Below are positions 1 through 28,394 of a stretch of DNA of 28,394 nt, piece by piece (the stretch's first letter is position 1; each line of letters opens with the position of its first letter). Under the pieces are notes generated by a model. It was not told where the DNA came from. It worked only from the letters and a program-made list of their open reading frames with translations, and made no database searches. The translations under genes and the position numbers were made by a program. Location of the stretch: the IMG/VR virus record IMGVR_UViG_3300027983_000612, positions 1 through 28,394 of that record; one strand, given 5' to 3'. Origin of the DNA: a virus.

Positions 1-278
1 GTTTTCTTGCTAGCTTCTACTGCATCACGCAAAGGTAATCCCTTCTCAACGTCTAGGAAGTATGGTCCACAATGATCGCGGCATATCCATAAGTTCTCTG
101 TTGGCAGTGTAGACAATAACTGTCGCAGTTCGGGGGTTGTCATAACATAGCCCGACTCAGCGTCAACTTGATTTCGGCTGGCTATCAGCATCAATGGCTC
201 GTTCTTTTCTTTAGAATAGGTTGCTATTGAAGTTATAACTTCGCGGCTCATTGGGCCAAACCCTAATTTAAAATTCAT
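1..278 (-). CDS. Aldolase-like protein, GatZ/KbaZ-type (partial, C-terminus off window)
   Basis: An open frame runs from an ATG at 278 to the window edge, giving about 92 residues with no stop. I translated it by hand. The N-terminus reads MNFKLGFGPMSREV. It continues with LMLIASRNQVDAESGY, then TTPELRQLL and ICRDHCGPYF. The order 'xA(S/T)xNQV....GY...TP..R' followed by '(G/R)DHxGP' resembles the TIM-barrel non-catalytic subunit family of tagatose-bisphosphate aldolase (GatZ/KbaZ) as I remember it. Its start overlaps the end of the upstream phosphatase gene by 11 nt, so the two are probably translationally coupled. Its place at the end of a sugar-nucleotide cassette fits a role in sugar-phosphate or keto-sugar metabolism. 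The substrate cannot be inferred and the family call is tentative. Confidence 0.55.
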   Translation of the reverse strand, partial: MNFKLGFGPMSREVITSIATYSKEKNEPLMLIASRNQVDAESGYVMTTPELRQLLSTLPTENLWICRDHCGPYFLDVEKGLPLRDAVEASKK

Positions 279-738
279 GTTTAATCCCCATCTTATCCAT
301 TATATAAACACAGGCATCTAATACTGCGCCTTTACCCCCCGCTCGAGGAGTTACATAGTCTGCATTTTCTATTGCGGTTCTCCACGCCTGCGCTGGCGCG
401 ATACTTAATCCTACATTTGGAAATATCATAGCATCATATGGACCGTCGCCCATAAACACTGTTTCTTCTGGATTGCCTTTGTTTAAAATAAAAGCATTTC
501 TATCTGCTTCTTTAACTAACGTTAACGGAAACTTCATGTGTTGTACTATACGGCTTTCGGTAATTGGCCAGCCTTGTTTATCAGCTGAGATAAATTCTAT
601 ATCAATGAACTCTCTTAACTGTTTGAGGCCATCATGATCGTAATTACCAAACGCTTTGAATGGTTTGCCATCAACACCCCAATATAGCATGCCATCATTG
701 AGGACTCCATCTACATCTAATATAAATCTTTTATACAT
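268..738 (-). CDS. KdsC-like HAD phosphatase
   Basis: This 156-aa HAD-superfamily phosphatase has no cap domain and matches the compact size of the KdsC family (KDO-8-phosphate phosphatase and sialic-acid-9-phosphate phosphatase relatives). Visible motifs are motif I DVDGVLNDG (nucleophile D8, D10), motif II around FISADK, the motif III Lys in TLVKEADRN, motif IV MGDGPYDAM, and the C-terminal RAGGKGAV typical of KdsC tetramers. The expected role is hydrolysis of a sugar phosphate in nucleotide-sugar synthesis in the host cytoplasm. It overlaps the end of the preceding nucleotidyltransferase-kinase gene by 8 nt and the following aldolase-like gene by 11 nt, so the three form one translation unit. 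The family is well supported. The substrate is unknown. Confidence 0.8.
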   Translation of the reverse strand: MYKRFILDVDGVLNDGMLYWGVDGKPFKAFGNYDHDGLKQLREFIDIEFISADKQGWPITESRIVQHMKFPLTLVKEADRNAFILNKGNPEETVFMGDGPYDAMIFPNVGLSIAPAQAWRTAIENADYVTPRAGGKGAVLDACVYIMDKMGIKHEF

Positions 739-2356
739 CTAATACCTTTGAAAAATGTAATTGTGCTAGGGCTACCAAGAACTTGTCAAATGGTGCTTCG
801 TGCAATGGGCTCATGTTCAAATAGATGATTGGCACTAGCAGTTTAACTTTCTTCCAATCGAGACCATTTGCGTTAACCCACTGTTGTAATCGTAGTTCGT
901 ATTCTTTAACATTCTCAATACTCGGACATTCTATAGTAGCGTAGTCATCCTTTTCATTGTACTTGTATAAATTACTCTTGATGTCTTTATAACTCTGATG
1001 AAGTCCACCTAACATCTTAGCTAAGTCATAATATTGATCACCATACAGCTCACCACCAAAGTCTGTTCGCCAATCAATTGCGGTAAATTCGTGACGGCCT
1101 TTACCTTCAATCTCATCCCACCAAGTCCTGTTCATAATAGACATAGGGTCTGGGGAACCAGTGTATGGATAATATTTGTATATTGTATTGTCAAAATGTA
1201 AATCACCATGTACAAACTTCCAACTGGTTTCTGTACATAACCATTTCCAATCAATTTTTTCTAGATATTGATCAATACTTAACACTTCCTTGCCGTTGAC
1301 CACACAGGGTTCTGACCAGTCACTGTATTTTGCACGTATCATGTCAACCCGTTCCATGGTCTTGTCATGGTAGAACTTATAACATGTTTTATATTTGTCT
1401 TCTTGGGTGATTGAGTCGGGGGCTGGTTTCCATAACAATTTTTCGCACCAATCTAACATCTTATCAAATAAAGGTAGAGTATATTGATTATAAACTATAT
1501 CACCTTTAGCAAAATCATGTATTAAGAAATTACCTGATTGTTCAACATTGTGAGGCATTGCGTCTGGATTGCAAAGAGCACGCTGTACACGTAAATCTGC
1601 ATGTTTAGATTCTGTCCAAAATTTAATAATTTTTTTATTATCATTATAGAACAATTCGTTTGGCTTAGGAAAACTAACATCAGTTAAGTGTGCCGAATGT
1701 TCTTCCCATTTTTCATAAGTGCCAAAGTCTTTCCATTCTTTAATAGAGTGTACTTTAAGATCCATGCCTGCAAAGCCTTCTGGTGTTTGCTTGGCCTTTC
1801 TGTCTTTAAGATTGCTTAGATACTCATCGTCTTTGGCATACATTAATCCAACGAACGCATCAACAGCATGTGTGCTAGGTTGTTTGTCTATGATCCTAAT
1901 TAACTGCTCGCCATCGCGCTCAACCCAATGATAATCCTGTGCTATCGCGCCGTCCACTGGATGTACTCCGATCCAGTTGTGATCTAGTTTATCTTTATAA
2001 TTAAAATCAAATAGAGTATCGCAAGCTAACCACATGAACCCACCGTGGAGATACTTCTCGCACATTTGGATTGTTGTTGCCGGTCCGGTGTCGCCTTCCG
2101 CATAGTTGTCAATGTCAACGAACACGATATCTTTATCCTTATGGACCACTGAAACATAGTCTTTGACGTGTTGCCCCATGTGGCCGCACGCTATGACAAA
2201 TCTAGTAGATATGTCAAATTTTTCCATTATGTGGCTGATCAAAGGTTTGTTGTTATAGGGTATAAGTGCCTTGGGGACCATGCGGCTGAACTGTCCCATC
2301 CTGCGACCGTATCCTGCGGCTAATATTAGTACCGTAAGTTTATTTGTGTTCGGCAT
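731..2356 (-). CDS. Nucleotidyltransferase-kinase fusion (sugar or choline type)
   Basis: This is a two-domain protein of 541 aa. The N-terminal half has the Rossmann nucleotidyltransferase signature LILAAGYGRRMG, then VPKALIPYNNKPL, as in NDP-sugar pyrophosphorylases and LicC/MurU-type enzymes. The C-terminal half has an aminoglycoside/choline-kinase-like active site: HGDLHFDN at about residue 380, and AIDWR with GDQYYDLAKML at about 425-445, where Asp binds Mg. Together they suggest phosphorylation of a small hydroxylated substrate followed by activation to an NDP conjugate. The architecture is comparable in idea to AmgK/MurU or LicA/LicC but in one chain. An ATG four codons upstream also exists, but GGGAGG at 2361-2366 is well placed for the ATG at 2356, so I use that start. 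It overlaps the cupin gene by 17 nt. Confidence 0.75.
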   Translation of the reverse strand: MPNTNKLTVLILAAGYGRRMGQFSRMVPKALIPYNNKPLISHIMEKFDISTRFVIACGHMGQHVKDYVSVVHKDKDIVFVDIDNYAEGDTGPATTIQMCEKYLHGGFMWLACDTLFDFNYKDKLDHNWIGVHPVDGAIAQDYHWVERDGEQLIRIIDKQPSTHAVDAFVGLMYAKDDEYLSNLKDRKAKQTPEGFAGMDLKVHSIKEWKDFGTYEKWEEHSAHLTDVSFPKPNELFYNDNKKIIKFWTESKHADLRVQRALCNPDAMPHNVEQSGNFLIHDFAKGDIVYNQYTLPLFDKMLDWCEKLLWKPAPDSITQEDKYKTCYKFYHDKTMERVDMIRAKYSDWSEPCVVNGKEVLSIDQYLEKIDWKWLCTETSWKFVHGDLHFDNTIYKYYPYTGSPDPMSIMNRTWWDEIEGKGRHEFTAIDWRTDFGGELYGDQYYDLAKMLGGLHQSYKDIKSNLYKYNEKDDYATIECPSIENVKEYELRLQQWVNANGLDWKKVKLLVPIIYLNMSPLHEAPFDKFLVALAQLHFSKVLDV

Positions 2357-2807
2357 CAATCCTCCCATGACCTCGATTGCTTGAGTCTTCTAAACGTATA
2401 ACGTCATCTAATTGAGTAGTGCTTGCTTCAGTGTAATGCAAATCGTCATGGGCGATCATTCTATGTATCGTGCCTGGGGGAGTATGAAATACTGCGCCTG
2501 GCGCTAGTTCCTGTACTATTAATTCGCTTTTAATTTTATCAATCTCTTCTACAGTATATCCGCCAGCGAGAAAACGTTCACAGTCAAACGGGCCTGGATG
2601 ATATGCTAACGCACCATTGCCTATGTGTAGGTGTATGCTTTCTGATTTGAATTGATGCACTTGTAAACTAGTTACGAACCCTGCTTTGAGGAGTAATTCT
2701 TTAAGTGCAAACGGGTAAACATCATCGCCACCTTGTAACCATGTTTCTGTTCCCCATGGTTTATGCACCACGTGGCAATCTTCTAATTTTTGAAAATCTA
2801 CGGACAT
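2340..2807 (-). CDS. Cupin, sugar-phosphate isomerase/epimerase-like
   Basis: This 155-aa single-domain cupin has motif 1 in KPWGTETWL, then LLKAGFVTSLQVHQFKSES and LHIGNGALAYHPGP. Cupin motif 2 is LAPGAVFHTPPGTIHRM, ending with TEASTTQLDDVIRLED. The GxxxxTPPGTxHR block and the EASTxxxDDVIRxED end are typical of type-II phosphomannose-isomerase-like cupins in nucleotide-sugar clusters. Metal ligands are probably the His and Glu residues of these two motifs. It is the first gene of the sugar cassette and has its own promoter region (2826-2859). The leader carries AAGGGA 6 nt before the ATG. Whether it isomerises, epimerises or only binds a sugar is not decided by the sequence. Confidence 0.75.
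   Translation of the reverse strand: MSVDFQKLEDCHVVHKPWGTETWLQGGDDVYPFALKELLLKAGFVTSLQVHQFKSESIHLHIGNGALAYHPGPFDCERFLAGGYTVEEIDKIKSELIVQELAPGAVFHTPPGTIHRMIAHDDLHYTEASTTQLDDVIRLEDSSNRGHGRIDAEHK
2361..2366 (-). promoter_or_regulatory. Shine-Dalgarno deciding the start at 2356
   Basis: The minus strand reads ATGGGAGGATTGATG. The GGGAGG lies 4 nt before the second ATG and is far too close to serve the first ATG, which it overlaps. This supports the internal start of the nucleotidyltransferase-kinase gene. Confidence 0.65.
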
Positions 2808-2825
2808 ATTTTTCCCTTGTTTGAC

Positions 2826-2832
2826 TATTTAT
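2826..2832 (-). promoter_or_regulatory. Late-promoter motif ATAAATA before the cupin
   Basis: ATAAATA on the minus strand, 18 nt before the cupin ATG, overlaps the last two bases of the sigma70 -10. It matches the T4-type late motif TATAAATA, so the cassette may be read both early and late. In such AT-rich DNA chance occurrence is possible. Confidence 0.45.
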
Positions 2833-2859
2833 TATATACTAGTATTTAACTTTTTACAA
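2831..2859 (-). promoter_or_regulatory. Sigma70-type promoter for the sugar cassette
   Basis: On the minus strand TTGTAA (2854-2859) is followed after exactly 17 bp by TATAAT (2831-2836). The -10 is a perfect match and the -35 matches TTGACA at 4 of 6. It lies about 25 bp before the cupin ATG and could give early expression by host RNA polymerase. Confidence 0.6.
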
Positions 2860-2872
2860 CAGCATGTAAAAA
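2851..2872 (-). terminator. AT-rich hairpin after the 455-aa gene (weak)
   Basis: The arms TTTTTACA (2865-2872) and TGTAAAAA (2851-2858) form an 8-bp stem with a 6-nt loop, just downstream of the 455-aa gene's stop codon at 2887. The stem is weak and no U-tract follows, so it may only be a symmetrical part of the promoter region whose -35 it overlaps. Confidence 0.3.
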
Positions 2873-2886
2873 TTATAGGATAGTGT

Positions 2887-4254
2887 TTACCCGAAGCTAA
2901 ATGCCAATTTTCCACCTATGCGAGATGAGTAATAGCTTTTACCCCCATCTACTAGGATATGTCCTTCAAAATTTGGTGGGTAAACTGCACGGAAGTCTTT
3001 AAGAACAGCATCGTCGCCCTTCTTAACCATTGATGTGTATATTTGAATAATTGATGATTGATTTAATAATGCGATAGCACCTGTAGCAAATTCTGGATTC
3101 TTGTTAATTGCTTTAGCTACTGTCTTTGCCACTGCGGCCATGATAGCATATCCTGTGTTAAATCCTTTAACCTCATTATTAACTTTAAAGTTTCCTAATA
3201 ATGCTCGGGCAGTTGGACTAACACCTTCAAAATCTCGCTTGCCTGTGTTTATGTAGTTGTCAATTTCGGCACCTAATGTTTCATCAACTCCAGGTATCTG
3301 TAACATTTTACCTAGTGTGATAGGACCAGCTTTAGCTGTTTGTTCTGCTATTACTTTGACCACAGTAATACAATATTTCGCTGTTTCAATTAAATCAGTA
3401 TTTCCTTCTTTTTCTGCTTTTAGATAAGCGTCATGTAAGTTCTTAGCTGATGCCTTGGCACCCGCGCCACCTTTTGAACTGATGCCGATTTCTTGACCAT
3501 TTGGAGCAATCAAGAAACTGTCGCACAAGGCCGCGTTCATGCTCATTGGCCACATCATCTTGCACTGCGACCATTCTGCTCCACCAGCTAATACTTTTCT
3601 TGCTTCTTCTGCTTGCCCTAAGATAACTCCACCTTCCAATGCGACGGGTTGCATGATCTCACCAAAGTAGTCACGTAAGGCTTCCATATGATCAGCCATG
3701 CCCTTGAACACAGTCCTTGGTTGTCCTGTCGCCAGCCCATATAATATATCTGTTAAGACTGGAGCAACTTCGGGAGGGGCGTTCTTGCCCACAGTATCAA
3801 TTACCTGGGCGGCAGTCATGAATACATTTTCAGTTTTAATTAGGTTCTGTGGATCATATCCCACTTGCATTTTAATAGCACCTTTGGTTGCTAAACTCCA
3901 TCCTGTAGGTATGTCTTTGTTTGACCATACGCTCATCATGTCGTGTTTGGTCTTTTGTAGGTATCTGCCCCATAGTATAACACCACCATCCATGTTATCT
4001 AACACCGCTACGGCAAATGCTAGACTGCCTGCGTTGGGAGAATTAGTCCACACAATCTTACCGTGCATGTCTTGTTCGTACTGTGCGAGTGTTTCGTCTC
4101 GTTGTTCTGGATTGTCAAATTGTGCAGTATTGGGTTCTGGATAGGAATCAACTCGAATAAATTCTGCTTCTTGGCCGGTAGCATTAACGAACTTGTCACC
4201 TGCCAGGCGACCAAAAATTCCCTTTGCTTCTAGTAATATATGTTGTAGTCTCAT
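2887..4254 (-). CDS. Unknown 455-aa late protein with capsid-targeting-like N-terminus
   Basis: I do not recognise a family with certainty. The N-terminus MRLQHILLEAKGIFGRLAG resembles the T4 capsid-targeting sequence MKTYQEFIAEA in layout: a short basic-hydrophobic peptide ending in L-L-E|A, a possible prohead-protease site. The middle has DSFLIAPNGQEIGISSKGG (about residues 245-263), loosely reminiscent of a PD-(D/E)xK core strand, but the acidic residue before xK is replaced by Ser, so a nuclease role is only a guess. The C-terminal half is helical and Ala-rich. No signal peptide or membrane segment is visible. It has its own late motif 7 nt before the ATG and no Shine-Dalgarno, so it is probably made late with almost no leader. 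It sits between the cytidylyltransferase and the sugar cassette. Confidence 0.7.
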   Translation of the reverse strand: MRLQHILLEAKGIFGRLAGDKFVNATGQEAEFIRVDSYPEPNTAQFDNPEQRDETLAQYEQDMHGKIVWTNSPNAGSLAFAVAVLDNMDGGVILWGRYLQKTKHDMMSVWSNKDIPTGWSLATKGAIKMQVGYDPQNLIKTENVFMTAAQVIDTVGKNAPPEVAPVLTDILYGLATGQPRTVFKGMADHMEALRDYFGEIMQPVALEGGVILGQAEEARKVLAGGAEWSQCKMMWPMSMNAALCDSFLIAPNGQEIGISSKGGAGAKASAKNLHDAYLKAEKEGNTDLIETAKYCITVVKVIAEQTAKAGPITLGKMLQIPGVDETLGAEIDNYINTGKRDFEGVSPTARALLGNFKVNNEVKGFNTGYAIMAAVAKTVAKAINKNPEFATGAIALLNQSSIIQIYTSMVKKGDDAVLKDFRAVYPPNFEGHILVDGGKSYYSSRIGGKLAFSFG

Positions 4255-4261
4255 GATAGTG

Positions 4262-4268
4262 TATTTAT
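4262..4268 (-). promoter_or_regulatory. Late promoter of the 455-aa gene
   Basis: GATAAATAC on the minus strand (core 4262-4268). Only 7 nt separate the motif from the ATG at 4254, and no Shine-Dalgarno is present. With a T4-like start site the mRNA would have a leader of about 2 nt. Confidence 0.65.
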
Positions 4269-4270
4269 CG

Positions 4271-4699
4271 TTAGTTGGACTTCCACTTGTCTAGTAACCA
4301 TGAGCTTGAATTACTCTTAGTGGTTCCGCCAACACCAAACACAAATGTAACATCGGGTTCTGACAGTTCAGGAATATTATCTCTTGTGCGATCTCCACCA
4401 TTGGCTACAATGATCTGACCTGCAGGATACAGTAATTTGACATTTTGTATGGCACGTATGGCACTGTCATCAGAGTCATCAAACAACACGCAATGATCTA
4501 CCATTCTTAAATTTTCTAATATTGCTACTCGATCAATGCTAGGCATAAAAGCACGCCCTTTTTTACGGACAAGCCAAGCATCTGAGTTTACACCAACTAC
4601 TAATATGTCACCTAATTTACGGGCGGCCAACAAGTATTCTATATGTCCGCGGTGTAGAGGATCAAATCCTCCTGTTACTAGAACAACCTTGTTGGTCAT
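4271..4699 (-). CDS. Cytidylyltransferase-like protein (HldE-C/TagD family)
   Basis: This 142-aa protein matches the small nucleotidyltransferase fold. The N-terminus is VVLVTGGFDPLHRGHIEYL with the catalytic HxGH (H16, H19). NSDAWLVRKKGRAFM and the arginine-containing DRVAIL follow. The C-terminal TKSNSSS (127-133) corresponds to the (S/T)-rich nucleotide-binding motif. The family includes the ADP-heptose synthase C-domain, glycerol-3-phosphate and choline-phosphate cytidylyltransferases. The expected reaction is NTP plus phosphorylated sugar or alcohol to NDP conjugate plus pyrophosphate. Its ATG overlaps the stop of the methyltransferase as ATGA, so translation is coupled to the recombination operon upstream. 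The substrate is not determined. Proximity to the sugar cassette suggests a glycan precursor. Confidence 0.8.
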   Translation of the reverse strand: MTNKVVLVTGGFDPLHRGHIEYLLAARKLGDILVVGVNSDAWLVRKKGRAFMPSIDRVAILENLRMVDHCVLFDDSDDSAIRAIQNVKLLYPAGQIIVANGGDRTRDNIPELSEPDVTFVFGVGGTTKSNSSSWLLDKWKSN

Positions 4700-5610
4700 T
4701 TTGTAAAGCTCTGACCTTTAGGTGCTCGCATGATGCCAACAGGAGTAAGTAACTTCGTTGATTTAGTGTGCTTTGGTGGTTGTGCTACTTTCTTTGTTTT
4801 TGATTTAACCGTTTGATTAACTTTTCCGGTTATAGTTGGCTCTCCGGCACTTTCAGGTATTTGTGTAGCTGGCATAACCCAATCAATATAATAGTTTTCT
4901 CGATCTAACCAGTTCACAACAATTTCTTCTTGTTTTGGGTATCCATATCTATTAATACTGTTAACTATACTATCGTGTAATAATCCTTTTTCTGCTAGGT
5001 CATACCAACTGGTAGTCTTAGGATCCATTGGTTCTATATCTGATTTATATACAGCAATCTTTATCCATGGGTCTTGCCATGTTTTATTTAAATAAAAATC
5101 CCTACAATCAAATCCATTTACAGCTAGCATATAAATTAAACTGGTTGGGGTGTGATTATAATAACACCCACTGTGGGTATCAGCATAGTATTTGTTATTG
5201 TGTACACCGTTAGATTGTGGCACGTGTAATACCAACATTCCATTGACTGTCATTTGCTCGTTCCAAAAACGCAAAGTTTCCAATGGATTGATACTGTATT
5301 GTAAGCTGTCATGTGCCCACATTAGATCAATGCTTACTGGAATTATTCTTTTTTCAGTAAAGTCTCTATTAATCTTGTATATATTTGTAAGGTCAGGAAC
5401 CTTATTCAATCTATTAATATCTTTATCAACTGCATAGCATTTATAATTGTATGGTATTGGGGTGTCATCTTTGCTTTCTAAGGTAGCCCACCATGTCATG
5501 TCGCTACCATCACCACAGCCCATGTCACAGACTGTTTTAAGACTTTCTAAAAAAGTATCATAGCCGTATATTAACTTGAGTGTCGCCCAACTATCGTGAT
5601 AATTAGCCAA
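4696..5610 (-). CDS. Class I SAM-dependent methyltransferase
   Basis: This is a 304-aa Rossmann methyltransferase. Motif I VCDMGCGDGSD is at about residues 27-37, AVDKD carries the acidic motif II position, and LMWAHDSLQYS plus a post-motif strand (NGMLVLHVPQ) follow. The last 50-60 residues form a Lys/Pro/Thr-rich tail that looks disordered and could bind nucleic acid. No target-specific motif such as DPPY is visible, so small-molecule, sugar or protein methylation is as likely as DNA methylation. The start is TTG at 5608-5610, chosen because GGAGG (5620-5624) lies upstream and no suitable ATG exists before motif I. It overlaps the uvsY-like gene by 8 nt and the cytidylyltransferase by 4 nt. 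Confidence 0.75.
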   Translation of the reverse strand: MANYHDSWATLKLIYGYDTFLESLKTVCDMGCGDGSDMTWWATLESKDDTPIPYNYKCYAVDKDINRLNKVPDLTNIYKINRDFTEKRIIPVSIDLMWAHDSLQYSINPLETLRFWNEQMTVNGMLVLHVPQSNGVHNNKYYADTHSGCYYNHTPTSLIYMLAVNGFDCRDFYLNKTWQDPWIKIAVYKSDIEPMDPKTTSWYDLAEKGLLHDSIVNSINRYGYPKQEEIVVNWLDRENYYIDWVMPATQIPESAGEPTITGKVNQTVKSKTKKVAQPPKHTKSTKLLTPVGIMRAPKGQSFTK

Positions 5611-6058
5611 TTGATGAATCCTCCATGCCTGCTGTCCTTAATCGTGTAACATGCCCAAGCATAAAGTTTTTGCTTTCAATGCCCTTCATAACACCCAACC
5701 ACTTGTTACGCAGTAGTGCTACTTCGTTGATAATAGTTTCAAAATCAATTACTTCGTCCTCTCCGTCTACATATTTTTCTGCGTCTCTCGACGTTAATGC
5801 TCTGTTGTAGGCTTCAAGATACTTTTGGAAGTATTTGCGTCTAAGTTTTCTCAGTTGGATGTTGAGAAAATTTAAAACTGCTTCAATTTCTTGTAGTTGA
5901 TTAAATCGATGTTCGGTAATGCCTGGCAGTTGTGCCAATGATTTTTCTATATTGCCATGTATAGCGATCTCTCGTTTAGCATCATCTAACTCTCCTTCGT
6001 AAAAGAGAATCATGTCAGGAATTGAGCCTAAACTAGCAACTACTCGACTATACCACAT
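5603..6058 (-). CDS. uvsY: UvsY-like recombination mediator
   Basis: This 151-aa, mostly helical protein has a strongly basic central helix (LRKLRRKYFQKYLEAYNRAL). Its C-terminus WLGVMKGIESKNFMLGHVTRLR parallels the T4 UvsY C-terminus (LDAIKSRGFAIKHIQDMR) in spacing and character. UvsY binds ssDNA and gp32 and loads UvsX on gp32-coated DNA. Context supports the call: it lies one small gene after uvsX in the same operon. Start and stop overlap the preceding 81-aa gene as TAATG. Length is close to T4 UvsY (137 aa). The N-terminal 40 residues show no similarity that I can judge. Confidence 0.75.
   Translation of the reverse strand: MWYSRVVASLGSIPDMILFYEGELDDAKREIAIHGNIEKSLAQLPGITEHRFNQLQEIEAVLNFLNIQLRKLRRKYFQKYLEAYNRALTSRDAEKYVDGEDEVIDFETIINEVALLRNKWLGVMKGIESKNFMLGHVTRLRTAGMEDSSIG
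5620..5624 (-). promoter_or_regulatory. Shine-Dalgarno supporting a TTG start
   Basis: GGAGG lies 9 nt upstream of the TTG start of the methyltransferase, inside the end of the uvsY-like gene. It is one of the strongest Shine-Dalgarno matches in this operon and justifies the rare start codon. Confidence 0.6.
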
Positions 6059-6303
6059 TAATAGTCATCACTTCCATAAACATCATCTTCTTCTTCAGGA
6101 ACTTCTTCTTCACCCAGAACATCTCTTACTGCTCTGGTCAGATATGCATCCGTCCCACCAAATGCTTTAAGATCATCTTCGCTAAGTCCACTATCAGCAA
6201 CCACACTAACAACATGGTCTGCGGCTGTTTGTCTATCTTTGCTAGGAATGTATTCCTTAACAGTTATCCATAAGTCACTAAGGCTATCAACATCTATTGT
6301 CAT
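6058..6303 (-). CDS. Small acidic protein between uvsX and uvsY
   Basis: This 81-aa protein has a folded-looking helical N-terminus (LSDLWITVKEYIPSKDRQTA) and a very acidic tail (EEEVPEEEDDVYGSDDY). A gene of similar size and placement exists, as I recall, in T4-like cyanophages, but I know no function. The overlap with uvsX is ATGA and with uvsY TAATG, so it is translated in step with both. The acidic tail could mimic DNA or contact basic UvsY or gp32, which is inference only. Confidence 0.7.
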   Translation of the reverse strand: MTIDVDSLSDLWITVKEYIPSKDRQTAADHVVSVVADSGLSEDDLKAFGGTDAYLTRAVRDVLGEEEVPEEEDDVYGSDDY

Positions 6304-7424
6304 TCTGCGTTTTCCTCAATATGTGTTTCGGTAGCACCTGCTGTTACTTCAACCATTGGTACTGTTTCTTGTGCAGGTTCTTCAACATCTGTACTTAGTC
6401 TTTTTAGGCTAGAACTAATTTCTTTCATTGCAACATCTAAACAACCATCATCGTTGGCTTCCCAACCCTTGCGGAATTTCTTAATAACAGTTCCATCTGC
6501 TGTTGTATAAACAAGACTGTTGCCTTCTTTACCTAACAGTTTTTTGTTTTCAAGCATGTTAGTAAGTCCTGAATATGGACTCATTCCAGTTTCGTATGGG
6601 ATCTTAACTTGTACTGACTCAAACGGTTTGTTATATCGTGTTTTCATAATCTTACATGAAGCACGGATACCTTTAACTTCTGATATCTTGTTACCATCCT
6701 CATCTTCTTTTAGTTTAAGTTTTTTCATTGCAACAACAATACTTGATGCGTAGATAAAACCTTGTCCACCTGATATCTTATCATCTGGATCAAACATGTC
6801 TTGTGAGGCGTATGTGTGATTTGTACATACCATGCCCACATTATGACTACCAAACATGTTAACAGTGTTACGCACCAATGAGGTTAGTGCTTTAGGCTTA
6901 CGACCCATGTCACCTTTCATGTCGCCTGCTTCAAATTGGTTAACATCTGTAGGTGTTAACATCATGCCTAACGAATCGATGACAAATAATACCTTTGGCT
7001 TTTGTTCATCTGGCATTAGTTTATACTCTTTCATAAACTCTGATATTGTTTTAGCAACATCGTCGATCATGGCCATGTTAAGTTTCAGCAACTTGTCTTC
7101 TGAGGTGTCAACTCCTAGTGCTATCAACCATTTCTCATCAAGAGCATTTTCTGTATCAATCAAGATAGGATATATTCCCTGCTCTTGTGCGTGCTTAACA
7201 ATGTTTCCTGAACAGATGTAACTCTTGCCTGCACCTGATTCGCCGGCGAACACTGTTACTTTACCTAGCGGAATACCCTTGTTAAAGTCTCCACTGATTA
7301 AATAGTTTAATGTGTAGTTACCTGTTGAAACCCAATCTGTTGGGTCGTTAAAGCCAATACCTAACCCTTCAATGCTTTTGGTAATTGACTTCCTAAATTT
7401 CGATATATCAAATGGTTTTGCCAT
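6300..7424 (-). CDS. uvsX: UvsX, RecA-like strand-exchange protein
   Basis: This 374-aa RecA/UvsX-family recombinase is close to the T4 length. Walker A is GESGAGKS at 61-68, Walker B is VLFVIDSLGM at about 145-154, and VGMVCTNHTYASQ is the later ATPase-core strand with loop L1 after it. The stretch DKISGGQGFIYASSIVV matches the conserved loop L2/DNA-binding segment of UvsX. It forms filaments on ssDNA and drives strand invasion for phage recombination-dependent replication. It lies downstream of gp32 with AATGAGGA before the ATG and is the second gene of the operon. The family assignment is secure. Confidence 0.97.
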   Translation of the reverse strand: MAKPFDISKFRKSITKSIEGLGIGFNDPTDWVSTGNYTLNYLISGDFNKGIPLGKVTVFAGESGAGKSYICSGNIVKHAQEQGIYPILIDTENALDEKWLIALGVDTSEDKLLKLNMAMIDDVAKTISEFMKEYKLMPDEQKPKVLFVIDSLGMMLTPTDVNQFEAGDMKGDMGRKPKALTSLVRNTVNMFGSHNVGMVCTNHTYASQDMFDPDDKISGGQGFIYASSIVVAMKKLKLKEDEDGNKISEVKGIRASCKIMKTRYNKPFESVQVKIPYETGMSPYSGLTNMLENKKLLGKEGNSLVYTTADGTVIKKFRKGWEANDDGCLDVAMKEISSSLKRLSTDVEEPAQETVPMVEVTAGATETHIEENAE

Positions 7425-7447
7425 AATTTGTCCTCATTGAAGTTAGA

Positions 7448-7467
7448 GGTAGGGAGTAACCCCTACC
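7448..7467 (-). terminator. Hairpin between gp32 and uvsX (no U-tract)
   Basis: The stem GGTAGGG/CCCTACC is a 7-bp perfect stem with a 6-nt loop, directly after the gp32 stop codon. TCTAACTTC follows, with no run of T. It is more likely a processing or mRNA-stability element, or a leaky attenuator, than a full terminator, since uvsX has no visible promoter of its own. Confidence 0.5.
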
Positions 7468-7482
7468 CTTCACCTTTACTTA

Positions 7483-8487
7483 TTAAGATGTTTTCTGTCG
7501 ATTGCGAATCATCGCTAGAATGTCTTCTGCACGCTGTCCACCGCTAGCTGGTGTTTCGATCGGTGCTGTAGGAGCTAGTACTGCTTCGGCTACAGGAGCC
7601 ACTACAGTTTCAGCTACAGGGGCCACTACTGCTGGTGCTGGTGTTGCCGCAACTTCTGCAGACGCATTTGGTGTTGCTGTCGCAGGAGCATTAAACTGGC
7701 CTCTTGGCTTGTAGTAATTACCCCAACGTTCTGCATCATATGCTTGCCCATCTACTGATGCTTCAAACATTTCTTTCATTACTTTTTGTTCAACTTCGCT
7801 TGGTCTCTTAGGAAGAAAGTCAGCTAGGTTGTGAAGACCAAATTGTTCGATAGCCGCTGAATCTGCCGCGTCTAGTGCTGATTCTTTACGTGACCATTTT
7901 GAAGTAGAATAATCAGCATAACCGCCTTTTGATGTTTTAGTAACAATAAAGTCTAAACCACCTTGATAGTCTGTTGGTAAGTTTTCTAGTTCTGGATCTA
8001 ACAAAGCTGATTTAATTAAGTTAAAGATTTGTGGACTAATGATAAATCTACGGATTGGATTTTCCGGTGTTTTGTCGTCCGTGATTGGATTTTCTTTAAC
8101 AAAGCCTTGGAATAGATATGATTTCTTTTTCCAATACTTACGGCCCATGTCTTCCAATGATGGATCTTTAAACCATGTTCTTACTTCTGCCAAGATTGGG
8201 CATGATTCTCCCCACATTTCAATACACGGTATTTGTACAGTTACAGGTCTACTGTCGCCTTGCCCTTTGATGCCGGCAAAAGCTAAGTTGATCATGTTTC
8301 TCTCAACCCAAAAGAATGTGTTATCTTTGTTTGCGTCAGGTAGAAACCTTATTCTTGCTGTTTGACCTTCTTGGATGTTCCAGTGTGCGTAGATAGCGTT
8401 ATCGCCACCACCTTGTGAATTGCCGCCTGTACCGCGATTTTCTGTTGCTTGTAACTTTGCTCTAATTTCGGCTAATGATGTTGCCAT
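7483..8487 (-). CDS. 32: gp32, single-stranded DNA-binding protein
   Basis: This 334-aa protein matches T4-type gp32. It has a short basic N-terminal region (LAEIRAKLQ), then an OB-fold with WNIQEGQTARIRFLPD, FFWVERNMI and VQIPCIEMWGESCPI. Two Cys of this last block probably belong to the zinc site, although the full His-Cys3 set of T4 is not obvious. RKYWKKKSYLFQGFV and RRFIISPQIFNLI follow. After residue 250 comes an Ala/Pro/Val-rich linker of low complexity. The last 20 residues (RAEDILAMIRNRQKTS) are not acidic, unlike the T4 C-terminal tail. A good Shine-Dalgarno (AGGAGAA, 8493-8499) precedes the ATG. It is the first gene of the recombination operon, transcribed from a sigma70-type promoter. 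Confidence 0.93.
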   Translation of the reverse strand: MATSLAEIRAKLQATENRGTGGNSQGGGDNAIYAHWNIQEGQTARIRFLPDANKDNTFFWVERNMINLAFAGIKGQGDSRPVTVQIPCIEMWGESCPILAEVRTWFKDPSLEDMGRKYWKKKSYLFQGFVKENPITDDKTPENPIRRFIISPQIFNLIKSALLDPELENLPTDYQGGLDFIVTKTSKGGYADYSTSKWSRKESALDAADSAAIEQFGLHNLADFLPKRPSEVEQKVMKEMFEASVDGQAYDAERWGNYYKPRGQFNAPATATPNASAEVAATPAPAVVAPVAETVVAPVAEAVLAPTAPIETPASGGQRAEDILAMIRNRQKTS

Positions 8488-8522
8488 GATGTTTCTCCTA
8501 TATGTTTGTCATTGTTTGCCAT
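8472..8522 (-). other. Possible 16-codon leader ORF overlapping the gp32 start
   Basis: An ATG at 8522 opens MANNDKHIGETSWQHH and stops at TAG inside codon 5 of gp32 in another frame. It has no clear Shine-Dalgarno, so translation is doubtful. It lies in a leader where the gp32 initiation sequence is duplicated. Confidence 0.25.
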
Positions 8523-8527
8523 GATGT
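8481..8527 (-). repeat. Direct repeat in the gp32 leader
   Basis: ACATCATGGCAA occurs twice, at 8481-8492 (containing the gp32 start) and 8516-8527, 35 bp apart start to start. T4 gp32 represses its own translation by binding its leader, so a duplicated initiation region may be an operator. The function is inference. Confidence 0.5.
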
Positions 8528-8553
8528 GTCTATAAAACGTATAACACTCTTGT

Positions 8554-8582
8554 ATTATACGCTACTATTATTTAGTCTGCAA
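8554..8582 (-). promoter_or_regulatory. Sigma70-type promoter of gp32 operon
   Basis: TTGCAG (8577-8582), 17-bp spacer, TATAAT (8554-8559) on the minus strand. The -10 is perfect and the -35 weak (3 of 6), as expected for an early/middle promoter that may need an activator. A CTAAATA late-like motif lies inside the spacer (8569-8575). The leader to the gp32 ATG is about 60 nt. Confidence 0.65.
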
Positions 8583-8616
8583 CTGGTATTATATAATATT
8601 TTAAATCAATTTAGCC

Positions 8617-8645
8617 AAAAAGAAAGGCACCTAAAAAAGTGCCTT
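8617..8645 (-). terminator. Rho-independent terminator after the 943-aa gene
   Basis: The stem AAGGCAC/GTGCCTT has an 8-nt loop and, on the minus strand, is followed by TCTTTTT. It lies 20 bp after the stop codon of the 943-aa virion gene and isolates the gp32 operon from late read-through. Confidence 0.8.
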
Positions 8646-8665
8646 CCCATAATACTAACTACGCT

Positions 8666-11497
8666 CTAGTTAATTCCCGATAATCTCTTAAGTGATGTCA
8701 TTTCTTGTACACTTTCGTTTGCCTTTTTAAGTGCATCTGCTACTTGAGGCTGGTCAGACAATCCATCTTCGATTGATTCAATCCTGTCAACAGCATCTGT
8801 CATGTTACCTGTTGAACTGTTTGCTATTTTAATTGCGGCGTTGACGTCATCTTGTGTGTATTTTTCTGCTTCATCTAGTTTAGCGTTACAATTACAGTGC
8901 GGGCAATCTGGTGGGCAGCCACAATCTTCTGCTTTTACATCACTACCACAGCATTTATCTGAACAGTGTGTGTCACTAGCTTCTTCTACTTTTACTTTTG
9001 CTTTTTTAATTGAAACGCCACCTTTATAAGCCATTTCATATTCTTTTTGCATTGCTACAGCTTCTTCTTTACTGGCAAAAGAATCAATTTCTTCGCCGTT
9101 CCACCATAATTGATATTCTGTTTCGTTTGTTGATTCTTCCATTGCGTCATATGATTTTGCTGGTAAGCCTTTCTTATGTACTGCTCCACGCCCATGTAAA
9201 TCTAATACGTCTTTCAGCATGTCAAGATATCTTGTGAGTGTGCTAGGTTTTTCATCTTCACTGGTTAAATCAGTAAAGTGTGATACCGTAGTCTGTCCAT
9301 TATCCATATCAACTACTAAGGCGTTGCTATGAGTAGTAGACACTTGATCCACTGTACCTGTTTGTCCTTTATTCTTAACATATACTCGCTGTCCTACTAG
9401 TTTTTCTAATTTTTCGTGTGCTTCGTATACTGGTTTCTCTTCGTGCATTTTCATTTTGCCGATGTATGCTGGTTTGTTTGGGTCTTTTGCTAGTCCTGGT
9501 GTTTTAACTTCTTGCCAATCTGATTTTTTAGATTTCCAATTTTTTTCAAACTCTTCGTCTGATGCATTTTCCAAATCATAATGTAGTTCTTTCATTCTGC
9601 CTTCTTTTACTTCCATTCCACTTAGGCGTTTGAGTCTTTCTAAATTGTCAGGGGTTGAATGTTGTTTAACAATATTATCAACCCAAGCACTTACATCACT
9701 GGAACCAATCTCTTGTAGATCACTCCAATCTTCGCTGTCAACGTAATCCTGGATAGCGGCCATTGTTTCTCGAGGACCACCTACTTTGATAACTAGATCT
9801 AGATTGCCTTGAAAACGTCGAAGGATAGCATCGTATACTGCATCAGCCTGATCGTCATTATCACCTAAATTGATGTCAGCTTCATAGTCCATAGCATCTT
9901 GATCTGCTTGTGCATCGTAGTCATCATCTGTTGCTTCATCTAACTCAATATTATCTTTTGGCGGGCCGTATGTTTCGATCTCTTTTTCTGTAGCAATAAA
10001 ATAAGATGGGCTTTTGCAATTTGGACATACTACTTCTGCTTCACCTTCAGGTAATCCATCTGTTGGATTTTCTGGATCTGCAATCTCAGCATACATATGA
10101 CTTAGATTATGGCAGTTCATACAATACTGTGGCTCATTGTTTTTAAATATCTCTAATCCATCTTTTGCACCAACATGTACTGAATAATCATCATCTGTAG
10201 CTTCATCCATTTGTACAAATCCTGATTTACCTTTCAATTGGTCCATGATTTCTGGCATGTTGTCATCAACCCATTGTACAATCAGGCCTCTAGTGTCTGC
10301 TTCTGGATCTATATCTCCTAGATCGCCAATGTTGTCCCATAGCACATCGTCACCAATGAGGTCACCTAACGCACCAGTAGCATTAGCACCATCTACGCCT
10401 GCTGGCAATGGTTTTTTAAGTAATTCGTTAAGTTTTGCAATGTTTTCTTCTGTTTCTGGGATCGCCCAAGTACCTTCTGATACTCTTTGTGCCCAGGATT
10501 CAAATTGTTGTGCAAACGGGTTGTTGTTTTCTCTCATGATCGTGTGTGCCTTATGTACGAGTGGTAGTGCTTGTTCAATGCGCTCGTCAAGTGTTTTCTT
10601 GACAAACAATTCTTTTAGATCTGCTATATCCGCTTCATCTTCTACCAGAGCAGGTGTATAGTTCTCTTTAAATTCTGTGTAGCCACGCTTGCCCTTCATT
10701 TTCTTTAGGGTATTTTTAAGCAGGCCGTGATATCCAAACGCTGATTCTACCATCTCTAGAGTGACAGTGTCCTCAAATGTTCTGCGTGACATCCCGCGGA
10801 CGAAAGGGCGTAATGTCATCATTTCTCCAACCATTTCAGTTATATGCTGGCCTAACTCATCAGTGGGAATGCCACCAGCCGAAACATGTCGTGCCATGGC
10901 ACGTGCACCTGTTAGGTTATTGAACGGAAGTTTAAATCTTTCGCCTTCTACATTTTCGATGAACACCGAGTCGATGTTGCGGCTACGGGAGCCATGGACT
11001 TCATCGACGATGGGTTTGCTATGCTGTAATTTGATGCGCACTGGACCAAAGCTCTCATAGCTACGGTTCTTTGTGCCGTACATTTTGCCTTCGGATACAA
11101 CATCGTCTGCGCTGTAGGTGTTGTCAGCCTTGCTCTGTTGCTGGATGTCTCGATGTTTTAGCGTGCTTCGTGTTATGTCGCGTGGTTCAAAGCTCAATAG
11201 ATTTCTACGGGCAAACTCGCGAAGCTCTCTTAAAAACGTGTACCAGTCTTTTTTATGGTCTTCGTCAAGGTCGTCACTGATATTTTTACTAAAATATATC
11301 TTTAGGCTAGTTTCATCAATGAGACTCATTGTGATGTTGCCGTGGTTGTGTCCGTCTACTGTGTAATCAAAGTTAAAAAATCGTGCATCTTCGGGGTTTT
11401 GTGTGGCTTTAGCGTTTTCGTCACCAAGACTTACTTCCTCAAATCTATCACGGATTTTTTCAAACAGTCCTTCTGCAATTTTGTTAATTTCTCTCAT
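8666..11497 (-). CDS. Large acidic virion protein with Cys clusters (943 aa)
   Basis: I recognise this as a large conserved protein of marine T4-like phages, usually called virion structural, without known function. The N-terminal 300 residues look folded (for example KMYGTKNRSYESFGPVRIKL, then FKLPFNNLTGARAMARHVS). The rest is acidic and modular. DEATDDDY occurs twice. A zinc-ribbon-like CMNC...CPNC pair lies at about 457-492. A Cys-rich cluster (CSDKCCGSD, CGCPPDCPHCNC) lies at about 842-870. LKRLSG occurs twice, once at the extreme C-terminus. The start MREINKIAEG resembles a capsid-targeting peptide with an IAE|G site. A late motif ends exactly 5 nt before the ATG and overlaps the terminase stop region. 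It is probably an internal or core head protein. The role is inferred. Confidence 0.75.
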   Translation of the reverse strand: MREINKIAEGLFEKIRDRFEEVSLGDENAKATQNPEDARFFNFDYTVDGHNHGNITMSLIDETSLKIYFSKNISDDLDEDHKKDWYTFLRELREFARRNLLSFEPRDITRSTLKHRDIQQQSKADNTYSADDVVSEGKMYGTKNRSYESFGPVRIKLQHSKPIVDEVHGSRSRNIDSVFIENVEGERFKLPFNNLTGARAMARHVSAGGIPTDELGQHITEMVGEMMTLRPFVRGMSRRTFEDTVTLEMVESAFGYHGLLKNTLKKMKGKRGYTEFKENYTPALVEDEADIADLKELFVKKTLDERIEQALPLVHKAHTIMRENNNPFAQQFESWAQRVSEGTWAIPETEENIAKLNELLKKPLPAGVDGANATGALGDLIGDDVLWDNIGDLGDIDPEADTRGLIVQWVDDNMPEIMDQLKGKSGFVQMDEATDDDYSVHVGAKDGLEIFKNNEPQYCMNCHNLSHMYAEIADPENPTDGLPEGEAEVVCPNCKSPSYFIATEKEIETYGPPKDNIELDEATDDDYDAQADQDAMDYEADINLGDNDDQADAVYDAILRRFQGNLDLVIKVGGPRETMAAIQDYVDSEDWSDLQEIGSSDVSAWVDNIVKQHSTPDNLERLKRLSGMEVKEGRMKELHYDLENASDEEFEKNWKSKKSDWQEVKTPGLAKDPNKPAYIGKMKMHEEKPVYEAHEKLEKLVGQRVYVKNKGQTGTVDQVSTTHSNALVVDMDNGQTTVSHFTDLTSEDEKPSTLTRYLDMLKDVLDLHGRGAVHKKGLPAKSYDAMEESTNETEYQLWWNGEEIDSFASKEEAVAMQKEYEMAYKGGVSIKKAKVKVEEASDTHCSDKCCGSDVKAEDCGCPPDCPHCNCNAKLDEAEKYTQDDVNAAIKIANSSTGNMTDAVDRIESIEDGLSDQPQVADALKKANESVQEMTSLKRLSGIN

Positions 11498-11502
11498 AAT
11501 AG

Positions 11503-11509
11503 TATTTAT
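11503..11509 (-). promoter_or_regulatory. Late promoter of the 943-aa gene
   Basis: GATAAATACTATT lies between the terminase stop (11510) and the ATG at 11497. The motif ends 5 nt before the ATG and no Shine-Dalgarno exists, which places a T4-like transcription start on the A of the ATG. Confidence 0.75.
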
Positions 11510-13078
11510 CTACAACATTATAAATGGCATGGGTTCTACAAAATCGTCATGACCATCTTTCATCGCGTTGTCTAAATTAGCGTCATACGTTTGTAACAGC
11601 ATGGCCATTCGCACTATCAACACGAGGCTCATTACCAAGTCATCAGTTTCGCCGGGTTTGGCCGCAAATCCGCTACCGCTGGCCACAAACGTTTTAAGTT
11701 CTGATATTAGCGGCTTGCTGTTTATGGTCATGCGTTTGCTTTCAATCAGGCTCTTAAGTTTAGCACAAGCGGTAATTTTTGGTTTGTTTGATGTGTTAAA
11801 TCCTTTTCGATACCTGCGAGTATTCCCTGCCCTGGCGGGTTCGCTCAGGAACGTGCCTTTTATGTTCTCTTCGCCGATTTCTGACACACTAATTAACGCG
11901 GCTTCACCCAAAGTATTATTTTCTAAGCTATAATAGATGCTGTTCACTGGCACGGTCTCTGCTAGGTATTTTGTGATCTCTAACAATATACCTATCTGTT
12001 GTTGCACTGGTGTTCTATTGTCTCGCCATTCTGCAACTTGTACGAAGCTAGGAACTTCAAAGACCTGTATGGCGCTAGGATCGCCCCCTGTGCCAAGGCT
12101 CGGGTCTAATGCAACCAAATACGTTTGTGTGGGATCTGGACGCTTGTACCACCGTACCTGTCCTTGCCTTTCAGTTGGATCTTTTCCATCTAACTCAATT
12201 AAGTAACCAGGATTAATTAATGTTTCATCCCAGATGATAAATTCACAATCCATTTCTCTACGGAATCGTTCATCACCTAATTGTGCTCGAGTCTCTATAG
12301 CCCATGCTTCATCACGATCTGGATGCTCGTTCCAATAACTGCGGAATGCTTTAAACCCATTGATGCCTAATTCTGTTTCGTTACCACTTGCATCAAAGCA
12401 CTTGTTGGCACCTTTCCACAATGTGGCAAATTGGTCTTCATCACTGTTAGGAGTTGATGTAATAATACACTTACCGCCAGTTGCTAATGTAGGTGATATT
12501 GACGTCCAAAACTCACGGCCTATGGTAGGGCGGACAAACGCAAACTCATCTGCGTACAGTAGCGATATACTCATACCCCGTCCAGTGTTTTCAGTTGTTG
12601 TAGCACTTACTATACGACTGCCGTTGTCAAAGTCTATACTACCTTTGTTGTAACTAACTGCACCAGCACGTATGAAGTCTGGAACTGACTCATATGTGTA
12701 TCGTATACGTTGCATGATCTCTTGCGAGCCTGTATATTTGTGTGCGGCGATTAGGATAGTTGAGTCAGGGACAAACATAGCGTACCATAGCAAGTAGCCC
12801 GCGGCTGAAGTGGACTTCCCTGTTTGTCTGGGCATTAAGGATATGCTGAATCTGTAATTGTGGTATGAGTGTATCAATCGCTTTTGGTATTCAAAAGGTT
12901 TATACAACATTCGTCCTTTGGTAGGGTGCTGTATATAAAAGTAATTACTCATGAAATATTCAGGACCTGTTACAGGATTTGCACATTTAGCAAACTCTTG
13001 TAATTGTTTTTCCGTAAAGGATTCCCTCTGATGAGGTTTTTTTACTAATACGGAATCTGTACCTCTAGCTGTAGCCAT
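11510..13078 (-). CDS. 17: gp17, terminase large subunit
   Basis: This 522-aa packaging ATPase-nuclease has Walker A MPRQTGKS at 82-89, Walker B LLYADE at 173-178 with E178 catalytic, and coupling motif TSTPN at 207-211. In the RNase-H-like nuclease domain are LVALDPSLG (D325), YYSLENNTLG (Glu position) and the C-terminal GETDDLVMS (Asp). These fit the T4 gp17 Asp-Glu-Asp triad. It pumps DNA into the prohead and makes the headful cut, with gp16. The open frame reaches up to 13144, but that extension lies inside the homing endonuclease gene. ATG 13078 gives MATARG and lies 5 nt after a late-like TTAAATA, so I use it. Confidence 0.95.
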   Translation of the reverse strand: MATARGTDSVLVKKPHQRESFTEKQLQEFAKCANPVTGPEYFMSNYFYIQHPTKGRMLYKPFEYQKRLIHSYHNYRFSISLMPRQTGKSTSAAGYLLWYAMFVPDSTILIAAHKYTGSQEIMQRIRYTYESVPDFIRAGAVSYNKGSIDFDNGSRIVSATTTENTGRGMSISLLYADEFAFVRPTIGREFWTSISPTLATGGKCIITSTPNSDEDQFATLWKGANKCFDASGNETELGINGFKAFRSYWNEHPDRDEAWAIETRAQLGDERFRREMDCEFIIWDETLINPGYLIELDGKDPTERQGQVRWYKRPDPTQTYLVALDPSLGTGGDPSAIQVFEVPSFVQVAEWRDNRTPVQQQIGILLEITKYLAETVPVNSIYYSLENNTLGEAALISVSEIGEENIKGTFLSEPARAGNTRRYRKGFNTSNKPKITACAKLKSLIESKRMTINSKPLISELKTFVASGSGFAAKPGETDDLVMSLVLIVRMAMLLQTYDANLDNAMKDGHDDFVEPMPFIML

Positions 13079-13082
13079 AGTA

Positions 13083-13811
13083 TTATTTAACCATCTGTTT
13101 CTTATTTGAGTAGTATCTGAGTAGTGATTGTCTTTGTTTTGCAATATGTTCAGGTGATTTAATTCTACCTTTTAATGCTGTTGATTTTTTTAATTTCGTT
13201 TCTACACTATCAGGCCCTTTCTTTTTTCCTAAATTAGCCAATCTTAATTTCTCTTTTGTTTCTTTAGAATGAGGATTACCTTTCCTTCCAAGTTGTCTTA
13301 AAGATTGTTTTATACGTTGTTCTTCTGTGCGTTTTTTTCCTATATTTTTACCTTTCATAGATTCAGATAGTTTTCTTTTAGATTCTTCACTCATTGGTTT
13401 TCTTTTCTTACCCATATGAGCTAAAGATAATTTAATTTTAGTTTCTTTTGAGTGCTTTCTGCCAGGTTTACCTTTGAGTGATTTTGATCTTAAAGTAGCA
13501 TATTTGATACGCAAAGATTCATATATTTTTGATGTTATTTTATATCTTTGTTGATTATTGTTTTCTAAAGTTGCCATAGCCCAGGCGGCATATACCATTT
13601 TCTTTTTAGCATTACCTTCGTACATTTTTGTAAGGAGAAGATGACAAATAAAATGCTCTCTGGCTGTTAAATTGACAAGATTTTCTTTAAGATTACTACC
13701 GCCTAATGATTTAGGAACAATATGATGAGTTTCATAATACCCATCCGTCAGACGATTTTTAGCTTTGTTGATGATACTATTATAATAGGAAGTATATTTG
13801 TTTTCTAACAC
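13083..13811 (-). CDS. HNH homing endonuclease with NUMOD3 repeats
   Basis: This 242-aa protein has an HNH domain at 25-60 (YYETHHIVPKSLGG, then NLVNLTAREHFICH, with H29/H30, N47 and H53/H57 as candidate catalytic or metal residues). Five or six NUMOD3-like DNA-binding repeats follow from about residue 115, each with the pattern G(K/R)K....(S/T)xE(T/E)xxK(L/I)(S/R). This is the free-standing homing endonuclease type common in T4-like phages. It cuts related genomes lacking it, usually in or near a conserved gene, here presumably the terminase. It is strongly Lys-rich. Start is GTG at 13809-13811, 5 nt after GATAAATA. An ATG two bases upstream hits a stop at once. The frame is intact. Confidence 0.88.
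   Translation of the reverse strand: MLENKYTSYYNSIINKAKNRLTDGYYETHHIVPKSLGGSNLKENLVNLTAREHFICHLLLTKMYEGNAKKKMVYAAWAMATLENNNQQRYKITSKIYESLRIKYATLRSKSLKGKPGRKHSKETKIKLSLAHMGKKRKPMSEESKRKLSESMKGKNIGKKRTEEQRIKQSLRQLGRKGNPHSKETKEKLRLANLGKKKGPDSVETKLKKSTALKGRIKSPEHIAKQRQSLLRYYSNKKQMVK
13084..13090 (-). promoter_or_regulatory. Late-like motif at the terminase start
   Basis: TTAAATA ends 5 nt before the terminase ATG and is formed by the last codons (GTT AAA TAA) of the homing endonuclease gene. It is one base off the TATAAATA consensus. No Shine-Dalgarno is present. It is weaker than the motif upstream of the homing gene. Confidence 0.5.
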
Positions 13812-13816
13812 ATAGT

Positions 13817-13823
13817 TATTTAT
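13817..13823 (-). promoter_or_regulatory. Late promoter upstream of the homing endonuclease
   Basis: GATAAATAACTAT, core 13817-13823, ends 5 nt before the GTG start. The sequence GATAAATAACTATG itself contains an ATG and looks like a former terminase promoter/start now separated from the terminase by the inserted gene. Confidence 0.65.
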
Positions 13824-13852
13824 CTGTTAGCAAAGGTTTTAATAAGTTTAAC

Positions 13853-14161
13853 TTACCAAGGAGTCTCTCCGCCCATAAATTTTGGCAAGGAAAACCAAAG
13901 TCTAAACCATTCAGGAGTGCCAGGTTTGATGTCGTTTTCTTGTTGATATTTTATTTTTTCGTTGGCGGTGATGCTAGGATTGCTACCTTCTGTGCTAACA
14001 CTATCAGGTCCTGTGTATTCCTGTAACGTTCCTATATTGTTATTGCCTAACCCAGCAAGGCGTTTGATCTCGTGTATCGGATCAGCGTCGTCTAGGACTG
14101 CATCATCAATTCCTTCGTTGGTGTAGTCTTGTGTGCGAACTACATATTGTTTAGACGCCAT
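13853..14161 (-). CDS. Small virion-type protein (102 aa)
   Basis: Function unknown. The protein contains IHEIKRLAGLGNNN in its first half, one of several R-L-(A/S)-G motifs in this gene block, and ends with the aromatic-rich PGTPEWFRLWFSLPKFMGG, which I associate with conserved small proteins of marine T4-like phages. It overlaps the end of the 128-aa gene by 11 nt. Ser/Gly/Asn-rich and probably partly disordered in the middle. Context suggests a head or core component. Confidence 0.65.
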   Translation of the reverse strand: MASKQYVVRTQDYTNEGIDDAVLDDADPIHEIKRLAGLGNNNIGTLQEYTGPDSVSTEGSNPSITANEKIKYQQENDIKPGTPEWFRLWFSLPKFMGGETPW

Positions 14162-14537
14162 ATTTATTTTTCCTCTTAGCAGGCATTGGGCTCTGCTTGT
14201 TAGTATTACTTAGTTCTTCACTGCGATTAGATGATAATCTTTTAACCTTGCCAGCACCTACCATCTTGGCGGCACTGTTAATGATCTCTAATTCTTGATC
14301 AGTGTAACATGATAACAAAGGGTCACCTGCAATTGCGCCTGCGGCTTTTGTAGGGAAGTCTGGAGCTCCGGCCATAGCTAATCCAAAGCGGTAAGCTGTG
14401 TATGGACTGCCATTGGGATGATTTATACTAATGCCAGGCAGGCTAATAGCACTTCTGATACTAGCTTGTTGGTCTGCTTCTAAATTTGAAAAATCGGCTC
14501 GTTTATTGTCTTCAACAATAACTTCCTTAATTTTCAT
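14151..14537 (-). CDS. Small virion-type protein (128 aa), capsid-targeting-like N-terminus
   Basis: Function unknown. The start is ATG 14537, one base after the stop codon of the 951-aa gene (GTC TAA G ATG). The longer frame would begin at a TTG within that gene and is unlikely. The N-terminus MKIKEVIVED has the layout of T4 capsid-targeting peptides (M-K..., hydrophobic, x-E). The central part has HPNGSPYTAYRFGLAMAG, then AGDPLLSCYTDQELEIINSAAKM and KVKRLSSNRSEELS. A protein with SPYTAYRFG and a KRLS-type motif seems common beside large virion proteins in marine T4-like phages, from memory. The C-terminus is basic (KRKNKYG). Confidence 0.68.
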   Translation of the reverse strand: MKIKEVIVEDNKRADFSNLEADQQASIRSAISLPGISINHPNGSPYTAYRFGLAMAGAPDFPTKAAGAIAGDPLLSCYTDQELEIINSAAKMVGAGKVKRLSSNRSEELSNTNKQSPMPAKRKNKYGV

Positions 14538-14538
14538 C

Positions 14539-17394
14539 TTAGACTTTTTTAACTTCGTCAACCATGCTTTCGTATGCTGACCATAGATCTTCTTCTATAG
14601 GGTTAGCACCACGATTAGCGGCTAACGGATATTGTTTTTTAGGTCCACCAAGTCCACCGCCAGCGGCTGATGTTACAGCACTTACTGGCGCTGTTTCTTC
14701 ATGTGGAGTGTTAGTGTATTCAATATCGCGTTCTTCTTCTACTTGTTCACACCCGCATGGTTCACACCCACAAATGTCACAAGTTTCTGTACTGCCTACT
14801 GGGCTTAAATCGTCCTCTTCACCTACTGGTATAGCAACACCAGTAACTTCTGGCATGCCAGATAGTTTACGAAGTAAATTAAGTGCATCTTGTTCTCCAT
14901 TAGCAGTAATGCTGACATTGATATCTTCGTTCATATTTTTCTCCTGTGCTGTGTCACCAGACACTGAGTATGTTTTACCATCAACAGTAAATGAATCTTT
15001 ACCTGCTTTAATAGCATCTAGTCTTGCTTTAGTAAACTCGTTGCCTTCTTCTACAGTATCTTCCTGAGCCATTTTTTTATGGTCTTTGCCGCAAGCTTCT
15101 GCAACTTGTTCTTCATTTAGTCCAACTGCTGATAAAAATCTTGCTCTATCAAAGCGTGGATTTTGTTTAGCAAACATGTCTGCGTGATGGTTAGCAAGTT
15201 CTACTTTCTTAGTTTCATCTTCGATGTTTTTAAGTAAGTCAGCTACCATTTGGAAATCTTTACGTGTAGGGCCTTCTTCTAAATGTGTTTCTTCGTCCAT
15301 TGGTACATCAACATCACGTTCTTGCCAAGCTTCAGTGGCATCTTCGTGTGCGGCTTCCATTGCGGCATCATGTTCACTGCCGCCTGGTGCAACCATTTCA
15401 GCACACCATTCGTCAGTTAGTTTGTTGTTGCCATCACCCTTACAGTGTGCTCGAAGTGATAGTGGATCAATGACTGGTTGACCGTCTACTACGTTTGCTT
15501 GATAGCTAATACTACCATAGCCTGGTTCACCGTCATCACCTGTAAATTCCCAATCCATTTCACCGCTAAGTGATTCTGGGTCAAATCCTTCGTTTACATC
15601 ACACTCACATGTTTCGCAACCACACGATTCACATGTTCCTGTTTCATCTTTTCCTGTCCAATCGTTCCAAAGTCCTTTAACTTCATTGCCACCAACTGTA
15701 ACTTTTTCTGCTAGTCCCGCTAGTTTGGCGATCTCAGTTAACTCATCATTGATGTCAACAACTACTTCATTTTCTTGTTCTGATAATTCTTTTTGGTAGT
15801 GATCCCATGCTTCTTCGTTGGTGTAGATAGGATGATTACGTAATTCATTGGATTCTTTTACTACTAATTTTTCAGCATTATTTAATTCTGCTTTAGAATT
15901 TTCAATGGTATCACCAAACTCAATACTTTCGTCAACTTCATCTTTTTCTTTATCGTCTTGGTAATTTCTATCATGCTTAATACCTTGTTTGGTCTTTGTG
16001 ACTTTATGTCCTTTTGATGTGATATAGTAATCACCGGTTTTAGCAACATCGTCAAATTCAGTCTTATTTTTAAGTTCCTTGCCTTCTTCAACTTGGCGGA
16101 TACCTTCTAAGATGCTGTTACTTTTGGTATTTTCTTGCATAATATCATTTCCTAAATGTTCTTCTGATTGTCGAGGCATTTCACCCGGATCGGCTTTGGT
16201 TGTTGGTTCTAGTTGAAACTTGTTTTTTTCAATGTCACGTGTACGTTGTTTAAATATTGGGCTTTTCTTAACAAAGTTTGGAAACATTGCAATATATTTT
16301 TTTACTTTTGGGGAACCTAATAGTTCAATTACATTATCTAGGTTAGACATTACCTCTTCAATGCGTTGCACTTTACGTTCTTGATTTTGGTCGCTACCTA
16401 ATTCCGCTAATAGCCCATACATCTGATAGTCATATAAAGTAATATTTTTGTTTTGTGCAAACTGTAAATTGAGTCGAGCTTGTCCGGACTTAAATTTTGC
16501 TAACATATCATTATAATTATAGATGCCCAACATAGGGTCACCCTCTTTATATTCTCTTAACATGTTAAATAAATTCTTACTTTCATTTTGCCCAACTGCT
16601 ATATCTATTGGAGCCTGCGTAGTAGGATCGTAATTGGCATCATTTGCGGCTTGTTGTTTTTTAGCTCTTGCTTGTCTTGCTTGTGCCATTTGATCTACTG
16701 GTTCTGTGCCATCAATGTTTGTAGTAGCCACAGGAGTACCAATGGTTGCTTTCTTGCCAGTAACTTTTTTATATGTCTTTGCCTTAGTTCTTCCTTGTGC
16801 TTGTGCAGGAGCTTGTGCTTGTGCAGGAGCTTGTGCTGGAGCTTGTGCTTGTGCAGGAACTTCTGCTGGTGCTGTGCCAGGCATCTGTACTACATTGATT
16901 GATGATGCTTTGGGTTCTGGAGATTGTGCCGCTGGTGCTGGAGTTTTAGGTTCCGGCTCGTCATTGGCCGCTTTGGTTGTGATTTTAGCAGACAATGCAT
17001 CTATTTCTTTTTCTTGCTTGTCATTAACGGCCGTTGTTTTTTCTAACTCTGCTGTTGTTTTTTCAAGCTCTTTATTTGTTTTAACCATCTGATAAGCTAA
17101 TGCTTCTGCATCACTCTGTGCGGCAGGTCTTTCAAGCCTTGCTTTATTTACTAACTTAACAACATCAGGCTCACCTCTGGATAAATCTATATCATCGGGT
17201 GTGTCTCTCACTGGATTTTTAGCTTTTTTTCTTGTTGCTTCTTTAAAAGATTGATATTTTTCTGTCAGGACGGTAACTGATGCATCAATGTCACCTTGAG
17301 GGTCTACACTTTCATATATTGTTTCAGACACAGGTTCTGGACTAGGTGTTACCCTGTCAAGTTTTCCTAATATGTCATATATGTTATTACTCAT
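14539..17394 (-). CDS. Large acidic virion protein with low-complexity and Cys motifs (951 aa)
   Basis: No enzyme domain is recognised. The parts in order are a Lys-rich N-terminus, a coiled coil at about 110-145 (ELEKTTAELEKTT repeats), a Pro/Ala/Gln segment at about 178-200, a helical region (NLFNMLREYKEGDPMLGIYN to about 370), and then a long acidic modular tail. The tail holds two near-identical Cys motifs, CESCGCETCECD (about 585) and CDICGCEPCGCE (about 870), EIAKLAGLAEK and LLRKLSGMPEV, and many (I/L)xEG or VEEG sites. The composition suggests a core, scaffold or internal head protein processed by the prohead protease. It is preceded by AAGGGC, 10 nt after the 201-aa gene. No late motif is seen close to its start, so it is probably co-transcribed. 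Confidence 0.72.
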   Translation of the reverse strand: MSNNIYDILGKLDRVTPSPEPVSETIYESVDPQGDIDASVTVLTEKYQSFKEATRKKAKNPVRDTPDDIDLSRGEPDVVKLVNKARLERPAAQSDAEALAYQMVKTNKELEKTTAELEKTTAVNDKQEKEIDALSAKITTKAANDEPEPKTPAPAAQSPEPKASSINVVQMPGTAPAEVPAQAQAPAQAPAQAQAPAQAQGRTKAKTYKKVTGKKATIGTPVATTNIDGTEPVDQMAQARQARAKKQQAANDANYDPTTQAPIDIAVGQNESKNLFNMLREYKEGDPMLGIYNYNDMLAKFKSGQARLNLQFAQNKNITLYDYQMYGLLAELGSDQNQERKVQRIEEVMSNLDNVIELLGSPKVKKYIAMFPNFVKKSPIFKQRTRDIEKNKFQLEPTTKADPGEMPRQSEEHLGNDIMQENTKSNSILEGIRQVEEGKELKNKTEFDDVAKTGDYYITSKGHKVTKTKQGIKHDRNYQDDKEKDEVDESIEFGDTIENSKAELNNAEKLVVKESNELRNHPIYTNEEAWDHYQKELSEQENEVVVDINDELTEIAKLAGLAEKVTVGGNEVKGLWNDWTGKDETGTCESCGCETCECDVNEGFDPESLSGEMDWEFTGDDGEPGYGSISYQANVVDGQPVIDPLSLRAHCKGDGNNKLTDEWCAEMVAPGGSEHDAAMEAAHEDATEAWQERDVDVPMDEETHLEEGPTRKDFQMVADLLKNIEDETKKVELANHHADMFAKQNPRFDRARFLSAVGLNEEQVAEACGKDHKKMAQEDTVEEGNEFTKARLDAIKAGKDSFTVDGKTYSVSGDTAQEKNMNEDINVSITANGEQDALNLLRKLSGMPEVTGVAIPVGEEDDLSPVGSTETCDICGCEPCGCEQVEEERDIEYTNTPHEETAPVSAVTSAAGGGLGGPKKQYPLAANRGANPIEEDLWSAYESMVDEVKKV
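16793..16858. repeat. In-frame tandem repeats coding Pro/Ala/Gln segment
   Basis: Variants of an 18-bp unit (plus strand gcttgtgcttgtgcagga) and a 12-bp subunit are repeated about four times. They encode the APAQAQAPAQAP-type linker in the 951-aa protein. The lengths keep the frame, so slippage would change linker length only. Confidence 0.75.
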
Positions 17395-17403
17395 AACTTG
17401 CCC

Positions 17404-18009
17404 TTATGCTTTTGGTATTTTATTTTGCTTGCTACCTACAGGGCTATCATTGCCTTGTGGTAACTCGTTAGTTGTTTTTCCGTCGTTGCCTTCTGGAATA
17501 TCATCACTACCTGCTATCTCAATCTTTGGTTGATTTAATTCTTTAAGGATGCTATCTGCATTAGCGTACTCTTTTCCAGCTTTAGTTGCATCTGGATTGT
17601 CTGCATAAGGCTTGTCTAGCACTGATTCACCTTTCTTATATTCGTGTAGTTCACTTTCACCACTTTCGTTCCAGCGCCAAATCTCTTCTGGATGGTTTTT
17701 TGGAACAACTTTAATGTTTGCTTTGGCAATATTAGCACGTTCAGCTACCACTGATCGAACTTGTTCGTCATTACACGGATATGTTAGAACAGCATCCATT
17801 AGATATAGTTCCACAGTACCATGATTAGGAAAATCAATATCTCCCTCTTTTAATGGTAGACGTTTTGGTTTGCTAAGGCTTTCTAAGCCGTATGTGTTCA
17901 GTGCGTTCTCTAACTTATCCATTTTATCTGTCGGATCGTCGTTTGCTATCTTGATACGAAACTCGTACGTATGTTGATTTTCAGCTAGATATTTTAAAAA
18001 TGTTTTCAT
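17404..18009 (-). CDS. Virion-type protein (201 aa) with capsid-targeting-like N-terminus
   Basis: Function unknown. The N-terminus MKTFLKYLAENQ aligns residue for residue in style with the T4 internal-protein targeting peptide MKTYQEFIAEA, including the (I/L)-A-E site. The next 100 residues look folded (HTYEFRIKIANDDP, GTVELYLMDAVLTYP, VVAERANIAKANIKVVPKN) with an alpha/beta pattern. The last 60 are polar and Gly/Asn/Asp-rich. A late motif lies 21 nt before the ATG with AGGAAAC as ribosome site. It is likely packaged in the head or part of the core. It sits between gp16 and the 951-aa protein. Confidence 0.7.
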   Translation of the reverse strand: MKTFLKYLAENQHTYEFRIKIANDDPTDKMDKLENALNTYGLESLSKPKRLPLKEGDIDFPNHGTVELYLMDAVLTYPCNDEQVRSVVAERANIAKANIKVVPKNHPEEIWRWNESGESELHEYKKGESVLDKPYADNPDATKAGKEYANADSILKELNQPKIEIAGSDDIPEGNDGKTTNELPQGNDSPVGSKQNKIPKA

Positions 18010-18030
18010 AAATTTGTTTCCTATATTTGT

Positions 18031-18037
18031 TATTTAT
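18031..18037 (-). promoter_or_regulatory. Late promoter of the 201-aa gene
   Basis: GATAAATAAC on the minus strand in the 42-bp gap after gp16, 21 nt before the ATG. A TAGGAAAC ribosome site follows, so this unit has a normal leader. Confidence 0.72.
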
Positions 18038-18051
18038 CTTGTTAGGACAAA

Positions 18052-18564
18052 TTAATCTTTGGGTTTTTCACCTAAGATCTGTTTTAACAGTTCGTTGCGG
18101 TCTAGTATAATAGCATGACCATCGGCGGCATCTATTAACTTTTCGCCGTCATTTTTGGTGTTTTGTTGGTCTAAACGGGCCTTTTTAAGCTGTAAATCTA
18201 TCATACGGAGCTTCTTATCTAACTTGGCTTGTTTAGCTGTAATAGCATGCCCTAGCAACGTTCCTGCTGTGGCTAATATGTGTCCTGAAAAGCGTGCTTC
18301 AACGTTCATTCCTAGATCAATTAAGTCTTGGAATTTTTCTTTAGCAAGATCGCTTAGATCATCTAACTCTTTGTCACTGATGTCTAAATCATTAACAAAT
18401 GGCAGGGCGGCATCAATCTTGTCAATGGCATCGTCCATGTCTTTAATTACAGCACGTTGAGATTCTATTGATGGGGGAGTCTCAGCAGTGCTATCGGTGT
18501 CATTGTTTTCCGTATTTTCCTCTGCTGGAGATATGTTAAATAATTCTTCAAGTTTTTGTGTCAT
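18052..18564 (-). CDS. 16: gp16-like terminase small subunit
   Basis: This 170-aa protein has an acidic disordered N-terminus, a long helical central region (ARFSGHILATAGTLLGHAITAK, then KLDKKLRMIDLQLKKARLDQQ) and a C-terminal IILDRNELLKQILG. T4 gp16 (164 aa) has the same plan: a central coiled coil for ring formation and a short C-terminal segment (VFMGSPTELMDEIG) with the same spacing. The protein recognises DNA and stimulates gp17. The gene is unusually far from gp17, with about 5 kb of other genes between. The call rests on pattern and length, without strict motifs. Confidence 0.75.
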   Translation of the reverse strand: MTQKLEELFNISPAEENTENNDTDSTAETPPSIESQRAVIKDMDDAIDKIDAALPFVNDLDISDKELDDLSDLAKEKFQDLIDLGMNVEARFSGHILATAGTLLGHAITAKQAKLDKKLRMIDLQLKKARLDQQNTKNDGEKLIDAADGHAIILDRNELLKQILGEKPKD

Positions 18565-18572
18565 AGTAAACG

Positions 18573-18579
18573 TATTTAC
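18573..18579 (-). promoter_or_regulatory. Late-like motif at gp16 start
   Basis: GGTAAATAC at the end of the gp4 gene, 8 nt before the gp16 ATG. It deviates at one base from NATAAATA. No Shine-Dalgarno is seen, so the expected leader would be very short (about 3 nt). Confidence 0.5.
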
Positions 18580-19007
18580 CGCTTCTGATTTTTGAATATG
18601 TCGTATTCGGTAACAACTCTAAATCGTATTCCGTTGGCTTTAGCCCAACTGTCGGCCGCGGCCCACTTGGCCATGTTCATAGCAACACTTAATTTGTCTC
18701 TATATGACTTAGCGGCTTCCATGGTTGTTTCGGTGCTTGGTTTTATTTCTATTAATTCAGAATGCTTGCGTTGATTTGCATCTACATAAATCACTAAAAA
18801 GTCTGGCACGTATACTGTATTTTTTCCACTGACTGGATTGAAGTAGGGTATCCTTATACCTTCGCTGGACCAATTTATTACAGCAGGATTGTTATCACAG
18901 AAGCTCATAAAAGTAAACTCCCAACTACTTCTATAAGTAGGAGTGCGTTTCCCCATGTACTTCTCTGGATTCTTTATTGTGTATTTTCCTGACGCATACT
19001 TAGCCAT
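18576..19007 (-). CDS. 4: gp4-like head completion protein
   Basis: This 143-aa protein is the size of T4 gp4 (150 aa). It has YRSSWEFTFMSFCDNNPAVINWSSEGIRIPY in its first half, shown here only by its conserved residues (the R-SSWE and W-SE parts). It then carries a PD-(D/E)xK nuclease-like core: PDF at about residue 71 and EIKP at about 90. T4 gp4 completes DNA-filled heads so that tails can join. The nuclease-like motif suggests trimming or sealing of DNA ends, which is inference from the fold. It lies directly after the 211-aa tail gene (6-bp gap) and its 3' end holds the gp16 late-like motif. Confidence 0.82.
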   Translation of the reverse strand: MAKYASGKYTIKNPEKYMGKRTPTYRSSWEFTFMSFCDNNPAVINWSSEGIRIPYFNPVSGKNTVYVPDFLVIYVDANQRKHSELIEIKPSTETTMEAAKSYRDKLSVAMNMAKWAAADSWAKANGIRFRVVTEYDIFKNQKR

Positions 19008-19013
19008 AATATA

Positions 19014-19649
19014 CTATGCTAGAATACTGCGTTGGACGTACTTGTCCACTGGTGGAGTGTTGCTAATACCTAATAGGCTGGTGTTAACCCTATTTTGATT
19101 CAGTAACATAGTTAGATACGGTGTGAGCTCATCTGATTCTTCAGTGTAAGACACGTAGAAATAGTTATAGGCATACTGCCCCTGTCCTAACGCCACTCTT
19201 TCCACAGAATATCCTGAAGCAGTTCTTACTGCTAACTCCTGATCAAGATCTCTATATGCCTGATAAAATATGTTCAACGATAATATGTAAAATAGTTGTC
19301 CTGATGAATACAATTGTATGTTTGCTACTATGTCATCGTAGGTTGTATACAAAGTATTTACTGTGCTTGCATCAATTGGGGTGTTTACTGTTGTTCGTCG
19401 ACCCGCTGGTAACTTTTTAAACTCGTCTATTAGACTCATTGGGTCTAATCCTTGACTTAATGCTGTATATATTACCGTAGATGCTAATGTTATTCCAGAC
19501 GCTTTATTACCAGTCACCGATTGGAAATATCCAACAACAGCATCATTGATATTTGGGCTGGTAGTAAACCTATCATTGAAATAATTGTTAAAGAATTCCG
19601 TAGTAGAATTTATATTAGTTTTTGGTGGAAGATTTCCGGTGTTAGCCAT
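19014..19649 (-). CDS. Conserved tail/baseplate-type virion protein (211 aa)
   Basis: I do not match it to a named T4 protein. At the position of T4 gene 53 (next to 4) it is close in length to gp53 (196 aa), but the sequence does not look alike. Conserved-looking parts are VGYFQSVTGNKASGITLASTV, SQGLDPMSLIDEFKKL and the C-terminal LNQNRVNTSLLGISNTPP followed by YVQRSILA. I recall similar proteins beside gp48 in marine T4-like phages. No signal peptide or membrane segment is seen. TAGGATAA provides the ribosome site 8 bp after the tube-cap gene. Structural role inferred from context. Confidence 0.65.
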   Translation of the reverse strand: MANTGNLPPKTNINSTTEFFNNYFNDRFTTSPNINDAVVGYFQSVTGNKASGITLASTVIYTALSQGLDPMSLIDEFKKLPAGRRTTVNTPIDASTVNTLYTTYDDIVANIQLYSSGQLFYILSLNIFYQAYRDLDQELAVRTASGYSVERVALGQGQYAYNYFYVSYTEESDELTPYLTMLLNQNRVNTSLLGISNTPPVDKYVQRSILA

Positions 19650-19657
19650 AAGTTATC

Positions 19658-20746
19658 CTAGATAAAAATACTTCCTTGGTTGCTTGACGGAATGTTTGCG
19701 TTCTGAGAATTTATGTTTGTTCCGGAATTATTACCGCCGGGTAGCGCACCGATTGCTGTAGCAATTCCCCTATTAATTGATCCTGAAGTTGGAACAAAGA
19801 CCGAACTCAATGGGTTTTGGCCGGACAATATATTTTTACCTAACTGTGCTAATTCAGCACCAGCTACTGTTTTAAGATTGGTATTTTTAAAATTTTGAGC
19901 TGTGCGGAATCCACCTAATGCGGCACCGACAAAGTTGCCGTCTTGTAAATTAGTGATGAAGTCTCCAGCACCTTCAACTAATCCGCCTGGGCCTAATATA
20001 CTAGTTGTTCCACCACCAAGCGAAGTTAGTGGGCTAGGACTATGATCATAATGTATAGTATTAAATCCTAATACTGTCCCTTCACTTACTGGGCCAGTTG
20101 CATACTGTACTGCTTCGTACGCCACTGTCATATTATGTTCCATTGGAGCATACTCACCTGATGTATGTTGCCCGTGTTGGAAAGATTGTATCGTTGGTCT
20201 AATTAAAGTGTATGAGCTAAAGTTCTTTTGATGTAAACTATAGATACGTATAGCATTAATATAGTTTTGTTGTCCTTGGCCACCTAGTGGTGTAAAACCC
20301 CACCCTTGTTCTTGTCTTTTCTTATATTTGTGATCTTGATTATATATAGGTTCTTGGTGGTCAGCGTCTCTATAGTAGTAGGAATAATATCCATACCAAA
20401 AGTCACGCACCACATCAGCTGAATCATCATGGAATGTAATATTCAACGGATCATAGTTAATCTTTTCTTGTGCTATGTTTTTACGATTGTACGCATTATA
20501 AGTTTTTGTTGATATTGAAAATTTAGGTAATGCTACACTCTTGGCCATCATACCTATTTCAATTTGACTGTTTTGATCTATCTGTGCTACCATTGGATTT
20601 AGGTCCATAAAGACATGGTATACTGTACCAATCTTAGGACTTAGTCTATATAAGCTATCAATGAAAGTACGTGAGGCATGTTGCCAGTCATGTATTTCAT
20701 CGCCTGTGCCTACTTGTTTTAAGAACTGATTAAAGAACCCTGCCAT
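19658..20746 (-). CDS. 48: Baseplate tail-tube cap, gp48-like (or gp54)
   Basis: This 362-aa protein is almost the length of T4 gp48 (364 aa). The N-terminal two thirds contain tube-like blocks such as IEIGMMAKSVALPKFSISTKTYNAYNRKN, shown by the LPKF and YNAYNRK cores, then DPLNITFHDDSADVVRDFW and YYSYYYRD, with a duplicated-tube-fold flavour. The C-terminus is Gly/Asn/Ser-rich and ends in QGSIFI. Marine T4-like phages carry this protein next to the tube and sheath genes, where it starts tube assembly on the baseplate. gp54 shares the fold, so the choice between 48 and 54 is not certain. It has a late promoter 21 nt upstream and GGAG as ribosome site. Confidence 0.7.
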   Translation of the reverse strand: MAGFFNQFLKQVGTGDEIHDWQHASRTFIDSLYRLSPKIGTVYHVFMDLNPMVAQIDQNSQIEIGMMAKSVALPKFSISTKTYNAYNRKNIAQEKINYDPLNITFHDDSADVVRDFWYGYYSYYYRDADHQEPIYNQDHKYKKRQEQGWGFTPLGGQGQQNYINAIRIYSLHQKNFSSYTLIRPTIQSFQHGQHTSGEYAPMEHNMTVAYEAVQYATGPVSEGTVLGFNTIHYDHSPSPLTSLGGGTTSILGPGGLVEGAGDFITNLQDGNFVGAALGGFRTAQNFKNTNLKTVAGAELAQLGKNILSGQNPLSSVFVPTSGSINRGIATAIGALPGGNNSGTNINSQNANIPSSNQGSIFI

Positions 20747-20767
20747 CGTTGTACTCCAATTATACAG

Positions 20768-20774
20768 TATTTAT
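20768..20774 (-). promoter_or_regulatory. Late promoter of the tube-cap gene
   Basis: GGATAAATACTG directly follows the U-tract of the tail-tube terminator, 21 nt before the ATG at 20746. TTGGAG is the ribosome site. Confidence 0.78.
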
Positions 20775-20777
20775 CCG

Positions 20778-20807
20778 AAAAAAAAGCCCAGGTTTTTAAG
20801 CTGGGCT
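20778..20807 (-). terminator. Rho-independent terminator after gp19
   Basis: The stem AGCCCAG/CTGGGCT has a 9-nt loop and, on the minus strand, a run of eight T ends it. It lies 25 bp after the tail-tube stop codon. It is the strongest terminator in the window. Confidence 0.9.
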
Positions 20808-20831
20808 AGTTTATTTTATTTTTCGTCTGTA

Positions 20832-21449
20832 TTAACCAGTAATTGTAGTACCTAATGTTCTACCTACTAATGTACCAATACCTGTTTCAAGTGGTGTTTG
20901 GATAGCATTATCATAACGTATAGTCACTGCAACTGTCATTGGTTCATTAGTTGCATAGTTAGCATCTGCGTAATCAGTATTTGATAGATAGCAACCATAT
21001 AGTTCCCAAGTTTCAAGAACTGTTGCTTCATGCACGCCATTACCACCATCAAGCACTTCAAATCGTGTAAGGAATTTGTAATCAATTCCAGAACTTGCTG
21101 ATGCTTGTTCCATAAAGTCAAATTGTTTCTGTAGTTGTTCACCAACACGTTTAGTAACTTCGCCACCTGCGTCATCACGCAAGGTACAAACCACAGTTTC
21201 CCAAGTTGGTTTACCAGCTAGATAAACTTTACTGTTGTAAATTGGAATAATCATTTCTTCAAAACTTAGTTTTGGTCGAGTAAAGTCAATAACTTGTTTT
21301 GTTAATTCAGTTGACGGTTGACTAACCCCAAAATTCTCAAAAGTTACGCGAAAGCGGAACTTTAGTTTAGGCATCAACAAGCCTTGACTTGTTGCACTTT
21401 GGTTAGTACTTAACGGTACTGTAAATTTACTTAATGATGCTGTTGCCAT
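20832..21449 (-). CDS. 19: gp19, tail tube protein
   Basis: This 205-aa protein lies right after the sheath gene, as in T4. LMPKLKFRFRVTFENFG, IDFTRPKLSFEEMIIPIYNS (core PKLSFEE) and YLAGKPTWETVVCTLRDD are the conserved beta-rich tube blocks. VLETWELYGCYLSNTDYADANY is the later block. It polymerises into the inner tube through which DNA passes. It is somewhat longer than T4 gp19 (163 aa). An AAGGAC ribosome site and a duplicated 12-bp leader element precede it. A strong terminator follows, fitting a single high-level transcript. Confidence 0.92.
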   Translation of the reverse strand: MATASLSKFTVPLSTNQSATSQGLLMPKLKFRFRVTFENFGVSQPSTELTKQVIDFTRPKLSFEEMIIPIYNSKVYLAGKPTWETVVCTLRDDAGGEVTKRVGEQLQKQFDFMEQASASSGIDYKFLTRFEVLDGGNGVHEATVLETWELYGCYLSNTDYADANYATNEPMTVAVTIRYDNAIQTPLETGIGTLVGRTLGTTITG

Positions 21450-21458
21450 TTTATTGTC

Positions 21459-21482
21459 CTTTTAATGCTTCTTTTAATGCTT
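21459..21482 (-). repeat. Perfect 12-bp tandem repeat in the gp19 leader
   Basis: AAGCATTAAAAG occurs twice head to tail (21471-21482 and 21459-21470) between the late motif and the ribosome site. The second copy runs into AAAAGGAC. Function unknown. It could duplicate ribosome-binding sequence or stabilise the leader. Confidence 0.6.
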
Positions 21483-21487
21483 TATAG

Positions 21488-21494
21488 TATTTAC
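21488..21494 (-). promoter_or_regulatory. Late-like promoter of gp19
   Basis: GGTAAATACTATAAAG on the minus strand, 38 nt before the ATG. One base differs from NATAAATA, but the position after a hairpin and before the gp19 leader supports it. Confidence 0.6.
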
Positions 21495-21511
21495 CTGTTT
21501 TTGCGTTGAGG

Positions 21512-21535
21512 AATAGGAGAGTTTCCTCTCCTATT
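21512..21535 (-). terminator. Strong hairpin after the sheath gene (GAAA tetraloop, no U-tract)
   Basis: A 10-bp perfect stem, AATAGGAGAG/CTCTCCTATT, closes a GAAA tetraloop on the minus-strand RNA, 12 bp after the sheath stop. No T-run follows. It is likely to block 3' exonucleases or mark an RNA processing end rather than terminate on its own. Confidence 0.6.
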
Positions 21536-21546
21536 AACTACGCATA

Positions 21547-24500
21547 TTAAGTTGTTGTTAAGCTAGCACCAGTGTTAACAATCCTTACTGGGATGTAAAC
21601 AAACTCAATTGCTTTAACTGGTTTAATAGCGATGTCAACATACAATTCATTTCGATCAATACGATCTGGTGTGTTGTTTGAAGTATCACATACTACTAGG
21701 TAATCGTATAAACCACGTTTAGCAACTAGATCGTTTAATACACTTTCAAATGCTGATTTAACTTGGTTACGTGTAATTGTATCATTTGGTTCAAATATGA
21801 ACGGACGAGCAACTTTGTCTAAGACCAATCTTAGATAAGCAGTTAGTCTTGATACATTAATCCTATCCAATGCTGATGTTGTAGCGGCTCTAGTTTTCTG
21901 ACCATATGCCACTAATCCGACACCTGGAAGTACTGTTAATGGGTTAACTCTGTCAGCATACAACACATCACGAACGCCAACAGTTACACCAATCGACTTG
22001 AATGTGTTAGCATCTGCAACATCAATATAACCGATACTTGTAGCATTGTCAATTAAGCCACGGCGTACACCAGCTGGTGCAAACCAAGGATAGCTAACAT
22101 TGTCTGAACGTATCATTGTACGCAACATCATATGACTTGGAGGAACAACAACACTTTCGCCTGCTAAGTCTGTTGCAAAACCAGATGGATAGTAAACACC
22201 TAGGTATTCACTCGAACTTACCAAGCCATCTTCACCGTTGTCTTGTGCTAGGTTAGTATTCTGTATCCATGCCTGTATGTTACTTACATTCAATGTCAAT
22301 GGTGAATCACCAATGATAAATGCTGTCTGCTTACGATCATTGTTCAATGTAATCATGTTTTGCATTAGTTCTGGATATCCAGGGCAAGCAATGATATTAA
22401 ACTGTGTATTTTCTTCACGTAACGCTGTGCTTGATGCGATTGCTGACTTCATAGCTTCAACAACAATATTACGCTGTGCTTTGTGTCCAAAATACGGAAC
22501 GCCATCTGCATCATTGCCGCTTGAGCTTACCCAAGATGCTTTGATTGTTGGAACTACTGCACCAGAGAAACTAGCTGGATTAGAGAACCATGTGCTTTCA
22601 AATCGTTTAACATTGTATCCACTTCTACGTGTGTTCCATAGTAGTGTTCCGCGAGCATATAATCTATAGTCAGGACAGTCATCGTCAATGTAATCACTAG
22701 TTCCTAATGTAGAGATAGCTACTAGATCATCAGTGACTGGATTTTTATTTCCGTCTGTGTCCCAACGTGCATCCGCAAATAGGATACCGTCCGTAGTTAC
22801 TTGATCAGTATTGTCTATCAGTTCCCATATTGATCCATTGTATCTATAAATTTTAGGATAGTTTTCTAAATCACCTGTAGAAACCCATAAATCACCCGCT
22901 ACCACTGGACTAGTTCCGTCTGCTTGGTATGTGGGTTGTGTTGCACTTAGTATAGGACCGTTTGGATCTGTAAGTGTCAAGTCATATCCACGTGAGTCAT
23001 TGGTTATGTTCTGATAGCCTTTCCAACCTGAGCCACTCTGGATCATGATGTCAACAGCTAATGCTGAATTGTAATACCAATATGTTCCATCACCCGGATT
23101 GCTGTAAGGAGCAGTTGTAGAGTATGTATATGTTAGTGCTCTAAACGGACTAGCAAGGTATACACTTCCTCCTGATATAATTTGTATATTATTGTCAGAA
23201 AGTAGACCTGCTGTTGTTATTGGAGTACCGGTAACATACGTAAGTTTAATAGTACCACCAGCTAGATGACTAATACTAATAGCACCACTGCTTTCAATTG
23301 CGGCAACAATATTTGGCAAGTTTGCAGAAAGTATGTCTGCTACCATTGAAGTTGCTGTGGTTCCAGTTAATGTTACTGTTGCTGATTGTGTTGATGCTGA
23401 TCCTGGTACTGATACTTCCATAGTAAACGAATTACCAATGGTGTATGTCTCACTTCCGCCAGCCGCTGTACCTGTAATTTTTAATATGCCAGCTACAAAT
23501 TTGCGATATAGTTTAAATGTACCGGTTGTTGTGCCTAATGTATCATATTTTACATAAACAGACCCTGCGACTAAGTCACCACCGCCTGCTACTGGACTTA
23601 GTCCATATATGGCGGCATTGTCGTCTGCATATAACGGAGCAGTTAGTAAGCTCCAAGTTTCTGTAGTCGTGCTGTATTGTTTAATACCCCAATTAGCACC
23701 AGTACCTGTCGCTGATGTTTTAAACCAGACTGATCCAGCTGGGCGTGGGTTTGTGTCTGTTACTCTCCATGCCGGAACATTTCGATATGTATCAAACGCT
23801 ACTGTTGGTCCAAGCACTGTTTTAAGATTACCGGAATCATATGCTGTCCATAGACCTAATCTAATGGAACAATCTGTTCCAGGAATACCGTTTGTTCCAC
23901 CAATTTCAATTCTTAATTGGCCGTCTGCTGTTGCTCCATCACTTGTAGCTAGGCTATCAGCAAAAAGTTCAAGTTGTCCTGACGCATTTGCTCTAGCACT
24001 AACACCTGTAATAGATGCTGTATTAATATCACTGGCTGCAACTGTGACTGTACTACCTGTTAATGTAATATTTGAAGCGTTAATCCTCATTGTTTGACCA
24101 ATGGCCAAGTTAGCTGGGTTAGCAATGCTACCTGTTATAGTCGGAACTCTGTCTTTCCAATCATCACTACCAACTAATGCCCAAGTATTGTCGTAACCTT
24201 TGTAGTATACTGGATTTGAAGAACTTGTAGTAACTACAGCATATTCACCAATGGACCCTACTGAGCTAATTGGAACTGTACCAATTACTTGTGCAGTGTT
24301 TGATATAATTCTTGGAGTTGATTTAACAAAAGCGTTTCCGTCTGAACCAAATCTATAGATACCCCATTCAGTACCACTAGTGCTTATATCTAACCAATAT
24401 GTCGCATCAGCTGGTTCACCAGTTGGACGAATGCTTGTGCCTTCTAATTGTGCTAAGTCAACGTTGGCACGTTGTATGTACATTTGATTAGATACACCAA

Positions 24501-24798
24501 GTGCGCTGTAGGCTGCCAACATACCGTATTCGTTACGTTCATCACCATGTAGAGGATTATCAGCTGAATCCACTTCAAAAGCAATTGAACCAAATTTTGT
24601 TACTAGATCTCTTTGACTAGTAATATTAAACACTTTACCAGCGTTTGCCGCTGTTGTGTAAGGTGCAACTGTTCCTGCTGGAGTAAGTTTATCTTGTTTC
24701 GTAGCAACAAGTAAGTAAGCGATTGAACCTGCCGCTGTTGGAGTATACTGACTTTCATCAGTTACGGTTACTTGTACTCCGGGTGAAATAAGTGCCAT
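21547..24798 (-). CDS. 18: gp18, tail sheath protein with large insertion
   Basis: This 1083-aa protein exceeds T4 gp18 (659 aa) by about 420 residues. The first 120 residues (ALISPGVQVTVTDES, DLVTKFG, LAAYSALGVSNQMYIQRA) and the last 380 (YPWFAPAGVRRGL, VLPGVGLVAYGQKTRA, SRLTAYLRL, RPFIFEPND) carry the sheath core. Between about 130 and 700 lies an insertion of Thr/Ser/Gly-rich beta repeats: W/Y-centred units at about 131-150, 186-206, 352-384, 409-432, 567-595 and 632-660, and two longer similar segments at 218-305 and 436-545. The core contracts to drive the tube through the host envelope. The insertion should lie on the outer surface. AGAGGA precedes the ATG. Confidence 0.93.
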   Translation of the reverse strand: MALISPGVQVTVTDESQYTPTAAGSIAYLLVATKQDKLTPAGTVAPYTTAANAGKVFNITSQRDLVTKFGSIAFEVDSADNPLHGDERNEYGMLAAYSALGVSNQMYIQRANVDLAQLEGTSIRPTGEPADATYWLDISTSGTEWGIYRFGSDGNAFVKSTPRIISNTAQVIGTVPISSVGSIGEYAVVTTSSSNPVYYKGYDNTWALVGSDDWKDRVPTITGSIANPANLAIGQTMRINASNITLTGSTVTVAASDINTASITGVSARANASGQLELFADSLATSDGATADGQLRIEIGGTNGIPGTDCSIRLGLWTAYDSGNLKTVLGPTVAFDTYRNVPAWRVTDTNPRPAGSVWFKTSATGTGANWGIKQYSTTTETWSLLTAPLYADDNAAIYGLSPVAGGGDLVAGSVYVKYDTLGTTTGTFKLYRKFVAGILKITGTAAGGSETYTIGNSFTMEVSVPGSASTQSATVTLTGTTATSMVADILSANLPNIVAAIESSGAISISHLAGGTIKLTYVTGTPITTAGLLSDNNIQIISGGSVYLASPFRALTYTYSTTAPYSNPGDGTYWYYNSALAVDIMIQSGSGWKGYQNITNDSRGYDLTLTDPNGPILSATQPTYQADGTSPVVAGDLWVSTGDLENYPKIYRYNGSIWELIDNTDQVTTDGILFADARWDTDGNKNPVTDDLVAISTLGTSDYIDDDCPDYRLYARGTLLWNTRRSGYNVKRFESTWFSNPASFSGAVVPTIKASWVSSSGNDADGVPYFGHKAQRNIVVEAMKSAIASSTALREENTQFNIIACPGYPELMQNMITLNNDRKQTAFIIGDSPLTLNVSNIQAWIQNTNLAQDNGEDGLVSSSEYLGVYYPSGFATDLAGESVVVPPSHMMLRTMIRSDNVSYPWFAPAGVRRGLIDNATSIGYIDVADANTFKSIGVTVGVRDVLYADRVNPLTVLPGVGLVAYGQKTRAATTSALDRINVSRLTAYLRLVLDKVARPFIFEPNDTITRNQVKSAFESVLNDLVAKRGLYDYLVVCDTSNNTPDRIDRNELYVDIAIKPVKAIEFVYIPVRIVNTGASLTTT

Positions 24799-24830
24799 GG
24801 TATTTTTCCTCTATATAGGTTACTTTAAAC

Positions 24831-24837
24831 TATTTAT
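24831..24837 (-). promoter_or_regulatory. Late promoter of the sheath gene
   Basis: CATAAATAG on the minus strand, 32 nt before the sheath ATG, with AGAGGAAAA as ribosome site. It is divergent from the plus-strand motif at 24886. Confidence 0.72.
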
Positions 24838-24885
24838 GATTATTTTGTTTTTTTGGTGGTGTTAGTCTGCCCTTTTAAAGGTTCG

Positions 24886-24892
24886 CTAAATA
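24886..24892 (+). promoter_or_regulatory. Plus-strand late promoter CTAAATA
   Basis: CTAAATA ends 5 nt before the ATG of the plus-strand zinc/HNH-like gene. CTAAATA is the variant I recall for cyanophage late promoters. No Shine-Dalgarno is present, so the mRNA is predicted leaderless. Confidence 0.6.
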
Positions 24893-24897
24893 ACTGT

Positions 24898-25248
24898 ATG
24901 CAACAGCGATCTTTATGTGTGGCCTGCGGGAAAAAACCCAGCGCAATTAACTATAAACGTGGGGGGAAGACCTACTATAGGTCTCGCTGTGACAGTTGCA
25001 TTAGGAAGAAAATTAACAAGCCAATGCCTAAACCCAGTTGGATCAAAGCAGGGTACAAGAAAAAACCCGTATGTGAAAAGTGTGGCTTTAAGGCAAGGTA
25101 CAAAGAACAGTTATTTGTCTATTATATAGACGGTAATCTAAATAACAATCATCATCTAAATTTAAAAACTATCTGTGCTAACTGCCAATATGAAATTGCT
25201 AAAGAAGGACTTGGTTGGACTCAAGGCGATCTAACTCCGGACTATTAA
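24898..25248 (+). CDS. Small zinc-finger HNH-like protein, catalytic His missing
   Basis: This 116-aa protein is the only clear plus-strand gene. Four CxxC pairs (C7/C10, C31/C34, C59/C62, C93/C96) suggest two zinc sites. The second half has the plan of an HNH nuclease: CEKCGF, VYYIDGNLNNNHHLNLKTICANCQ (core IDGNxNN...NL...CANC). The usual first HH is YY (75-76) and the final CxxCH is CxxCQ, so catalysis is doubtful. The N-terminal half is strongly basic. It could be a relative of recombination endonuclease VII (gp49) or a DNA-binding zinc protein. I chose ATG 24898 because a late motif lies 5 nt before it. The frame opens further upstream at a GTG. Its last 50 bp overlap the kinase gene tail to tail. 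Confidence 0.72.
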   Translation: MQQRSLCVACGKKPSAINYKRGGKTYYRSRCDSCIRKKINKPMPKPSWIKAGYKKKPVCEKCGFKARYKEQLFVYYIDGNLNNNHHLNLKTICANCQYEIAKEGLGWTQGDLTPDY

Positions 25249-25885
25249 CAGAAAGAAACTCCTCAACTTGATCATATAGATCATCAAGTGTGTGATCATT
25301 GAGCATGGTTGCCCCAAACTTTTTACCTACCCAACTGTACTCACTAGCATGCACCTCTTGATCTTCTAATCTCTGTCTACTTAATGCCCAACTGAAGTTT
25401 TGTTTAGGACCTTTGTTATATTGTATTGCAGAATCATACCAGTCTGGCTCAGAGCCGCGTTTAACTCTGATTACTTGGCCACCTAGTTCTCTTATTGCTT
25501 CAAGTTCGTTAGGAAAGCGACAGTCTGTGATTACTATATCGTCTTTGGAAGTTGCTAATTTGTGTTCTAAACTGGCAATCCACATATCATCATGAAAGCT
25601 ATTTCTAACTACTTCAGTGCCCCAGTACTGTAGCACCCACCTTGGAGTTAGGTCAGGCATATTAAGTCGTGTCGCCCACCATTGGTCTACAGTTTCACGC
25701 CATTCACGGCTTTTCTTTGATCTTCCTTCCAGCATTTCTCTGTCCCAATTGAATGTGACTGCTACTGAATCTTTAAGTGAATTTGCAAATGATTCGCGTT
25801 TGTAACCGTGTATATTAACTAGATAATCAGCAATGGTGTCTTTACCACTACCCATAAAACCGCAGATACCAATTATTGATGCCAT
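25199..25885 (-). CDS. 1: Deoxynucleoside monophosphate kinase, gp1-like
   Basis: This 228-aa P-loop kinase has Walker A GFMGSGKDT near residue 9-17, where K-D-T is typical of T4 gp1. WVLQYWGTEVVRNSFHDDMW matches the LMQALGTDLIVNNFDRMYW block of gp1. IVITDCRFPNELEAIRELGGQVIRVKR matches the later strand with the DxR motif. It phosphorylates dNMPs for phage DNA synthesis in the host cytoplasm. It has its own sigma70-type promoter (TTGACC-17-TATAAT) and AAGGAG as ribosome site, so early expression is expected although it lies among late genes. Its 3' end overlaps the plus-strand gene. Confidence 0.85.
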   Translation of the reverse strand: MASIIGICGFMGSGKDTIADYLVNIHGYKRESFANSLKDSVAVTFNWDREMLEGRSKKSREWRETVDQWWATRLNMPDLTPRWVLQYWGTEVVRNSFHDDMWIASLEHKLATSKDDIVITDCRFPNELEAIRELGGQVIRVKRGSEPDWYDSAIQYNKGPKQNFSWALSRQRLEDQEVHASEYSWVGKKFGATMLNDHTLDDLYDQVEEFLSVNSPELDRLESNQVLL

Positions 25886-25908
25886 ACAAACTCCTTGATT
25901 GAACTACT

Positions 25909-25937
25909 ATTATAACTAATATAGACTACAAGGTCAA
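25909..25937 (-). promoter_or_regulatory. Sigma70-type promoter of the kinase gene
   Basis: TTGACC (25932-25937), 17-bp spacer, TATAAT (25909-25914) on the minus strand. The -35 matches at 5 of 6 and the -10 is perfect. It lies in the 59-bp gap after the neck gene. Confidence 0.85.
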
Positions 25938-25955
25938 CTAAATTTTAACCTTGTA
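25927..25955 (-). repeat. Inverted repeat at the neck-gene stop, overlapping the kinase -35
   Basis: TACAAGGT (25948-25955) and ACCTTGTA (25927-25934) are 8-bp arms with a 13-nt loop containing the TAA stop of the neck gene. The downstream arm overlaps part of the -35 TTGACC. It could be a 3'-end hairpin of the late mRNA, an operator, or both. No U-tract follows. Confidence 0.5.
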
Positions 25956-26868
25956 TCCACCACATTGGTTGCCCACCGTCTATGTATAGTTTGATCTCTT
26001 CGTCGAGCTTATCTAGTAGTGCAAGGCCTTCTTGTTTAAGTGCTGTACCGTTTAATGTAGTACCGCCTTGTGGGCCTGCAATTGTAGCAAATTTCTCACG
26101 TGCCTGTCCAATACTGATTGATGTAAGAGCATAGGCATAGTCTTGTATCCACGGAAATGCTTGAGGATCATTTAGTAATATTTGATCTGGTTTGTAGTTG
26201 TATGTCCATAGCAATACACTTTCTTTTACTATGTCTGGACCTTGTATGCCACCCCATGGAATTTTTCGCACTATGGTTAATTTTTTAGTAACCTTATTCC
26301 ATGTAAAATTCATAAACCCGCCAAACATCTTCATAGCTAACTCTTGATATCCAGTGAATAGTTCATATTGAGCTAGGCCGCCAATACGTCCAGCTACCAA
26401 CATATAAGTGTTTAGGTATCCTGATGCGAATGGTTCAAATTGGCTAGCTGTTGTTCCTGTTACTGATCCAATTCCACGACGGAATATCTGTTTGACATCA
26501 ATAATGTAGTTAGGTAGTATGTATTCTTGTGTCTCTGGGTAAACATCTAAGAACACGTAGCTCTCTTCAACGGCATTAGAACTGCGTTGCCTGTATCTGT
26601 TGAATGCCTGTTTGATACCCATCTCAAAATGTTCTTGATCAGCTTCAACATCAATCATTCCATAGCCTAATCTTAAACGTATGTAGTCAATGATGTCAGC
26701 TCTAACGGATGCTACAGAATCTAACTGTGCCTGTAGATTAGCGTCAAACGCTATGTGTCCGGCCCCACTACCTGTAACATTAGAATACAGATTCTTTGGT
26801 TCGACTGTCAGGGTAGAAGTCAGGTTACCTGAGGTGTTTGATATAAATTCTGGTAATTCGTTGGGCAT
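25945..26868 (-). CDS. 13: Neck protein, gp13-like
   Basis: This 307-aa protein is the same size as T4 gp13 (309 aa). Conserved blocks, as I remember them from marine T4-like phages, are SVRADIIDYIRLRLG, FNRYRQRSSNAVEESY, DVKQIFRRGIG, VAGRIGGLAQYELFTGYQEL and AREKFATIAGPQGGTTLNG. gp13 and gp14 form the neck that joins head and tail. gp14 is the less likely alternative, and it is not seen in this window. The gene has a late motif 21 nt upstream and AGGATAA as ribosome site. Both lie in an inverted repeat that may control its translation. It is transcribed away from the 401-aa gene in the same direction, 47 bp apart. Confidence 0.72.
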   Translation of the reverse strand: MPNELPEFISNTSGNLTSTLTVEPKNLYSNVTGSGAGHIAFDANLQAQLDSVASVRADIIDYIRLRLGYGMIDVEADQEHFEMGIKQAFNRYRQRSSNAVEESYVFLDVYPETQEYILPNYIIDVKQIFRRGIGSVTGTTASQFEPFASGYLNTYMLVAGRIGGLAQYELFTGYQELAMKMFGGFMNFTWNKVTKKLTIVRKIPWGGIQGPDIVKESVLLWTYNYKPDQILLNDPQAFPWIQDYAYALTSISIGQAREKFATIAGPQGGTTLNGTALKQEGLALLDKLDEEIKLYIDGGQPMWWIQG

Positions 26869-26872
26869 TAGT

Positions 26873-26914
26873 TTTATCCTGTTATTCTGTATTTATGCTG
26901 AACAACAGGATAAA
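26873..26914 (-). promoter_or_regulatory. Predicted hairpin switch hiding the neck-gene ribosome site
   Basis: TTTATCCTGTT (26904-26914) and AACAGGATAAA (26873-26883) are perfect 11-bp arms. The downstream arm contains the Shine-Dalgarno AGGATAA. The 20-nt loop contains the late promoter. RNA reading through from upstream would have both arms and bury the ribosome site. RNA from the late promoter would start near the second arm and keep it open. Confidence 0.75.
26890..26896 (-). promoter_or_regulatory. Late promoter of the neck gene
   Basis: GCATAAATACAG on the minus strand, in the loop of the inverted repeat. A T4-like start about 6 nt downstream falls at 26884, at the edge of the downstream arm. 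Confidence 0.75.
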
Positions 26915-26915
26915 T

Positions 26916-28121
26916 TTAGATTACTTTAAGGAGTATAGTATCTGCGTTGATACGTCCGTTGAGTTTAGTATCGGTTGTCTTGATTGATTCTATAAACTTA
27001 CGTAATTGTATTTTTCCTGCACCTTTAAAGTCTTTTAACTGTTGTTCGGGCTTACGTAGAGTTTTTTGTACACTGTGGGATTGATCAAATCCCACAATAC
27101 TAGTACCTTTAACACCTAGTGTGCTAGCATGTGCATCAGCTACATATTTTCCTAGCTTACGAGTTTTAGTATTATAAATCCACAGTGTTTCTGCAGTTAA
27201 TATGTCTACAGGATTTACTGATACCAATTTACTTTTGCTATCTTCTTTGAGATATTTTAGTTTAGCAACAACTTTTTCTTTTGCTGGTGCTTTGCGTACT
27301 CTTGCCTGTTTTGTTGCTTTCTTGACTTGTGCATAAGCTTCTAGATCAGCAAACAATTTAGCATAAAACGCCTCAAACCGCTTGTAATCTGCCGCTTTAT
27401 AGTGACTATAACCTTCTTTTAGTTGCTCATTTTGTCCTGCTTTAGCTTCTATTAGTTCTTGCCTGTGTACTTCAAAAAATGCACTAATCTTTTTAATTAA
27501 GGCTTGTGGACAGTTTTCTGTTTTAAGATATTCAAATGCTTTAGGATCAGACACAGTTTCACCATTCATTAATTGATCTTCAAACAGTTCAAAATGCAAG
27601 ATGTGCTTGTCAGCGATCTCGTTCATACGATTTTGTATTGTAGGAACGTTTACTTTGGGCTTGCTATCACTGACAACTGTGTCAACAATACCAGTTGCCT
27701 GGGTTAACAGTCTATCTAATTCTTTGTTTATATAATTTGTAACTGGTTTAACTTTTCCTGTAGTACCACCAAGGCTTTCCCAATAGTCATTGTATTGTTG
27801 GTGAACATCAGGCATACCTAACATTAGCATACGACACACCCCACCTAGAGTGCTACCAAATTGACTGTCTGAATTTTTAGCTATGCTTTTGCTATGTTTA
27901 GACCATTGCTCGCTGGCATTTACCCAATTAATTACCCATTTTTTGTATTGAGCCGTTTTAGCCTCTATGCTGTAGTAATACATAGCATCGTGTAAGTGCT
28001 TAGAATATGCGGCACCTAACATTGCTGTTGCATTGTCCCATTTAGGTTCTTTAGCAGTGGCCATGCTCATTGCCTTGGTTGCCTTCGCTTTTCTTTTTGC
28101 ACCGTCGATCTGTATCGCCAT
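26916..28121 (-). CDS. Conserved 401-aa protein of unknown function
   Basis: I do not know a function. The N-terminal 170 residues are helical (AAYSKHLHDAMYYYSIEAK, QYKKWVINWVNASEQW). A Lys/Ala-rich stretch at 255-295 (ATKQARVRKAPAKEK) may be a linker or nucleic-acid contact. The C-terminal 110 residues look like a separate domain with LWIYNTKTRKLGKYVADA and KGTSIVGFDQSHSVQKTLRKP, which I believe recur in hypothetical proteins of T4-like cyanophages. AAGGAA is the ribosome site. A perfect consensus sigma70 promoter lies just upstream, so it is likely an early-expressed gene whose transcript can run into the neck gene. Confidence 0.75.
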   Translation of the reverse strand: MAIQIDGAKRKAKATKAMSMATAKEPKWDNATAMLGAAYSKHLHDAMYYYSIEAKTAQYKKWVINWVNASEQWSKHSKSIAKNSDSQFGSTLGGVCRMLMLGMPDVHQQYNDYWESLGGTTGKVKPVTNYINKELDRLLTQATGIVDTVVSDSKPKVNVPTIQNRMNEIADKHILHFELFEDQLMNGETVSDPKAFEYLKTENCPQALIKKISAFFEVHRQELIEAKAGQNEQLKEGYSHYKAADYKRFEAFYAKLFADLEAYAQVKKATKQARVRKAPAKEKVVAKLKYLKEDSKSKLVSVNPVDILTAETLWIYNTKTRKLGKYVADAHASTLGVKGTSIVGFDQSHSVQKTLRKPEQQLKDFKGAGKIQLRKFIESIKTTDTKLNGRINADTILLKVI

Positions 28122-28147
28122 TTAGATTATTCCTTGTTGTTTCAATT

Positions 28148-28176
28148 ATTATATTAGTAAAGTTCCCGTCTGTCAA
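28148..28176 (-). promoter_or_regulatory. Perfect consensus sigma70 promoter
   Basis: TTGACA (28171-28176), exactly 17 bp, TATAAT (28148-28153) on the minus strand. Both hexamers match the E. coli consensus in full. The -35 overlaps the TGA stop of the preceding gene. It drives the 401-aa gene. Confidence 0.92.
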
Positions 28177-28394
28177 CCATTTAATAAAGTGCCAAATGTA
28201 ATCATTTGTTCATAATTTGTTATTTCTTCGTTAATCTTAGTTATCATCTCTAGATGTTTTTTTGTTTGTTTCTGTTTTCTACGGCATTCTACTTCTTCAA
28301 TACTTAGTTCAGTGATCATTGAATCAAAATTTCCTACAATCTTTTTCATTTGATTCTGATGAATACCAGTACCTTCTGCTAGCTTAATTAAACT
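28173..28394 (-). CDS. C-terminal part of a small helical protein (partial)
   Basis: An open frame enters at the right edge and ends at TGA 28173-28175 after 73 residues. The end of the protein is highly charged and helical, with ITELSIEEVECRRKQKQTKK followed by ITKINEEITNYEQM, which looks like a coiled coil. The start is outside the window. No family is recognised. Its stop codon lies within the -35 of the downstream promoter. Confidence 0.6.
   Translation of the reverse strand, partial: SLIKLAEGTGIHQNQMKKIVGNFDSMITELSIEEVECRRKQKQTKKHLEMITKINEEITNYEQMITFGTLLNG

Follow-up and report, generated by a model that had tools for sequence, protein, structure and literature searches.

Two giant phage proteins as probable cassette polyproteins of the prohead core, built around head-protease-type sites

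Two giant proteins with acidic, repeat-like stretches are encoded on one strand of a virus fragment (IMG/VR record IMGVR_UViG_3300027983_000612; the whole stretch of 28,394 nucleotides analysed here is called the window). Their motifs recall the recognition sites of the T4 prohead protease, which raises the question of whether both are core or internal head proteins that are processed into several fragments on maturation. We propose that the two proteins are prohead-core cassette polyproteins, which would be cut in trans by an S77 head protease; we consider this probable.

Protease-type sites in p943 and p951

The two open reading frames of the preliminary description are present on the minus strand, one of 943 aa (8666-11497) and one of 951 aa (14539-17394), named p943 and p951. 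The motifs that had been pointed out are also there: LDE↓A (the arrow marks the presumed cut) after residues 521 and 876 of p943, and ILE↓G (430), VEE↓G (437, 783) and LEE↓G (707) in p951. The p943 gene has that of the terminase large subunit (11510-13144) on one side and that of a single-strand DNA binding protein (7483-8487) on the other, and its product matches phrog_13484 'virion structural protein' in a PHROGs profile search (E 4.8e-14). The parts of both proteins are as follows.

8666..11497, minus strand: p943, putative 943-aa cassette polyprotein (open reading frame, phrog_13484 match, site excess)
11090..11497, minus strand: p943 residues 1-136, N-terminal folded domain, VSE↓G at end (model folded to about residue 108)
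10475..11089, minus strand: p943 residues 137-341, middle folded domain, VSE↓G at end (kept in jumbo phages; model)
10202..10474, minus strand: p943 residues 342-432, helical cassette, MDE↓A at end (site list, end-to-end pairs, model)
9935..10201, minus strand: p943 residues 433-521, CxxC...CxxC cassette, zinc-ribbon-like by eye, LDE↓A at end, single inner site LPE↓G (sequence)
9602..9934, minus strand: p943 residues 522-632, 'ILRRF' cassette with RLSGM motif, VKE↓G at end
9422..9601, minus strand: p943 residues 633-692, 'KMKEL' cassette, VYE↓A at end
9134..9421, minus strand: p943 residues 693-788, weakly SH3/KOW-like cassette, MEE↓S at end (sub-threshold Pfam MSSS match, E 0.021)
8981..9133, minus strand: p943 residues 789-839, 'LWWNG' cassette, VEE↓A at end
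8870..8980, minus strand: p943 residues 840-876, Cys-rich cassette, LDE↓A at end (sequence)
8669..8869, minus strand: p943 residues 877-943, 'AIKIA' cassette with C-terminal LKRLSGIN (resembles the scaffold C-terminus)
14539..17394, minus strand: p951, putative 951-aa cassette polyprotein (open reading frame, site excess)
16105..17394, minus strand: p951 residues 1-430, carrier part holding a Pro/Ala/Gln-rich linker and a folded block at about 283-390 (model), IYE↓S after residue 28, ILE↓G after residue 430
15589..16104, minus strand: p951 residues 431-602, several short cassettes that include an EIAKLAGL motif and CxxCGCxxCxC, sites after 437, 489, 514 and 602
15274..15588, minus strand: p951 residues 603-707, 'GFDP' cassette (model folded 608-692)
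15046..15273, minus strand: p951 residues 708-783, 'PTRKDF' cassette (phrog_19432, E 1.9e-5)
14542..15045, minus strand: p951 residues 784-951, 'GNEF' cassette, LLRKLSGM mini-domain, Cys-rich stretch and C-terminal helix

The frequency of sites relative to shuffled sequence had been set beforehand as the refuting test, and it lies above the shuffled level clearly in p943 and marginally to moderately in p951. The motif [LIVM]xE[AGS] occurs 12 times in p943 against 3.6 after shuffling (none of 2000 shuffles reaches 12) and 9 times in p951 against 3.95 (p=0.017). With (L/I/V)xE(A/G), the counts are 9 against 2.2 (p=0.001) and 6 against 2.7 (p=0.051), respectively. Neither protein shows a significant excess of the strict T4 form (L/I)xE(A/G) (4 against 1.5, p=0.07, in p943; 2 against 1.7, p=0.50, in p951), and the T4-type motif has to be widened, with V and M admitted at P3 and S at P1'. 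An origin of the motifs from acidic composition alone, for which the strict-motif counts and the borderline p951 value could speak, appears extremely improbable: shuffling within 30-residue blocks, which keeps local composition, still gives 12 against 3.7 (p=0.001) and 9 against 3.9 (p=0.015), and the counts and boundary and end-to-end tests across relatives given below disfavour it as well. In 24 further presumed genes of the window, taken together, there are 22 sites against 18.4 (p=0.22), and a 201-aa neighbour alone holds 2 against 0.7 (p=0.15).

The excess sits in the C-terminal parts of both proteins. Residues 1-341 of p943 hold three sites against 1.25 after shuffling (p=0.12), and residues 1-430 of p951 hold one against 1.33. 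The sites had been placed in disordered stretches, which agrees with the position of 18 of 21 sites (10/12 in p943, 8/9 in p951) in segments of pLDDT <50, as against 98 of 198 glutamates, in models that are themselves weak (mean pLDDT 56.2 for p943 and 53.9 for p951). It does not hold for the three sites in predicted helices (p943 9 and 251; p951 766), and the few sites inside parts that are folded in the models are probably not cut.

Cassettes and sites across relatives

The comparison uses 52 representatives of 160 modular ORFs (200 aa or longer), after removal of every ORF in which identical residues of a longer one covered more than half of the length. Small modules reappear in new order among them, also across 943-type and 951-type proteins, and they tend to begin right after a site. 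The GFDP cassette of p951, for example, occurs also within the 943-type protein of L013, and the LWWNG cassette of p943 has a counterpart in a different context in L017 (75% identity across 61 residues). For the most mobile cassettes, the number of different neighbours nearly equals the number of copies.

The site motif occurs 361 times in the 52 representatives against 128-129 after shuffling; these proteins have cassettes and orthologues in common, and the statistics are accordingly not those of independent samples. The counts for decoy motifs are 137 against 128.5 for the reversed motif, 85 against 112 for h.D[AGS] and 212 against 162 for h.K[AGS]. Further long ORFs in these loci, some of which are head proteins, show a milder site excess (679 against 451, 1.51-fold), and h.E on its own is elevated in the two groups of ORFs (1.45- and 1.32-fold).

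The coincidence of sites with cassette boundaries is observed in pairwise alignments. In 184 of 523 alignments, homology begins at a site in each of the two proteins, against 7.9 (sd 3.9) for shifted sites, and a site stands at both alignment ends in both proteins in 16 of 349, against 0.1. A plain proximity test within 3 or 6 residues of alignment ends (1.4-2.0-fold for the site motif, 1.7-2.1-fold for h.E[KRDENQ], a decoy that the protease would not be expected to prefer) was set aside for an offset histogram and a two-sided test, because alignments run a few residues past the site. The histogram of starts gives 36 (bin 3-5) and 41 (bin 6-8) against 11.8 expected for the site motif, and 19 and 12 in the same bins against 9.2 for h.E[KRDENQ], with 27 in bin 0-2. 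Furthermore, in-silico cutting of the 52 representatives together with p943 and p951 yields 214 end-to-end matching pairs in 32 clusters, against 20-32 pairs in eight shifted replicates. Part of this pair excess is due to orthologous pieces.

Junctions were counted for PTRKDF, GNEF, KMKEL, GFDP and SH3, five families whose cassettes start sharply, with F allowed at P3. The site stands at the exact junction in 98 of 115 distinct contexts: 25 of 26 upstream contexts for PTRKDF, 17 of 18 for KMKEL, all three junctions for SH3, and 48 of 61 for GNEF, where it is absent in the other 13. Over the 115 contexts, P3 is hydrophobic in 101, P1 is Glu in 109 and P1' is G, A or S in 107, while P2 is varied. 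The ILRRF, AIKIA and LWWNG families were excluded from the count and are described from a list of no more than 45 matches per family; among the matches listed, ILRRF cassettes begin well downstream of a site and the spacing of AIKIA is variable.

These junctions might also be read as flexible hxE(G/A/S) linkers at which the domains of uncut virion proteins recombine, with no protease action. The decoy h.E[KRDENQ] lends something to this idea, being raised at alignment starts (24 against 4.8) and, more strongly than the site motif itself (34 against 13.0), at alignment ends (39 against 7.2). We nevertheless judge it improbable, given the position-specific constraint (hydrophobic P3, varied P2, Glu at P1, small P1'), the little or no effect of the reversed and h.K decoys at alignment boundaries, and a scaffold of the same lineage that is full of the same motif.

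The models of p943 and p951 match nothing in the PDB fold search at E<=0.001, and a weak acetyltransferase-like list for p943 was rejected (best E 0.09, TM to query 0.06). Neither profile finds a solved structure at E<=0.01 by sequence. Whole p951 has no tblastn match in annotated phages, and its C-terminal part has weak matches only. Mycobacteriophage Damien gp46 (131 aa) is likely a stand-alone relative of the PTRKDF cassette, judging by a weak tblastn match (E 0.06) and by the profile, which also finds it. Among the 52 relatives, 23 Pfam families are reached at E<=0.01. A P-loop kinase (Zeta/AAA_33, in L168) and a sigma-70 region 4 (in L117) pass the cut-off in one relative each, and a cytidylyltransferase-like domain lies just below it in another single relative.

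The same searches bear on the polyvalent proteins of Iyer et al. 2017, strings of effectors cut by an embedded peptidase. They follow the same logic of fused effectors, and one of ten BFVD matches of p943 at E<=0.001 (the other nine being unnamed or uncharacterised) is A0A6J5KX69, a 'Large polyvalent protein-associated domain-containing protein' (Foldseek E 1.4e-29). Pfam, however, gives sub-threshold matches only and no peptidase in p943 and p951, no peptidase among the families of the 52 relatives, and LPD11 in one of the 52 with a weak E of 0.0074. Membership was rejected because no peptidase was found, and we regard it as very unlikely.

Head genes of the lineage and virion relatives of p943

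An S77 prohead protease (PF03420, E 1.8e-29) is encoded at G001:C1:12911-13354 of a near-identical 46-kb sister contig, and p951 of this contig shares 99.9% identity with that of the window. The window, a fragment, does not extend to these head genes. In the sister contig, the protease adjoins scaffold and capsid genes that carry such sites, as judged partly from 40 of 59 records listed: the scaffold holds 13 sites against 2.7 after shuffling, and the capsid protein begins MTTQLLE↓GRWNETKDALLE↓G. Sites with V and M at P3 and S at P1' are used by this scaffold as well. A search of 21 contigs or records, most of them fragments, found the S77 protease in 7 (1/6 and 6/15), and the 14 others include two of 117 and 93 kb.

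The C-terminus of the sister-contig scaffold is an R-L-A-G-L motif that is common to the modular proteins, in which the RLAG motif occurs 21 times against 0.26 after shuffling; of nine jumbo-type scaffolds compared, seven have it at their C-terminus. This sharing favours a different view of both proteins, namely that they are scaffold or core proteins of the T4 gp22 kind, cut small to leave the head, with functionless fragments. In T4, the pieces of gp22, gp67 and gp68 mostly leave the head (PMC9026906, PMC5694885, in the parts of these papers at hand), and the extra sites of SPN3US propeptides are explained likewise in the portion of PMC5694885 available. Yet some cassettes move as units with changing neighbours, one has the likely stand-alone relative Damien gp46, and the kinase and sigma-70 domains of L168 and L117 would be unneeded in a pure scaffold. 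BLASTP finds no homology of p943 or p951 to the sister-contig scaffold (best E 0.15 and 0.37); the three fall in different PHROGs, with only the short RLAG motif in common. We therefore hold the functionless-fragment view to be rather unlikely.

The N-terminal and middle domains of p943 are homologous to PA5oct QCG76087, CBB_276 and Phosso XYS97569, with the same linker site (relatives taken from 40 of 55 records listed). Between these two domains, the site is present in 17 of 17 hand-picked members, six of which come from closely related phages, and the remaining linker is not conserved. The family gene directly follows the terminase gene in the window and in 8 of 9 isolates, PA5oct being the exception. 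Eight of the nine isolates encode 426-496 aa only, without a cassette tail, and the member from Sinorhizobium phage Phosso has 976 aa with a cassette tail ending in LRKLAGI. The PA5oct relative was detected in the virion (ESI-MS/MS, according to its record note), as was CBB_276, with 8 unique peptides. The assignment to core or internal proteins is favoured for the p943 family and reaches p951 only through shared cassettes and motifs.

Three further genes of the window may belong to the same system.

17404..18009, minus strand: 201-aa head protein, N-terminus MKTFLKYLAE↓N (phrog_14802 head and packaging, E 2e-4)
13853..14161, minus strand: 102-aa protein with EIKRLAGL, a motif as in the scaffold C-terminus (sequence; near-identical loci)
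2887..4254, minus strand: 455-aa protein, N-terminus MRLQHILLE↓AKG

The N-terminus of the 201-aa protein is a candidate capsid-targeting leader by its sequence, and the 455-aa protein, with a putative leader of its own and no match in PHROGs, Pfam or annotated phages, is possibly a further targeted protein. A first site of the form [LIVMF]xE[AGSN] lies within 25 residues of the start in 23 of 48 complete modular ORFs against 6.5 after shuffling, and in 121 of 561 other ORFs. A leader role of MREINKIAE↓G in p943 is weakened by the predicted helix 4-16 and by 12 of 17 family members without the site at that column (5/17 have it).

A proposed processing route and its relation to known systems

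For the window phage, we infer protease specificity, prohead entry, cleavage and fragment fate as follows. Each chain would consist of an N-terminal carrier part and a string of small domains of about 35-170 aa, many neighbours meeting at (L/I/V/M)-x-E↓(G/A/S), where the S77 (gp21-type) protease presumably binds and cuts. The chain would enter the prohead together with the scaffold, guided by the R-L-(A/S)-G-(I/L/M) motif that also ends the gp22-like scaffold. On maturation, the protease would cut the junctions in trans and so release some 9-13 fragments from each chain. A number of these probably remain with the DNA and may be ejected like the internal proteins of T4-like phages, and others may exit the head like T4 core peptides. 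Recombination at the junctions would bring in new cassettes. The suggestion that both proteins are processed into several fragments like polyproteins gains support from the cassette boundaries that coincide with sites and from the S77 protease in the lineage, the cleavage itself being deduced from sequence.

In T4, the core and internal proteins gp22, gp67, gp68, IPI-III and Alt are cut by gp21 at L/I-x-E (PMC9026906, as far as the consulted part goes). The protease family (S77), the type of site and, by the proposed route, the several cuts per core protein are alike; T4 also has short N-terminal targeting leaders (same part of PMC9026906), whereas the leaders here are candidates only. T4 internal proteins are encoded by separate genes with a single leader each, while p943 and p951 fuse many domains in one chain, with sites at mobile cassette junctions and V or M also before the cut. 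T4 gp22 is without the RLAG motif, unlike the scaffold of this lineage.

SPN3US gp47, gp50, gp53 and gp54 and phiKZ gp93 are internal or head proteins with several prohead-protease motifs and long propeptides, and SPN3US gp50, gp53 and gp54 lose N-terminal parts of about 125 residues (available portions of PMC5694885 and PMC10052503). By these descriptions, the SPN3US protease cuts at AxE. The SPN3US cuts identified in those portions, autocleavage aside, all remove N-terminal propeptides, and exchangeable cassettes are not described there. The jumbo-phage proteins of phrog_13484 have the same N-terminal and middle domains and linker site as p943, with the cassette tail mostly absent. Polyvalent proteins, which the part of PMC5512222 at hand (Iyer et al. 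2017) compares to RNA-virus polyproteins, likewise fuse several small domains in one phage-delivered protein; that paper ascribes the release of the domains, as a proposal, to a metallopeptidase within the protein, whereas for p943 and p951 the likely cutter is the head protease, a separate protein.

A wider reading, which we put forward tentatively and at less than even confidence, is a cargo system that would be widespread in large phages: cassettes, among them host-takeover effectors, would be chained by recombination at protease sites, guided into the prohead by the scaffold-end motif, cut in trans and delivered to the host with the DNA. This would be a DNA-phage counterpart of RNA-virus polyproteins with the capsid-maturation protease as processing enzyme. 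If the cassette-polyprotein proposal is true, many small proteins would be packed via one chain and one protease already required for head maturation. It would also supply an annotation rule for large 'hypothetical' phage proteins, which could be cut at hxE↓(G/A/S) and their pieces annotated singly. The idea is testable in existing virion mass-spectrometry data, and the RLAG motif is a concrete candidate for a docking signal common to scaffold and cargo.

Gene setting of the two giant proteins

All presumed genes of the window, an IMG/VR-type virus record of 28,394 bases, lie on the minus strand, UvsX and UvsY among them.

Presumed genes of the window.
21547-24798, minus strand, tail sheath
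20832-21449, minus strand, tail tube
18576-19007, minus strand, TnsA-like head-closure protein
14539-17394, minus strand, p951 (951-aa protein)
11510-13144, minus strand, terminase large subunit
8666-11497, minus strand, p943 (943-aa protein)
7483-8487, minus strand, single-strand DNA binding protein
268-5610, minus strand, nucleotide/sugar group: HAD-like hydrolase, MobA-like NTP transferase, cytidylyltransferase-like, methyltransferase (below the Pfam cut-off), cysteine-dioxygenase-like

The p951 of a 46-kb sister contig (G001) is 99.9% identical to that of the window. This contig has head genes that are absent from the window. Their order is that of T4: portal, an acidic 262-aa protein assigned to no family, an S77 prohead protease (PF03420, E 1.8e-29), scaffold, and a gp23-like capsid protein. 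The scaffold is homologous to annotated scaffolding proteins in several of 59 phage records.

A 455-aa orphan protein (2887-4254) has the leader-like start MRLQHILLE↓A (arrow, presumed cut) and no match in Pfam, PHROGs, or annotated phages. An ORF with a NUMOD3 motif of the homing-endonuclease type (13083-13811) overlaps the 5' end of the terminase ORF. In a related locus (L043:802-3742), the terminase gene is interrupted at ...TGRGMSISMLY/C by what resembles, by eye, an atypically split intein, with a short N-half (CLDGDTTIRIRNKQ...DKIIR, stop), an intervening 320-aa ORF, and a long C-half to ...FITKN/CDEFAF; the sister contig L002 bears this N-half at its end (14251-14944), and the terminase of the window has no interruption at this point.

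Presumed protease sites within the proteins and at cassette junctions

T4 gp21 cleaves after L/I-x-E (PMC9026906, PMC5694885), and the preliminary description had read (L/I/V)xE(A/G) steps in p943 and p951 as possible signs of processed internal or core proteins. Both proteins and every motif named there are present. In that form, the excess over shuffled sequences is clear in p943 (9 vs 2.2, p=0.001) and marginal in p951 (6 vs 2.7, p=0.051), and the strict T4 form (L/I)xE(A/G) is unconvincing alone (4 vs 1.5 and 2 vs 1.7). The broader site [LIVM]xE[AGS] occurs 12 times in p943 and 9 times in p951 (3.6 and 3.95 in shuffles), and 22 times in the window's 24 remaining presumed genes (18.4 shuffled). 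Shuffling within 30-residue blocks, which keeps local composition, alters little (p=0.001 for p943 and p=0.015 for p951). In AlphaFold models, a rough guide only (13 and 15 sequences, mean pLDDT 56 for p943 and 54 for p951), 18 of 21 sites lie at pLDDT below 50 compared with 98 of 198 glutamates; p943 sites 9 and 251 and p951 site 766 lie inside predicted helices.

Many related loci were gathered by scanning IMG/VR with module alignments; two of the scans retained the best 80 of 311 and the best 80 of 445. Among 3185 ORFs of at least 60 aa from 205 loci, some overlapping, 169 have at least one of eight module profiles. Modules of p951 turn up in the 943-type protein of one locus (L013), GFDP midway along the chain and PTRKDF and GNEF at its end (modules are named by sequence words); by such sequence comparison, modules move between proteins. 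In 52 representative modular ORFs, the site occurs 361 times against 129 in shuffles. Neither h.D[AGS] (h, hydrophobic; 85 vs 112) nor the motif in reverse (137 vs 128.5) is above chance, with a slight rise for h.K[AGS] (212 vs 162) and a 1.45-fold one for h.E alone. The control, 346 other long ORFs of the same loci with some head proteins included, gave 679 vs 451. In a 989-aa modular protein (L126:4576-7542), cassettes are separated by recurring spacers, E↓SVNE↓A for example, and the Met-starting leader MKLTDMISVNE↓A is repeated internally; by eye, it looks as if separate leader-bearing genes were joined in frame.

Of 523 local alignments between representatives, 184 start at a site in each of the two proteins; displacing the sites along these proteins gives 7.9 (sd 3.9, maximum 23 in 200 runs). 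Both ends fall at sites in 16 of 349 (vs 0.1). Decoys at the starts gave 24 vs 4.8 (h.E[KRDENQ]), 5 vs 1.9 (h.K[AGS]), and 1 vs 1.3 (reversed). The signal sits at cassette starts, because the result for alignment ends taken by themselves is weak (34 of 406 vs 13.0, shifted maximum 34) and falls below the decoy h.E[KRDENQ] (39 vs 7.2). Cutting all proteins at sites yields 214 end-to-end matching pairs, partly orthologues, in 32 clusters, compared with 20-32 pairs and 16-20 clusters in eight shifted replicates. Left neighbours differ for PTRKDF (10 in 10 copies), AIKIA (9 in 9), KMKEL (5 in 5), and GNEF (13 in 16); N-terminal carrier pieces keep theirs (for example p943 137-251, two left neighbours in six copies).

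In five cassette families whose start is sharply defined, a site lies exactly at the junction in 98 of 115 distinct upstream contexts (PTRKDF 25/26, GNEF 48/61, KMKEL 17/18, GFDP 5/7, SH3 3/3). P3 is V/L/M/I/F in 101 contexts, P1 is Glu in 109, and P1' is G/A/S in 107, with P2 varied yet often acidic (E 42, D 24). Judged by its residues, this conservation is that of a putative protease site rather than a folded element. The scaffold of the window lineage has 13 such sites, against 2.7 when shuffled, and uses L, I, V, and M at P3. Exceptions are the ILRRF cassettes, which start well inside a fragment, AIKIA with its variable spacing, and the 13 of 61 GNEF contexts without a site.

The p943 family and a motif also found in scaffolds

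The first ~350 residues of p943 match phrog_13484, a virion structural protein family of jumbo phages (PA5oct, CBB, and Munch among them). In eight of the nine isolates inspected (Vibrio 2.275, Phosso, XaC1, CBB, 7t3, BF, slurp01, Hallingskeid), the gene comes immediately after that of the terminase, and five of these annotate the next same-strand gene as ssDNA-binding; in PA5oct it comes after another structural gene instead. CBB_276 was detected in virions (8 unique peptides, 21.7% coverage; PMC5259590), and the PA5oct record notes ESI-MS/MS. On the evidence of position alone, gp205c of phAPEC6 (48.5 kDa, 2 peptides; PMC7247149), neighbouring the ssDNA-binding protein, probably represents this gene. 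Family length is 426-496 aa in eight of the nine isolates; the p943 of the window and that of Phosso (976 aa) carry an extended tail with further modules. In all 17 chosen members, a site lies in the linker that joins the first domain to the second, the remaining linker sequence not being conserved, and in one locus (L034) ~70 residues inserted there end again in MNE↓G.

A second motif, [LIVM]x[RK][LIM][AS]G[LIMV] (RLAG), is present in 21 copies across the 52 modular ORFs (0.26 in shuffles) and in 8 copies across the 346 control ORFs (1.2). It forms the scaffold C-terminus in seven of nine examined (window lineage, as IRRLAGLK, PA5oct, Phosso, Atu_ph07, Vibrio 2.275, G007, G009), with a near form in Serratia BF and a degenerate form in 121Q. 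T4 gp22 lacks it, as do the ORFs of 150 aa or more close to the protease in two Kyanoviridae records, G008, and G010. The C-termini of p943 (LKRLSGIN), its L007 relative (MKKLAGLK), and that of Phosso (LRKLAGI) carry it, p951 contains it twice inside the chain, and one copy is found in a small-protein family (67-108 aa) encoded close to the terminase in many loci (13853-14161 in the window). Apart from this motif, BLASTP shows no relationship between the scaffold and p943 or p951. We infer that RLAG is a candidate docking signal for the capsid or core.

Cargo or scaffold

Pfam gave a single sub-threshold match on ten large modular proteins and 23 families at E<=0.01, mostly lone weak matches, on the 52 representatives. 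One protein (L168:1557-2657) has a Zeta/AAA_33 P-loop kinase soon after a leader-like start and site; another modular ORF (L117:4002-5717) has sigma-70 region 4 and begins with a cytidylyltransferase-like domain just under the cut-off. These cassettes look like effectors. A 131-aa protein of mycobacteriophage Damien, at only E 0.06 by tblastn yet found by profile, is likely a stand-alone PTRKDF relative. The kinase, sigma-70, and Damien cases, though few, favour cargo over mere scaffold.

T4 cleaves gp22 and further core proteins into fragments, and the first 10 residues of IPIII are enough for entry (PMC9026906, PMC5694885); in giant phages, long propeptides are cut off at several sites (PMC5694885, PMC10052503). 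Polyvalent proteins, effector strings thought to be released by an embedded peptidase, have been compared to RNA-virus polyproteins (PMC5512222). No description of cassette chains joined by prohead-protease sites was found in the open-access literature searched, which is weak evidence of absence. The initial proposal of processed, polyprotein-like proteins was right in substance. The best-supported account, which we consider quite probable, is that of cassette polyproteins cut in trans by the head protease, whose fragments would be delivered cargo or discarded core.

Follow-up and report, generated by a model that had tools for sequence, protein, structure and literature searches.

Organization of the neck gene locus

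The window, i.e. the whole 28-kb stretch of viral DNA analysed here, carries on its minus strand, in this order, a sigma70 promoter, a gene for a 401-aa protein, a hairpin and a gp13-like neck gene. The individual features are as follows:

28148..28176, minus strand: sigma70-type host early promoter of the 401-aa gene, TTGACA-17-TATAAT, 12/12 match to the consensus
26916..28121, minus strand: early-type gene for a 401-aa protein of unknown function (phrog_11903), stop codon at 26918-26916
26900..26914, minus strand: 5' arm of the hairpin (anti-Shine-Dalgarno arm), beginning 1 nt past the stop codon of the 401-aa gene
26888..26899, minus strand: 12-nt loop of the hairpin, AGCAUAAAUACA (from the fold)
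26890..26896, minus strand: T4-type late promoter motif ATAAATA in the loop (motif match)
26873..26887, minus strand: 3' arm of the hairpin, including the Shine-Dalgarno (SD) sequence AGGA at 26880-26877 (from the fold)
25945..26868, minus strand: neck/head-tail adaptor gene, T4 gp13-like (phrog_211), ATG at 26868-26866

The arms contain an 11-bp perfect inverted repeat, TTTATCCTGTT (26873-26883) and AACAGGATAAA (26904-26914), to which an earlier note on this DNA had drawn attention; its halves are indeed exact inverse complements, but its extent was understated, as the RNA stem comprises 15 pairs. The other elements described there were recovered as well: the late motif inside the repeat (minus strand, 26890-26896), the sequence AGGATAA in the downstream arm (minus strand, 26880-26874), which ends 5 nt before the gp13 ATG (26868), and the perfect host-type promoter (12/12) of the 401-aa gene, between which and gp13 a terminator scan detected no terminator-like site, in agreement with the same note. 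Judging from the spacing known in T4, the late transcript is predicted to start at about 26884, in the 3' arm; with the late promoter located in the loop, the 5' arm is therefore predicted to be missing from the late RNA.

The ATAAATA motif occurs in nine copies in the window, and because all of them are on the coding strand and just 5' of a gene, they are likely late promoters. The 11-bp perfect inverted repeat is the single case with a spacer of 3-40 nt in the window, while dinucleotide shuffles contain on average 0.33 such repeats, so that, taken by itself, the repeat is only slightly unusual and constitutes weak evidence. What is not due to chance is that it wraps both a late promoter and an SD sequence, and that this arrangement is conserved with covariation in relatives.

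The 401-aa gene is, judging from its upstream sequences, early-type across the group. Among 81 distinct upstreams of this gene, only two have a late motif within 60 nt, and sigma70-like sites matching at least 10 of 12 positions are present in 34/81, compared to 30/810 shuffled sequences and 6/125 upstreams of late genes. In other T4-like phages, the neighbours of its homologs are replication-type genes (RNase H, ligase). The dNMP kinase gene that follows gp13 also has a near-perfect sigma70 site (25937-25909, 11/12). Thus, gp13 would be a late gene located between two early-type genes, which would explain the need for protection at a post-transcriptional level. An 11-pair hairpin after gp13 (25909-25955, TACAAGGT...ACCTTGTA) overlaps the -35 region of the dNMP kinase promoter.

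Predicted folding and accessibility of the Shine-Dalgarno sequence

In the sense RNA, positions 26914-26900 pair with 26887-26873, and the 15 pairs comprise the 11 perfect ones, one G.U and three more, closing a 12-nt loop (26899-26888) that contains ATAAATA. The fold has an energy of -18.0 kcal/mol (z = -6.5), and none of 200 shuffled sequences folded equally well. The claim of the earlier note that the SD sequence is hidden in the read-through RNA and free in the late one was borne out by the folding of both forms: the gp13 SD is computed to be unpaired with a probability of 0.001 when the read-through RNA is folded, as opposed to 0.81 for the predicted late RNA, and adding as much as 500 nt from upstream leaves these values unchanged. 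Among the nine genes with late promoters in the window, the SD is deeply buried only in the gp13 leader.

The same is found in related phages. In 109 leaders of relatives without an antisense gene directly upstream, the median unpaired probability of the SD is 0.00 in the read-through and 0.63 in the late form, and 94 of them have a buried SD (below 0.2 in the read-through RNA). In four jumbo relatives, the other late-promoter genes (a set which includes their own gp13 genes) show a median of 0.48 in the read-through form. For SD burial among late-promoter genes, gp13 ranks 3/38, 1/40 and 1/25 in three of these phages, and 16/22 in the fourth, which has lost the stem; these ranks led us to reject the possibility that such a hairpin accompanies every late gene. 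In jumbo relatives, hairpins do wrap the promoters of a few other late genes, all on minus strands: those for a baseplate-wedge/fibre-connector-like protein (L339), for a 163-aa protein without known function (L354) and for an Asn/Thr-rich protein of 358 aa (L329).

Conservation among related leaders

Four scans of viral contigs yielded ca. 290 loci (with several contigs recurring), which were reduced to 114 distinct gp13 leaders, including that of the window. ATAAATA is present at most 60 nt from the gp13 start in 111 of the 114, and the other three have CTAAATA. The sequences of the arms vary widely (e.g. TTATCCTGTT/AACAGGATAA, ACTCCGT/ACGGAGT, AAGTCCTG/CAGGACTT and GCCCTGCTAAT/ATTAGCAGGG), yet in most leaders the stem, of about 10-18 pairs and with one late promoter, surrounds the late motif and includes the SD. 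The hairpin is therefore not private to the phage in the window, but, apart from some losses, near-constant throughout a large set of gp13 leaders. Homologs of T4 gp55 were identified in three of the four jumbo relatives (E-values from 3e-7 to 3e-8); the window itself is a 28-kb fragment.

RNAalifold, run on the MAFFT alignment A2, reported no structure, probably because indels in the loop put the arms out of register. After this null result, the named structure was evaluated on the same MAFFT alignment, and counts based on the pairing register were made. The comparison of this intergenic region in relatives, proposed in the earlier note, reveals arms that vary and nevertheless keep their pairing: in a structure-blind alignment of 54 leaders both sides have changed at 13 of the 15 pairs, the covariation score is 0.282, compared to 0.187 +/- 0.011 in shuffled and at most 0.173 in slid controls, and there are 92 compensatory cells versus 52 in shuffles. 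That note had regarded arms varying without pairing as evidence against a switch. The opposite was observed: in 43 disjoint pairs of related leaders, pairing is kept at 59 of the 79 changed pair positions as opposed to 67 of 262 in slid controls, a count that is favoured by the stems having been picked for pairing. Of these 59 positions, 36 have both sides changed and 23 are retained via G.U. In the Watson-Crick register score, the leaders reach 10.1 with their own 5' arm, 6.4 with arms swapped between phages and 4.8 with shuffled arms.

G.U pairs form in the sense RNA only. In 71 unique stems, whose registers were set by Watson-Crick pairs only, 48 G.U were counted against 16 A.C, while the composition predicts 1.13:1 (p = 4e-4, a value to be taken as indicative, since the stems are related). 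The excess of G.U therefore points to selection on the sense RNA and not on a DNA dyad.

Proposed mechanism and alternative explanations

The best explanation for these observations, which we consider very probably correct, is an RNA timing switch that acts in cis on the neck gene and is of the type known from T4 e, soc, 49 and I-TevI. From the anatomy of the locus, folding, conservation, covariation and the early-type upstream promoters, we infer read-through, the late start and translational silencing. Early transcripts from the sigma70 promoter of the 401-aa gene would continue into the neck gene, and in this read-through RNA the 5' arm would pair with the 3' arm, hide the SD of the neck gene and prevent ribosomes from starting. 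Once the late sigma factor of the phage (gp55 type) is active, transcription would begin from the ATAAATA in the loop, near 26884 and within the 3' arm, and the resulting RNA, devoid of the 5' arm, would leave the SD open and allow the neck protein to be made. At the level of modelling, the interpretation of the earlier note as a T4-style hairpin switch is thereby supported.

Translational coupling, according to which the neck gene is translated only together with the 401-aa gene, as the terminating ribosome opens the stem, appears unlikely. In the window, the distance from the 401-aa stop codon to the stem is 1 nt, so that a ribosome terminating there could open the hairpin for a short time; of 92 relatives, 44 have the stop codon at most 11 nt from the base of the stem and 26 have it within the stem. 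However, in the other 22 it is located 12-34 nt upstream, beyond the reach of a terminating ribosome, and there the SD is equally buried (median 0.0006). Coupling also leaves unexplained why almost all members have a late promoter in the loop, and the hairpin of T4 gene e is likewise close behind the stop codon of nudE, yet e is reported to be silenced about 100-fold (PMC3014915).

Two further readings, each of which we regard as very improbable, have been set aside for most members. A weak intrinsic terminator that halts the early RNA before the neck gene would agree with the TTTT found directly at the stem end in 24 of 109 leaders, but no U-run follows the stem in the window and in the remaining 85, the stems are rather A+T-rich, the window lacks the combination of a G+C-rich stem and a U-run typical of intrinsic terminators, and the terminator scanner gave no match at the window hairpin. 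L106, L107 and L059 are among the 24 leaders with TTTT or more between the stem and the ATG; in such clades, weak termination might be an additional function of the hairpin. As to a protein-binding DNA dyad over the late promoter, a promoter-centred dyad could be an operator, and I-TevI represses its own late promoter via an overlapping site (PMC2988022), but a DNA site would keep its sequence, while here the arms change freely with pairing kept, and it would show no strand bias such as the preference for G.U over A.C on the sense strand.

Returning to the timing switch, we find it somewhat more plausible than not that it is a cis RNA element conserved throughout a large group of T4-like phages, mostly uncultured and in part jumbo, and that it is under selection wherever the neck gene directly follows an early gene but becomes dispensable when this link is cut. 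If so, neck protein made too early would be costly enough to keep the pairing through dozens of compensatory changes.

Comparison with known hairpin-controlled genes

The T4 genes e, soc and 49, which the earlier note had cited as precedents, are all named as members of this class, together with I-TevI, in a review (PMC3014915), and I-TevII, I-TevIII, segB and Aeh1 mobE are also controlled by hairpins (PMC2988022). Gene e resembles the window in having a late promoter in the hairpin region, the SD in the 3' arm and a hairpin that closely follows the stop of the upstream gene (nudE), and, used as a positive control in the same computation, it gave SD unpaired values of 0.0006 in the read-through and 0.58-0.86 in the late RNA. 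It differs in being a lysis gene (lysozyme) with an 11-pair stem and two late promoters, and its structure is listed for close relatives of T4 only (PMC3014915), whereas the group described here has a neck gene, about 10-18 pairs, one promoter and many diverse lineages. The soc gene, like gp13, encodes a virion protein; soc and gene 49, though named in the same class, come out weaker in the computation (read-through/late 0.31/0.83 and 0.51/0.66, respectively). In I-TevI, I-TevII, I-TevIII, segB and Aeh1 mobE, the ribosome-binding site is sequestered in long early or middle RNAs and freed in late ones (PMC2988022), and for I-TevI a deletion of the 5' arm has been tested (PMC3014915). These hairpins control mobile endonucleases, whereas that of the window precedes a structural gene, and in some gp13 relatives endonuclease genes have instead replaced the 5' arm.

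As modelled, the window hairpin exhibits each computable feature of the class, i.e. the SD in a helix, the placement of the promoter and an SD that is free in the late RNA. The hairpin trick is already known from T4; in the present case it appears to be conserved unusually deeply, throughout a group of phages and at a gene for head completion. No report of a hairpin switch in a gp13 leader was found in open-licence papers, to which the search was confined. The known switches are few, have mostly been studied in T4 and its close relatives, and act on genes for lysis, for a capsid decoration protein, for a nuclease and for homing endonucleases. That such a switch would guard a head-completion gene suggests that making the neck protein early does harm or is wasteful, and the group supplies more than 100 natural sequence variants of the device.

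Losses and exceptions

Five loci (L271, L109, L136, L231 and L227) carry an antisense gene immediately upstream of the late promoter of gp13. Its product is an HNH homing endonuclease (phrog_655) in L271 and L109, and a virion structural protein in L227; a similar HNH gene in L136 and, in L231, a GIY-YIG-like ORF were identified by eye. In L271, L109 and L231 the 5' arm has been lost and the 3' arm and late motif retained, L227 has no strong stem, and L136 has lost the long stem with its SD still buried; SD burial is thus lost in four of the five lineages. L271 and L273 show no difference in gp13 across the aligned columns, and of the two the stem is present only in L273, where the 401-aa gene adjoins. 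In L091, where a sense gene has been inserted upstream, the stem is retained. The antisense insertions represent five separate events on the tree, a number with which the sign test (median p 0.125) cannot reach significance, and the 5' arm may have been lost through the insertion itself. These losses are consistent with the switch model, but do not prove it; as natural losses beside antisense insertions, they make the purpose of the switch testable.

Homing endonuclease genes are present in antisense orientation at the same spot in four gp13 lineages (HNH in L271, L109 and L136, GIY-YIG-like in L231), and the four insertions share the flank GAGTAGTTGG...GCGAACTACA (sense strand), just upstream of the gp13 late promoter. 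By its sequence context, this spot is a putative recurrent insertion site for homing endonuclease genes.

About 10 of the 109 leaders without an upstream antisense gene have an exposed SD (L049, L113, L127, L129, L148, L153, L154, L201, L208 and L212). L216, L251 and L161 seem to use another stem, the 5' arm of which is the promoter region itself (ATACTC with GGAGTAT). In the isolates PA5oct and BUCT-ZZ01 a homolog of the 401-aa gene precedes a neck-type gene, yet no clear switch was detected; the open-licence literature contained nothing usable on RNA start sites of PA5oct.

Other elements in the window

The late promoter at 18031-18037 is also located within a weaker hairpin, TTTGTCCT with AGGAAACAAA (18009-18060), for which the computed SD unpaired probability is 0.38 in the read-through and 0.78 in the late RNA; it is a possible second, weaker switch. 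Directly 5' of the late promoter of a 362-aa tail-tube-like gene there is a terminator-like hairpin with a T-run (20768-20809, AGCCCAG...CTGGGCTTTTTTTT), so this gene may be insulated by a putative terminator instead of a hairpin switch. Finally, an HNH homing endonuclease ORF (13083-13823, phrog_655), with a GTG start and a late promoter motif of its own, extends over the 5' end of the ORF for the large terminase, whose start codon here is TTG; the HNH insertion may have altered the start of the terminase.
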